From Diplonema papillatum (lineage: Eukaryota; Euglenozoa; Diplonemea; Diplonemida; Diplonemidae): a DNA stretch of 64,000 nt. The notes below the pieces were generated by a model that saw only the letters and a list, made by a program, of their open reading frames with translations, had not been told where the DNA came from and made no database searches. Below, piece after piece: positions 1 through 64,000 of this stretch (positions are counted from its first letter, which is position 1; every line of letters begins with the position of its first letter). Location: contig JAPJBO010000865.1 of NCBI GenBank assembly GCA_030068145.1, positions 33,287-97,286 of the forward strand, written 5' to 3'. The position numbers and the translations under genes were made by a program.

Positions 1-753
1 AGTCAGGTTGGTTTTGGGAAACCTGGGGTGACCGCTGTTGTTGTTCATCTTTGTTCTGCAGTTCTCCTCTTTGTCATCTGTGATTAAGCAGTGTAGTAGG
101 AAATACTCGAGCCGGTATATGGCGAGAGAGGAAATGTGTTAACCACGCGAAATGAGATGGAAGCGCTCACTGAAAGGGTTCAATCCAAAGTAACCTCCGA
201 GTATTGAGTGTTGAGTTAGTGCCACATCGTCCAAGGCACTAAAACGATAGAGAGGAGAAGGAGATCGTACCGGTTAACGGTCAACCGTGGCTCGCAATGC
301 TTGGGTCGGAGTTAGCGCGCTCTTCCCTGAGGTGATCTTCTCTCTATGGCGTGTGTTCAGCGCAAGTGTGAAGCCGCCCAAGAGCCACACTGTCCGGATC
401 CAGCCGGCTGCCCAAAAGGTTTCTGTCCAGGTTTTGCGCGCCAGGAAAAGAAACCACGATTCGGCCTAAAGTTGTGGGAGGGAGTGGACATCGTTTTCTC
501 CCGTGACAATGCCTCTTTTCTGTACAACGCGGTGCTTGTCCAGTTCTTGTGATCGTCTTTTGCTTGCAGTTTTCACAGCATTGCCCAGACGTTGCGCAGT
601 GTAGGACCGCTGGACATGACCAATAAAGTAATAAAAGTGTGAGAAGTCGTTAGAAGGGTGGGGTGGGGAACTTTTTTCAGACTTCGACTTCCACCGAAGA
701 AACACAGACACAGGAAGCTTAGGAAAGAACCAGAGGGTTGTTGGCACGGTGCT
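1..753. other. Intergenic, downstream of the LC8 gene
   Basis: I see no gene here. The open frames are short and show no recognisable motif. The part nearest 753 is presumably the 3' UTR of the minus-strand LC8 gene. No clear AATAAA signal appears on the minus strand within the first 150 bases after the stop codon. Confidence 0.5.
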
Positions 754-1023
754 CTATCCACTCTTGAACAGGAGGATGGCGACCTGTCCGAGGTAGAAAT
801 AGATGAAGTGCTTTGTCTCGTGTGTCACGTACGAACCGAAGTTTCGTCCGACGATGCAGTGCCAGGTGGGGTTGAATTTCTTGTCGAACTCCTTCTTGAT
901 GAAAGCCGCGATGTCCTTCTCGATGTTGAACTTCTCCAGAGCCTGCGTCGCGCATTCGATGGCATCGCTCTGCATGTCTTCCGACATGTCAGCGTTCTTG
1001 ATCACTGCCTTACGTTCAGTCAT
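754..1023 (-). CDS. DYNLL: Dynein light chain LC8 (DYNLL/DLC1-type)
   Basis: An 89-residue single-exon protein starting [18 protein letters not shown] and ending [14 protein letters not shown], which is the full length and exact ending expected of the LC8 family. The conserved segments [35 protein letters not shown] and [10 protein letters not shown] are all present. LC8 is a homodimeric hub protein: it sits at the base of cytoplasmic and axonemal dynein intermediate chains and binds short TQT-type peptides in many other partners, in the cytoplasm and in cilia. The ATG at 1021-1023 is the only reasonable start and the stop is TAG. No introns. The match to the family is near-identical along its length, so the call is as firm as sequence alone allows. 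The neighbouring gene upstream lies on the same strand. Confidence 0.98.
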
Positions 1024-2188
1024 TTTGGCGTCGGTTCTCTTTTCCTTGTTTTTTGCTCCTGCAAAGTTTTGGTTGTGATTTTAAACTCTTCTGTGTGAGG
1101 CTCGTCGAAGGCTGTTCATCTTAGTCTTTCCGATAACAGTGTGTGCATGCGCTGAACCTTCTACGTGGCATCACAAAGGGTACAGTCTGGGAGGTCTATC
1201 GACAGAGCAAGTGTGAAGGGGTGGATAGAACACCGGTGGGTTGGGTATCCATAGGATGGGATACCCAGCAACCGCCAGCGTCTATGTCGAGCGAGGCGAG
1301 TAATTGACCGGTGGAAACGGTGCTTCTCACGAAAAGTAGGTGTCGAATGCTTGAAGGTTTGGACCCACGCCAACGAAAGGCACACATCTTCCCGGCTTGG
1401 CTTTTTTTGTGGTACGTGCAATTGTTGGACGATGTGTCTGTGGGTGCTGTGGCGCAGATGAATGAATGCGGAAAGAAAGGAACGGAAGACGAAGGCGTCG
1501 GCTTATCTATTGTCTACGTTGGAGTGAGGGGGCTGACACTTCCAGGAGGAAAAGGTCAAGTTTCTAATCGAAAGTACACAAAAAGAGGAAAGACGTGTGT
1601 AGGTTTGCTTTGCTGGTTTTTTACTTTGCTCGCTGCCGACAACTTGCCGAAAAATGCCACGCTGCCAAACAGTGCCACGAGTCTTCGAGTACGAGTTCTC
1701 TTGATCTGCCGGACACCGCAGCATATTATCTCGTCAACAAGCCACGGACCTGCTGGGCCTATGAGTAGCAATTCCGCGAAGGGAAAAGGTTCCTCGGAAT
1801 AGCCTTGGACTATACGACGGACGCGTATTTAAGCACGAAGTGCTGCTTTCGTTGTCGAGTTCGGAAAGCCAACGCTGTTGACACGACGAAGGGACACTGC
1901 CACATATCTTCTTTCTCGTTGCGGTGCAGCGTCGCGGTGCAGCTTGCTCCCCCCGAAGCTGGGGCTTCACATCACCGTAGCAAGACGAAGCTGGCTTATA
2001 CACAGAATGTGATGAAAAAGGGTGGGCTTGGGCGGCAGTGTGGCCGGAGCAGCCGGGGGCTGGTGTGCCCGAGTCACCCCCCCCCGAAAAGCAGGCGCTT
2101 CACACACAAAGAAGCTGTGAAAACGCGACACCCCCGGAGAAGCGGGTGACACACGCGTTGTTGACTTCGAGCACCAGCTCTTGGTCGA
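1024..2188. other. Intergenic between LC8 and the coiled-coil/B-box gene
   Basis: No recognisable gene. It must hold the 5' region of the LC8 gene and the 3' UTR of the gene ending at 2189. Short open frames on both strands have no motif and no coding-like composition. Confidence 0.5.
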
Positions 2189-5100
2189 TCAGGGCATGAT
2201 GGTGCTGGTGAAGTGCCAAGGGGGGCGGGGGTTGACATGGCTCGGCAGCGCCGTCGGGGCGGAGGTTTGGTTGCGGCGGGCGGCGGTCGTCGGCGGGTGC
2301 TGGCGGACGGCGTCCGCGCTGCTCAGCCGGCGCAGGCCGTCGTTTTCGGCTTCCAGCTTCTTGATGTACTCCTGAAGGACGGCCTTCTCGCGCTCGACTT
2401 GCTGGCACAGGCGCGTGGCCTCCCCGATTTTGGCCCAGTCGACCTGCAGCGCCTTGCACCGGTCCTTCATCTTCTCGTACTTGCCCTCCAGCTTCCGGAT
2501 CTCGGCCCCCACGCTCGGGTCCATGTGCGCCGTGTTGATCACCCTCCGCTTCCGCTTCGCCGCGTCCAACAGGCGGACAGGGTGCGACATCATGATGCCC
2601 CCTGCGTGGATCCGGTCGCTGCACGCGCTGCAGAGACGGGCCCGGCAGAGTGTGCAGCTCACTTCCGCCTTCCTCTGCATGCAGTCCTCGCACGCGGGAC
2701 GCTGCAGAGAATTCTCGATCGGCTCGGGTGCCGCGATGTCCGACGTGTCCTTCGTCGTTCGGAGTCCGGACACCTCGGCGAGCTCCTGCTGTGCCAGCCT
2801 TCGCTCCAAGTCCGTGTTCTTGATCACTGCCGCATCTCGCTCCTTGAAGGCACTCGCGCTTAGGTCTTGCGCTCTGTTGGATTAGGTGGAGTCAACTTCT
2901 CAGGTTCGTGGTTTTTTTATGCTCTCCTATACCGTGGCAACACACGGAAAATGTGCGGTAGTCAAGCCGATGGCGGTTGGTCGACACCCATCACTATTAA
3001 TGTAGCCGATCACCAGACAAAATGCCTGCTGCTGGATCCGGTGTGGAAGGTCGTCTGGACAAGCTTTCCTTGCAACGGGGAAACCTGGCCTCAGGGCACT
3101 GTCTTTTGCTCGCCTGCTTGGTAGCAGGATAGCCCAAGGGCCAGCAGCTGCCAGCACCCCATATACCTACATGTGTGCTACTAGTGTGTCGATTTAGAAA
3201 CAGGTTGGCATACTTGACGACCGTGTCGGCGAGGGAATCGACTTCTTGCTGGAGTTCATCCGCGCGGGATTGCAGGATTTCGAGCTCGTTTTGGCAGCGC
3301 ATCTGCATGCCGCGCATCCTGTCGTTTGCCGCGTCGAGTGCGTCGGTCAGCGACCGCTGCAGCAGGCCTTGCTCCAGCCGTGCCGCCGCTGTCTCCGAGT
3401 CGGCCCTGCATTGGTTCAGCCAATCCGTCAGCTCTTGCGAGCGCAGGTTCGACTGGTACTCGAACATGTGGCCGTCGACGGTTCTGCTCTTGTACACCAA
3501 CTTCGCACCTGAGGTATGGATTGGTACCGTGAAGGGCTTACTAGTCGAGTGAAAAGCGACTTGAACATAAGCTGACAACAGAATTTGAACACTTGACTCA
3601 CGGTATGGCGAGACGTATTGTTTGAGTTCACGCGAGGATGCGATTGTAAGAAAACCCTCAGTCGGACCCGTGCGGTGTGCGTGCAGCTTTCCCGACCAAC
3701 CCGAGGCAGCATCCCATAATAACCCCTCACTCCCTATGCTTGCGTCTGTCACTGCTCCTGCCCTGCTTGCCACGCGCCGGATGGTTGGAGTAAAAGGGGA
3801 AGCCAGAAAGCTGCTAATCTTGCTGCTGACCACATGAAGTGGTGCAAACAAGTTTATTTTCCTACAAAAAAAAACTGTAAGCGGGGCTGGTCGATCGATG
3901 CATACCAAGTGGCAGCAGCAACGCCTTCTCCCTCGGGAACGCCGAAATGGCCTCCAAGTGGCGGCCTTGGCGGACGTTCGTGATGAACACCGACTGCACG
4001 TCGGAGACGATGTGCCGGTCAAGGGAGCAGCTGAGGGGGCCCGCGAGGACGATTTCGTCGCCTTCGCTGACGACGGGCAGCGCCGAGACCTCGTGGCAGA
4101 CCGTGACGCCGGACGCGGCGTCGGCCGTGTGCTGCGTGGCCGCGAGTGCCGTGAGCAGCCCGATGGTCTTCAGGTACGGCCGCACCTCGGTCCACGCCTT
4201 CTCGTCGTCCGGGTCGGACGTCGAGAGGCGGTGCAGCGCGTCTTCGACTTCCTCGTAGATGCTCTTGTTCTGCAGCCCGCCCACTTCGCCCTCCCTCGCA
4301 ATGTACTGCTCCCACGCCCGCGTCGACGCGTAGCTCGGCGCACCCGTGTGCAGGAGGAGGGTGTCCAGGTCAGGCCCCGTCATCGTGTACACCCGCAGCA
4401 GCAGGAAGTCCATCAAGTTGAGCCCCGGGTACCCCGTCGTCGCCAGCCGACTCGACACCGGCACAGGGTTCACGGACAACCCTTCCTGCAGCGCCAGCAC
4501 CGTCCCGCGCACGGTTCTCGCGGTTTCCGTCAGGATCCCGAACACCGACGCGCCGTCGGCCGGCTCCAAGAGCTCCATCAACTCATCGAGCACGTCGCCG
4601 GGCTTGTTCTCCCACTCGAGCTTCAGCCGCTTGATCACCGCTTGCGCGGTGGACGGCTCGTAGAAGACCGTCGGCAGCTTGTTTTTGTCCTCCGAATCGC
4701 TGTCGTCCTGCGGCGCCGCCCTCGCGTCGCGCTTCCGCCCAGTTTCCAGCCGCGGGAGGTTGAACTTCTCCCTGCACACGCCGGAGTAGACGGACGCCGC
4801 AGCGGAGGAGATGGTCGTGAGCTGGAGGTCGGTGAGCGTTGTGGCGTTGTCCTCGGGGGCTATTTCTTCGAAGTGGCCGTCAATCAGCGCCTGGTTCTCG
4901 GCCTGCAGCTTCGCGACCGCATCGCGGAGGCCGTCGATCACGTCGCGAAGCAGGTCCTTCGACCCGGTCAACTCGACGGTGATGAGGTGCTCAGGCGTCG
5001 CCAGCAGTGCCTCGACGGCTGGCGCGGTGCCTTCTTCGTCTTCTTCGCCTTCCCCTTCTTCTCGTGCTTCTCCGTCTGCGTCTTCGTCGGCGGGAGCGTC

Positions 5101-7263
5101 GCTGTCGGCGTCCTGCTTGTCTTTGGAGGGGGGGTTCCGCTTTTCATCGACGGCCGGCGGCAGCTCTGTCTTGCCCAGTTCGAGGTTGAACTTCATGTCG
5201 GCGTAGTCGAGCGCAGTCGCTCGGAGGACGCGGGAGAGGCTGCCTATGTCGGCGAGGATCTCCGCCTTGCGCGCCGCCGTGTCGTGGGTCTCCTGCAGCT
5301 CTGCCAGCTGCAGGGTGATTTCCGCCTTGAGCTGCTCGTTCTCCATCTTCTGCTGCTGGAGGGTGGCCAGGTGCTTGGCCAGGACGGCGTCCTTGTCGGC
5401 GGAGTCGGTGCGGACGGACTCGAGGCTCTCGTTGAGGCCCTTGATCTCGTTGAGCAGCACCCGCATCGTCTCCTCCTGCTTCTCCCGGTCCAGGCGCGCG
5501 GTGACCCACTCGTTCTCGTGCGCTTCACGCAAGTCGACGTTCGCCTTCTCGGCAGCTTGCAACTCCTGTAATGACCGGGTTGGTTTCAAGAACGGAAACG
5601 GAACACAGGTCAAGGCAGGTTTTTTTTGGTCGTCGAAGATCGCCGATCTTCGAAGACTACTACCTGCACACTTGTTCAAGGGGGTTAAACCCCGTCGCTA
5701 TCCCGAAAGCATCGTAACGTCACCCCTCGCTTGCCCACCCACCCTTGCCCTTTTTCTGAAGCCGGACACGGGCAAACACAAGAAAGTGGGGGAGGGGTTG
5801 TAAGTACCTCCCGCCAGGTTTTGCAGTGCACAGAAACAGGGAAAAAGACGCACCGTTTTGAGGTCGCCAATGTCGTCGACCATCTGCCTGCACTCCTGCG
5901 CGCCTTGCTCGATGACGGTCTTGAGCGCTTCCTTCTCGCCGAGGAGGGTTTCTAGCTGCTTGTCTTTGTCGCCAACGAGGCGCTCCATGTGTTCCTGGTA
6001 GGCGGTCAGCTTCTGCCTCGTGTCTTCCTCGCGGTTCTGCAGCTCGTTGGCGGTGACGCGGTAGTGCTCGTTGAGGCGCTCCTTCTCGGCTGCGAACTCG
6101 GCCTGCTGCTGCTGCATCAGGTCCTGCATGCGCTGCGCCTGCTGCTGCTTGTACTGCTCAAACTGGTCGTGCATGGCGACCACGTGCTGCTGCAGGGCGT
6201 GCCGGTGGCCGTCCGAGTTGTGCGTCACCAGCGCCGACTGCTCCTCGAGTTGCCGGTTCTTCGCTTTTTCCGCTTCCAGCAGCCGGCTCAGGTCCTGCAG
6301 GGTCTGCTGCAACACCGACTGCTGCTCTTCATACATGTGCTGCGTCTGCTCGTATGCTGTGGATGTGGGAGACACGGTAGCGAGAGAGGTCAAGAACTTC
6401 GTGAGCGAAGTGATAGAAGGTCTGCACGAACTTATGAATAGAAGGGCATGGAGTGGACCTGTTGACAAGACCAACCAGCAACTCCCCTCCCGTAAAAACT
6501 GTATTGTCTGGGCGGTGATATTTTGCGGGCTCGTGGGGCTGGAGCAATATCGGGGAGCTTACAACTCTTCACAAGCAATGCAGTGTATGTGTGTACCGGG
6601 CATACTGAAGACTACCGAGCAGTAGTGGAATTGTCGATTGGATTGTTCCCCACTAACAGGGAATGCTGGGTTTGGACCGTGGTGAGTCAGGTTGGGTTTA
6701 CCGTACTGATGGAGATGCATTCCGACGACAATACGGGGGAGTACGAGGGGAACTCCCGGTTCGAGTCCCTGGTAGCTACTGTTGTTCGATCGAACGGGGC
6801 CGTGGTTTTGAAGCTCCGGGGATTTCGAGTCTTGTGTTTTGAAAAGGAAGAAAGCCTAGAACGAAAACGGAGAGGATAAACAGGGCACACCGTTTTGCAT
6901 CTGCGCCAAGTCGGACTCGAGGGTCGCATTTTTGTGGCGGAGGCCGTCGCCGGTCGGCGAGTGGGTGGACGCCGGCTCGTGGATCGGGGTCGGGCCCGCG
7001 ATGCTCGCGTGGCGGTGCGGCGCCGGGGGCGGCGGCGTCGACGACGACGGGAACCCGAACGGCGGCTTCCGCTGCTGCTGCGACGGCGGGATCGTCGTCA
7101 CCGGCGGCGGCAGCCGCGGGATGGGCGGGTACGAGAACTTGTCCGACGCCGGGCTGCTGTACGGGCTGCTGTGCTGGCTCGCGTACTGGTCGGGGACCAG
7201 GATCTTCGGCCCGCTGTACAGCTGGTCCACGCCCCCCGCCCGCCCGCTTGGGTAGGCGCTCAT
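2189..7263 (-). CDS. Coiled-coil protein with C-terminal B-box zinc finger, five exons
   Basis: I assemble five minus-strand exons: 7263-6891, 6356-5854, 5565-3906, 3508-about 3167 and about 2871-2189. Lengths sum to 3561 nt, giving 1186 residues and a TGA stop. Donors read G|GTGTGC, G|GTGCGT, G|GTATGC and G|GTATAT; acceptors end CAG or GAG, and phases agree at each join. The last intron is least certain: 3202/2873 also keeps frame but needs a poor GTTTCT donor. Exon 1 is Ser/Pro-rich and low complexity. Exons 2 and 3 are Glu/Gln-rich coiled coil, with an acidic stretch near 5000-5110. Exon 5 has a B-box-like finger (CEDC, CTLC, CSAC, then H-x8-H) followed by more coiled coil. I do not recognise the family. 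A cytoskeletal, centrosomal or ciliary scaffold is a guess from the architecture and the neighbouring LC8. Confidence 0.75.
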
Positions 7264-7520
7264 GGGCTCTTCTTTGGTTGGGCTGCCGACAGTCAACCCG
7301 AGGTTGATGTGCGCAGTCTGGTGTTTAGTATTTTTGTGCACTTGACCCTGTTTTTTAGAGTAAATGTTCGCTTGAAATTCCGGGGGTTTAGGGTCTCCTG
7401 TGACCCGTTCCTGTGAGGAATGGGTTCTCTCAGAGCAAGAAAGGGCTATATGGTTACGGGTTGTATATCTGGTGCAGCTAAGCACTTCGTTGTTTCGTGT
7501 ACTGAACCTGGAGTTGTCCA

Positions 7521-7732
7521 TGCCGCACCGGGATGAGCGGGTACGAGAACTTGTCCGACGCTGGGCTGCTGTACGGGCTGCTGTGCTGAGGTCGGCGCCT
7601 ACTGCACAGCTGGTCCACGCCCCCCGCCCGCCCGCTGGGGTAGGCGCTCATGGGGCCGACAGTCAACCCGAGGTAGATGTGCGCAGTCTAGTGTCTTTCG
7701 ACTTGTGCGCTTGGCCCATTTTTCGAGACTGG
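7521..7732 (-). pseudogene. Broken duplicate of the first exon and 5' UTR of the coiled-coil/B-box gene
   Basis: Bases 7521-7732 repeat 7112-7365 with high identity: the same ATG context, the same start MSAYPSGRAGGVDQL and the same ending around SSPYSSPASDKFSYP. About 55 bp are missing from the middle (the stretch encoding YSGPKILVPDQYASQ), and the copy is lost after the Ser/Pro segment. It lies in the same orientation directly upstream of the real first exon, as a tandem duplication would. It carries upstream non-coding sequence with it, so it is a genomic and not a retro-copied duplication. It may supply a second promoter or start site, but no donor-like continuation is visible. Confidence 0.8.
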
Positions 7733-7820
7733 AGTATGAACATTCAACGTGAATAGCCTCTATTCGAGCCAAGCCGGCTTTTTTCCAGTGAAAAAGTGTA
7801 TTGTTTTTGGACTAGATAAT
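7719..7820 (+). repeat. LINE 3'-tail repeat, copy 1
   Basis: About 100 bp shared with 47051-47155 and 62768-62858. The core has a small hairpin (GAATAG-CCT-CTATTC) followed by CGAGCCAA and an ending like TTGGACTAGATAAT. The third copy lies just after the stop codon of the complete LINE ORF2, so this stub is probably the 3' tail of that LINE family or of a SINE using the same tail. Confidence 0.7.
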
Positions 7821-8039
7821 ACTGCCAAAATGCATAGGGGTGGCAGAGAGAGCGGGTGTCGGCCTTCAGGCCGGTCGGCCCGGGTTCATCACACTTTTCC
7901 GGTCGAAGATTGTTTTCGAGGTTTGTTGCGTTTCGGGGTCTAATGTGCCCGAAACCTGCGTTTTTTGCGGAGTTTCTCAGTATCTCGCGGTATTTGGGTC
8001 ACCCCGGGAAACGGAGTCCGGCGGGGTCTCACCCGGGTA

Positions 8040-8215
8040 CTGGCGCCGAACTTGCCATCACAGGCCAAACTTGCTACACGCCGAACTCAGCATCAGCATC
8101 AGCCTCGCCGAACTTTGAACTTGGCATCGCCCAAACTTTGCTTCGCTCGAACTCAGCTGCGCCCGAACTTTGCTTACCAGAACTTAGCTTCGCCCGAACT
8201 TTAACTGCTGCCTCC
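8040..8215 (+). repeat. Degenerate tandem repeat built on CGAACTT
   Basis: The word GCCGAACTT / GCCCGAACTTTGCTT / CTCGAACTCAGC recurs about ten times at irregular spacing of 12-20 bases. No frame stays open across the repeat with a sensible composition, so I treat it as non-coding low-order repeat. Confidence 0.6.
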
Positions 8216-10053
8216 AGTCTCGCCCCGCGCCGGCCTTTAGCCGAGCGCACGTACTTTGTGGCTGGCTATGTGGTTTGTTGTTCATCTGTCACGCTTGGCA
8301 GGTGAGTGGACGACCGTAATGGACACGTGTGTGAATCAGCCCTGTTTGAGACTGTTGGGTTTATCGTTTATAAGCCTGGGCATCGGCCCGATGCTAAGCA
8401 CTTCGTTTTTCGGTATTGTTCTCACTACACCACTAAACCTGGAACTGCCCATGCCGCCCTGAATGTGTCCGATACGCAACGGAAAAACGAAAATGTCAAG
8501 AGAAAGACACAGGACAAAGGGTTCGTCATAATTCGTTGGAAGGTCCCCCGCTCCCGTCTCACCGGGTCCTTATTTATTCTCTTCTCTCCCCCATGTATTT
8601 CCCCCCCTCTTTGTATTCCTTTTTTGTATTGCTGGCGGTTTTTTTAATTATTATTTGCCTCCTGTGTGCTCCGAGCAAACTGCTGTTCCCTGTTTTCTTC
8701 TTAGTTCGTTACTGTGCAGGAGCTGCAGGAAGAGACACAAAACTACGGCGGCGGATGAAAACTCGACGAATGCAGGATAAAGAACTCATTGGTACAATTT
8801 CTGTTTTGTTGCGGGGCTCCCTCCCCTTTCTGTTTTTGCTTGCTTTCTTTTATTTTCTTGAAGAGGGGGAAATGGGGGGGGGGGGGGGGGGTCGGCAGAG
8901 TTGGGACTAACAGTTCGTTTGCATCCGAGCACCCTGATTCCACACTCTCCATTTTTCACTGCACAGCAGGGTGTGGAGTGACCTGCCCATCACGAGGGTT
9001 GGCCAAGACATGTGTATTTTTCCCCCTCCCACCCGGCCCTAAAACATCCACGTGGGATTTCGACCGTTTTCATTCCTCGATGATGATCAGTTTCCGCCAC
9101 GACTTAGTCCAAACACTGGGGCGGGGGGGGTGGCTGCTGGCTGCCCCTTGCTTCTCTTGAAAGGCTTTTTCTTGCAGTAGTTACGAGGCCGGGGGGCGAC
9201 CAGTTGTTGCTGTATTGCTGTAGAATTGGCCATGAAACAACAAACAAGCCGGCCCAGTTCATTGTCAATCTCGCGGACGAGTGATGCTGACCCTGCCTGG
9301 GTCAAACCGAGTCCTCGTGCGCCAAGATATATCACCCCGGTGCCACAAAGTGTGTATCGGCCTAGCCATAGCTAGAATATTTTCTCCGTATTTCTGCTGC
9401 GGGGCCAGCCCCCGCCGGGAGAAACCCGCTTGCGGCGCGCGCAAGCGCGCAGAAAAATGCCGTCGCCCCTTGGTACCCAGGGGGACGGTTCTGCCCTGTT
9501 CCGGCCACACTCCCGTGACAGGTGCCAACCCCGGGAAAAGAGCTTGCATTCAGGACGTTTGGCATTGCATGTTGGGAGGGAATGTTTATGTGCTCAACAC
9601 CGCGCGTCGTCCTATCTGCACCGTGCTTCGGTCCTTTAAGCCAACGACACATGAGGCGGACCATCATCAGTGCAGAACCTGAGTGCGGCAGACAGGACAG
9701 CGGTGTGAGTCTGGTTTGTCAGGCGGCTGCCAGGACCGAGCAGGGACTATTTCTCCGCTCAGTTTCCAGTCTGTCGCTCTTCGAACGGCAGGCACGACGA
9801 AAAGGGCACTTACCCAAGGACTGTCGTCGTCGCTCCTTTTCATCGTGCCTCCTCTGGGTGCTCGGAGGTAGAATCATCTCGGGTCTGGTTCCCACGCCCA
9901 TAGAATCCCATCGCTTATGCACGAAAGTCCCCATGCACTGACTGTGAGAAACAGAGAAGCAACAAAGATTTCGATGCGGGTAGATAAGTCCTACTTCCAA
10001 TCTGCACGAGCTCCTGTGCGAAGACTACCCAAATGCTGCATGTGCGACGCGTT

Positions 10054-10429
10054 TCAACAGTCTTTTTGCACGACTTGGACAACAGGTGCAACAAAGGAAG
10101 GAGTGGTAGTGCGTGTCGTTCTAATTCGGGGAGCGAGCCTTGAAAAGAACGGAGCCGTCTCCACGAAGAAACAAGTGCCCAAGGCTGCCGCCTGGATGGA
10201 GATGTCGCCGAGGGCATCGGCAGTCCAGCGCATGTTGGCGCAAGGTGCGGTGGAACGTGGCACGTAGGCGCTGCGCTAATGAGTTGGTAGGGTGGGGGGG
10301 GAAATGTGATTGAGCTGTCGGAATTCGGCGATCAAGCGACACTTTCATCAGGTAGGTCGTTGGCGACGTTTGCAAACCTTTATTGAAGTGATCGGTGTCA
10401 ATCTTGCCGAAGCCCAGCAGCCTGCCCAT
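10054..10429 (-). CDS. Possible small two-exon gene, doubtful
   Basis: An ATG at 10427-10429 in good context (GCGGCCATGG) opens MGRLLGFGKIDTDHFNK. If a GT in GTGTCG near 10342 is the donor and CATTAG near 10275 the acceptor, the frame continues through NMRWTADALGDISIQ to a TGA at 10054, giving about 99 residues. Codon composition of both pieces resembles the neighbouring host genes more than the surrounding DNA does. I do not recognise the product, and the intron is inferred from weak signals. It could equally be a pseudogene fragment or chance. Confidence 0.15.
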
Positions 10430-13400
10430 GGCCGCCGGAGAAAGCAGGCGCGGGCGGCGCGTCGTTCTTCACTCTCGGGGGATGTGTGTGCGTGCCTGTG
10501 ATACACTGTGATGGACAGCAGCAGGCAATTCGATGCACTTCCAGGAAATAGGGGTGGACTTGGCTCAGACAGGAAGAAGAAGGGGTGCTTTTATAGTATC
10601 TCACGAGAGCCTGCTTTAGGATGTTTCGCTCAAGTTCCGAGTCCGGCGGCAATCGTGAGCAGCAGAACAAACCCAAGAGTTGCCAACTCTTCCCTGCAGT
10701 ATTTGCATACTTTTCGAAGAAGAAAATAAAGAAGAAAAAGGTTGCTTCCAGCATGGGTGCCTGTGGCTTTTCCGTGCAGACGGCTCCTAAAATGTACATG
10801 AGCAAACACGGAGCAGTGCGCACCCTGTGGGCACTCAGTTGGTTGCTTGATGGGTTTGCGGCAGAGTTCATAAATGTCGCTGTGAACAATTCTCTGGATA
10901 GTGTGACAATCTCTTCCTTACTCTTTCTTTTTTGCATGAGTACATGTTGCTCAAGGGAGCATCTCCGGAGCAACTGTGCACTTCTGTAGGTAAGCGAAGA
11001 AAGGAGTTTTTGTTGCGGGTTCCTCATCATCATTTATCAGTTGATGCAGATCTTCTGTTGAATATTTTATCAGAGTGAGCCCAACTCCGGAAATGGTCCC
11101 TCGCTAGCTTCTAAAAGTTAGGCATATGAGATGTACCTAAGGGGGAAAAAGGTCAACCTTCATTTTTGCTCGTGTGTTTTGCAGGGTCCGCGGCTTGGAC
11201 CAGTGCCGACTGGGCTACACGACCTCAACTACTGCATCCGGCCAGGACGGACCACGGGCAGGGGTGAGCAGTGGCACCTCCCAGAATTGCGAACTACGGT
11301 GCGCGTGGGCTTGCGTTCCGCATGCGGGTACCCCCGGTTGGTAGACTGTGATGGGAATATAGTTGTTGAGGTTTAGAATGCAGAATATCTGTAGCGATAG
11401 CCTACGATAGCTTGTGCTAGCCTGTGATTGCTGTTGGTCTGTAATAGACAGCAGCGGGCAGTTCGATGCACTTCCAGGAAATAGGGGTGGACTGGCTCAG
11501 GGGGGCTCGGCCCCCTGCCCCCGACGGGAAACGGGAGGTTACGGGGGACCAGCCAGAAAACACAAACCCCCCGACAGGGTGGGTCGAGTTTGGCGGACAC
11601 TTGTCGGCAGAGCGGAGACCCCAAGTAAAGCCTGCTGCACCGGGAAGCCAAGCTTCGCGTGCTGGGGCGGCACTACACGGTGGCTTGGCGCCTGTGCTGA
11701 GTCAACCCCCAGAGGACGGGGGATCGTGGCTCTGTGCTCCGCTGGGGGAATCTTTTTCTTCGTTCGAAAGAAAGTTCGCCTGCACTTCATTGCTGATTCA
11801 TTGCTAACACCAGGGTTGCGAGTCGGTGTTCTCGCCCCTTGTTGTGCATTTATTTCCGGGTGTAGTGTGCATATCAACTAAGGGGAAGTCGTAACGGAGT
11901 CACTTGGTCATTGCTAGATGTAAGCGGCGCTTTTATTCACCTGTGTGTATCAAGCAAAATACCCATTCTGTCGGCCATCACATTACCAAGTGCGTCGTGC
12001 AACTTGCAGGAGAGGTTGGGGTGAGGACAGCTGGTCCTCGGAGCGAGCTTTTTGTCCTGTGCGCATAACGCGCATGAACCCTCAAGAGACAAAGAGAGAG
12101 GCACCAGCAGTGACAAGTTAATGGCATGTGGCATGTTTGCGGCTCGCCTTTATCAGAAGGGGGTTTCGGCATGCCGGTTTTTTTTTTTTTTTTGTGTGTG
12201 TTTCCGGCGTTAATTTTATTTGTTTTGGCACTACGCGGCGGTGTTTTACCATAACCACTAGTTATTTGAGGGGTCCAGCTTTAGCTGGCGTTATGTTCAT
12301 CTTTGAATGGCGAAGAAGCCCACTCTCGAACCCACCCCCAGGCAGTAGCCGCGCCAGGCAGTTAAAATCTAGCCAGCTGATTTGCTTTGCGGCTGAGGGA
12401 AAAACACCGGTGGCTCAAAAGCGCAAAGCTACAGAGCTGAAGAGATGACAGAAACAGAACACCTGAACAAAAAGAGAAGGCAAAAAACGATAATTTGGTT
12501 GTTTTCCGCGCCAGAAATCGTAATGGACTTGCGGTAGGCACGTGAGGATCGAACTTTGTCAGCAATGGCCCGAAACTGAGCTGTTTTTGGGTGTGAGTGT
12601 TTGCGTGCAAAAAAGAATGCCGAAGGCAACAACTCGCACCCCTTCATTCATTCTGCACGTGGAACACCACAGACCGAAAAGGGCACGGGCAGGCAGGTTC
12701 TCTCCTGGCCGGTTTCCGCCCCAATACTGCGTCGAGTGACACTGGAATCGAAAAGGTGCTGCTGGCAACCACTGATTGATAAATGTTTAGGAGGGGGGAA
12801 ACTCGAAACCCACAGCACCGAAGCATGGAAATTCTCGTCGCAAATTAATGCACGATGTAGTAGTTTGAACTTGTTCTGCAGCAACAATCTGTGTCGATAG
12901 ACTGCACAAGCCGCTACAGACTACCTCTTTGCACGCGTCGTGTGCACGATGTAGTAGTAGTTGTTGTCGTCTCACCCCCGCGGATAATACGGAGCACTGT
13001 TTGCGCGATGAACAAAAATGTGTAGCCCGCTTTGTAGTCGACCGAGCTCACACACTCTCGGTCGTGTGCAAACGACAGTAACGGCAACCTAAGCACACCC
13101 CTTTCCTGTTGCTGGCCATACCTTTGCGGGCTCGTGCTTCCACGGCAGCTATTCGGATAGTCCGAACAGTACCACCGGTCCGATGAACGTGAGGTAAAAA
13201 GTCGATCCGGTCTGTGAGTCTAGGACACGGAAAGGTTTCAGGCAGCATTGACAGCTAATAAGTGCAGGTGCCACGAAGGCAGAGCGTGCACTGTTGTCCA
13301 GGGGCTAGTGCTGCTCGATAATGTCACCCGCCGAGTCAATCCTAATGAGGACGAGGTCGAACTGGTCATTTCCAGTTTCAAAGGAGAGGATGAAATGCGC

Positions 13401-13897
13401 GCCACGCATACTGAATGGATAATGCGCCGTGCAGTCGCTGACACCGCTTCCAGGTTGCTGTAATCGGGAGAGGGGGAGTTGATCGATTGGTATCTGAGGT
13501 CATGCGACGTTGACTGTGGCCGGCCTTGATGAGCATGAATGAGTAAACCACAAAGCTGGCACTCTTGATACCCAGGTGGTGCACGGGGTGGAGTGCTGCA
13601 TGACCGAATGGGAGATTCTGAACAGGTTCGTACTGGGGATGTACACTACACCATGTAGATACCATGGATCATGCTGTGCAGGTAAGTGTACACCACGCGC
13701 TTAGCATGGTCTCGGGGCCAAGCTCCAAGATCTCTGGATCTGACCCCGAGTTGGGTCCACACGCACCTGAAATGGGGGAGTCAGGTGACTGTAGAGCGCA
13801 AGGAGGCAAACGGGCTGCGCGGAATCGCGGTGTGAGTATGTGTGTGTGTGTATCAGACATAATCCTGAGGCATGAAGACTCAGGTGTTTTCTGATGC

Positions 13898-16800
13898 TCA
13901 CACCTTCCTGCGATCTGTGCTCGACTTCGTCGACGGAAGGTACGGGGGCGGAACGCCCTCCCAGTAGTAGAGAAGCACGCGGTACGGCGGGTACTTCTCA
14001 GGCGGGACGATGTTCGAGACGCCCCAACGGACACTCGGCGAGTAGCCCGCCTCCCTCCGCTTCTTGTTCGCCTCTTCCTGCACTTGGTCCAGGACGTGGT
14101 GCACAGGCTCGAGCTGGCGCATGACCGACTTCAGGGATCCTGAAGGCACGAAGAGGACATACGACATGCTATTCGAATCTATCATAGTGTATCTCTGATC
14201 CGGGACACCGACCGGTGTGTGGAGACCGCCTAGTAGGTTGTCTTTGCCGGAGTCTTCACGGTCACTGAAGATGAGAGGTTGCGACCCTGCGCTGTTGAAG
14301 GAGTTGAAGTGGATGACGGATAAACAAGCGAGGGCCTCGCCGTCGAAAACGCGCTCCGCTCGGATGACAGCCCCGTCCCCCTTCTTCGAGTCTTTGCTCA
14401 GGGTGTGCAAGCCGTGGAAGAACATCCCGCAGATCAACCCCATCGCCGCCAGGAACAGCGGGACCGTGACAATGATCGACCACTCCGACTTGATGATGTC
14501 TGTGCCTTCGGAGACGAAGACGCCGATCACGACCGCCATCATCGACACCATGAACGAGAACCCGAGGCACTCCAGGTACAGGATCCGGTTGCTGATGCGG
14601 TCCTCCAGGTACAGTTTTCGAAGCGGGAACACGACTTTGTCGTACGTCGGCTGCAGGAGGCGGGCCTCGCGGTGCTGGAACGGCGCGTTGTCGTTCTGGA
14701 GCTGCGCGGATGCCATCTTCGCGTCGGAGAGCCACGAGAGGATTTGCTCCCGCCACGCGGCTGCTTGCGACGGGTTGTTCGGGCTGATGACGTGCGAGCC
14801 CAGGATGGGCATGATCCTGTCCGTGAACGTGAGGAGCGACCTCCTCCCGAGGATGCCGAACAGGTGGATTGGAGAACCGACCGAACCGTGCATCTCATCC
14901 CTGAACCCCGGGATGCATCTCCTCGCAAAGTAGTGCAGGCCCTCCACGAATCGGATGGCAGCCGTGGCCAGCATCGCGCTGGGGAACACAATGCACAGGA
15001 AGAACCCGGTCGTGACACCCTTCAGCGCGGCGGTCGAAGACGAGTCGTGGACGGTGTTCTTCAGGAACCCCAGCACCCCGGACGGCGATTGCTCGCGCGT
15101 CGCGAACATGAGGACGTCCAGCGGCACCCGCGACAACGTGTGGTTGAAGTACGGCAGACGGAACATGTGCTGCCCGTGGGTCGTCGGTACAATACCGCCG
15201 AGCCACGGGTCGAATGCCGGGCGGGGGAGGTTGATGGACGAGACGCTTTGCGCCTTGACGAAGTCTGGGTACGAAGGCTCCGTGTCGTTGAGCATGTCGT
15301 GGAAGTTGCACGCGTCCTCGAGTTGGTGGACGAGGGTCTCGACGATGCCGCGGGTCATCACCGGCGAGTTCCAGCTGTTGCCGGGGCCGACCGCGACTGC
15401 GGACCCCGGCGCCATCGGGCCCTGCCGGCCCATGCGGCGGGAGAACTCCTGCACCGCGTGGGCCACGTGCTCGCTGCTGATCCGGCCCAGCTGTGAGTCC
15501 GGGTCCTGGTAGTCGCCCCGCTTCGCCGGCAGCGGCGCCGCGCCGTTCTTCGTCGTCGACTGCGTGACTGTCGTCCCGCCGCTGTTGACGGTGTTCGCCG
15601 ACGCAGCGAGCTGGTGGCTCCCCTTCGAACCCGACGTGGCTGTGATCACCGTCCGCTTCCCGAGGATGGGGTCCATCCGCGTGAGCTCGTCCTTCGAGTC
15701 CTGACTCGGGGCACCTCGCCTTATCGAGCTCAGCATGACCAACTCGCCCGTGTCGGTCACCTGGAACTTCGACTTGATGTGGTAGGAAAGCAGGCACGTG
15801 AGAGTCGGCAGGATGAAGAAGAAGAAAGAGATCAGATCCGCGACCTGCGGCTTCTGCGGGATGAACTTCGGGTCGCCGGTGTCGTTGTACGAGAGGAAGT
15901 TTGCGCATTCGATGCTGTTCAGGTCGGTGATCGGAGGGTCGGCCTCGAGGCAGATTTCGCGGTACGGCGTGTACCAGATTTGGATCAGCGCGAGGGGCAG
16001 CGCCTCGGCTATCAGCGACACCGCCTTCGGAATGAACGTCTTCATCATCCCGAACTTCGTCGTGTGCGAATCGAGCTGCTCGCCTTCCTCGGCCGACGTC
16101 AGGGGTCTATCCGTCCGGGAAAGCCACGTCTCGGACGCGATCAAAAACAGCAAAATGGTGTCCGTCATGAACTCGCCGCCGATCGGGAGCCCGTTGATGA
16201 AGCACAGGAACCAGAACAACCGGTTGTCGCCTCTGCCGACGAAGACCATCAAGCCGTTCGTCAGCGCCGACGAGAGGTTGAAGAGGAGCCAGTTGTGGTA
16301 GACGTTGCGGTTGCCGTACCGGTCCTTCTCCCGGTCGAGCTTCTTCTGCCAGAAGACGTTGCCCATGATGGCGCCGATGATGACGAAGAACACGCCCACT
16401 ACTGCCACGCTGCTCGACTTGCACTCGAACGACGACTTCGGAAACCCGCTTTCGAACCCTTCGTCGGCGATGAACCGGGCGTTGATCGGGTCGTCGTAGG
16501 CTGCGCAGCCCTTCGCTATCTCGGGCTCGACCTTGTGCCGGACGAACCACATGAGCAAGTTCTTCATGAGGGTGATCGTCAACTGGTCGCAGACCCAGGC
16601 GCCGATGAGTTGGCGGAAGAACGGGTTGTTGTAGGAGCTGGTCATCAGCTCCGAGAACTGCTGGAGGAAGCTGGTTTTATCGAGGTGCTCGAGCACCGCC
16701 GGGGCGACGGTCGAGTTGCGATACCTGACCAGCATGAACCGGAAGGCGAGGTTGATCACGAAGTGCGACGTGCCGAAGAAGAGGGCGCAGATGAAGTTGG

Positions 16801-17662
16801 TCCGCGGGTACAGCCCCGACATGACGCCGTCCTTCTGCTCGAGCTCGTAGCCCAGCGGCATCATGACCCGGCTGACAGCGAGGGTGACGGTGCCCATGAG
16901 CAGGATGCCCACCACCTTCATCATCGACCCGATGCGAAGGCCGTCGTTGTGGTGCGTTTCGTCCAGGATCTTCTGCGACTTCAGCATCGTCCCAAGGGTC
17001 GTGGTCGGCGTCCCCGTGAGGGTGTCTCCCACGTAGAAGACCATGTACGCGAGTCCGTACTGCAGCAGCACCCGGGTTCTACCACCGGTGGGGTTGAGGG
17101 GAGTGAACGGGAAGAACATCGCCGCGAAAGCCGCGAACTGGATGAAGGAGCCGAGGACCATGATGTTCGCGATCTTGTGCATCGTGCACTTCCGCAGGTA
17201 CGAGGCCATCAGGGGGTCGGTCAGCACGTCGACGCACTTCGAGATCGTGACGACGAGGGCGACTTCACCGGGGACGAGGTTGACGGAGGTGTACCACTGC
17301 GTGGCGAAGACAGCGATCCAGGCGGGCATCGCGAAGGTGCCGAAGAGCTGCGTGGCGGACCACAGGTAGACGACCCACTTCATCGTCTTCTGCATCGTCT
17401 GCTCGCTCATGCCGCGGTACTTGTCGTTCAGGTTCGGGTCCACGTCTTTGCCCGCCGCGTCGGCCGCGGCTTCGGTCGGGAAGTCGGGCTGCTGCGGCTG
17501 CTGCTGCTGGGGCCGCCGGCGGACGCCCTGCCCGGACCCGGCGCCGCTGCCGGCCCAGCCGAGGCTGCTGTTGCTGTAGAGCGAATACGGGGAGCTCGGC
17601 TGCGGCGGGCCCCCGTGCTTCGGCAGCGCGTTGTAGCCCAGCGACGTCATCTCGACGTCCAT
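13898..17662 (-). CDS. Large MFS (GPH/MFS_2-like) transporter with long C-terminal membrane extension
   Basis: Single-exon protein of 1254 residues from the ATG at 17660-17662 (GGCAATGG, MDVEMTSLGYNALPK) to TGA at 13898. The frame is open upstream to 17719 but only from a GTG. After about 90 low-complexity residues rich in Ser, Gly and Gln, roughly residues 95-620 hold about 12 hydrophobic segments with the MFS pattern. These include KCVDVLTDPLMASYLRK, close to the conserved D-x4-DP-x4-D/S loop of the glycoside-pentoside-hexuronide/MFS_2 group. A polar linker (about 640-830) follows, then a region not typical of MFS proteins with further membrane segments near residues 885-910, 1035-1060 and 1070-1095. 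MFS_2 members commonly move sugars, lysolipids or other organic solutes by cation symport; the substrate here cannot be told. The tail may be regulatory or a fused domain I do not recognise. A (GT)n tract lies just upstream. Confidence 0.8.
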   Translation of the reverse strand: MDVEMTSLGYNALPKHGGPPQPSSPYSLYSNSSLGWAGSGAGSGQGVRRRPQQQQPQQPDFPTEAAADAAGKDVDPNLNDKYRGMSEQTMQKTMKWVVYLWSATQLFGTFAMPAWIAVFATQWYTSVNLVPGEVALVVTISKCVDVLTDPLMASYLRKCTMHKIANIMVLGSFIQFAAFAAMFFPFTPLNPTGGRTRVLLQYGLAYMVFYVGDTLTGTPTTTLGTMLKSQKILDETHHNDGLRIGSMMKVVGILLMGTVTLAVSRVMMPLGYELEQKDGVMSGLYPRTNFICALFFGTSHFVINLAFRFMLVRYRNSTVAPAVLEHLDKTSFLQQFSELMTSSYNNPFFRQLIGAWVCDQLTITLMKNLLMWFVRHKVEPEIAKGCAAYDDPINARFIADEGFESGFPKSSFECKSSSVAVVGVFFVIIGAIMGNVFWQKKLDREKDRYGNRNVYHNWLLFNLSSALTNGLMVFVGRGDNRLFWFLCFINGLPIGGEFMTDTILLFLIASETWLSRTDRPLTSAEEGEQLDSHTTKFGMMKTFIPKAVSLIAEALPLALIQIWYTPYREICLEADPPITDLNSIECANFLSYNDTGDPKFIPQKPQVADLISFFFFILPTLTCLLSYHIKSKFQVTDTGELVMLSSIRRGAPSQDSKDELTRMDPILGKRTVITATSGSKGSHQLAASANTVNSGGTTVTQSTTKNGAAPLPAKRGDYQDPDSQLGRISSEHVAHAVQEFSRRMGRQGPMAPGSAVAVGPGNSWNSPVMTRGIVETLVHQLEDACNFHDMLNDTEPSYPDFVKAQSVSSINLPRPAFDPWLGGIVPTTHGQHMFRLPYFNHTLSRVPLDVLMFATREQSPSGVLGFLKNTVHDSSSTAALKGVTTGFFLCIVFPSAMLATAAIRFVEGLHYFARRCIPGFRDEMHGSVGSPIHLFGILGRRSLLTFTDRIMPILGSHVISPNNPSQAAAWREQILSWLSDAKMASAQLQNDNAPFQHREARLLQPTYDKVVFPLRKLYLEDRISNRILYLECLGFSFMVSMMAVVIGVFVSEGTDIIKSEWSIIVTVPLFLAAMGLICGMFFHGLHTLSKDSKKGDGAVIRAERVFDGEALACLSVIHFNSFNSAGSQPLIFSDREDSGKDNLLGGLHTPVGVPDQRYTMIDSNSMSYVLFVPSGSLKSVMRQLEPVHHVLDQVQEEANKKRREAGYSPSVRWGVSNIVPPEKYPPYRVLLYYWEGVPPPYLPSTKSSTDRRKV

Positions 17663-18315
17663 TGCCGACCCCAGGCCCGCGGCCGCAGGGCGCGCCCGCG
17701 GCGAGCCACCCTTCGGCACTTTCTCCTCCCGGTGTGTGTGTGTGTGTGTGTGTGTGCTACCGACCCGTTTTTACGTGGTGCCTCCCTTCACGGAAGTACG
17801 GCCACGGCTGTGTGCGCGTGTGTGTGGGGTGGGTGTTGTTGCTGTCCGTGTTTTTTCTTGCCTCTGTCTGTTTTTTTTTTTTTTTTTCGTGGAACCGGCC
17901 GGCTTTTCCTTTTTTACTCGCTGTTGTTGTTTTTTCTCTGCCAACCCCTCCCTTTCCTTCACCTCCTGAGTGGCGGTTTTGTTGCTGATTCAGCGAATGT
18001 ATTCGCTTAACGAGCTGACGACTGCTAAAAAGACTCACTGCTTCGTTTTCTCCTGCATTGTTCACTCGTCGGATTGGTAAACCCCCAACCACTGTGCCCG
18101 GGTAGCCGGTTCATCATCGCGAACTACTCTTTCTGCGATTTCTTTCACCCCGTATCTTACAGGCTGGCACCAGGAACAGTATCGAGAAAACAACAACTGG
18201 TATGCGGGCTTGCGATTCATCGAAGCGCTTCCGGGCCTCCTTTCACACAATTCGTTTTGCTATTCACCCACATGTGACATGCCTTGGCCCCATGCCTGTT
18301 CGTCCCTGTCTACGC
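17663..18315. other. Intergenic with (GT)n and poly-T tracts
   Basis: Lies between two minus-strand genes and must hold the promoter/5' UTR of the MFS gene and the 3' UTR of the GHKL-NTase gene being downstream of it. It contains (GT)n at about 17732-17756 and a T-run at about 17870-17887. No gene seen. Confidence 0.6.
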
Positions 18316-20322
18316 CTACATGTCCGCGTCGTCCATGGCGCCTGCGTCGTTGCCTACTCTGTCGAACGGTGGCATGATGACCTGCTTCCCCTTGGCAAGC
18401 TCTTTGAACACGCCGAAGAGGACTTCGCAGCGGTCGTCCTTGTCGAGGGGACCCGTGGGCCGCCCGCCGGCCACTCGGGCAGCGAGGACTTCGATGGCCA
18501 TTCCGCGGAGCTGTTTGACGCCGGTTCGTTCCTTCCAGACCTTGGCCAGGATGACGACATCCTCGATCTTGGGGTACGCTGCGCGCACGCCGTCGAACCA
18601 CTTCAACTGAGCTCGCAGACTATCGGCGGAGGTGGACCTGCCCGGACACGACACTACAATGTCGACGACCCCGAAGTGAGTGTCGTACTGCAGCAGCGTG
18701 CTGCCGTTGGGACCCCCCACATGACCGACGAGGCGAGCGTGCTTGCGCACGGAGTCCTCCGCTTCCTGGAGCTTCTCTTTGGGAACTTCGACGACGATGT
18801 CGACGTCCGAATCGCTGGTTGCGCACCCTTTCTTGATCGAGCCGCCCAGGAGCACGGTGCACCACATGCCCGCAAGCCACTTTTCGATGCGTTCCTTGAC
18901 GGGTTGGACCTGGATGCTATGGTCCAGGCGCTCACGCTCGCAAAGACTGTTCAGTTGATTGGCCGTCATCCACCCGAGGCAGGCTCTTTCCTGCGGCGGA
19001 CCGTGCTCGGCTGGCTCGGCTGGGCTCGTCGCACTGTCTGTTGTCGACGACGACGGCGGCGGCGGCGGCGGCAGCTCGTTCACAGTCACCAATCGATCCA
19101 CTCTTTCGAAGTACGGTGCGAGCTGCAAGTCTTTGCCTGCCCAGACGGTGTCCACGTCCGCGTACTTTTGAACAACGGATCCGAAGGTCACCGCCGTTTC
19201 CATACGTGTGGACGTGTGGTACAGTAGCGGTGCCTTCTTGCCCTTGGCTATCGGCTGGTCCGGCAGCTTCGTTCCGACAAGGACCAAGCGTCTATCCTTA
19301 GCATCCGAAACGGCAGACGCGAAGCTCCCAGCTGCCTCCGCGGCGTCGTGGTCCACAATTACTTTTCCGGGGCCGGGATTGAGTACCTGGAAGCCAGAAG
19401 GACCCTTCTTCTTTTTCTGACATTGACTCGTGTTCGGTCTGTGCGGCGGCTCGCGATGTTGCTTCTTTGGTGTTGGCGGTACGGGTGCTTCTTTATAAGC
19501 TTTACTGTTGGGGGGTGCACCAAGGCCATGCTGCTTGTAATGCATCGCCGTTGATAATCCGTAGTGTCCATCCTTCCCCCACACGTTGGAGGCGGGCAGG
19601 TTATCGTAAATAACCTTCGGATACAGGGTTTCGCAGACATTGCGCAGAATCGGCACCAGCTTCTGGTTCCAAACATCGCTGCTGACCTTGTGTTCACGGC
19701 CGTAGTCGATCATGTCCTCCTGCGGGAAGTTGTAGTCGAAGGTGAACGGAGCGAAACCCTCGACGCGACGACCGTTGATGAACACGCACCCCCTGCCTGG
19801 AATTCGCGCACGGTAAACTTCCAACTGAGCCGTCCGGAGGACAAGATCTTTCTGTTTCCGAACTCGGTCGAACTGCAGGAACCAACTCTTAAGCTCGTCC
19901 ACAACCGCGGCTGAGAGTATCGGCGACTGGATTTCCCACCGGGTCCCCGTCTGATTTTTCCCCGGTACGACCTCCGTCTTGAGCCAGATTTCCTCGGTTC
20001 CTCGGATCGGGAACGTGAACTTTGCCCAGTAGGCCCGAGCCGAGAAACTGGCCCCCAACCGCCGCAGGATTGCGACGCTGTCGAGCAATCCGATCCCGAA
20101 TGTGCCGATGGTGCCTTCCCTGCCGCTGGTTTGGCCGACCTGGAAGTCGGAGTCCCTAACGCCGTCGCCTCCGTCCTCGATTATCAACGTCTCGCTGCTC
20201 CAAGTCACCACTGGTTCCTTGCCGCCGTTAGCGTCAATGGAATTAGCGACCAGCTCCAGCAGCGCGAACTTGATCGTCTTGTTCTTGCAGTGGTCTACGG
20301 TCAAGTTTAGAGAGCGTTCCAT
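18316..20322 (-). CDS. GHKL (Hsp90/MORC-type) ATPase fused to OAS/cGAS-like nucleotidyltransferase
   Basis: Single-exon protein of 668 residues, ATG at 20320-20322, TAG stop. The N-terminal half is a GHKL ATPase: N-box E23-x3-N27-x2-D30-A31 (LLELVANSIDA), G1 box D50-x-G52-x-G54 (IIEDGGDG), and G2 box GTFGIGL at 73-79. A proline-rich linker (about residues 255-440, with a run of seven Pro) leads to a DNA-polymerase-beta-fold nucleotidyltransferase: G494-S495, D506-x-D508 in SDSDVDIVVEV, and third carboxylate D554 in VVDIVVSCP. The helical region after it, with YPKIEDVVILAKVWKE and a later VIMPPFDRVGN, resembles the oligoadenylate synthetase C-terminal domain. All catalytic residues of both domains are present. 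OAS/cGAS enzymes make 2'-5'-linked or cyclic nucleotide messengers from NTPs on sensing nucleic acid; GHKL/MORC ATPases dimerise on ATP. A sensor-synthase role is inference. A tRNA- or poly(A)-type NTase is the main alternative. Confidence 0.85.
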   Translation of the reverse strand: MERSLNLTVDHCKNKTIKFALLELVANSIDANGGKEPVVTWSSETLIIEDGGDGVRDSDFQVGQTSGREGTIGTFGIGLLDSVAILRRLGASFSARAYWAKFTFPIRGTEEIWLKTEVVPGKNQTGTRWEIQSPILSAAVVDELKSWFLQFDRVRKQKDLVLRTAQLEVYRARIPGRGCVFINGRRVEGFAPFTFDYNFPQEDMIDYGREHKVSSDVWNQKLVPILRNVCETLYPKVIYDNLPASNVWGKDGHYGLSTAMHYKQHGLGAPPNSKAYKEAPVPPTPKKQHREPPHRPNTSQCQKKKKGPSGFQVLNPGPGKVIVDHDAAEAAGSFASAVSDAKDRRLVLVGTKLPDQPIAKGKKAPLLYHTSTRMETAVTFGSVVQKYADVDTVWAGKDLQLAPYFERVDRLVTVNELPPPPPPSSSTTDSATSPAEPAEHGPPQERACLGWMTANQLNSLCERERLDHSIQVQPVKERIEKWLAGMWCTVLLGGSIKKGCATSDSDVDIVVEVPKEKLQEAEDSVRKHARLVGHVGGPNGSTLLQYDTHFGVVDIVVSCPGRSTSADSLRAQLKWFDGVRAAYPKIEDVVILAKVWKERTGVKQLRGMAIEVLAARVAGGRPTGPLDKDDRCEVLFGVFKELAKGKQVIMPPFDRVGNDAGAMDDADM

Positions 20323-22654
20323 TGTATTCTTCTTTTCGCACCGTCATACACCCAAGAACCTGTGCAAACGTTTTGCTCGCGGAACGACGCGAGGCCAGAC
20401 AACGTGATTATTCAGGTGACACTTGGGACGTGCTTAGTTGGCACATGCGGTTTTCACAGCCATGTGCTATCAGGTCGCGTGGCGGGGTGATGTTTCTCGC
20501 ATCAGCACCTCGACTTGTGAACGGGGCAAAAACGGAGCCGACTCGCGCCAACAGAATAGAGAGAGGAGAGAACCGGAGGGGTGGACGGGATCAATTGAGA
20601 AGGCTAGGATCTGGGAGGGTGGGTGGGTGGACGGAGGAGCGGTGGGGCAACTGGATGGCAGTCGTGTGCGCACTTTCCTCTTCTCAAGGCGAAAAGGCTG
20701 CACGCGGCCCGAACGGGGGGCAGGAGCTGTGAAACACAGTGTCAGAACACACCCTGTTTTTTCAGTCGTCCGCCCAGACGCACGTGCACCCAGTGCAGGG
20801 CGTTTTTCGGCCCGGGTTTGCGTTTGTACCGTCCCTACCCCCCACCCCAACAGAACAGGTTGTCCGTGTTTCCAAAAAAAAGAAGAATCTTGTTTTAAGA
20901 ATTTTTTGTGTGCGTGTGCGTGGGTGTGTTTGCATTCCTTTTCGGAGCCGTGCGCGCGCTGTCTGTTTCGCCACGATTACCCCGCGGCGATCCAAACACC
21001 AGCGCGGCGGGTGCTTGCGGAGAGAGAAAACGGGAGAGGGAGGCTGTCGGAGAGATAACGTGGGGACCTCATTTGCGGCCCGTGTTGGGCACTCGGAGTA
21101 GCGTGGTGCTGGACGGGAGATGTGTTTACATACGGGTCGAGCCAATGTGATCCTCGTGCCTGAAGTGTCGGGCACGCCAGGGACGCAGTTGGGCTCAAAT
21201 TGGCTCGCCCTGTGGTCGGATTGAAGCAACGGGCAGTGCAGACTGGTTGCAGGGTTGCGGAAGAAACCGACTGGTGGACACACACACCCCGGGTGATGGC
21301 TGGAAGAGATCGCAGCCTGCGGTGCCTCGTATTCGTCAGTGAGAGGCAGGGGAAACGAAGAGTCGGGGGAATAGGGGGGGGGGTTAGGCAGTGCGCGCAC
21401 AGATTGCTGCACACTTTAAAGCTAGCACGAGGGGGGGCAAGGGAGTCACAGTGATGTCCCAGCCATTCACGGTAAAGAAATGCGATGGCCGCAACGCGAA
21501 GTGCGTGCAACCGTTCTATTTGCTCGAAGTCAGCAGCCATAGTCACACGTAGTGGAAGTAGAAAGGGCTGTAACACTGGCGCCGTCGCCGAGTTCCCAGA
21601 ACGATTCGGATAGAAACGCTGCCTTTGGCTGGATGGTTGCACGAGCTGCTTGGGCCGGGGGTATCACTGCGACAAGCAGGGAGTTTGGGTGTACGAGACA
21701 CCCGAGGGGACGTCTGCGCTCAACGGGTTCGGGTCCTTTTTCCAGACACAGTTGCCGGCCACGTTGAGGTTGCGTGGGGGGAAAGGAAGGAGCGAAAGGT
21801 CGCGTGTTGCGGGAAAAGCAACAAAGCGTGGCAAACCCGTCGTCGCATGACAGACGTCTTCTTTTGGTCCCTCTTCTTTTTCCCCGTTTGGTTGTACTTC
21901 TCTTATCATTCGGGTCGCCTCCAGGCGGTTGGGACGGGACTGGCTTGCAACCTCATGGATGCTGTGCACGTCTTGCTCGAGGAGAGTAAATGATGGGAAA
22001 AGGGTGAGCGTCCAGGATCCACTTGTTATGGAGGTTCGGATTTATCTCGCATATGACGAAACACATGAGGAAACACGTAATGGGTGGTCAAATGTTAAGA
22101 CAACATATTATCAATAACATATTTCCAACATAACAAGCAGGTCGTGTGGATCAGAAGGGGGGGCTGGGCTGGGTCGAAATTTGTCGGACGGAATAATTCG
22201 AGCACACGTGGCGCACGCGCGCCCGCCGGCAACAACCTCGACTGCAGTCTAGTGACACCCTCTTCATTATTTCCTCCGCCGCCCACTTCTCCCGATGGTT
22301 CCCCCGCCGAGCCCGCCTGGCAGCCGATCGAAATGAGTGCTGTGTCTGCGTGTGTCTTTTGACTCGATATATACGCACCACAGAGGGCAGCTAAGATCCG
22401 CGTATCTGCAGGATAATTCATGAAGGGTGTGGTGGGCTACCCATGGGGGGGATGGGGTGCTTCAGAGAAAAACGTGTGCTGCACACATAAAGCTTGTTGA
22501 AACACGTGGTTGATTGGTAGCAGTGCTACCGGTTGTGGATGTTGCGCCCCAGGGCAGGGCGAGCAGAGCCGCAGCTTCGTCGAAAAGACTCCTGTGCGTG
22601 ACTCTTCCCGCCGCAACATTGGTGCATTGAATAATCAGTTCGCCCATTCTTTGG
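20323..22654. other. Intergenic between the GHKL-NTase and SLC13-type genes
   Basis: About 2.3 kb with no recognised gene. It must contain the promoter and 5' UTR of the GHKL-NTase gene at its left end and the 3' UTR of the transporter gene at its right end. Short frames on both strands are low complexity (Arg/Gly-, Arg/Ser-rich) and look like shadows of GC-rich sequence. Confidence 0.5.
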
Positions 22655-25116
22655 TTAAATGAGCAACCGCGTAAAGATGGAGGTGAGGACGCCCATCAGC
22701 AAGGTCAGCGGTGCCCCATATTTGGTGTAATCTAAAAACTTGTACCCACCGGGCTTCATGACCATGAGGTTCGTTTGGTACCCAAACGGTGTCATGAACG
22801 AGCACGATGCACCGATAAGCAGCGTAATGACGAAGCGTTTCAGTGATGTGCCTTCCAAGTCGACGATCTCCTTAACGATGGGGTACAGCAGGATAACAGT
22901 AGCTTGGTTGCTGACGATGCAAGACATGCTCGCGCAGGCGAGGAAGATGAGCAGCAGCACACCAACGGATCCAGCGAAGTCGCCCATGAAGTAGAGCTCC
23001 TTAGCGACCGAAATGAACCCATCGGCTATCAACTTGGTCACGTTCGTCTTCTTCAACGCACTGCCCACGCCGAAGGCGAAGACGATGGCAAGGAGAATCC
23101 GCAGCCGCACCGCATTGAACGCGTCAGCCGGCGTCAAGCAGTGGGTGAACACCATCAAAATAGACGCCCCGACGGCGGCGTCGAAGATGTGCAGAGCGCC
23201 ACTGGCAACGGAGCCCACCATTGCGCAGAGGATGATACCAGCTATGTACTTACGCACGGAGTCCTTCCTCTTCTCGAACCGCGGCGGTTCACTGTCTGGA
23301 ACCGGGGCCACCGACAGGAAATCGGCAGATGTCCGGTGCGTCTCGAAGAAGTCGGTGTAAGCCTCGATAAGCACACGATCCGCCCCCTTCAAAGGCTGCT
23401 CCCGCAGGACACTGAGCAGCGGAGGTGGTGATTTAGCCTTCTGTTCTTCGCTGTTGGAATTCAAGCTGAAGTCCTGCGAGGCTTCAACCGTGTTGCCCAC
23501 AGGTGATTCGTCCGTGTTGGTGGTTGCGATGTCCCCGTCGGTGATAGCCAACGGGTTGCAGAGGGGCGGTTCGCTGCAGGCGTTTTCGGGAACCAACGTG
23601 AACAGAGCCGCGTTGTAAGTCTTTAAGAAGTCAGCCTTGTTCACAGGGACGCCGACCAGCGGGTTGGAGTCAGCGAGGACGGCTTCGAACAAGCGCCTCT
23701 TCCTCCTCCCGAGGCCGAGCAACGCGTATTGCGGGGCTAGCGGCGGCAGGAGCCCGCCGGCGATTTCGATCCTCCGCCGCAATTCCAAGAAGGCAGGCAC
23801 CGTCGCCAGCAGGACCGCGACGTCGCCGGCCTCCAACTGCCGCTGCCCCGCGCTTTCGACGCTTTCGACGCTGTCGGGGCAGCCGCCCGTGAGGACGTGG
23901 AGGAGCGTGGCGCCCTTGGTAGACGTGAGGCCGAGGTTGCTGAGCGTCTCCCCCGCGAGGGGCGCCGTAATCAGCACCTGGATCGCGTACTGCTTCAACG
24001 GCGCTTCGGCGGCTCCTTCCGAGTTCGCCTTATCCTCGGCTGCCTTCCCCGAGCGGTTCGGCAGCAGGTACGGCCCGGCAAGGATTAGGTACAAGCACGA
24101 CAGCAGCGCCGCCGGCGCAGCTGCAGGCGTCATCGAAAAGAACCCAAGGTCGAACGGCGGGTTCACCTCGTCCTCCACCAAACCTTGCAGCACCAAGTTC
24201 GTCGAAGACCCTGCGGCTTGCTTTGAGTTAAAGAGTTCTGTTTTCCATCGTTTATGGTGGTTTAGAGGTTCGGTGTTTTGGGATCTCCGGTTGACCATGG
24301 CTTTCCGTTAGAATTGGATCGAGAGGAACGCTCTATGTCGCAATCCCCACGCAAACGATTCTGGTGTGTTGTGTCACGATTGTCATGTTCAAAGCGGGTA
24401 AGGAGTGACGACTTCGGGGAAGCAACGGGGGTATACATACCAATCATTGTGCATGTCCCACCGAGCAAAGCAGCGAACGAAAGCGGCATGAAGAGCTTTT
24501 CGAGCGGGATGCCTGTTTCACGCGACCATTTCTCTGCTATGGGCATCATGATCATCACGACAGGTGTGTCGTTCAGGAACCCGGATACCGCTGTCACCGG
24601 CAATGTCAGACGGAAGAGAGCCTCGCGCACGGATTTCGGCTTTCCGAGGAGGTGTTTGACCACAAATTGGACCGTCCCCGCTTTCTCAATACCTTTCGCT
24701 ACCACAAACAGGGGCCCAGGGGCAAGCGCACTCGTCGATGCAAACCCAGCCCAAGCTTCTGACCGCGTGACGACGCCTGCCAACAACAACACAAGCGTCG
24801 ACACGACCAACGCCGACTCGGGCGCCACACCATTTACCATGCTCGTGAGCGACATCAGTGTGGTCCAAATGGAGAACCACGACTCCCACGACAGGGCCTC
24901 GGTCCGATCAAATCCAACACGGCAGGCAGAGCACACAATGCACACAATCGACACTGCGCTGACCCAAGCGACGGTGAGCTTGTACCGTAGCATCCCGCGG
25001 AGCAACCGTTGGAAGTATGTCTCCTGAGGTTGGACACGCGATGTTTCAGACGATTCTTCCATGCTCACCCGGATCTCATTTCTGCTGGCAACTCGCACCT
25101 CGATTGGCTCCGGCAT
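22655..25116 (-). CDS. SLC13/SAC1-type sodium-coupled anion (sulfate/dicarboxylate) transporter, two exons
   Basis: Exon 1 is 25116-24441 and exon 2 is 24210-22655, joined across a 230-bp GT-AG intron (donor G|GTATGT, acceptor GCCGCAG|GG). The join restores the family signature GGTCTMIGGSSTNLVLQG, which confirms the splice. The protein has 743 residues and a TAA stop. N-terminal membrane segments carry SGFLNDTPVVMIMMP; the C-terminal half carries the matching repeat signature FMTPFGYQTNLMVMKPGG. Between them is a hydrophilic region with segments like LAGETLSNLGL and LEAGDVAVLL that resembles the regulatory TrkA-C (RCK_C) domains found inside SAC1/SLT-type plant and algal members. The protein should be an integral membrane Na+-coupled importer of sulfate, arsenate-like or dicarboxylate anions; the sequence does not tell which. 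The ATG at 25114-25116 opens a short cytosolic N-terminus. Confidence 0.9.
24211..24440 (-). other. Intron of the SLC13-type transporter gene
   Basis: A 230-bp GT-AG intron, minus strand, placed by restoring the conserved GGTCT-x-IG-x-STN signature on splicing. Donor GTATGTATAC at 24440, acceptor AAGCCGCAG at 24211. Confidence 0.9.
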
Positions 25117-25880
25117 CTTTTCTTTACGGGACGGTAACTTTGCTCTCGAGATAGAACTTTGAGGTGTCGTATGAGAGGGAGTGACGCGAGGTATTTGTTA
25201 ACATCCTCCAAGTTGCAGCTGCGTTATAATGCGTATAAGTCGATCTTTGAGTGCGTGAGCCCTCCGAAGAAAGATCCATCACACTAGCTGCGCTATAATG
25301 CGGAAATTAAAGCAAACGGATGCGACCGAGGCGTTTCAATCGATGTTGGTTGGCATTGGAGCTAGAAAAAGGCTGTGGCGCCAGGTGCGGTGGCAGTTTG
25401 AACGAATGCAGTAAAGGCGACGCCTCGTTGACTGCACTGCAATTTCGTAACAGGAAGACTCCGAAGAGCTGCACAAAAGTTAACCGGATCAGCGGCATCG
25501 CGCCCGGGGTTTCTTGTGCTGTTCCATCTTGCAAGAACTCGGGAAAGCTTACAAAAAGTACGACGGGCGCTGCAGGGTGATGTAGTCGAACTGCGGCGAT
25601 GTCTCTCTGAAGACTAGGAACTCGTGGTTTAGCTGTGTGGGTGGGTGTGCATTAGGCAACATCCGATTGATTATTTGTGGTATCAGGTAAACGAGTCTAA
25701 ACATCACGAAGGCTGAGAATTCAGCTGCCGATAACTTTCTAAGAGAGGGAAAAACTTGGAACTCTCCTTGCAGGGTGGAGTGGTCCCCCCCGGTTTGCAA
25801 AGATTTTTTGGGGGTGCTGGGGACAGACGTTTTGTCAACACATTTTCTCGACGGTTCGATGACCGCTTCCCTGTCCTGGA
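25117..25880. other. Upstream region of the SLC13-type gene
   Basis: Promoter/5' UTR side of the transporter gene, then unassigned sequence up to the left arm of the large inverted repeat. A short motif GCTGCGTTATAATGCG / GCTGCGCTATAATGCG occurs twice (about 25220 and 25288). No gene seen. Confidence 0.4.
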
Positions 25881-26354
25881 CAGTGTGGGGGCTGGCACCA
25901 CAGCACCGGTGCTGGCACCGGAGAGCACCGGCCGGTGCTCTCCGGTGCTGGGTCTGGTATTTGACTTCAACCACCCCGTAGCAGACCTTTTTCAACGAGT
26001 TTTTGCTCGCGAGCAGCTCCGATGAAGAGAGCCGTGAGAAATGGATCCGGCGACCAAAAAGTATGTGCGCGTTTCTTGGGTTCGTACGAGGTAAAGGGCA
26101 CCGGGTTACGGCGGATAAGGAACCCGCCAGTTTTGCAATGATAAATCCCCTGTTTTGTGACATTCTTTTGCTGGCCCGTGTAGCAGACCTTTCTCGTCGA
26201 CTTTATGCTCACGTTCAGCTCCGATGAGGAGATTTGTGCAAAATGGACCCAGGGAACCCATAGTATGTGCGTGTTTCGTTGAGGCTTTCCGATGTTCAGG
26301 GCACCAGGCATGAAAATTACACCGCGGAATGCAAAACTTTGCATCACAGAATCA
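25881..26354 (-). repeat. Left outer arm of the large palindrome
   Basis: Inverted copy of 30316-30799. It contains a GC-rich perfect palindrome (GGAGAGCACCGG mirrored) near 25930 and ends in GCATCACAGAATCA, mirrored by TGATTCTGTGATGC at 30316. Confidence 0.85.
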
Positions 26355-26662
26355 GGTCAAAACTACCAGCTGGCAGCAGGGCTGTGACACCCACATTTTG
26401 GACCTGTCACTGGGCATAGCTGTCAGCCGCATTTTGGGCCATCTAACCACAAAGTAGCCACAAACCTTGGCTCGTTTTGTGGCGGGCACAAAGTAGCCAC
26501 AAACCGACTGGCGGACACAACTTCAGATGGGGTTTTTGGACGGCTGCTACACCTATCCTGGTGCGGCACTCATTGGCGGTAAACGGTTTACTAAACCTCT
26601 GTAGTAGTAGGTTGAACTTGATATGCAGCAACAATCTGTGACGATGCCTGTGAAGGGGCTAA

Positions 26663-26797
26663 TTCCCATTCTCGAACACAATTTAACTTTTTGCCCATTC
26701 TCGAACACTCGCTAACTTTTTGCCCATTCTCGAACACAATTTAACTTTTTGCCCATTCTCGAACAGTCGCCTAACTTTTTGCCCATTCTCGAACATT
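26663..26797 (-). repeat. Tandem array of a 29-bp unit, about 4.5 copies
   Basis: Unit CCCATTCTCGAACACAATTT followed by AACTTTTTG. Variants differ mainly in the middle (CACTCGC, CAGTCGC). The same unit in opposite orientation forms arrays at 29033-29188 and 41743-41898. There are no spacers, so this is not a CRISPR array. Confidence 0.9.
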
Positions 26798-26799
26798 GA

Positions 26800-26890
26800 A
26801 ATTTGCCCAGGGTGGGATTCGAACTCACCACCCATACATCCAAAAAACCCCAGCCATTTTTGGGTTCGCCATTTCCGATTCCGATTTCCG
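26800..26890 (-). repeat. tRNA-like remnant (B-box), possible SINE head
   Basis: On the minus strand, GGTGGTGAGTTCGAATCCC followed by ACCCTGGGCA resembles a tRNA T-arm and acceptor end, with a pol III B-box. I could not find a convincing A-box or acceptor partner upstream, so it is a degraded tRNA-derived element at best. Confidence 0.35.
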
Positions 26891-27450
26891 TCGGATCCGT
26901 TCCTCGAACAAGGTGCCAGCATTGTGGTTGGCTGCTGCGTCCCGGCTCGGTATCCTGGTTGCGCACTGGGTCATTGACACCGCAGACTACGGGTAAACGG
27001 TTTTCTAAACACAGATTCGTGCATAATTCAGGTATGCGCGAGTGACCAGCCCGTTCTACTTGTAGCGCTTCCTAATTCTGTGCCGAAACCTCTTCAGAAT
27101 CAGAGCCACTGTTTTACCAGTAGTAACCAGCGACGGGCGCGACGTCACGAATGACTCCAGAGGAGGAGCGGGAGAGACTCAGAGCGGTAAGTAACGCCGC
27201 AGCCAATCAAGATTTGAGTGATGCTACTCTTACAGTAGAAGCTGCAAAGAAAAAGTGCCAGTCGTCTGAAAATAATCAGGAGCTGGCGGATGGTGACTGG
27301 ATCTTGTCCTCCCTGCCGCAGGCTGGCAGGCTGAGAGAGAGACTGGAATTGCCGGCGAGCCGCCAGGGCGCATGGCAGGAGCCATTTCTCCTGCCATCAT
27401 GCAGCCATGTGCCAAGTGTAACCGCCACTTCAACTCTGAAAAAAAATTGA

Positions 27451-27590
27451 CCAAAAAAATTGGGCTTTTACCTCTAATACACATGGCAAATTTCAAAATC
27501 CCCATAATGCACACGGCAATTTTTTGTGACCATAATGCACTTTTCAAATTATTTTTTGACACATAATACACATGGCAAATTATTTTTGGT
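27451..27590 (+). repeat. Left inner arm of the palindrome (AT-rich)
   Basis: Built of words such as CATAATGCACATGGCAAATTT. Its inverted copy is at 28420-28546. The segment CTTTTACCTCTAATACACA is shared exactly in mirror orientation. Confidence 0.75.
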
Positions 27591-27639
27591 CAACCCTGTG
27601 CGTGCACACATTCGAGTGACATTGTGACAGAAACGTCCA

Positions 27640-27740
27640 CGTTTTGGCTCCAAGCTTTGGCTCCAAGCTTTGGCTCCAAGCTTTGGGTCCAAGCTTTGGG
27701 TCCAAGCTTTGAATCCATGATTTGGGTCCAAGTTTTGTGT
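27640..27740 (+). repeat. 13-bp tandem repeat
   Basis: About seven copies of GGCTCCAAGCTTT, drifting to GGGTCCAAGCTTT and then GAATCCATGATTT. Lies close to the centre of the large palindrome. Confidence 0.9.
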
Positions 27741-28419
27741 TCAACTTTTCAAGCTCTAAAGTGTCTTGCAGATCACACCAGTTGCCCAGTTGCTGATTTC
27801 CTTCGTTTTGAAATTTAGCTCTTGTACGATTTGTTTGCTAATGCTGCACCTGAGTGGTTTCTTGCTCTGTTCAATCTTCTGAACCTTGACCCGGCTCATT
27901 CCCGTTTACTGAGATGAGTCGGTATTCAAAGTGTTGTCGTTGTAGTTCGGCAACCTACTTAAAAAACTGACGACAACAGTTGGCATGAAACCTGTCGCAG
28001 CAAAAAGTGGGTTTCGAGTGCGAGATGAGCCCAGACTGAGGGCCAGAGTAGCAGAAATTAGGGTTCGAGTCAGCTTTGACCACGGCGCACTGACTCGTAA
28101 CTGAGTACGGTACTCAAAGGATGGCATACCCAGTATCGGGCTGAGCCTGTGCCAGGCTGCGGTGACACTCGGGTTCTATCCGGGCGAACTCCCTTGTGGG
28201 AAAGTTGTGGGTGCACTGGCTGGAGAGAGGCGTTGCCAAATCTGTTACTATCTAATATCTGTACGCGTTGTTATCGTTTGCTGTGCGGCCATAATGCGGG
28301 CCATATCGGTCCCGTATTGGGCGAAACCCTACTTCTACCACTGCTGTGGTAGTACACCACCGAATTTCACCCAGAATTTGAGTCCAAATATCAAGTGCCA
28401 AAACATCTCAAAAACTACA

Positions 28420-28546
28420 CGCCATGTGTATTATGTGGTAAAAAATAATCGCATGTGTATTATGGGGATTTTGAAATTTGCCATGTGCATTATGGGGATT
28501 TTAAAATTTGCCGTGTGTATTAGAGGTAAAAGCCCAAAAAAATTGG
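28420..28546 (-). repeat. Right inner arm of the palindrome (AT-rich)
   Basis: Inverted copy of 27451-27590, ending AGAGGTAAAAGCCC against GGGCTTTTACCTCT. Confidence 0.75.
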
Positions 28547-28700
28547 ACCCCGAATTTTTGACCAAAATTTTTGACCCAAAAAATTTGTCCTAAATTTTTG
28601 ACCCAAAATTTTTGACCCAAAATTTTTGTCCTAAATTTTTGACCCAAAAAATTTGACCCAGAAATTGACCGAAAAATTTTGACCCAAAAATTTTCGGTCA
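28547..28700 (+). repeat. About 15-bp tandem repeat (AATTTTTGACCCAAA)
   Basis: Roughly ten degenerate copies with unit length wavering between 14 and 17 because of variable A and T runs. Confidence 0.8.
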
Positions 28701-28930
28701 AATTTTTTGAATCACTTTGCTGCAAAGTTTGCAAGCTGCTTCTCCTGGTGTAGGTCAGTGAACTAAGGTCACTCAATGGCCGCCGCGCAATTTGCAAGCA
28801 AGACGAGCAAACTCAGTGAAGTCTGTGCCGGGTTTTTAAACGGGGTAGCTCGCACACCACCGTCACGTGTAGAAGCTTGAAGCAACCAAGAACCCGAGTT
28901 TAGATGCCGAAGAGGCTGCGGCCTGAAGTT

Positions 28931-29220
28931 AGCAATGGTACCGTCTTCGAATCAGTGAACGCAGCTGTTCTCGCGGTGAAACTTGAGGCAAATGTCTCGG
29001 GGAAGTGACATTTTCACCACAAAAACTGGAATGTTCGAGAATGGGCAAAAAGTTAAATAGTGTTCGAGAATGGGCACAAAGTTACCGAGAATGGGCAAAA
29101 AGTTAAAAAGTGTTCGAGAATGGGCAAAAAGTTAGCGAGTGTTCGAGAATGGGCAAAAAGTTAAATAGTGTTCGAGAATGGGCACAAACATAAGGAAGTG
29201 TACTATAATGGGAATTGTCC
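28931..29220 (+). repeat. 290-bp repeat, copy 1
   Basis: Nearly identical and colinear with 41641-41930 (constant offset 12,710). It includes a unique head (GGTACCGTCTTCGAATCAGT onward) and the 29-bp array. Sequence similarity stops sharply at GGGAATTGTCC on the right in both copies. Confidence 0.95.
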
Positions 29221-29424
29221 CGCCTGTGAAGACTGCACGGTCGCTTATTGCCCCGCGTACTGTTTGTCTCCGGTGCGCGCTTCACGTCCCGATGTGCAGT
29301 TTGACGACGCGCCGGCGGCCCGGCCTTAGCCGAGCGCACGTACTCGGGCTGGTGCCCATTACAGCACGGTTTTGTTAGATTTGCCCATTCGGTGCCTCAA
29401 AAAGTGTCACTTGCAGGGGGTAAA

Positions 29425-29690
29425 CACCATTCTCACACGGTTGCAACAAATGCTACCATTCTCACACAGTCGCAACAAATGCTACCATTCTCACACAGTC
29501 GCAACAAATGCTACCATTCTCACACAGTTGCAACAAATGCTACCATTCTCACACAGTCCAAACAATTTCTTACCATTCTCACACAGTCGCAACAAATGCT
29601 ACCATTCTCACACAGTCCAAACAATTTCTTACCATTCTCACACAGTCGCAACAAAATGCTACCATTCTCACACAGTCGCGTGTACACAAA
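29425..29690 (+). repeat. Second 29-bp tandem array, about 9 copies
   Basis: Unit ACCATTCTCACACAGTCGCA followed by ACAAATGCT, with two variant units carrying TCCAAACAATTTCTT. It has the same period as the array at 26663-26797 and shares the core CCATTCTC, so the two are likely diverged relatives. Confidence 0.9.
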
Positions 29691-30315
29691 ATGATTAGAA
29701 AGCTACAGGGCAGTGTGAGGTTTAGCTACAAAAAGCTACAGCTAGCTACAGCGTAGCTTTTTGTAGCCTTTTGTAGCTCTTTTTTTTTGGGGGGGGGTTC
29801 CCAGCCCATTCAGGATACTTTTCGCCCCAATTTCTTCAGTTTCGAAGTTTTCTGGGCATATTTTGGTTTTTCCTGGCACCTGCTTTGCCCTGTGCACTGA
29901 GGCCTCACTGCCGGGCCCGCTGCAGCCTACCGAGGGTCGGTGAGGCTGCAACCACGCAGGCGGCGAGGGTGATGCAGCAGGGAAGCCTGGGGCGCCAGAG
30001 TCACGACGGTTTCATGAAGCGAAGCCAATCAGGACCCCAACCGCAGAGCGAAGAGCGCTCGAGACAGTGTGGGCCCGGAGCCCCGGCTGGAGCTCTCATT
30101 GCACTCCAGAGCCCCGGGCTGAGTCAGGTATTTGGCCGGTACCACCACTTACCAACACTTGGGCAGATGCTGCAGTGTGGACTGCCGAAGCCACCGTTTA
30201 GACCAGTCACTCCCGTCGGACGGGGCCCCCCAAAAAGCCCCTCGGGGCAGTGTGGGGGCTGGCACCGGTGCTGGCCGGTGCCCAGTGCTGAGCACCAGCA
30301 CCGGGCACCGCGGCG

Positions 30316-30799
30316 TGATTCTGTGATGCAAAGTTTTGCATTCCGCGGTGTAGTTTTCATGCCTAGTGCCCTGAACGTCGGAAAGCCTCAACGAACCACG
30401 CAAATACTGTGGGTTCCCTGGGTCCATTTTGCACAAATCTCCTCATCGGAGCTGAACGTGAGCATAAAGTCGACGAGAAAGGTCTGCTACACGGGCCATC
30501 AAAATAATGTCACAAAACAGGGGATTTAGCATTGCAAAACTGGTGGGTTCCATATCCGCCGTAACCCGGTGCCCTTTACCTCGTACGAACCCAAGAAACG
30601 CGCACATACTTATTGGTCGCCGGATCCATTTCTCACGGCTCTCTTCATCGGAGCTGCTCGCGAGCAAAAACTCGTTGAAAAAGGTCTGCTACGGGGTGGG
30701 TAAAGTCAAATACCAGCCCCAGCACCGGAGAGCACCGGAGAGCACCGGCCGGTGCTCTCCGGTGCCAGCACCGGTGCTGTGGTGCCAGCCCCCACACTG
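30316..30799 (+). repeat. Right outer arm of the large palindrome
   Basis: Inverted copy of 25881-26354, with an extra GGAGAGCACC unit in the GC-rich palindrome near 30730. Confidence 0.85.
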
Positions 30800-31377
30800 C
30801 TCGGGGCCTCCTGGGGATTCGCCACAAGAACGCACTCACCCGCCCTTTGGAAGATAGTGGAGACCATTATCAAAGACCGCCCCACGTTCCTCCATCGATG
30901 GACTCCTCAGTCCGGAGGCTTCCGGTAGGGAGAGGCACAGAGAAGCAGCTCTACACCGTGACGGCGGCAATCCGGAAAAAAGGTCTTAATCCATGACTCG
31001 CCGATTCGCAGCCGAAGGCCTCTTCGGGGGCATCTCACAGCTTGCAAGCACCGAACTGATGTGCATGCCAACTGATGCTGACATACGTCAGCAGTGTCAA
31101 TGTCATGCGGCTAGAATGTGGCAGACAGGCTCAGGCTGTGCGTTCTCGAAGGGGAAACCAACATGATTATTCAGGTTCACCGCATGTGAGAGAAAATGTT
31201 GATAACGAAACGGTTTGCCAACACAGACAATGTTGGAATAGAAAACGTGGAGACTTCAGATTCCTTGAAAGGCGAGGTCGACCCCATCTACAGCAGTCTA
31301 GATTCTAGATTACTGAACAGAGTCTTTGTCCTCAAAATCCGCGAACTGGAGGGGGAGAGGCTGAAAACTCAAATTTC

Positions 31378-34053
31378 CTATCTCTGGTACTTGTGCTTGC
31401 GAGGCCTCAACATCCAGGCTTTCATGAGCTGCTTCCTCGCTGGGCTCTCGGGGGCTTTCTGGTTGGGGCACGGCAGCTTCCAGTTCCTGTGCAGCACGCT
31501 CCGCACGGCGTTCAGCCTTGGCTTTTTCCCTGTGTCGCGATACAGGTCTTCATGCAGCAGCCTATGATTCAGGTCAACACTCATGGAAGCGTTTAAATTT
31601 TCAGTGGAGAGTGTGGATCTCTTTTTGTTTAAAAGGACCGACAACTTCTTGAAGTGTCGTTCTACAGAAGCTTCGCTAGCTGTCGCTTTGCCCAAAGTGC
31701 AAGCGAAGAGAGTTAGCAGTTCACTCTCTTCTGCTGTAGCAAGGGCATGATTTCTCCAAAAAAACTTGTACCCGTGTTTGATAACTTCCCCGCTCGGGCC
31801 TCGGGCTCGGTTTCTGAACTCGTTGTACACGACTTTCAGTTGAACAAGAGTTTGTTCAAGGGTGCTTTGATCGCGAAGTCTCCGGCTAACGAATGGGCGC
31901 AAGAACCGGCACAGCATATTCCACTGTCGGGCTTTCTGCTCATTCTGGACCAGCATCTGGTCGACGTCGGGGTGCAGAGACTCCAGAACTTGCATGGCTG
32001 GAAACGACAAGTTCTTTTCTATGCGCCAGGTCCATTTCTTAATGGCGTACTCGACGACACTGAGCTCGTTCTTGTTCTGACTGTGCCTCACTCGTGCCAC
32101 TGCAAGCCCGTCCGTGATGCTTTGGATTGTCGAATGCAGTTTCATCAAGCCCTCCGACTCTTTTTGCAGGTGATCAGTTGCCAGGGCAAATGGGGCAAGT
32201 ATGCTCAGAAAAAAAGAAAGTTGCCGGCGGAACGCATCACTGACTCCAGGCAGGTATCGGATGCTTTTGTCGCGAAGCGTGGCGATGCTGAGCGCGGTGT
32301 CATACACGCTGCTCCATCGCACCGACGTCGGGTATCGCACCACGCGGGGATGGCTTTCCCCCGCATCCAACTGCATCTGTCGAATACGGGCTTTTTCTTC
32401 AGCTGTGTTGAACTTTTTTGCAAGATCAATCACTTCATCTTTCACTGATGACATGAAGGGGTGCTTCATAATGTCACCCATGCAAAGTTGCATGCTGTGA
32501 CAGGCACATCGGTGTCATGATCGGAAAGCAAATATGCCGTGATTCTTTGCATATTTGAGTGTCTCGAACATCAGTTTCTCGACACTTTCCTCCCCTTCAT
32601 CAGTGAAGTCAATTCCCAATCCGCGAATTTCAAACTCGAAGGAATCGGGTGACAGGGAAACCCCGAATGCTTCTGCATCACTGATGAGGTCCTTCATTGC
32701 TCTCAACATAGCAGATGCGTTGTCCGCCACAATAGCGAACACATTGAGACTTCCGCGATCGCGAAGCAGTGCGATCGTATGATCCAGCTCGGAACAAATA
32801 GTCTGAGCGTTCGCTGATGCTATTTCAACGTTCCTAAGAAAGAAAGTTGAGGCACCGTTGCTCACAGCAAATCCCAAGAAAGTTCTTCCACGAACAGTGG
32901 CACCATCGATGAGCAGGAAGACGTCTGCACCCCGATTCACCGCAAAGAACATTTCTTCTGTCTCAGCAGCAAAATCTCTGGTTTCCCGGACAAGCTCGTT
33001 TGTCCAGAAGCGCTGCTTGGCAAGGCCAGTCGGGTTCAGTATCGATCGGAACAGGGGGGTATCCATGATCGAGTTCGGCAGGCCATACTCAGAGACGAGA
33101 AGTGCAAGTCGACGAGTGAACGACATTTCGTTCCAAGGAGCCACAGCAGCGGAAGAGACTGCACCAGACGCACGCGCTCTTCGAGGAGACTTAGGGCCGT
33201 GTTGTCCCTCCCAATGCCGCTGAATGCTTGTCTTCCCGATTTCCTTCTGGCAGATATTGCATTTTACGACCTTGTTCCCGTTGGTCTTTGTGCAAACGGG
33301 CCCGCATAAATAGCCGCATCCCACTCGGCTGGCTATTTTGGAGGAGTACTCAGTCACATACTCTACAATCGCAGGGAGTGGCTTAGACACAACGGTGGCA
33401 ACAGAGGCCGAACCCGCCGCGGCCGCAGTACTTTCTCGAGTGTTGTCATTACTCGCGGCGTTTTCGCTCAACTGTGCACCTTCAGCCAGTTCAGGTACTT
33501 CGGGACGATGCGAAGCTTGATCCGTTGACTGGGTCTGATCCTCACTCTTTCCGGCTGCTGCTTCAAGCTCTGTCAAGTGACGTTGCAGGTCCCTCATGCG
33601 AGCAACGAGGGCGCGTTTCTGATTGCGAACTTTTGCGAGCAGATTGGTACGGACTTCGTTAACGAACCCAGCGAAGCTGTTGTTTGTCTTGTTGCAGGTT
33701 TCATAGATGTCCATGCCGCAGTGACCCTTGATTTTCGGACACGAAAAACGAGCACCATCGACTCCGCCACATGCATCACACTCCCACAACCTCCAGTCCC
33801 GTCCCCTTTGCGTCTTCAATTTCTCAAGGGCGAGTACCACTAACAGCTCTCCGCATAGGCACCTTCGCTCCTCAGGCTCAGCCTCCTGTGACTCTGACTC
33901 TGTGTCTGACGCTGTACTACTCGACTCTTCACTTGGAAGGCGGCGTTTTTTCCTTCTCGCCTGGTCAGGGTCTGCAGTTTCCTGCTGACGACGTCTCACC
34001 CTGGCTGCCTTCTGATGCTGCGTCCCTTCTCGTGCTGCACCTCCCGTAGGCAT
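31378..34053 (-). pseudogene. hAT-family transposase, nearly intact, one in-frame TGA
   Basis: Minus-strand frame of 892 codons from ATG at 34051-34053 to TAG at 31378, broken only by TGA at 32515-32517. N-terminal part: a Cys-rich ZZ-like module (CLCGELL ... WECDACGG ... HCGMDIYETC), then a BED-type finger (CNIC with the paired His in RHWEGQH). The catalytic core is hAT-like: FLLIDGATVRG (first Asp), IVADNASAML (second Asp motif), and RCACHSMQLC immediately after the stop. The C-terminal part has the hAT dimerisation region (TASEASVERHFKKLS). Such enzymes cut and paste DNA transposons with 8-bp target duplications. I could not identify terminal inverted repeats. If the TGA is a true stop the enzyme is dead; suppression or a sequence error are alternatives. 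Confidence 0.85.
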
Positions 34054-35437
34054 GGCACTTTTTTTTTTTTTGAAGTATAGAGCTCACTAGGACAACAAAC
34101 GGAGGCTGGGCCTTAGCCTTTTGAGAGGGAAACATCGGGAACATGAATGTACCTGGCCATCCTTTAGCTCCGTTAGGTCGGGAGGAGGAACGGTTTCCGG
34201 GGTGCCTTGTTGTCGGCTCCGGTTAGAAGTCCGGTTGGGGAGCTTCTTTCTGGCTCGTGCCGTGGCCCGAGAGGGGAAGCTCAGGGAGGGAATGCTGGAG
34301 CAGTTGCACGCTCTTTCGTTTTTCTTGGGGGTGGTTTCCTCCCCGTGTGTCGCCTCTTGCTGTGGTTTGCTTGGGGCTTCTCTGCTGTTTTCGTGCGGTT
34401 CTGCCCCAGCATTCTCGTTTTTCGCACGAGCGCTGCGGCGGAGTGGGGAGGAAGTGATGGATGTAAGAGATGGAATGTGAAAACGGGAAAAAGGAGTAGA
34501 TAAGAGGAAAAAGAAGGAATGATTAAATGATGATGGGATGATGAGGCGTAGAGGAGGGTGTGAATGGTAGAGCAATAGCGGAGACAAAAAAAAAATAAAT
34601 AAAAAAAGGGTTTCAAACGTACTGTCGCCTTAGAGAGGCACATAGTACGAGTGACATAGAAGGGAAGGAAATAGAGGGTTGTCGCTAATCTTTAGGGCGA
34701 TTTGTGCCTCTGCTTTGCTGTTTTGACACTGCTTTTCCTCTCATCATGCTGAGATTGTTGTGGTGCACCAGCAATAATAATAACAGGAACACCCACAACA
34801 CGAAGTGTTTGGCGATCATTTTTTGAAGTTAAAAACTTCTCTTGAGTATTCGTGATAAATTCGGCAAGTCCTGTAATTTTTGCGGATTTGAGAGAGACAT
34901 GGCAATGAACCTATCGCATGCTGGCAGCTACGTTGCGGATTTTATCAACAATTTTGGCAGGGCCACACACGCCGTGCCCGGCCCACCATCGAAGTTGGAA
35001 AAAGTCTCGTGGTGCTGTATGTAAGGCAAGTCATCAATTCCTGCGGTGCTGCAGGAATCGATCACAAACACGACTTTCGTATTTCGTTCGTATTTCGTAA
35101 ATACGAAAAAATACGAAACGAAAAATACGAATACGAATTCGTACGAATTACCTGACCCTGTCAGCGACATCATCATGATCATGCTCAAAACCTTTGGAAG
35201 ACCCGGGTTCGGAATGCACGCCAAAACCTCGTTTTAAGATTTCTTCTCCGCTTTGGAGGTCCAACATGACTTTTCCAAAAAAAAGCCAAAACGAAAACGG
35301 CCCTGAAGCCGCCTGCCTCACTGGCTGGCTCACACTCAACGGCAGTGCGAAAGTGTCAGCCGTACAGTAACATTACAATTCAATTGTATTATACGGTTGG
35401 GATGCGCCGATTCCCCGAAAAAAAAGTTCAATTGTAT
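34054..35437. other. Unassigned, with A-run upstream of hAT ATG and an AT-rich hairpin
   Basis: A run of 13 T (minus-strand A) lies 5 bases upstream of the hAT start codon at about 34060-34072. The rest holds no recognised gene. A long imperfect hairpin made of TTTCGTA/TACGAAA words lies at about 35078-35155. Confidence 0.5.
35078..35155. repeat. AT-rich palindromic cluster of TACGAA / TTCGTA
   Basis: TTCGTATTTCGTTCGTATTT followed by CGTAAATACG and mirrored AATACGAAACGAAAAATACG can fold into a long cruciform. It lies in sequence with no coding potential. Confidence 0.7.
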
Positions 35438-35920
35438 TATCACCCATTCCACGAAAAAGTGTCACAGATTTCGGCTTTTTTCGGATTTCTGCCGAAAATT
35501 TCCATCTGCAGGTCCGAAAATGGTCGGTTTCGAGATTTTGAGGACACGTTTGAATCCGTTGAGGACAGGGCTTTCCGAATATTTGGTCGGATAAAATTTT
35601 TGACCGACCCCCCCCCCGGAAATGGAGGTCGGCACCCGAAAAAATGGGGTCCTGGAGATCGGTTTTTTTTCTCTCTGCATCCAGGAGGGGGTCAGATTTT
35701 GATCGCTGGGCTAGCTGGCAGCTTGCCCATAATCGCGCATCCCAGAACTACTCGAAAACCAAAAGATTTCCCAAAAAGACCTCGAAAATAATTTCCAGAC
35801 GGCTGCTTTTCACACCGAAAAATCGCAAAAAAAAAAAATCGGACCGGGGGAATCGAACCACGGCCTACAGGGGCCCAGGAGGGTGCGGTAACCGTTAGGC
35901 TATGTTGCTAAACCTCGGCC
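35438..35920 (-). mobile_element. Solo arm of the 30-bp-TIR element (S1 arm)
   Basis: Inverted copy of 45025-45499. The TIR end TATCACCCATTCCACGAAAA lies at 35438. The inner end has the tRNA-like module (A-box-like TAGCCTAACGG, perfect B-box GGTTCGATTCC on the minus strand). The partner arm is missing; unrelated sequence starts at about 35920. Confidence 0.85.
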
Positions 35921-36003
35921 CAACTGACCGCTGGCTTTCCAGCCATGTCTCGTTAAATCGTCACTCCGCTGGGAAGTCAGTCCCGAAAAAAAAAAAAAAA
36001 AAA
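35921..36003 (+). repeat. Retroposon 3' end with poly(A)
   Basis: Contains a stem-loop-like CTGGCTTTCCAGCC, ends GGGAAGTCAGTCCCG and then a run of 19-20 A. An inverted copy, also against an A-run, is at 48868-48957. Confidence 0.7.
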
Positions 36004-38489
36004 GGTTTCAATTCAATTTCAATTTCAAAAATTTGGAAACCGCACCCGGGTTAGGCTTGGGGATACGGTGCTAAGGTTCCTTGTGCCTCCTCTTCATCCT
36101 TGGGGCGTTTGTTTGTTTTCTGTTTTCTTTGGTTCGTTCTTGGTATGGTTGTGGGGGGGTTCAGTGGGATTGTTTCTTGCCCGCCCTCCCCTTGTTTCTT
36201 GCCGCTGTTTTGGTAATGATGTCCTGGCGTGCCAGGCTTTACCAGTAGCGGTCGGTGTGTTTCGAGCGATTGCCGTGCTGTCAGTTCCCTGTGATAGTAA
36301 TTTGTCAAGAGGATTGCTTTGGTTCGCTGCTGATATGCTGCTTGGCTCTGCGTGTTGTGTGCAGTGATGGTTGTTTTTCCTTGGTTTTGTTGTGGCTTCG
36401 TCCTTCGCTCGCCCTCCCTTTCCGGTGCGGTGATCTGACGTCTTTTGGTAACCCTGGCGTGCCAGGTTTGCCTGTTGAGTCGGTCTTCCGTGTCGGTCGG
36501 GGGGGGTTTGCTTTCGCTTCGGGACTTTCCTGTTGTTGTCGGGCGCGTGGCGCTGTTTCGCTGCCGCTGCCCGTCCTGCTGCCTTCGCTCTTGTGGGTTG
36601 TTGTTGAGCGTGGTGCGTGTAGCACTGAAACGGGGGGTTAATACGTTGTCTGTTGTTTTGGCAGGACTCGGCTTCTCTTGCGTGCTTGGGGGGGGGGCGT
36701 TGTTATTGGTTCTGGTTTTGTGGGACAAGGTAAGGGAAAGGTATTTCTTTTTCGGCAGTTGGTGGGGGGTATTTTTTGGACTTGTTGTGCGGCTCTCCCT
36801 TCCGGGCGGTGTTCTGACTTCTGTTGGTAAACCCTGGCGTGCCAGGGTTTGCCTGTTGAGTCGGTCCTCCGCTTCGGTCGGGGGGGGCTGGTTTGGTTGC
36901 TGCTTGTCTCTGTTTCGCTTTGCGGCGCTGTTGCGTGGTGCGGTCCGTTGGGCGCTTCGCCTGCCTCTACTTTGTTCTTCCTTCCGGGGCCTTTGAGCTT
37001 GCTGCTTGTCTCTGTTTCGCTTTGCGGCGCTGTTGCGTGGTGCGGTCCGTTGGCCTGGTCGCTTCCGGCAGCGTCAGAAACACCGGGCTGGTGTTTCTGA
37101 CGCTGTTCTATCCCGTGCTCATTGTCCGCTCTCGGCCCGGAGGGTTGTCTTTTTTTGTTTTGGTTGCTAATGCACTGTTCTTGTGTTGCAGCTACCTATC
37201 TGCCTCAGTGACCGCTCCAGTGCTCACTCCACCCTTTTGGACCTTCCTATGGTCAGGTGGGTGTGCTGTCGGTGCACCGAGTCTACCCTTCGTTGGTAGT
37301 CGTGTTCGGTCGCGGCGCTGTTGCGCTGCTGCGGTGGTACTTTTGTTTGCCTTCTTTTTTTCCCCTCTCTTTTCTTATTGTTCTCAGGTGCTGTTCGGTC
37401 CGGTGACCGGCTGCGTCCGTGTCGGCGTGCGGGCTTCGGCTGTTCGTCGGCGCCTGCGTCTCCGTTGTCGTGCTGCCGGTTTACTGCTGCCGCCTTGCGG
37501 CGGTTGGTCGGTGGCCGTGGGGACTGTGTAGTGCCGGGTGTGTGCGTCTGGTGTTGGACTGCGCCGTCAGCGTACTGATTCGCGCTTCGCACTCAGCAGC
37601 CCTGTTGCGCCTGCACCGGCGGTCGGGTGAGGTTGCTTTGCACGGATGTGCCGGGTGTGTTGCCGCCTCAGTCTTCCGACCCGGCCCGAACTATGCCCAT
37701 CCTTCGGCATCCTCGGAGCTTGATCCCTCGAGGTCGAAGGTGTTGTCGACGCCATTGGTTGCTGCTGCCGCCATGTTGCCGTCGAGTTCCGGTGTGCCGG
37801 GCTCAGGTGGGTCTTCGTAGACCTCGTACTTCGGCACAAGCCCCACGGCCTGAAGGTACGCGAGGGCTGCTTCAGGGAGCTCGAAGAGCAGCGGCCAAAG
37901 CAGCTTGTGCCTTTCCCTGGGTGTCGGCTTTTCCCTTGGTGTGTCCGGGATGGCCTTGTGGACCCGTCTCCACATGGTCGCTCTCTCGTCGCCCCCGATT
38001 CTGCATTCCAGGAAAAGGTGTGTTAGGGGGCAGATCGGCGTGGCGTTGCAAAGCTGGCATGGGCGGGTTGCTTGCCTCTCTTCTGCTGCGAGATCCATCC
38101 AGTCGTCCCGGTAGCAGTTCCTGAGGAGTTGGTGGTGTCCCGTGCGAAGCTGGCGGATCTCGCGCTCGGCTCGCCTCGTCAGGTGTGCCGTTTTTGGGAC
38201 CTTCCGTCCTCGGACCAACTGCGTGTACGGCAGCGGCCCGCCCGGTTGGTACGGGGATTCCCGCATTGAAGCCGCGTGTAGTGCCTCCCAGGCGTGCTCG
38301 CGGTACCGGGCCTTCGCGGTTCCTACCGTCATCGGCGGCTGCGTTTCTTCTCCGGTCTGCGAGACGCCCTGCTTCGCTAGCCCGTCCGCCTCTTCGTTCC
38401 CTGCTAGTCCGCAGTGGCCGTAGACGAACTGGAGTACTGGTGTATACCCCTTCGCTACTAGTTTCTCGAGCGCCTGCCAGATTCGGACG
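36004..38489 (-). mobile_element. 5'-truncated LINE, copy 1 (RNase H/zinc-knuckle C-terminus plus long 3' UTR)
   Basis: Nearly identical in structure to the copy at 38490-41076, which abuts it head to tail. It starts abruptly in RNase H coding sequence at 38489, ends its ORF at 37691, then has a 1.7-kb 3' UTR ending in GAAATTGAAATTGAATTG-type tail at 36004. The 3' UTR has three CCTGGCGTGCCAGG palindromes and an internal 55-bp duplication (36895-36951 and 36999-37052) that copy 2 lacks. Confidence 0.9.
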
Positions 38490-39300
38490 TTTCAATTCAA
38501 TTTCAACATTTGGAAACCGCACCCGGGTTAGGCTTGGGGATACGGTGCTAAGGTTCCTTGTGCCTCCTCTTCATCCTTGGGGCGTTTGTTTGTTTTCTGT
38601 TTTCTTTGGTTCGTTCTTTGTTCTTGGTATGGTTGTTGGGGGGTTCAGTGGGATTGTTTCTTGCCCGCCCTCCCCTTGTTCTTGGCCGCTCTTCTGGTAA
38701 TGATGTCCTGGCGTGCCAGGCTTTACCAGTCGCGGTCGGTGTGTTTCCGGCGATTGTCGTGCAGTCAGTTGCCTGTGTTAATAGTTTGTCAAAAGGATTG
38801 CTTTGGTTCGCTGCTGATCTGCTGCTTGGCTCTGCGTGTTGTGTGCAGTGATGGTTTTTTTCCTTGGTTTTGTTGTGGCTTCGTCCTTCGCTCGCCCTCC
38901 CGTTCCGGTGCGGTGTTCTGACGTCTTTTGGTAACCCTGGCGTGCCAGGTTTGCCTGTTGAGTCGGTCTTCCGTGTCGGTCGGGGGGGGTTTGCTTTCGC
39001 TTTGGCTTGCGGGTCTTTCCTGTTGTTGTCGGGCGCGTGGCGCTGTTTCGCTGCCGCTGCCCGTCCTGCTGCCTTCGCTCGTGTGGGTTGTTGTTGAGCG
39101 TGGTGCGTGTAGCACTGAAACGGGGGCTTCTCTTGCGTGCATGGGGGGGGGGGCGTTGTTATTGGTGCTGGTTTTGTGGGACGGTAAGGGAAAGGTATTT
39201 CTTTTTCGGCAGTTGGTGGGGGGAATTTCTTGGTTTTGTTGTGCGGCTCTCCCTTTCCGGGCGGTGTTCTGACTTCTGTTGGTAAACCCTGGCGTGCCAG
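36225..39300. repeat. Recurring perfect palindrome CCTGGCGTGCCAGG in LINE 3' UTRs
   Basis: Present three times in each tandem copy (near 36226, 36452, 36834 and 38707, 38937, 39287), and twice in the truncated plus-strand copy (near 47251 and 47481). The spacing is the same in each copy. Confidence 0.9.
37691..38487 (-). pseudogene. LINE ORF2 C-terminus: RNase H end and HHCC-type zinc knuckle (copy 1)
   Basis: Truncated at its 5' end. The open frame begins VRIWQALEKLVAKG and includes the RNase H motif YGHCGLAGNEEADGLA, then the conserved ARRAEREIRQLRTGHHQLL segment and a Cys/His knuckle (CQLCNATPICPLTHLFLEC). It ends SSSEDAEGWA with a TAG stop. The family belongs with the ORF2 at 58146-62705. 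The reverse transcriptase and endonuclease portions are absent, so this is a dead fragment. Confidence 0.9.
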
Positions 39301-41076
39301 GGTTTGCCTGTTGAGTCGGTCCTCCGCTTCGGTCGGGGGGGGCTGGTTTGGTGGCGCTATGCGTGTCGTCTGTCTACCTCTCGCTGTGACTTTTGTTTGC
39401 GGGGGCTGGGCGCTTCGCCTGCCTCTACTTTGTGCTTCCTTCCGGGGCCTTTGAGCTTGCTGCTTGTCTCTGTTTCGCTTTGCGGCGCTGTTGCGTGGTG
39501 CGGTCCGTTGGCCTGGTCGCTTCCGGCAGCGTCAGAAACACCGGGCTGGTGTTTCCGACGCTGTTCTATCCCGTGCTCATTGTCCGCTCTCGGCCCGGAG
39601 GGTTGTCTTTTTTGTTTTGGTTGCTAATGCACTGTTCTTGTGTTGCAGCTACCTATCTGCCTCAGTGACCGCTCCAGTGCTCACTCCACCCTTTTGGACC
39701 TTCCTATGGTCAGGTGGGTGTGCTGTCGGTGCACCGAGTCTACCCTTCGTTGGTAGTCGTGTTCGGTCGCGGCGCTGTTGCGCTGCTGCGGTGGTACTTT
39801 TGTTTGCCTTCTTTTTTCCCCTCTCTTTTCTTATTGTTCTCAGGTGCTGTTCGGTCCGGTGACCGGCTGCGTCCGTGTCGGCGTGCGGGCTTCGGCTGTT
39901 CGTCGGCGCCTGCGTCTCCGTTGTCGTGCTGCCGGTTTACTGCTGCCGCCTTGCGGCGGTTGGTCGGTGGCCGTGGGGACTGTGTAGTGCCGGGTGTGTG
40001 CGTCTGGTGTTGGACTGCGCCGTCAGCGTACTGATTCGCGCTTCGCACTTAGCTGCCCTGTTGCGCCTGCACCGGCGGTCGGGTGAGGTTGCTTTGCACG
40101 GAGGTGCCGGGTGTGTTGCCGCCTCTGTCTTCCGACCCGGCCCGAACTATGCCCATCCTTCGGCATCCTCGGAGCTTGATCCCTCGAGGTCAAAGGTGTT
40201 GTCGACGCCATTGGTTGCTGCTGCCGCCATGTTGCCGTCGAGTTCCGGTGTGTCGGGCTCAGGTGGGTCTTCGTAGACCTCGTACTTCGGCACAAGCCCC
40301 ACGGCCTGAAGGTACGCGAGGGCTGCTTCAGGGAGCTCGAAGAGCAGCGGCCAAAGCAGCTTGTGCCTTTCCCTGGGTGTCGGCTTTTCCCTTGGTGTGT
40401 CCGGGATGGCTTTGTGGACCCGTCTCCACATGGTCGCTCTCTCGTCGCCCCCGATTCTGCATTCCAGGAAAAGGTGTGTTAGGGGGCAGATCGGCGTGGC
40501 GTCGCAAAGCTGGCATGGGCGGGTTGCTTGCCTCTCTTCTGCTGCGAGATCCATCCAGTCGTCCCGGTAGCAGTTCCTGAGGAGTTGGTGGTGTCCCGTG
40601 CGAAGCTGGCGGATCTCGCGCTCGGCTCGCCTCGTCAGGTGTGCCGTTTTTGGGACCTTCCGTCCTCGGACCAACTGCGTGTACGGCAGCGGCCCGCCCG
40701 GTTGGTACGGGGATTCCCGCATTGAAGCCGCGTGTAGTGCCTCCCAGGCGTGCTCGCGGTACCGGGCCTTCGCGGTTCCTACCGTCATCGGCGGCTGCGT
40801 TTCTTCTCCGGTCTGCGAGACGCCCTGCTTCGCTAGCCCGTCCGCCTCTTCGTTCCCTGCTAGTCCGCAGTGGCCGTAGACGAATTGGAGTACTGGTGTA
40901 TACCCCTTCGCAACCAGTTTCTCGAGCGCCTGCCAGATTCGGACGTTGTCCCGTTCTTGCTGTTTGTGCGGACCTTGGGACAGCACGTTCAGAAGGGAGC
41001 TGGAGTCGCTGAGCACCCAGATGTGTCTGCTGGTAGGCTCTCCTTCGAGTACCTCCCTCTTTCCCAGTTTCATCGG
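38490..41076 (-). mobile_element. 5'-truncated LINE, copy 2
   Basis: Same family as copy 1. It starts at 41076 next to an A-run and the 16-nt tag, runs through RNase H and zinc-knuckle coding (40147-41076) and a 1.65-kb 3' UTR with three CCTGGCGTGCCAGG palindromes, and ends with TTGAAATTGAATTGAAA directly on the truncated start of copy 1. Confidence 0.9.
40147..41076 (-). pseudogene. LINE ORF2 C-terminus: RNase H and zinc knuckle (copy 2)
   Basis: Open frame of about 310 codons ending in TAG at 40147. RNase H residues visible are the Asp of WVLSDSSSLLN and the final Asp of GNEEADGLAKQG with YGHCGL before it. The first Asp and Glu motifs lie upstream of the truncation. The conserved RAEREIRQLRTGHHQLLRN and CQLCDATPICPLTHLFLEC follow. 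An ATG at 41071-41073 happens to be in frame, so a 308-residue protein is possible, but the enzyme is incomplete. Confidence 0.9.
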
Positions 41077-41108
41077 TTTTTTTTTTTTTTTTGAGTAAGC
41101 AACTACGG
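41077..41108 (-). other. A-run plus 16-nt tag CCGTAGTTGCTTACTC at truncated LINE boundary
   Basis: On the minus strand CCGTAGTTGCTTACTC is followed by 16 A and then the truncated LINE. The identical tag plus A-run precedes the unrelated LINE fragment at 43999. Upstream flanks differ from the first C onward. Confidence 0.85.
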
Positions 41109-41590
41109 GCCAAAATTCGCTTTTAGCGCCTGCTCAGTTGGAATTCTTATCGGAAAGTGCGAGATCGTCATTTACTCGTTTCCAGTGTCCCAGGACGGTA
41201 TTTCTGCTCTCTCAGAGCTTATTTCGCCCGGTTTGCGAAGAACTCAAATTGAGTCCAAAAATTCTCACTCGGTAGTGAACAAAAAGAATTTTCGCCGTTT
41301 TTTTAGCCCATGGTCCAGAGGTTACCACACCCACACAGGGGTTTGTGGGTCGGTGGTTCGATTCCCGCCGGAAATCGTTTTTTTGGGTTTTTGAAACAGC
41401 CCCAAAACCGACCTTTTGCCCATCTGCACGCCAGATTTTGGTCGCCACGCGAGCTGATTGCTTGCCCATAATCGCCAGGGATAGCTCTTTCCATCCCAAA
41501 AAAAATTTCCCAAAAATTCCAAAATTTTGACCCAAAACGGGCTGCTTTTCAGACGGAAAATCTGTGACACTTTTTCGTGGAATGGGTGTT
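41109..41590 (+). mobile_element. Solo arm of the 30-bp-TIR element (S2 arm)
   Basis: Inverted copy of 44541-45020. It contains a tRNA-like module at about 41293-41360 (A-box-like TGGTCCAGAGG, perfect B-box GGTTCGATTCC) and ends with the TIR CTGTGACACTTTTTCGTGGA at about 41563-41590. Confidence 0.85.
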
Positions 41591-41640
41591 ATACGGTTCA
41601 ATTGTATTATACGGTTCAATAGTAATTAGCCCCCCCCAGT

Positions 41641-41930
41641 AGCAAGGGTACCGTCTTCGAATCAGTGAACGCAGCTGTTCTCGCGGTGAAACTTGAGGCA
41701 AATGTCTCGGGGAAGTGACATTTTCACCACAAAAACTGGAATGTTCGAGAATGGGCAAAAAGTTAAATAGTGTTCGAGAATGGGCACAAAGTTACCGAGA
41801 ATGGGCAAAAAGTTAAAAAGTGTTCGAGAACGGGCAAAAAGTTAGCGAGTGTTCGAGAATGGGCAAAAAGTTAAATAGTGTTCGAGAATGGGCACAAACA
41901 TAAGGAAGTGTACTATAATGGGAATTGTCC
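41641..41930 (+). repeat. 290-bp repeat, copy 2, with 29-bp array
   Basis: Nearly identical to 28931-29220. The 29-bp units lie at 41743-41898. The tRNA-Ile gene lies about 40 bp beyond its right end. Confidence 0.95.
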
Positions 41931-41966
41931 CCATGTGGCCGGCACCAGTGCTGCAGGGCGGAAAAG

Positions 41967-42039
41967 TGGTCGTGACAGGGCTCGAACCTGGGACCGTTGG
42001 CTTATTGGACCAATGCTCTACCGACTGAGCTACACGACC
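41967..42039 (-). tRNA. tRNA-Ile (anticodon AAT), possibly degenerate
   Basis: A 73-nt cloverleaf on the minus strand: acceptor stem GGTCGTG/CACGACC (7 perfect pairs), D-arm GCTC-AGTCGGTA-GAGC, anticodon stem TTGGT/GCCAA with loop CCAATAA (anticodon AAT), 5-nt variable loop, T-arm CCAGG-TTCGAGC-CCTGT with one mismatch at its base, and discriminator A. A TTTT pol III terminator follows at 41962-41965. The A-box (TAGCTCAGTCGG) and B-box (GGTTCGAGCCC) are good. Oddities: position 33 is C where U is expected, and the mismatch at 49-65. It may be a recently decayed gene or pol III promoter remnant. No intron. Confidence 0.7.
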
Positions 42040-42049
42040 CGATGCTGCC

Positions 42050-43999
42050 TTTTTTTTTTTTTTTTTTGGAGCGCGGGACACTGTACTCGACATGTTAGTA
42101 CAGCGGGGCTGCCGGTATCCGGTTGCTTCCGGAGCGGGAGCCCAAAAAAATGCTTCTTCAGCACACAGTGAACGCCAGTCTCACTGCGACCTGGGCTGGC
42201 CTGCTAGCAAGCAGGTCCGACCAGGTAAAAAAACCCGCGATGCAGTGACACTACCCCCTGCACCAGGGTGGACCGCTTCGTCCGGTCGCGCCCCGCCAGA
42301 TGAAATGACTATTCTTGCCACCCCCTGGGCTACTTGAAAGCTCAATTGGTGGAAGAAGTCCTGGCAGGCGGCCGAAGCGGTCCGGTCTTCACGGAGGGCG
42401 CTTTTGCGAGCTATTTGCCGCAACTCCGTGAGTGCTCCAGGACACCACGCTCCGAAGGTGTCCACGACTAGCGGGACAGCGAGCCATTCCCGAGGGTTTG
42501 GCTCGTTGTCTATTATGCCGCGGTACTTACCTTCTTTAACAGCTGTTGCGTAGGCTGTCGCCGCCCCCCCTGGCTTCTCCGCCGCCCGCTTAGCGTACTG
42601 GGGGTTCGAAGGCTGCAGGGGGAAGGTGACGGCGACGTCCAGCACAACGGTGGTGCCGTCCCGGACATAGCTGATGTCCGGGCGCTTCCGCTCCGTGTTC
42701 GAAAACACGGGGCGCTCGACCGCCGGGGCCAGCAAGCCACGGCGGGCGAAGTCAGCGATGACATCGCGGAGTGCGTTGTGCATTCTCGTCCGGCGCCCGC
42801 CGGAGAAGCAACTTCGCGCATGCACTCCGTCGACGTCTGCCGAGCCTGTCCCGCAGAGGCGACAGATGCTCGGCATGGGGGCGATGGGCAGCCCCAGCCG
42901 AAGCCGGATGGCCACTGCGAGCTCCGCGGGAGAAAGCCACAGCCTGGGGTCCGCCTCCGCGTTGCCATAAAGCCAAGCGGACGCATGTTGGGCGGAGCAG
43001 CTTTGGATCCGCGCCCGGACTTGGACCTGCTTCAGAGCCAGCGCCGACCCTTGAAGCCGGCCTGACCTGCCCAGCTCCTCAGTCATCGAGATAAGGAGGG
43101 CCTTGCGTCGCTCGTCATGAACTGTCGCGGACCACACTTTCTGTCCACGTCCCCCGTAGTTATCCCGTGCCTGCAGAACGTTCTGGATCTTCTCCAAAAC
43201 GGATTCGAAGGGTGCAAGGCGCGGGTCTTCGAGGGACGCTAGGAAAGTGTCGTCCTCGTCCAGAAGCATGGCGTGCGGCAGCACGTAGGGGGTCACCAGG
43301 GACGGGAGGCAAGCCTCGCCGTCAAAGGTAGCCGCGATGTGCGCGATCGCCGCTGTGTCGGCGCAGGAGTGCAGGCCCAGGCCACCGAGCCTGACGGGAA
43401 GGGAAGCCAGAGCCCAGGCGGAAGCGTCCGTCTCGATGCCCGTGATCGTCGCCAGGCAAGACTGCGTGGCCTGATCGATGCACGCGAAGTCGAAGACAGC
43501 CCCCACAGCGCGCATGAGGTGGACGACGCTGACGAAGCCGGCGCAGAACTTCAGCAGAGTCAGAGCCACATGTGCGTCGGGGAGGGAGGCTATCATCCGC
43601 ATCTTCCGCTCGGCGCTCTTGGCCGCTTCCTCCACGAAGGCGCGCATCGTCTCGGGGGAACCGCAGGGGACGCCGAGGTGCTGGATATCGTCCAGCGGAA
43701 AAGTCTCGATGCCTTGCAGGGCCTCGGGGATTGTGGCGCCGGGGGCAACGGACAGCCTGCACTTCCCCCGGTTCAGACTGAGCCCGACCGCGGCCGCTCT
43801 GTCCTCGAAGCCCTGCAGCCAGTGACCGAGGGTGTCGAGCTCACCCCCAGCCGCCCCGTCGTCCAGGAAGAACGTCAGGAGGTCAAGCCCCGCCTGGCTC
43901 AGCGCGCCATCCGTGGCCCTCGGGGCCGCCGGGGACCCCACCGGCGGCGGCGGCACCGCTGGGTCCCCCGAACCTGGGGCCTGAGCCGGTTCTGGAGGG
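42050..43999 (-). mobile_element. 5'-truncated LINE with restriction-like endonuclease, ending just upstream of tRNA-Ile
   Basis: The fragment begins at the A-run/tag at 43999 and ends in an 18-nt poly(A) at 42050-42067, only 10 bp before the first base of the tRNA. It has the same orientation as the tRNA. It carries RT C-terminus and endonuclease coding. Confidence 0.85.
42181..43998 (-). pseudogene. LINE ORF: reverse transcriptase C-terminus, CCHC knuckle, restriction-like endonuclease
   Basis: About 605 codons open to a stop at 42181. It begins just before the RT catalytic motif FFLDDGAAGG (a Y/FxDD variant) followed by GLSLNRGKCRLSV of the palm. Further on are CRLCGTG ... GVHARSC, a CCHC-type knuckle, then RTRMHNALRDV and the nuclease signature RPDISYV ... 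TTVVLDVAV, the PD-(D/E)xK-like pattern of restriction-like-endonuclease LINEs (R2/NeSL-like lineage). Fingers and N-terminal DNA-binding domains are missing, so the copy is 5'-truncated and inactive. Elements of this lineage often integrate at defined sites, so the nearby tRNA gene is noteworthy. Confidence 0.85.
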
Positions 44000-44033
44000 T
44001 TTTTTTTTTTTTTTTTTGAGTAAGCAACTACGG
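44000..44033 (-). other. Second copy of the A-run plus CCGTAGTTGCTTACTC tag
   Basis: 18 A and the same 16-nt tag as at 41077-41108, here joined to the restriction-like-endonuclease LINE. The flank beyond the tag (GGAAGACATGCAGGG on the plus strand) is unrelated to the flank of the other copy. Confidence 0.85.
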
Positions 44034-44374
44034 AAGACATGCAGGGGGCGAGAACTGCATTTACTTGTACGGGCAAGTCGTTCTTTTGTTCCTTTTGTCA
44101 AACTAGGAAAGAAGAAGGACGGACTCTTCCTGTGCATGGAGTAGAACTCCGACCGTGACTCATGCCACCATCGCCAGATAGTCGTTGTTAGGATAGCTTA
44201 CCCTTAGGCTGCTAAGTTGTCTGTCGGTAAAGATCGTCAGTCGAATCAGATTCGAATATTGTAGTGGCAGCGACAATCATCAATTCAATCTCTTAGTGTT
44301 ATGTAGAAGGACCACCAACGAAAAGTTGATGGAACGCAGGCTGGGAGGACATGTGGAGGGACTAGCTGCTGCCA

Positions 44375-44452
44375 GAATGAATGAATGAATGAAAAACAAG
44401 CACCGTTCCTTCAGCCGCTCAGAAGAGCAGCATCCGGAACGGTCAGGCGTTA
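44375..44452 (-). repeat. Hairpin plus (ATTC)n retroelement 3' end, copy 1
   Basis: On the minus strand AGTAACGCCTGACCGTTCC leads into a stem-loop (ACCGTTCC mirrored by GGAACGGT, inner stem TGCTC/GAGCG), then GCTTGTTTTTC and (ATTC)4. An identical unit is at 48785-48863. A terminal hairpin followed by a microsatellite tail is typical of LINE/SINE 3' ends. Confidence 0.8.
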
Positions 44453-44540
44453 CTACAGGGGGGGGGCCAATTACAATTGAGTTCAATTGTAATATAACGA
44501 TACACGGCGTGGAATCAGACCCCCCCCAAAAACACTAGTA

Positions 44541-45499
44541 TATCACCCATTCCACGAAAAAGTGTCACAGATTTTCCGTCTGAAAAGCAGCCCGTTTTGG
44601 GTCAAAATTTTGGAATTTTTGGGAAATTTTTTTTGGGATGGAAAGAGCTATCCCTGGCAATTATGGGCAAGCAATCAACTCGCGTGGCGACCAAAATCTG
44701 GCGTGCAGATGGACAAAAGGTCGGTTTTGGGGTTGTTTCAAAAACCCAAAAAAACGATTTCCGGCGGGAATCGAACCACCGACCCACAAACCCCTGTGTG
44801 GGTGGTAACCTCTGGACCATGGGCTAAAAAAACGGCGGAATTTTTTTTTGTTCACTACCGAGTGAGAATTTTGGACTCGTTTTGAGTTCTTCGCAAACCG
44901 GGCGAAATAAGCTCTGAGAGAGCAGAAATACCGTCCTGGGACACTGGAAACGAGTAAATGACGATCTCGCACTTTCCGATAAGAATTCCAACTGAGCAGG
45001 CGCTAAAAGCAAATTTTGGCCCGAGGTTTGGCAACATAGTCTAACGGTTGCCGCACCCTTCTGGGCCCTTGTAGGCCATAGTTCGATTCCCCCGGTCCGA
45101 TTTTTTTTTTGCGATTCTTCGGTGTGAAAAGCAGCCGTCTGGAAATTATTTTCGAGGTCTTTTTGGGGAATCTTTTGGTTTTCGAGTAGTTCTGGGATGC
45201 GCGATTATGGGCAAGCTGCCAGCTAGCCCAGCGATCAAAATCTGACCCCCTCCTGGATGCAGAGAGAAAAAAATCCGATCTCCAGGACCCCATTTTTTCG
45301 GGTGCCGACCTCCATTTCCGGGGGGGGGGTCGGTCAAAATTTTTATCCGACCAAATATTCGGAAAGCCCTGTCCTCAACGGATTCAAACGTGTCCTCAAA
45401 ATCTCGAAACCGACCATTTTCGGACCTGCAGATGGAAATTTTCGGCAGAAATCCGAAAAAAGCCGAAATCTGTGACACTTTTTCGTGGAATGGGTGATA
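44541..45499. mobile_element. Complete 959-bp element with perfect 30-bp terminal inverted repeats
   Basis: The ends are perfect 30-bp inverted repeats (44541-44570, starting TATCACCCATTCCACGAAAA; 45470-45499). The outermost bases are TA on both sides, compatible with a TA target. Left arm (to about 45020) and right arm (from about 45025) are distantly related inverted halves, sharing GCGATTATGGGCAAGC and AAAGCAGCC. Each arm carries a tRNA-like module with a pol III B-box (44755-44826 minus; 45029-45100 plus). There is no coding capacity, so it is MITE-like. Solo arms occur at 35438-35920 and 41109-41590, and a TIR fragment at 48425-48455. Confidence 0.85.
45029..45100 (+). repeat. tRNA-like module in the right arm of the TIR element
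   Basis: TAGTCTAACGGTTGCCGC is A-box-like and AGTTCGATTCC B-box-like, followed by a T-run that would stop pol III. The arms do not close into a good acceptor stem, so it is not a functional tRNA. Confidence 0.6.
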
Positions 45500-45605
45500 T
45501 TACAATTGAAGTGCAGTTTGCCTGGTAGAAATTGGCTGGTAACTTGGTTGTCTTGGTCCGGCCTGGTGCCAGGTAAGGAACCCGCGGCCTCCGGATTACA
45601 TCGCG

Positions 45606-45845
45606 ATGTCTCCTCCGACCACTGGGCACGTCTTTCGTGTAAATGTCGTCGGTCGCTCTCAACTTAGGGCTGTCGGCGGACGCAAACGGAAAAAGGGATG
45701 GACAAAAGCGCTCGGTGATGCCACTGATGAGGTGCCTCTTGACTTGAGGCTGGCTATGCTAAAGAAGAAAACAAAAGGGCTGAAATCTGATGGCTTGTTC
45801 AAAAGGAGCATTGAGATTTGTCTTAGAGCATCGTGGTTTTACTGA
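45606..45845 (+). CDS. Hypothetical small ORF beside the pogo remnant
   Basis: An ATG-started 79-residue frame (MSPPTTGHVFRVNVVGRSQL onward), rich in Lys/Arg (GGRKRKKGWTKAL, KKKTKGLKSDG). It runs opposite to, and overlaps by 7 bp, the end of the transposase remnant. Composition is coding-like. It could be an accessory or N-terminal piece of the same transposon; I do not recognise it. Confidence 0.3.
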   Translation: MSPPTTGHVFRVNVVGRSQLRAVGGRKRKKGWTKALGDATDEVPLDLRLAMLKKKTKGLKSDGLFKRSIEICLRASWFY

Positions 45846-47080
45846 GGCTGCCCCCATCTTACTGACTCCGGGAGGCATTCGTCACAGTAGTCGAAGTCGC
45901 AGTCCTTGCAAAACCAGGACCGCTCACCTGCAGCAGCATCCTGACCAACTTTTTGGTCTTCATGCCACTGACACCCCTTCCTGTCACAAAACCACTCGCT
46001 TTCGGGCCGCCGACAGAAGAAAGCGCCACAACCGCACTGCGGAACGAGACGGGGTGCTCCCTCGGGCTCAGCCCGAGCCTCGGCTTGGGACTCAACTTTA
46101 GACTGCGTTTGGCTTTCCTTTGGGATGCTGGGAGACGGAACGTGTTCTTCTTTTTCTTCTTTTCTCGCCTTCTTTAGTTTTGTCGCATCTTGAGAATGGG
46201 GGGCTTTTTTTACCTTGCGACCCTTTTTGCTACCCTGAACTTCACTGGAGGTTTGACTTTGGCTGTTTGAAGCTTTAGGCACCTTTGGCTTTTTCTTGGG
46301 TTGTTCAGAATCAGTATCGCATCCGTCGTCCGCATCGGACTCGAAGTTTGCCCTCTTGCGCACAAAGCCTTCGAGGGTCCCCTGAGTCTGGGACTGGCTT
46401 GTCTGACTCTGACTCTGACCCTGAGTCCGTTGGCTCGATGTTCCTCGGTTCGTAGCCTTCTCCTTTTCAATTCGTTCACCAAGGTTGAGCAAGGTTGAAA
46501 GGCCTGGGCTATGTGACTGACTACAAAATACGTTGGCCTGGCGCAAGAGGTCCAAGTTCTTGAGGGTGCAAGGGGCTGCGGGTTTTTTAATACACTTTTG
46601 AAAATCGAACTTTATGCCAGGGTAGCGCTGAAGAGACACCAGGTGGTCGTCACATCCCGTTATGGGCAAGACACATCCGATGCTTACAAGCTGCTCTTTG
46701 ACCGCAGTAGTGGAAACTTGCTCCACGGACTTACCCCACGTGTGGACTATGGCTTCAACAATGTTTTCCCTGTACCACCTGCTCGAGAGCTGTAAGTCTT
46801 TCTGCAATGCTGCACCGGATCCTTTCTTTTTCGCCTCAGCGTCCGCTTTTGTTCGTGTTTGATCTTTGAGTTCATCAAGACGCGAATGGAACGCCGACTT
46901 GAAACGGGCAAAGGCAAACACGTCCAGGTACTGCACCTGGCCTGTGCATTGACCAGGAATAATAGCCTGGTCGCATGCTGCCACGTTCGACATGTACTCC
47001 CTGTTTGCTGCCTTTACGTGTGTGTTGGCAGAGTCATACGTGCACAACACTTTTTCGAGACTGGAGGTCCTATGAACATG
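45839..47080 (-). pseudogene. Pogo/Tigger-type DDE transposase, C-terminal part with Cys-rich ZZ-like tail
   Basis: Frame open from 47080 with no ATG before about 46995, cut at its 5' side by the LINE-tail repeat at 47051. It contains AIIPGQCTGQVQYLDVFAF, close to the IPxGCTxxxQPLDV block of DDE_1 (pogo/Tigger) transposases, and then RWYRENIVEAIVHTWGK, matching the helical segment that follows it. A long polar, Ser/Gln/Lys-rich linker leads to a Cys-rich end (CGCGAFFC ... WFCD ... WFCKDCDFDYCDECLP) resembling a ZZ-type zinc finger. The HTH and first catalytic Asp residues are missing. It ends with a stop at 45839. The similarity of the tail to the N-terminal module of the hAT protein nearby is notable. 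Confidence 0.65.
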
Positions 47081-47155
47081 CAATGTGAATAGCCTCTATT
47101 CGAGCCAACCCCACTTTTCTCTACACTAAAAAGTGTATTGTTTTTGAACTAGACA
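47051..47155 (+). repeat. LINE 3'-tail repeat, copy 2
   Basis: Shares TTTTTCGAGACTGGAG, TATGAACATGCAATGTGAAT and CCTCTATTCGAGCCAA with 7719-7820, and its core with 62768-62858. It interrupts the 5' side of the pogo remnant. Confidence 0.75.
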
Positions 47156-47190
47156 GTAGTTCGGAGCTGGCTTTTTCCGTTTTTCAACGA

Positions 47191-47713
47191 CAACAACAGA
47201 AGCGAAAGCAAACCCCCCCCGACCGACACGGAAGACCGACTCAACAGGCAAACCTGGCACGCCAGGGTTACCAAAAGACGTCAGAACACCGCACCGGAAA
47301 GGGAGGGCGAGCGAAGGACGAAGCCACAACAAAACCAAGGAAAAACAACCATCACTGCACACAACACGCAGAGCCAAGCAGCATATCAGCAGCGAACCAA
47401 AGCAAACCCTTGACAAATTACTATCACAGGCAACTGACAGCGCGACAATCGCCGGAAACACACCGACCGCGACTGGTAAAGCCTGGCACGCCAGGACATC
47501 ATTACCAAAACAGCGGCAAGAAACAAGGGGAGGGCGGGCAAGAAACAATCCCACAACCCCCCCACAACCATACCAAGAACGAACGAAAGGAAACAGAAAA
47601 CAAACAAACGCCCCAAGGATGAAGAGAAGGCACAAGGAACCTTAGCACCGTATCCCCAAGCCTAACCCGGGCGCGGTTTCCAAATTTTTGAAATTGAAAT
47701 TGAAATTGAATTT
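47191..47713 (+). mobile_element. Plus-strand 3' UTR stub of the tandem LINE family
   Basis: Inverted copy of about 36004-36510 / 38490-38990: CCTGGCACGCCAGG palindromes at about 47251 and 47481, then the 3' end AACCCGGGCGCGG and a GAAATTGAAATTGAAATTGA tail. It is truncated before any coding sequence. Confidence 0.9.
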
Positions 47714-49108
47714 CGGTCTGTTGGCTGTGCATTCGTCTCCCTTTTTTTTTTTTTTGTTCTTTTGTATGCGTTGGCAAACCGCAGCCCCACATCAGGACAA
47801 CAGTGAGTGCAGAACAAACTGTCACAACCACGCAGCCGCCAGCAGGGAGGCACCACACAGAACCCGGCTGAGTGACAGGAAGGGCAGAAGAAGGGTAAAC
47901 CGCGGCACGGTACTGCACGGGGACGCGCCTCGCATACAACGGACTCTCTTTCCCCCCCGCCCCTTCAATTACAAGTTGAAACGTGTGACCGCCTTCATAT
48001 TGGCAAACGTTGGCAATACCACAGTAGTGGTATAGCCCAAGAAACAGCCCCGGCTGCGCCAGGCACAGAGGCCAGAGGGAAAAAAGGGCAACCGTCTCGC
48101 GCAACAGCGCAGGCCGACACGCCCGCACAGCTGCTAACAGGGAAGCAACAGGAAAGCACCACACGGAACCCGGCTGGAAGGCCCCAAAGGGGAGTTGTCG
48201 GTGCTTTACCAAAGCTGCCCTTGGTCAAACGCCGCCCAGGCCACCCAAACAACCAACTATTCTGTACCAGCCGGAGCGGCTCGGTGGAGCATCACTGGAT
48301 GCAGGACTGCAAGTCGCTGGCTCCCGACCAACGGAACGCAATCACCAACGCCACGGCAACGATCGACAACCGTACCCGCCACACAACGGGGAAGCTCGAC
48401 CGCAAACAGCGCGGCACATAACACTCATTCCACGAAAACGTGTCACAGTTTTTTGCTTCCTCATATCCGACATGTACAGGTCAAATATTGAGCAAATCCG
48501 GTTTTCGGGCTGCACCGGCAAGTCGTAGCGCAGGCGAACCCGAGCGACGTTACCGTCACCGTGGGGGCAAAAGGCCCGGCCGAGAGGCCGACGGCACAAA
48601 CGCAGCCCAGGCGCACAACGGTCCTCGGGGACATGCCACGCTAGCGAAACACTTCTTTCTTTCTTTCTTTATTTCTTTACTTATTTCCGTCTTCTTTCTT
48701 ATTTCCCTCGTCGACCCCCCCCTTCCTATCCCCTAACCTGTGGACCTGTCACTCGTGCGCGTGTCTCTTGGCGCAAACGGGCTAGTAACGCCTGACCGTT
48801 CCGGATGCTGCTCTTCTGAGCGGCTGAAGGAACGGTGCTTGTTTTTCATTCATTCATTCATTCGGATTTTTTTTTTTTTTTCGGGACTGACTTCCCAGCA
48901 GCATGACGATTTAACGAGACGTGGCTGGAAAGCCAGCGGTCAGTTGGGAGACTGGGACAAGCGAAGTATCGAATACACCAGAAGCTGACCTGGACATGGG
49001 GGCAATTCCCCTGAGAACGTTAGCAAAACAGTGCGGAAGTCAATGGAGTTTCTAGTTTCACTCTATCGTTGAAGATAGCGGTGGGTCATTTACATGAGGT
49101 GTTGGTTT
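47714..49108. other. Mixed non-coding repeats
   Basis: It holds a T-run (about 47740-47753), a weak internal repeat (CACCACACAGAACCCGGCTG near 47850 and CACCACACGGAACCCGGCTG near 48157), a TIR fragment at about 48425-48455 (ACTCATTCCACGAAAACGTG), a TTTC-rich microsatellite (48655-48700), the hairpin/(ATTC)n unit, and a T-run with the retroposon 3' end at 48868-48957. No gene is seen. Confidence 0.6.
48785..48863 (+). repeat. Hairpin plus (ATTC)n retroelement 3' end, copy 2
   Basis: Same unit as 44375-44452 in opposite orientation, with the same stem-loop and (CATT)n ending. Confidence 0.8.
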
Positions 49109-51493
49109 TTACAACTGGTCAGGTTGCTTCAATTTTAACTGGAGAATGGGGAACACTGGTAAGTCCCGCGACATCTGTAGGAAGAGTAGGAGTCCTATAC
49201 AATTCTTAGCTGTGAACACATGGGGCAGGAGCGTGGGGTATGGGAATCTAAGGCAGTCGTGTCTAAAGTGGTCAAGAGATGGACACTGGAGAGTAATATG
49301 TTCAAGCATGGGCTTGCTTGTGTTCTGGTGGCAGTGCCAACACAGCCCTTGGAGTAGATCATAACTTCGATCATCGTTCCGAAGAAAGTGCTTATTTAAG
49401 GGTGTGTGGCCAGTGCGCAAGGCAAAGAGATGAATCTCAGCTTGTCTGGACAGTGCCTTTGGCAGTTTGCTGGGTAGCAGGCCTCGAGTCGCAACAAAGT
49501 GGAAGTTTTTAGGGCGGTCTTGGAGCCAACGACTGGAAAGCGATTCAACAATTCGCGCTTTCGCAGACTGCATATCGAGGCACGTGTAGGCATCGTTAGT
49601 TTTTGAGCGAGCCTTATTTGCAACGATATCTGCTTGCTCGTTTCCCCAGACGCCACAATGTGCAGGTACGTGTTTTAAGGTGATGTTTTCTGGAGTGCAA
49701 GTTCTAGTTCTGGTTTCTGCGATGGTATCGCATAAGGTCAGGAGGATGGCAATGGCAATCTCATCATTTTGCCTGAGGCCCTTTTCGAGGGTCCTGAGCG
49801 CCGATTGACAGTCTGAGAGAAGGAGTGCTCTTGATCCAAGCATCAGAGGCAAAAAGAATTTAATGGCATGTACACCAACAAGAATCGCAATTAGCTCAGC
49901 GCGGTAGATGGTAGCGAATCTACCGCCGCTCGTCATCAGGTGCAGGGAATTTTTGGACACGCGTTTCAGATATATCCGCAGACCCAAGAGACGTCGTGGA
50001 AAGTTGCGCAAAGCTTCGTCGGTGATGTCTTTGCGCGCTACGACGAGACACGCAGAACCAGTGTTCGGTTCGTTGGGCGCTTTCGACGCATCGGTGAACA
50101 CGTCAATGTCCCGATCAGGTAACGAACCGAGGGAGAGCTCGAACATTTCCCGTTTTCGTACCGCACTTGTGTGTGTGCCAACGCCGGGGCACTTGGGGAC
50201 GAAGTGGATTGAGGGCGGGAGCTCAAGTGAAGAACATGGAGTTGGAGGTAGGAGGTTTTGTGGGCGGACTTTCAGAAGTCCAGTCGTTGCAAGATCTTCA
50301 TACGCAGCATGTGACCATGTAGTCAGGACCGGTCGAAATTTAACACAAATGTCATAGCCACGTGTATGCGGAAGGCGTCTTATCCGTTCATACAAGGTGC
50401 ACGACAGCTTCGACCGGTAGGTTTCGAGTGGAAGAACGTCAGCTTCGAGGCAGAGGGAGTGTAATGTCGTTGATGTTGGGAGCCCTGTGATGATGCGCAA
50501 GGCACGATGGTGATCGGTCTTCATCGACTGGAAATCCTGCTGTAGCAAGCACGGGCCAAACACGCCAATACCATAGAGGAAGACAGGGAGAACGTACGCA
50601 AGGTAGAGCGATCTGAGTGGTCCCGATTGAGCCGTGGTGATAGCATCCGCGATGCGTTTCATGTTGGACAGTCTTGCGTTGAAGCGCAACCGGATGCTCG
50701 AGACATGATCGGAGAACGACAGGCTCGAATCGAAGATGACTCCTAGGAAGCGGGCAGATCTAACGTTTGGGAGCAGCGGGGCGGAAGTAAGGTGAACGTT
50801 TTGAAAGGCGTAGAGTGGATCCCGAATAGTGGTGTGATTGGCTACTTCAATACCATTGCACTGGAGAATACGGTGGCCGTCAATTGCAGTGAGGTGCGGG
50901 TCGTTGAACTGTTTCGCCTTGTCCGAGAGTCGAAATGTGCAAGTCGCAGCGTCAATGAGATCAGAAGGATGCAGACTGAGATCACCAAATACCTGCAATG
51001 AGAGTCGAGAGTTGACAGTGGACGACGGGAAGTGGACGGCGATGTTCGTAATGGGATCAGACGGAAGTACCGGGAAGTAGATGACGTGTGTCTTGCTGAC
51101 TGACATGTTCATCTGAAATTCTTGTGCCCACTCATCAACAGCAGCTGTGACCTTCTGAGCAAGTGTCTGCAATTCCTCGTCAGTAAAGGCACTGCACACA
51201 ATCGCAAGATCATCCGCGAACAGTGTGAAGATCAGTCCGGGCATGAGTGCTTCGAGTTTCGCCGCCAGCGGGTCGATGTAGCACAAGAAGAGGGTTGGAG
51301 CAAGTACCGTTCCCTGTGGGACACCTTTGACAATGTTGAAGTACTTTCCAAGTACCCCATTAACCTTGGCTGCCGCCCGCCGACGATGCAGGAAATGCAG
51401 AATCCAGCGTTTCAAGCGTCCCGAGACAGATTTTGCACCAAGCTGGTTGCCCAGTATGGTTTTATCCACCTTGTCGAAGGCCTTGGATATGTG
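49109..51493 (-). pseudogene. LINE ORF2 fragment: reverse transcriptase, RNase H, zinc knuckle
   Basis: Long open frame, 5'-truncated at about 51493 inside the RT palm (SKAFDKVDKTILGNQLG). It then shows GVPQGTVLAPTLFLCYIDPL, the catalytic FADDLAIV, and thumb. RNase H follows with DIDVFTDASK, YRAELIAILVGV, LLLSDCQSALRTLEKG and GNEQADIVANKA, all four acidic residues in place, then CWHCHQNTSKPMLEHITLQC, an HHCC-type knuckle. It ends with a stop at 49109. The endonuclease and RT fingers are absent. It is a different family from the 36-41 kb copies. The fragment at 63681-64000 is a relative. It meets another LINE head to head at about 51.5 kb. Confidence 0.9.
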
Positions 51494-51509
51494 TGTACTA
51501 CAGCCGCCG

Positions 51510-52901
51510 CCTCCACAGCCCGGTTCTCAAGCAGAACGCAACATATGGCCATGGTCCATGAAATGCGTAGACACCTGGACCTGGGGCGGAGCTGCAGCCT
51601 TGATTGAGTGCGCGCCCACGATCTCCCTTGCAAACGACCATGGCTTCGAGATCCGCCAGCGAGACGCCGTCCGTTCGACCACCCTCTCACACGCCGCAGG
51701 ACGCTTTCCCTCCAGCCTCAAGGCGGAGACGCTCGCATTGGCCGCGGCCCTCAGGGCCCTCCTTAGGCTCCTCACGCCCACCACCGCGCCCCGAACGGTC
51801 TTACTGCTGTCAGACTCGCAGTCGCTATTGCAACGTTTGGCGAGCGGCCCACAGACGCAGAAGCAACCCCTCATGGTACACATCTGGACCATGCTCCGTA
51901 CCCTCACACGGTTAGGATACACAGCAACGCTCCAGTTTGTGTACGGACACTGTGGCCTGCGCGGAAACGAGGTGACCGACGGACTGGCGAGGCACGCCAC
52001 TCTCCAACACCACAGAGAGCTGTCGCGGTGCCGGGGTAACCCCACAAGGGAGTGTCCGATCGCGGCGGAGGATGCGGTGGCGCGCTACAAGGCGTACCTG
52101 TCCGCCGTGTCCACCGAGGCCATGGCGCGAGCGGCGTTTGAAAGGGCGACCAAACACCGCATCACACTGCCCTACGCCCGGATCGTGGATGGGCGGAACA
52201 TCAAGCGCCCAGCTCACCTCACGACGCGCGCTGAGCGGGTGATCCGGCAGTTCAGGACTGGTCACCACCCGCTAGTGATGACCATGTACGCCCCGGACTA
52301 CGCCGATCTCGACAAGCAGGAAAGGCGGCGTGCCTATCGCAGCTGTGCACTGTGCGGCAAGCACCGCCCGAACGTGCTCGAACACCTGCTCGTTGAATGC
52401 GACGATGCGGCTAGCCAGCCACACCGCAGGAGCATGTGGTCGAAGGCTCTGGTCGGCAAGGGGCCCGAGGCCGCGTCACGCCTACCGCCCGGAGCTACCA
52501 ATGCCGACAAGCTGTGGCACGTCCTTTTCAAGTTTCCCGAGCTCGCCCTCGAGTACTTGCAGGATGCGGGTTTAATCCCTCGGTTCGTTAACGTGAGACC
52601 AGATTGTGGGGAGGCGCTGACCCCTTCCGGCTCAATCTGTGACGGAAGGTCTGTGTGGAGCTCACAGACTGTCACCTCGCAGATTAGTGCCCCACAGAGC
52701 ACTCCGGCTAGCAGTCAGCCGGTAAGCCTCAGCCGTGAACCAGTGGACTCGGAAGCCAGCGAGCCATACCGCAATTTGCACGACGACGGCCCGCCTCTCC
52801 GCACCAGCAGGTCTCCCACGCCCGACTTGGAGTCGGTGGCGGCTGGTGGGATCTGCTACACAGACGCCATCAGCAGTGACGACTCTAACGACTGGGCCTG
52901 A
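51510..52901 (+). pseudogene. LINE ORF2 C-terminus: RNase H and zinc knuckle
   Basis: Open frame ending in TGA at 52899-52901; recognisable homology starts at about 51558 (MKCVDTWTWGGAAAL). RNase H motifs: SSLKAETLALAAALR (Glu), VLLLSDSQSLLQRL (Asp), YGHCGLRGNEVTDGLA (Asp). Next come RAERVIRQFRTGHHPLVMTMY and CALCGKHRPNVLEHLLVEC. It ends SSDDSNDWA, matching SSSEDAEGWA at the end of the 36-41 kb copies, where the stop is TAG; this shows TGA is used as a stop here. The RT and endonuclease are missing. The 3' UTR runs to a poly(A) at about 53564-53580. Confidence 0.9.
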
Positions 52902-53580
52902 CGACGCCGCATCGTTCAACTCCACTGTTATCGAACCCAACGACACCACGCAACGTGCTGCTTCAAGACGTCAACGTAACATCACCTACAACCCACGGCC
53001 TTCAAGAAGTGCTGCCAGACAACGCCGATGAACTTGCAGCTGTCGTGTGCGTGTCCTTGAGCTTCCACATTGTCGCCTCGGCCAAAGCCAGCGTGTGCAC
53101 AAACAAACGCCGTCGAACTCAGCTCTGCTAAAAACGACTGTTGTATTTGCTACCAAGCACCGCAAACCGCTGCGCCTCCAAAGGCAGCAAGAATATAAAC
53201 TGAAGCACAAACTACAAATGCACCGACAACAGCAAAAGTGTTCCATAAAAGTGTTCCATAAACTGTGCACTGGCTACCAAGGCACCACCAACTGTTGCAC
53301 CTACATCAAACAAAAAACATACAAGACAAACCCAGAGAGTTCGGGTACAGCACGAAGCGACCCACTGTAACCCTGGGTAAGCGTTAAAAAGTTACGCAAT
53401 GAAACAAGAGACAAGGAAATCACCCCACCCTAGCCTAGCAAGCAACCTAGCCCCCAACAAACTAGCCTGTGCCTTGTGCAGCACACAGTGTCTAACCTGC
53501 GTGGCATGTTACTTGACAGTAACACGGCCCAGTAAAGCCGTTTCCCGCCGTGTCGGGTGTCAACAAAAAAAAAAAAAAAA
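52902..53580 (+). other. LINE 3' UTR with poly(A) end
   Basis: About 660 bp following the plus-strand LINE fragment, A- and C-rich, ending in 16-17 A at 53564-53580. No other gene is visible. Confidence 0.65.
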
Positions 53581-53786
53581 TGTGGATACTTTATTGGTGG
53601 CTTACCGTGGTCACCCATAAACCTCCCTCGGGTTTGTGAGGAAAGCGGTACCGGTCTCCCCGGTGAAAGAAGTCCCCAACAAAGGAAACACACCAAACAC
53701 ACCAAAGACGCGTGAACGGAAGGTCTCCTCGCAGGACGCTGCAGAGAGAGACAGAACGAAAGCCGCGCCCGACCATCGGCGGAAAA

Positions 53787-56700
53787 ATGCTCGGCAGCCC
53801 GTTACCGGTGCTGCTCGCAGCAGTTTGCTACGCAGCCGCGGGAGTGAACAACACGGTCGGCCCCACCGGCCCGCCGTACGCGCTGGCGGACGACATCCTC
53901 GGCGACGACTTCGGCGGCACGGGATTCATGGGGAGGAATCGGCTGTGGCACCAGGGGCAGGTGCGGTACGCCATTGCCATCAGCTACGCTAACGCGCAGG
54001 ACCCGGCGGCGTACTACCTCCAGGACGGCGACGACCGGATCACGTGGGCCGTGGCCAACTGGGAAGAGGTGACGTGCATCCGGTTCACGAAGTGCAGCAG
54101 CCCCTTCACGTGCTATGAGCCGTCCATGGTCTTCGTCTCGGACGCCAGCCGGTGCGACGCGCCGGTCGGAACTTTCGGCGGCGTCAGCGAAGTCAACATC
54201 GGGACTATCTGCTATCGAGGTTGGGTCGCTCATGAGATCGGGCACGCCCTGGGCCTCAGGCACGAGCACACGAGGAACGCCAGGGGCGGGTACGTGACCC
54301 ACAACGAAAGCAACGTCACCGGCGGCTTCGAGAAGTTTGGCCCCTCGGGGCGCTACCTGGGCCCGTACGACTACTGTAGCCTCATGCACCACGGGCCGCA
54401 GGTGTCCCTCGCAGTGGAACTCAACGACTCCGTCTTCTTCGCCACGTCCACGCCAGAAGGCAGCACCACCAGCGATAGTGCGGCAGCGGTCGGCGGCTCG
54501 TTCTCCTTCTCCACCAGCTTCGCCGCCACGATCTCCGACGTGCCGGTTGCAACGTGCTCGGTCGTCGTGCGAGTGGCAGCTGGCCCCACCGTCGTGCCGA
54601 CGACAGGCGCGCCGCTGACCGCCGTCCTGCAGACAGCTGCTTCCCCTCTGTTCACCCTTCCCGACGGGCCGCCGCAGCCGCCGAACCTCCCGACAACAGC
54701 TGACTCGGTCCCGGATTTCTCCTGCGCTACGGCGCACCTTTTGATCTTCCGGTCCTCCGTCACGACACACCCGCCGGAAACCGCCCACCCCTCGCCTCCT
54801 GGTTCTAACTGCAGGTACGAGCACGATCGTTGCGGCTCGCTCCCTGCAGTCGGTTGCCGTGAAAAGTCGGGGCGCGACCTGGATCCGTACGACTACTGGA
54901 GCCTCATGCACCACGGGCCGCAGGTGTCCCTCGCAGTGGAACTCGACGACTCCGTCTTCTTCGCCACGTCTGGCTCGGTGCCGGATTTCTCCTGCGCTCC
55001 GGCGCACCTGTTGATCCTCCGGTCCTCCGTCACGACACTCCCGCCAGAAACCGCCCACCCTTCGCCTCCTGGTGCTAACTGCAGATACGAGCATGAGCAT
55101 CGCGGCTCGTTCCCTGCAGTCGGTTGCCGTGAAGACCGACCTCGCACTCGGCCATCCACCGTCACGGCCGCCGACACTGTCTGGTCACCTCATGGCCAAC
55201 AGCCGGTCCTTCCCGACCTCACCAACGCCATCGTCGCGCCCTGCCTCCCAAGCCTTCCACAGCCCCCTCGTTCCGTACTGCGGAGTCAGTCAGCGAGGCA
55301 ACGAAGGTTGCAAAGGGCGGCTGACCGGCGTCGGAGTGCGCGCCGGGGGCTATGCGCCACTCTCTCCGGCAACGCGCTCGTCATCCGCTCCTGTGCACCC
55401 TGGCTCTCGGTTGCTACAGTTGCGGTTGCCCGAACAACGCACACGCCCGCGCTGGTCACCCCCCCGTTATCCGTGGCTACTCCAGACGTCACGCCCCCGG
55501 CCAGATGTGCAAGCTCCTCGCCGTCGTCCTCTTTCATCGTCACCGGTGTCGACGGGAAGCGGCACTGTCTGACCGCCAACCTCGATGATCGGCTCGGCGA
55601 TGTCCTCGAGGGGCGCGGGCTCCTCCTTTGTCCCGGCGTCCGAGTGGTTCGTGGCTGCGGAGCACCACTTCCCCTCGACACGCCGCTACGGGAGATCGGC
55701 TTCGATGCCGGGCTCTCGCCGTCACTCAGCATCCTGCCGTCTGTACTCGGGGGCAAGCGATCGGGGTTTGGCAGCCGCCAAGGGCAAGGACGGGGGATAG
55801 GTTCGAGCGGGCGCCCGAGCGTACCTTCCGGGCGGGGCTCCATGGCTGGAGTACCTGGCCGCGGTTCGGGTACGGTGGTACACGAGGTCTGCGGTTCGAA
55901 GGGTAGGGGCAAGGGCCAACGCCCGCTGGAACGGGACGATTACGGCCCCAGCGCGTCCTCCGCCTCTGCCTCCCACTCTGCCGTCCCCGGCGCCGTCGAC
56001 GGGCTGTACCCTGGTTGGGAAGCTCCTGAGGCCCGTTTCCGAGCCACCATGCCGATGCCCGACACCCCTTGGAACGAGGTGCAGCAGCACGCGCACGCTC
56101 TTGCCCGCACGCGCCTCCACTGGGCTGTTGACCGCCAGGAGATCAACGGCATCTGGGGAGTGACTGCGGACAGAGAGCTGTCCAAGGACAGCCTGAACAC
56201 GTTTGTCCGCGCCACATTTGCGGTACCTGCTGTTCTGGGCGAGGCCACCCTGAAGTCGAGTGGATTCGGCACCGTCTTCTTCGAGCCGCTTGCTAATGAC
56301 CACGAGTACCGGGTCATTAACCTCGGTGAGATCCCCGTGAACGAGGCCCAGGACCTAGCGAGCAGCATCCCTGACCTCCACTGGGGTCTCACCTTCTGCC
56401 GAGCTGCACTGGGGATCCGCGTAAAGGCTGCTGACTACAAGCGGGCCATTGCCCAGCTGCCCCCCTTGCCCCCTCCCATCGGCTATTTCGAGGTACAGGG
56501 TGTACCATGCCGCACCAACGGGGGTCTGCTAAGTCGCAACCTCCGCGACCTTGGCTGGGGCGTCACGCCGCTCTTCCGCACGCGAAAGGGCGGACGTTTT
56601 CTCACCTGGGTGGTGAAGTCGGAGACGCTCCCCGGGACGGATACCCTACGGACCGCTCAGGGCCCCACACTCAGGTTCAAGCGCATCCCCCGCTGCCCGC

Positions 56701-58145
56701 TCGAGCCGGCCCAAACCGACAACTCCCCACGCCTTTCCGACAGCTTCCGCGCCCCGTCTGCCACCTCGGCCAGCCAACCGAACAGCTGTTCCCCACCGCC
56801 CCTGTCGCTCGCCGACCTCACCAGGCTACACGGTGCGGCCGTTGCACAACGCATCGTCGACGGCCTTCGCCTCCTCGGCGAACAAACAGAACCCCCGAGA
56901 GGCAAACCCCTGGCTGGCGGCCTCACCATCGCGGCAGCCGACTTCCCTGACGACGAGCCGGCTATGGATGTCGACGCTGTGAGCTCGAGTAGCGAGGAGG
57001 TTAGGCCTTGCTCGCCCCCCCCAGCGGCCCCCCAGCCTATTCCCCCTCCCGGCACAACTGACGTCTCGCAGACGGACGCTCTTGCTGCAGCCTTGGGCCA
57101 ATTCCAGGCCTTGTCTGCGCAAATGCAGGCTGGATACCGAGACGCGGTGGCCAAGACCGAGGTCGACTTGCTCTCCGGCTTCCGCATGATCACGGATGAG
57201 GTCTACAGCAAGGTTGCCGGCCTCTCCGAGGAGATCCGAGCGCAGGGCGCGGCACTCTCGAGCACCCGCTCGGAGCTTGCCGCCGACATCCAAAAGCGCG
57301 GCGCGGAGATGGAGGGCCCCTTCCGCGATTTGGCCGCGGCGGTCAGGCTTCAAAGCGCTGCCCTCGACACACTGCGGGGCGAACTGCCCGCTCGCGGGCA
57401 TGACCTGGACCGCCGCCCGAAGGTTGTGCTGCGGAAGAAAGCGCGGGACAGGTCAGCAGACCACGAAGCTGAGCTCTGTAAGGGAGAGGCTACCCTCCCC
57501 CCCCAGCCCGAAACCAGTTCCGAGCAGGTGTCCCGGACGCAGGTGGATCTACCAGTTGACAGTGCCGAACCTTTGCTGCAGGCGCCGCAGCCGCACGACA
57601 CTCCGCTGCCCCTAGTACCACCCCCCGCTACCCGTTCCCCTTCCCCCGCTAAGCCCCGGTCGGCCCTGAAGACTGGGAAGGGACCCAACACCAAGGACAC
57701 GGCCGAGCGTGCTGCACGGGAGAGGTCTCTGCTGCGGAAACGATCGGCACGTCCCGCTGTGGAACCAGCGCCCCTGCCGCCCACAGCCGAGCCGCCCCGA
57801 CCCCAATGCACCCCCGAGCTTCGGGCGGATCAACCGCAAACTCCTGACCCCGCCCTCGCCACCAGAGCCACCGTCGCGGGCCGGGGCAGAAGTCCGTTTG
57901 CGGAGTATCCCCCCCCGCGATCCCGCAGCGCTCCCGAGAGCCTCACCCCGCAGGGTCCGAGGGGAGCCGGGCGGTCCCCGGCCAGTAACGCAACGCCGCC
58001 AACTGGGCTTCTGCCCCAACAGCAACCCTCGCCCCCCGCCGGAGCACGTTCGACTGAAGGGGGGTCGTTGGCTCTCCCGGGCGACGGGCCGAGCTTCGAC
58101 GGGTCGTTGCCTGATTACAGCCCCCCGCTCCTATCACAGCACTGA
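53787..58145 (+). CDS. Astacin-like secreted metalloprotease running in frame into LINE ORF1
   Basis: ATG at 53787-53789 (GGAAAAATGC); the frame is open to TGA at 58143-58145, 1452 residues. Residues 1-19 (MLGSPLPVLLAAVCYAAAG) look like a signal peptide. An astacin (M12A) catalytic domain follows: zinc motif H149-E-I-G-H153-A-L-G-L-R-H159-E, and the Met-turn SLMHHG at M200. Around 54361-55135 two segments are duplicated (DYCSLMHHGPQVSLAVEL and PDFSCATAHLLIFRSSVTT recur), so the Met-turn occurs twice. From about 55140 the frame is LINE ORF1: a ubiquitin-like domain (about residues 581-656), a Gly/Arg-rich basic stretch, a conserved domain near 56040-56700, and a coiled coil near 57060-57400. 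Either a LINE inserted into and fused with the protease gene, or this is a captured domain. No in-frame ATG lies between 54905 and the ubiquitin-like domain. Confidence 0.7.
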   Translation: MLGSPLPVLLAAVCYAAAGVNNTVGPTGPPYALADDILGDDFGGTGFMGRNRLWHQGQVRYAIAISYANAQDPAAYYLQDGDDRITWAVANWEEVTCIRFTKCSSPFTCYEPSMVFVSDASRCDAPVGTFGGVSEVNIGTICYRGWVAHEIGHALGLRHEHTRNARGGYVTHNESNVTGGFEKFGPSGRYLGPYDYCSLMHHGPQVSLAVELNDSVFFATSTPEGSTTSDSAAAVGGSFSFSTSFAATISDVPVATCSVVVRVAAGPTVVPTTGAPLTAVLQTAASPLFTLPDGPPQPPNLPTTADSVPDFSCATAHLLIFRSSVTTHPPETAHPSPPGSNCRYEHDRCGSLPAVGCREKSGRDLDPYDYWSLMHHGPQVSLAVELDDSVFFATSGSVPDFSCAPAHLLILRSSVTTLPPETAHPSPPGANCRYEHEHRGSFPAVGCREDRPRTRPSTVTAADTVWSPHGQQPVLPDLTNAIVAPCLPSLPQPPRSVLRSQSARQRRLQRAADRRRSARRGLCATLSGNALVIRSCAPWLSVATVAVARTTHTPALVTPPLSVATPDVTPPARCASSSPSSSFIVTGVDGKRHCLTANLDDRLGDVLEGRGLLLCPGVRVVRGCGAPLPLDTPLREIGFDAGLSPSLSILPSVLGGKRSGFGSRQGQGRGIGSSGRPSVPSGRGSMAGVPGRGSGTVVHEVCGSKGRGKGQRPLERDDYGPSASSASASHSAVPGAVDGLYPGWEAPEARFRATMPMPDTPWNEVQQHAHALARTRLHWAVDRQEINGIWGVTADRELSKDSLNTFVRATFAVPAVLGEATLKSSGFGTVFFEPLANDHEYRVINLGEIPVNEAQDLASSIPDLHWGLTFCRAALGIRVKAADYKRAIAQLPPLPPPIGYFEVQGVPCRTNGGLLSRNLRDLGWGVTPLFRTRKGGRFLTWVVKSETLPGTDTLRTAQGPTLRFKRIPRCPLEPAQTDNSPRLSDSFRAPSATSASQPNSCSPPPLSLADLTRLHGAAVAQRIVDGLRLLGEQTEPPRGKPLAGGLTIAAADFPDDEPAMDVDAVSSSSEEVRPCSPPPAAPQPIPPPGTTDVSQTDALAAALGQFQALSAQMQAGYRDAVAKTEVDLLSGFRMITDEVYSKVAGLSEEIRAQGAALSSTRSELAADIQKRGAEMEGPFRDLAAAVRLQSAALDTLRGELPARGHDLDRRPKVVLRKKARDRSADHEAELCKGEATLPPQPETSSEQVSRTQVDLPVDSAEPLLQAPQPHDTPLPLVPPPATRSPSPAKPRSALKTGKGPNTKDTAERAARERSLLRKRSARPAVEPAPLPPTAEPPRPQCTPELRADQPQTPDPALATRATVAGRGRSPFAEYPPPRSRSAPESLTPQGPRGAGRSPASNATPPTGLLPQQQPSPPAGARSTEGGSLALPGDGPSFDGSLPDYSPPLLSQH
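54361..55135 (+). repeat. Internal duplication inside the astacin-like gene
   Basis: Segment A (54361-54450) recurs at about 54880-54970 and segment B (about 54705-54870) recurs at about 54974-55135, giving order A-spacer-B-A-B. The reading frame is kept. Substitutions are few, so the duplication is recent relative to the rest. Confidence 0.85.
55528..55754 (+). other. Ubiquitin-like domain in LINE ORF1, ending Gly-Gly
   Basis: About 75 residues with the ubiquitin pattern: FIVTGVDGKRHCLTANLDD (first hairpin), DRLGDVLE (start of helix), VRVVRGCGAPLPLDTPLREI (like the strand and GK-x-L-x-D-x2-TL-x-D/E part), and GLSPSLSILPSVLGG ending in Gly655-Gly656. The length matches ubiquitin (76) and the next residues are KRSGFG. 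The fold call is by eye. Confidence 0.55.
58143..58145 (+). promoter_or_regulatory. Single in-frame TGA between ORF1 and ORF2, readthrough candidate
   Basis: ORF1 ends here, and the same frame is open from 58146 to 62705. Context CAC TGA GGG. No ATG occurs in ORF2 before 58450, which lies inside the endonuclease domain after its first conserved motif. Confidence 0.5.
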
Positions 58146-61100
58146 GGGCAGTCGCCCCCGCATCGAGGGGTAACCCCCCCCGATGCCCACCACCGCGCCC
58201 ATCCGGCCGGTCCACCCCCCACCCCTGGCGCACCACCGCGAGCAGCCAACACCAATACTGCTTCGCGCCGGGAGCCGGCCCCTCCGCCGGGTCGCGGCCG
58301 GCGGCGGAGGCGCACCGCCAGTACCCCCGCTGCCGCTGCACCCTTTGACCCCGATAGCATCCTTTTGATCGTGTCGTTCAACTGCCGATCATTTTGGGCA
58401 AGGGAGTCCATCCCTGGCGGTACCAATAGTATCAGCCGAGGGGTCGCCAACATGTCTCCGAGGATCCCGGACATCCTGCTCCTTCAAGAGACATGGCTCT
58501 CGAGCAAGTCCCTTCCCCCTCGCCTCGACGGCTACCGAGTCTTCAGACGCGACCGAGACGGAGACGCCCGCGGCGGAGGTGTTCTCATCTTCGTTCGCAC
58601 AAGCCTGCTCGCGACGGAAATCCCGCCCCCTGATATCGACGCCGACTCCTCTCTAGATTGCGTTGCTGTCGAGATCACTCGCATCGGCCTTCCCCCCCTG
58701 AGGGTGTACAATGTGTACCGCCCGCCCCGCAAGGAAGGGAGAGACCTGTGCATGGAGCCGTTCCCGATGGACGACCACGTGGTCATCGCCGGTGATCTCA
58801 ACGTCCACCACCCGGACTGGTCTCGGGGAGCCGAGAACACAGGCGGAAAAATCCTCAGGGACTGGCTCGTCGAGGCGTCTGCCATGACCCTGAACGACCC
58901 GTCGGTCTCCACGATGGCCTACCGCCCCCACGCCAGGTACTCCTCTCCGGATGTGGTAATCTCCACCCCCACCTCCAACATCCGCAATTGGAGAGTGCTG
59001 GATTCTTGGGGTACCACCCGGGACCACCTCCCCATGGCGTTCGAAGTTCCCCGGGGGTACTCCCAGCCGCGCGTCCTCCGCAAAACTTGGTTCTCTTGGG
59101 CTCGGGCTGACTGGGATGGCATGATGGAGCATCTCGACGAGGAGAGCTCTGCCCTACTCGCAAACCGGCCGGCAACCAATGTGCAATTCGCTAAGCGAGT
59201 CGCTTCGACGTTCCGCCGTGCTGTACACCAGTTTGTCCCCCGGTATCGACAAGGACGTCCGTACAAGGAATGGTGGACCCCGGGGCTCTCTGCTCTAGAG
59301 CGTGTCAAGGGGGCGGCCTTCACCGACCTCCTCGCCGACCCTGACGCCCCACACGCACAGCGCGCCTACTCCGACGCGGTCGCCAGATTCGCGTCGGCGG
59401 CCACGCAGGCGAAGGCGGCTCACTGGAATGCCTTCTCCGGGAGGATCAACCGCTGCACGGACATTGGGCTGCTCTTCCGCCTGATCCGCAAGATCGACGG
59501 TCGAACGCAGCAGAACAACATCCCCCCCATCCGGCTCGGTCACTCATATTATGTGGCCGCAGACGGGAAGACGGAGCTTTTTGGGGATCACCTCAAACGG
59601 GTGTGCGGCGGTTCGACAGCTACCAAACCGCCGCCGTGGTTCCCCGCTAAAGAACCATCCAACGACGACGCTGGCTGCGGGCTCATCACCGCCGACGAGC
59701 TCGATCGGGCCCTCGACAACCTCGACCCGAAGACTTCGCTCGACCCTGACGGGCTTTGCAGTGAGTTCCTCCGCCGACTCACCGACGGTGCCAGGGCCCT
59801 CATCCTTGAGTTGGTCAACATTTCGTGGGAGGAAGGCTTCGTTCCCGAATCCTGGCGAGACGCCCACGTCGTCCCCGTCCCGAAACCAGGACGGGACCAC
59901 TCCTTGCCGGAGGGTTACCGGCCGATATCTCTTACGAGTGTGATCTCCAAGGTAATGGAAGTCATCGTGAAGAATCGGCTCGAGTACCTCACGGAAAGCC
60001 CGCAGCATCCTGAGGTCCGGCGTTTCAACTCGCGGCAGGGCGGCTTCCGCAAGGGTCGCGGTCCCGAAGAGCAGCTGTTCTCGATAGTTTCGGCTCTCGA
60101 CTCTGCCAGGAACCGTCTGCTGTTCACGTGTTTGCTGTCGTTCGATCTGGCGAACGCGTTCGATACCGTCGACCACGGCAAGCTGATGGACATCCTGCAG
60201 CGAAGAGGGGTGCCCGCCAAGTTCCTTCGCTGGATCGAGGCCTTCCTACGGAACAGGAGGGCGGCCTACAAGATCGACGGAGCGACTGGCCGCTCCTTTG
60301 ACTTGAATACCGGCGTCCCCCAGGGGACGGTGCTCGGCCCCCTTCTGTTCCTATACTACATCGACGACCTCGGTTCGGACCTCGATCGGCTGCAGCGCCG
60401 CATCCATCAGGACAACGTCGGGGCGACGATAACCTTCTCCCTGTATGCTGATGATGACGGCGTTGCAGTGGAGGCCCGCACGTTTGCCGCCCTCGAGCAG
60501 TACGCGCAAGATGTTGTCGACGTGGTGGAGCGCTGGACGGCGCAGGCGCTGATGTCCCTGTCCGTTCTGAAGACCAGAGGTGTCTTCTTCGTTGGAAAGA
60601 ACGCAGCCCCTTTCCCCCCACCGAACGTAGTCTTCAAGGCGACGAGGGCTGACGTCCCTGTTCCCCCTGCTGACACCGAACGGCGAGTGTCGGCAGAGGG
60701 TAGATTGGTGGGGACGAACACGCCACATGACGGCAAAACATTCGTTGGCATCGCGTTCGGGCCCGTAACAGAGGCCAATGCCGGGCTCACACTGCTCCAC
60801 TCGGTGGTTACCCTTCAGTGGGTTGACAAAGTGAAGCTTCTTGGGTTAACCATCGACCAAGGATTCACCTTCCTCCCTCACCTCCAACGGGTTGTCGATG
60901 GATTCTCGCTGAGGATGAACCTCCTTCGACACCTGGCCGGCAAGGATTACGGCTTCAACGGCACGGTTCTCCGCACCCTGTATCTCTCCTATGTGCTACC
61001 CACGTACACGTACGCACTCGGAATCTACGGGCCATTCATCCTCCCCGCTAATGGGCCCCTCACAACGCTTGAACGCATGCATCGTCGTGCCCTTACCCTC

Positions 61101-62705
61101 ATCCTGGGCTGTCGCAAAGGCGTCGCTGAATTCGCCGGGCAACAGGAGACTGGTATCCTCCCGATCCGCGCGCTCGCAAAGTGCAGGATCGCGGCCCTCC
61201 GGGAGAAGGTTGAATTCAACAAGGTTCTGTGGGCGCACGAGCTTTCCCTGGACACGCTCCTGAAGTCGACGTCCGACAACATCCGCAAGAAAGCGGGCAC
61301 GGACGGTTGCCGTCGGGAGCTCCGCGACTTCCATTTGTTCGCCCCCTGGGTTCCCAGGCCCGACGTCGAGATCTACACGTCGCTGAAAGTCCGCAAGCAC
61401 GCCAGCAATGCGGAGAAAAAACAAGCGGTGCTGAAACGCCTGGCGGAACTACCCCACCCGGACTGCGTCGCCTGGCCAGACGGCTCCGTTGTACACGGTG
61501 ACCCCCCTCTGCCCTCGATCTGCGACGCCAACGCCAGCGCTGCCCTACGCCCGTGGCTGAGGAGCACGGCGGACCGTACGACCTGGGGGGCTGCCGGCGT
61601 GTTTATTGATCTTGGGCCGTCGGTCACCATCAAGCCGGACCACGGCCTGCCCGTCAAGCCCACCGGCGACCGACGCACGTTCGATGCCTCTTTGCCCGCC
61701 GGCAAGCACCCGCACAGCTACCGCGCCGAGGAGTTCGCGCTCTACAGCTGCCTGAAGTTCCTCCTGCGCCTCCTCCCGCCAACCCCGACGCCGCTCAACA
61801 TCCTCGTCCTCAGTGACTCTCAGTCACTCCTGATGACGCTGAGCCACGGCCCCCATTGCCAGACGCAGCCGTACCCAATCGCGATCTGGCTGCACCTGGC
61901 CGAGTTGGAGTCGCTGGGTTACACCGTGACGCTGCAGTTCGTCTTCGGCCACTGCGGCCTCGAAGGCAATGAGAGGGCGGACAAGACCGCAAAACGTGGT
62001 GCACTCGCGTTCATGCGGGCGGCCACCGACGCCGCGGCCAAGAATCAACCCCCTCCGCTCTCGGCACGCCTCTGCGCCACGGCCGCTAACGGCCGCTATC
62101 GTTCCGTCCTCTGGCTGGAGAGCAGTGAAGCTGGAGCACGAGACGCCTTGGACAGGGCCACCCTCCTCAGGAACCCGTCGTCGTTCGCCAGGTTGGTCTT
62201 TGGCCGCCGCATCCCCCGCCCCAAGCACTTGGCACCACGGGCGGAAAGAGAGGTGCGGCAGCTCCGCACTGGCCACCACCACCTGGTGATGACCATGTAC
62301 GCCACCGAATGGCGCGACCTCTCGAGGGCGGATCGCAGACAGGCGTTTCTCCCGTGCCCTATTTGCGGCACCCGGTCGTTGGCCCCGCTGCTCCACCTCT
62401 TCGTCGGGTGTGACGCCCCTGCAGCTGTGCAATCCCGGCTGACGATGGACGCCGATCTCGACGCGAAGAGCCGCCTCCGCTCGAAGCCTCCGCCCGCCGA
62501 TGCCATGGAGCGCCTCTGGGCAATCCTCTTCGTCTTCCCGGAACTCGCCCTGGCCTACCTGCAGAGGTGCGGCACTCTGCCGAGCTACGCCATCCTCGCC
62601 GGTCAGGCGTCCGGCGAGCCCGTGGGTGGCGGCGCCAATCGCTCGATCACGCCTGACGCCGCCTCCTCGCGCTCCGCCGACTCGGAAGACGCGATCTCGC
62701 GCTGA
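58146..62705 (+). CDS. LINE ORF2: APE endonuclease, reverse transcriptase, RNase H, zinc knuckle
   Basis: Same frame as ORF1, 1519 codons to TGA at 62703-62705. Endonuclease (about 58368-59060): SFNCRSFWARES, LLLQETWLSS (Glu), GDLNVHHPDW, SPDVVIST and RDHLPMAF (Asp-His). RT (about 59690-60800): LDPDGLCSEFLRRL, PVPKPGRDHSLPEGYRPISL, GGFRKGRGPEEQLF, SFDLANAFDTVDHGKL, GVPQGTVLGPLLFLYYIDDL and catalytic LYADDDGVAV near 60443. RNase H (about 61460-62000): WPDGSVVHG, YRAEEFALYS, VLSDSQSLLM, GNERADKTAK, all four acidic residues. Zinc knuckle near 62360-62410 (CPICGTRSLAPLLHLFVGC). All catalytic residues are present, so the enzyme could be active if translated. It makes nicks and primes reverse transcription of its own RNA at the target. 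The first ATG (58450) would remove part of the endonuclease, so expression probably needs readthrough, reinitiation at a non-ATG codon, or fusion. Confidence 0.92.
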   Translation, partial: GQSPPHRGVTPPDAHHRAHPAGPPPTPGAPPRAANTNTASRREPAPPPGRGRRRRRTASTPAAAAPFDPDSILLIVSFNCRSFWARESIPGGTNSISRGVANMSPRIPDILLLQETWLSSKSLPPRLDGYRVFRRDRDGDARGGGVLIFVRTSLLATEIPPPDIDADSSLDCVAVEITRIGLPPLRVYNVYRPPRKEGRDLCMEPFPMDDHVVIAGDLNVHHPDWSRGAENTGGKILRDWLVEASAMTLNDPSVSTMAYRPHARYSSPDVVISTPTSNIRNWRVLDSWGTTRDHLPMAFEVPRGYSQPRVLRKTWFSWARADWDGMMEHLDEESSALLANRPATNVQFAKRVASTFRRAVHQFVPRYRQGRPYKEWWTPGLSALERVKGAAFTDLLADPDAPHAQRAYSDAVARFASAATQAKAAHWNAFSGRINRCTDIGLLFRLIRKIDGRTQQNNIPPIRLGHSYYVAADGKTELFGDHLKRVCGGSTATKPPPWFPAKEPSNDDAGCGLITADELDRALDNLDPKTSLDPDGLCSEFLRRLTDGARALILELVNISWEEGFVPESWRDAHVVPVPKPGRDHSLPEGYRPISLTSVISKVMEVIVKNRLEYLTESPQHPEVRRFNSRQGGFRKGRGPEEQLFSIVSALDSARNRLLFTCLLSFDLANAFDTVDHGKLMDILQRRGVPAKFLRWIEAFLRNRRAAYKIDGATGRSFDLNTGVPQGTVLGPLLFLYYIDDLGSDLDRLQRRIHQDNVGATITFSLYADDDGVAVEARTFAALEQYAQDVVDVVERWTAQALMSLSVLKTRGVFFVGKNAAPFPPPNVVFKATRADVPVPPADTERRVSAEGRLVGTNTPHDGKTFVGIAFGPVTEANAGLTLLHSVVTLQWVDKVKLLGLTIDQGFTFLPHLQRVVDGFSLRMNLLRHLAGKDYGFNGTVLRTLYLSYVLPTYTYALGIYGPFILPANGPLTTLERMHRRALTLILGCRKGVAEFAGQQETGILPIRALAKCRIAALREKVEFNKVLWAHELSLDTLLKSTSDNIRKKAGTDGCRRELRDFHLFAPWVPRPDVEIYTSLKVRKHASNAEKKQAVLKRLAELPHPDCVAWPDGSVVHGDPPLPSICDANASAALRPWLRSTADRTTWGAAGVFIDLGPSVTIKPDHGLPVKPTGDRRTFDASLPAGKHPHSYRAEEFALYSCLKFLLRLLPPTPTPLNILVLSDSQSLLMTLSHGPHCQTQPYPIAIWLHLAELESLGYTVTLQFVFGHCGLEGNERADKTAKRGALAFMRAATDAAAKNQPPPLSARLCATAANGRYRSVLWLESSEAGARDALDRATLLRNPSSFARLVFGRRIPRPKHLAPRAEREVRQLRTGHHHLVMTMYATEWRDLSRADRRQAFLPCPICGTRSLAPLLHLFVGCDAPAAVQSRLTMDADLDAKSRLRSKPPPADAMERLWAILFVFPELALAYLQRCGTLPSYAILAGQASGEPVGGGANRSITPDAASSRSADSEDAISR

Positions 62706-62767
62706 GGGCGCTCGCCACCTGCTTGCGCGCTGCTGGCTGAACGGCGAGCTCGGGGCTGTTGCCCATT

Positions 62768-62858
62768 TGAACATGCAATGTAAATAGCCTCTATTCGAGC
62801 CAACCCGGCTTCTCCTGCAACAATTCTGAAACTGTATTGTATTTGGGACTAGATAATG
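62768..62858 (+). repeat. LINE 3'-tail repeat, copy 3 (attached to the LINE)
   Basis: Begins 62 bp after the ORF2 stop: GAACATGCAATGTAAATAGC, CCTCTATTCGAGCCAA, then GGGACTAGATAAT. The hairpin is weaker here (AATAG/CTATT). Confidence 0.75.
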
Positions 62859-63680
62859 GCGCTGAGCAAGCTTTATTTTTCCCTGGCGAAAAGCATAGCC
62901 GGGGCAGAGTCAGCGGGCGCCGGCCTACGGACCGTGCCCAGTTACGGGCCAGTACACAGCCATAGTCAGTCCCCAACGTCCCGCCGGTGCCTCGATACCC
63001 GGCCGTCAAGGCCCTACGGGGAGAGGCACCGCAATCAAACAAGCAACCGTGTGCTCCGCCACACCACACCATCCTTTCATTCCACCATGCTTCCCACATT
63101 CCAACACTCTCCCCCCCTCCGAGTTCCAGTGGCAGAGAAAGAAAGAAAGAAGCCAGAGGTCTCCCGGGTCTTCCACCTGGCCTCACTCAACCGCCACCTG
63201 GCTGGTTTGTGTGAAAGGCTCAGATACTGGACACCCACGCACTGATAACCCCCCTGTTCCATAGCCCATCTCTCTTGCATGTGTCTTGTGTCTCTCTGGC
63301 ATGCCTTCCGGCCCGAAGAGGCCCGTAAAGCCTGCCCGAAAACTGGAACGCGGCTCTCCGGAGCCGCCAAAAGAATGTGGTGCCTCTTGCAAAAAAAAAA
63401 AAAAAAAGCTTTTTTTTTGAACTCAGGGACCAGTTTGGAAGCAGAAGCAACGAACGAACGGGGCCTAAGCTAGAAAACTGGCGGCCAGGGGGGAAACCAA
63501 TCTACACGATTAAACGGTAAGACCGGAAACTGGCCTGTCGCAGGGCATTTCCTGCATGCTGACAGTTGAAATAAGGGAGGAAGTGCGGGGTTTAGAGCGT
63601 GGGTCTTGGCGTCAAATGAGGAGTTTACATCTATTGGTTGTATTGGTCGTCTACAAGCAGTCTACTCTTCTGTACAGCAT
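62859..63680. other. Non-coding stretch with poly(A) and T-run
   Basis: No gene is recognised. A run of 17 A and a T-run flank AGC at about 63391-63418. It may hold a retroposon end. Confidence 0.5.
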
Positions 63681-64000
63681 TTACACTTCAGATTCAAAGT
63701 CTCCCGTTTCCTGCAGCATTTGTATGGTTTTTGCGCAGTTTTCCGGTTTAAATAGTTCTGGTAGTCCCAGTTTCTCGGGAAAGAACATCGAACGGGTAGG
63801 TTTTGTTGCTGTACAGTTAATTAGTACGTGTTCTAGTAGGTTTTCTGGCTTTTCCTTGCAGTGCCAGCAGGTACTGCCTCGGATATGCCGTTTTCTGTTT
63901 TCATTGCTGCACAGGTGTTCTTTGTTCAGGCTCGAATGCCCACATCGAATTTGTAGCAGAAAAGTACGTTGTTTGAGAGAGAGGTTGCCGGGCAGTTTGG
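63681..64000 (-). pseudogene. LINE ORF2 C-terminal fragment, running off the window
   Basis: Minus-strand frame of 106 codons ending in TAA at 63681-63683, with no start inside the window. It reads KLPGNLSLKQRTFLLQIRCG, HSSLNKEHL, then STCWHCKEKPENLLEHVLINC. This matches the end of the 49109-51493 ORF (LPKALSRQAEIHLFALRTGH, CWHCHQNTSKPMLEHITLQC), so it is the zinc-knuckle end of a related LINE, entering from the right. Confidence 0.85.

Follow-up and report, generated by a model that had tools for sequence, protein, structure and literature searches.

A diplonemid gene joins a prokaryote/phage-type GHKL ATPase domain to a nucleotidyltransferase that resembles bacterial CD-NTases

Within the 64,000-nucleotide stretch of the Diplonema papillatum genome analysed here (the window), we found a single reading frame of 668 codons that starts with ATG, runs without interruption and joins a GHKL ATPase domain to a nucleotidyltransferase (NTase) (Table 1). 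The frame is present exactly as the original prediction, made from the letters of the window, had described it. Comparison of gene copies indicates that the GHKL-NTase fusion is real and is kept in two complete copies in the host genome. We tentatively propose, with a probability of roughly 0.4, that the gene encodes a three-part diplonemid nuclear enzyme in which a prokaryote/phage-type GHKL ATPase, a basic linker, an alpha/beta domain and a CD-NTase-like NTase would together carry out ATP-gated synthesis of a signal.

Table 1. Features of the GHKL-NTase gene, in window positions
Feature	Positions	Strand	Basis and remarks
Complete ORF, 668 aa + stop	18316..20322	-	GHKL, transducer-like region, linker, middle domain, linker, NTase; paralogue 42% identical over residues 3-655
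GHKL ATPase domain, residues 1 to ~145	19888..20322	-	phrog_6077, HATPase_c_3, tblastn match
GHKL N box ELVANSID, residues 23-30	20233..20256	-	Motif match; E, N, D in 40/40 listed prokaryotic ORFs (by construction)
GHKL G1 box DGGDG, residues 50-54	20161..20175	-	D50, G52, G54 in 40/40 listed prokaryotic ORFs
GHKL G2 box GTFGIG, residues 73-78	20089..20106	-	G73, G76, G78 in 40/40 listed prokaryotic ORFs, F75 in 38/40
Transducer-like region, residues ~146-250	19573..19887	-	NGRRV and DYNF...GRE motifs; pLDDT 24-36 in blocks 151-250
Pro/Lys-rich linker, residues ~251-318	19369..19572	-	Low coding score; pLDDT 27-44
Middle alpha/beta domain, residues ~319-405	19108..19368	-	Common to all three diplonemid copies
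NTase palm domain, residues ~451-562	18637..18972	-	NTP_transf_2; PADLOC Cyclase PDLC00803
NTase GS...DxD motif, residues 494-508	18799..18843	-	Also in paralogue, absent in third copy
Third catalytic aspartate D554	18661..18663	-	Conserved in paralogue (h[DE]hh at 550)
C-terminal helical region, residues ~563-652	18367..18636	-	Predicted helices; weak PDLC00774 match

An open frame of this length would arise by chance with a probability of about 2e-11, a rough mononucleotide estimate that ignores codon structure. The in-frame codon score was above zero in 12 of the 14 fifty-codon blocks, and the gene's own frame ranked first among the six in ten of them (the exceptions were the blocks starting at 251, 301, 401 and 651); because one of the four stretches used for training (3900-5560) was read in the wrong frame, these scores are merely indicative. 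The score fell to zero or below in blocks 251-350, which include the Pro/Lys-rich linker, and this dip could be taken to mean that two adjacent genes were misread as one frame. We regard such a misreading as very improbable and dismissed it, because a paralogue elsewhere in the genome has the same uninterrupted order through the linker and the middle domain.

That paralogue came from a search of the host genome (271 Mb, 2910 contigs, with the window on contig C865) using the protein of the window, hereafter the target, in which three further places matched at E<=0.001. The full paralogue, at C64:248858-250810, is free of stops over 688 aa; its parts follow the order of the target, and its GHKL and NTase motif sets are both intact. 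In a protein-guided alignment of 637 codons, the two genes agreed at 54.5, 64.2 and 38.3% of first, second and third codon positions, the pattern expected of a conserved protein. Identity between them is uneven, standing at 80% in residues 51-75 and at 20-28% in the linkers, including residues 251-325. A third copy, on C652, is 429 aa long and combines the middle domain with a region resembling the NTase, without the GHKL half. Its GS and DxD residues are lost, and it gave no PADLOC or NTP_transf_2 match, a Pfam methyltransferase model being the sole hit (E 0.084, under cut-off). Catalysis is therefore not kept in every member of the family, and this NTase-dead shorter paralogue could possibly act as a regulator. 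More distant family members may exist in the genome.

Remnants of the family were also seen. Immediately upstream of the full paralogue, C64:247506-247823 (L014 1501-1818) carries a piece of GHKL sequence that contains two TGA codons; it is 44% identical to target residues 18-127 and looks like a decayed tandem copy. By eye, partial copies of the third member's start and end (L013 599-1021 and 2332-3021; C652) flank its intact 429-aa frame, an arrangement reminiscent of the 'repeat-bounded' gene structures that passages of PMC10161547 report from D. papillatum. Together with the lost motif of the third copy and the retrotransposon-like frames seen by eye in the window, such remnants would suit a repeat-associated family of drifting copies, in which the intact motifs of the target are a relic and the protein is without current enzyme function. 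We consider this improbable, as two copies at 42% identity retain all catalytic residues in the two active sites, and third codon positions are where they diverge most.

At its C-terminus, the target is without about 20 residues of a tail present in both paralogues (19 gap columns in the three-copy alignment). By eye, the three downstream frames examined showed no continuation, which leaves room for a distant 3' exon or for a truncation. At the other end, the GHKL domain comes first in target and paralogue alike, and by eye no clear organelle presequence precedes it, so that the cytosol or the nucleus is the likely workplace of these proteins.

The GHKL half groups, by similarity, with prokaryotic and phage proteins. 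Its N, G1 and G2 boxes are intact where they had been predicted, and the catalytic E/N, D-x-G-x-G and G-x-G of the superfamily are found in both target and paralogue. The region that follows is called transducer-like by virtue of its position. The PHROGs family phrog_6077, of unknown function, matched residues 5-202 at E 2.1e-9 and was alone in being reported at E<=10, with no named rIIA family appearing from a collection that presumably includes them; from T4 rIIA-type phage proteins the diplonemid protein differs in being a host gene product with a C-terminal NTase. Pfam HATPase_c_3 scored 20.2 bits on the target, under its cut-off of 25. An NCBIfam model of the sacsin N-terminal ATP-binding-like domain touched residues 21-79 at 19.3 bits, far under its cut-off of 50, and no sacsin layout was seen.

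By tblastn, the GHKL part matched a protein encoded on an Alkaliphilus plasmid (E 5e-5), and a genome scan recovered relatives at E<=1e-3 in at least 41 bacterial or archaeal loci. An ORF covers the match in 40 of the 41 loci listed (L039 has none under table 11). Residues E23, N27, D30, D50, G52, G54, G73, G76, G78 and G184 are invariant in all 40 of these ORFs, T127, Y197 and R209 each recur in 39, with F75 found in 38 and A20 in 35, and target and paralogue agree with them at every one of these sites; this agreement is partly by construction, since the N box was part of the pattern used for the scan and the target itself served to confirm the candidates. The likeness to these phrog_6077-type proteins thus takes in the GHKL catalytic residues and extends to G184, Y197 and R209, and the difference lies in what follows. 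An HExxH motif is present in 31 of the 40 listed ORFs, mostly near the C-terminus; the diplonemid proteins, in whose full sequences we saw no HExxH by eye, have the middle domain and the NTase instead. Among 1135 ORFs of at least 80 codons from the listed prokaryotic GHKL loci, phmmer found no relatives of the NTase at E<=1, and an NTase motif picked up in L047 by a loose regular expression was put down to chance, given that no NTase relative turned up in that locus by phmmer. The prokaryotic relatives therefore carry the same clamp with a different C-terminal part. The Alkaliphilus plasmid protein (L001 3921-7235) is 1104 aa long and contains, by eye, three GHKL repeats; its C-terminal HEEVHH stretch has the look of a metallopeptidase motif.

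Viral contigs scanned with the single protein gave no match, and a scan with the GHKL alignment A2 found four relatives among 401 viral stretches, three of them, as read by eye, with HExxH at the end (L008 is without it). One viral-contig protein (L010 3350-5368) has an N-terminal part of TerD-like appearance, followed by GHKL and then HExxH. Phage matches of the GHKL part by tblastn (11 records, E 0.1 to 8) were too weak to be used alone. From the similarities we infer that the GHKL half is of prokaryotic or phage origin. The earlier description had drawn a parallel with GHKL/MORC ATPases; a MORC4 chain surfaced just as a weak PDB match (E 0.0042) of the mixed profile A1, in which MutL and HtpG chains score higher, and the likeness to MORC ATPases is one of GHKL fold class. 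We have corrected the placement accordingly to the best matches, namely a phage family and bacterial, archaeal and phage proteins.

Between the two catalytic halves lies a third, middle domain that the earlier layout had missed. Residues V323-D324, G350, P354, R373, G396 and D398 are invariant across the three copies, and the structure model is at its most confident here, with pLDDT 73-78 in blocks 321-350. A likeness of this domain to PIN/NYN proteins goes no further than a similarity seen by eye, and we make no claim of it. No Pfam family matches the target's middle-domain piece; that of the paralogue touched EryCIII-like_C at E 0.1, under cut-off. The AlphaFold2 model, built from three sequences, is otherwise poor, with a mean pLDDT of 47.4 and a pTM of 0.29, and pLDDT is 39-42 at residues 491-510, around the GS...DxD motif. 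Residues 469-643 are modelled as helix, strand, strand, helix, three strands and four helices, with helices predicted at low confidence at 566-582, 586-600, 607-619 and 628-643. This order would suit a polymerase-beta-type palm with a helical bundle, an arrangement common to CD-NTases and poly(A) polymerases.

In the NTase half, the predicted triad of GS-x10-D-x-D (GS at 494-495, then D506 and D508) and D554 is intact. CD-NTases carry G[GS]x9-13[DE]h[DE] and a third h[DE]h, usually 50-90 residues apart; the target has this form, with a spacing of 46 between D508 and D554 that falls a little under the usual range. The best PADLOC model was the CBASS 'Cyclase' PDLC00803, at 29.2 bits (E 1.7e-7) for the NTase half of the target and 27.6 bits (E 5.3e-7) for that of the paralogue, and at E 3.2e-6 and 1e-5 for the respective full proteins. 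Pfam NTP_transf_2 scored 26.9 bits on the target's NTase half, above its cut-off of 21, and 25.6 bits on the full paralogue. The second Pfam match, the MTPAP-like central palm, reached 22.9 bits in the target and 15.8 in the paralogue, both under the cut-off of 27. Because the PADLOC models represent defence proteins and Pfam differs from them in content, this ranking, with its small margins and its scores of just 23-29 bits, is not head to head, and it therefore favours a CD-NTase-like enzyme without proving it.

Pfam gave no match to OAS1_C at E<=1 in the target or at E<=5 in the paralogues, and none to Mab-21, SMODS or the PAP-associated domain in any of them. From the wider class first suggested, OAS/cGAS/CD-NTase, the CD-NTase part thus receives moderate support, and OAS or cGAS specifically does not. 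The C-terminal region had been called OAS-like; its helical character is partly supported by the four helices predicted at low confidence and by a weak match of the Cyclase model PDLC00774 to residues 571-617 (E 0.009 for the whole protein, 0.0015 for the half alone), and the OAS label is not. In the helical region of the paralogue, another Cyclase model, PDLC00786, appeared weakly at E 0.017 with no single stretch passing. The closest relationship of the NTase half is hence supported, not proven, to be with bacterial CD-NTases. With these (the CBASS cyclases) and with eukaryotic OAS, cGLR and eSMODS proteins it shares GS-x10-D-x-D, the third aspartate and a helical C-terminal region, and it differs from all of them in its N-terminal GHKL fusion and in having no OAS1_C, Mab-21 or SMODS match. 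According to passages of PMC10732462, 8 of the 12 supergroups of eukaryotes have OAS-like homologues, and CD-NTases have reportedly passed from bacteria to eukaryotes more than once.

Other searches with the NTase returned little. Neither the whole protein nor the NTase half had a match in the PDB by sequence. Profile A6, made from the three copies, matched just two iodotyrosine deiodinase sequences (E 1.2), which we dismissed as chance, and tblastn with the NTase part gave one phage record (E 9) and three plasmid records (E 0.4 to 6) that were likewise set aside. Nothing useful came from a Streptomyces NTase neighbourhood (H21). Among 5.8 billion protein sequences at E<=10, the whole protein, residues 1-275 and residues 455-660 each found the window's own protein alone, in a word-based search that misses distant relatives and that, for the whole-protein query, scored the 7999 candidates sharing most words.

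The same palm domain superfamily includes the mitochondrial poly(A) polymerase/TUTase group, and the NTase half could instead be an RNA-tailing enzyme, a TUTase or non-canonical poly(A) polymerase for which the GHKL domain loads or processes RNA, making the whole an RNA-maturation factor. This reading, which we judge unlikely while taking it seriously, draws on the MTPAP-like second match and on the paralogue's C-terminal PPHDN...W..IA..A stretch, a type that suits poly(A) polymerases as well as OAS. RNA editing in diplonemid and kinetoplastid mitochondria involves uridine insertion. The extensive trans-splicing and RNA editing of these mitochondria, noted in PMC6334171, would give such an enzyme a setting. 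Against this stand the MTPAP-like scores, which lie below both their cut-off and the Cyclase scores, as well as the missing PAP-associated match and the lack, by eye, of any clear mitochondrial presequence ahead of the GHKL domain. On these comparisons a signal synthase is favoured over an RNA-tailing enzyme, not proven.

The NTase might also modify a protein or a small molecule in the manner of MNT or aminoglycoside NTases, with the GHKL domain as a chaperone-like partner. Weak NCBIfam matches over GS..DxD (MntA at 17 bits against a cut-off of 60, ANT(9) at 12.4 bits against 340) and PADLOC PDC-S09 models matching the same segment point in this direction, yet every match is far under cut-off and limited to the motif segment. 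Moreover, MNT proteins are small, and the GHKL-NTase protein has a C-terminal helical region of about 90 residues. We think this second alternative rather improbable.

For the favoured reading, a signal synthase, the following sequence of events can be envisaged. Once a target is bound, possibly foreign nucleic acid or else a protein, ATP binding would cause the GHKL clamp to close or dimerise around it, and closure would reposition or pair the NTase halves and so switch on nucleotide transfer, the product probably being a short or cyclic oligonucleotide signal. Both this product and an antiviral function are suggestions drawn from the protein's sequence. A eukaryotic sensor-synthase derived from two prokaryotic conflict modules, in which GHKL closure on an invader target would lead the CD-NTase to make a second messenger, is a possibility that we put forward with considerable doubt; to our knowledge, its architecture would be unlike those of OAS, cGAS or CBASS. 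If the NTase does make a signal, a eukaryote would have a nucleotide-signalling receptor with a GHKL ATPase as its gate. The gene would then be a case in which eukaryotes rebuilt conflict parts of prokaryotes or phages as a new protein, and would offer a concrete, expressible protein for probing target sensing by GHKL clamps. Should the NTase tail RNA instead, ATP gating would make it an unusual enzyme of that kind. We found no description of a GHKL-NTase fusion in the listed titles and abstract openings of the literature searched, which did not take in subscription papers or most preprints, nor in the passages seen of PMC7824862, PMC12839542, PMC10732462, PMC12424679 and PMC10161547.

Several features of the surrounding DNA were also recorded. 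A CitMHS-type transporter at 22655-25197 of the window is spread over two frames, with Pfam CitMHS matching in both, which suggests a spliceosomal intron in that gene. About 41% of D. papillatum genes have introns, according to passages of PMC10161547. An astacin-family metallopeptidase domain (Pfam Astacin, E 4.3e-22) lies at 53667-55200, in a frame that continues, by eye, into retrotransposon-looking sequence. Frames with the look of non-LTR retrotransposons were seen by eye at 36051-41133 and 49109-62705, with two similar units at 36-41 kb. Across the genome, a spliced-leader pattern matched 204 + 178 places (382), and its reversed control 0 + 0, which marks the host as a euglenozoan and very probably as a diplonemid. 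Copies of this exon are distributed over many contigs and are in part clustered, with, for example, five on C372 and four on C728 among the matches listed. One copy reads ACCAACGATTTAAAAGCTACAGTTTCTGTACTTTATTG, then GT, which we take to agree with the Diplonema spliced leader.
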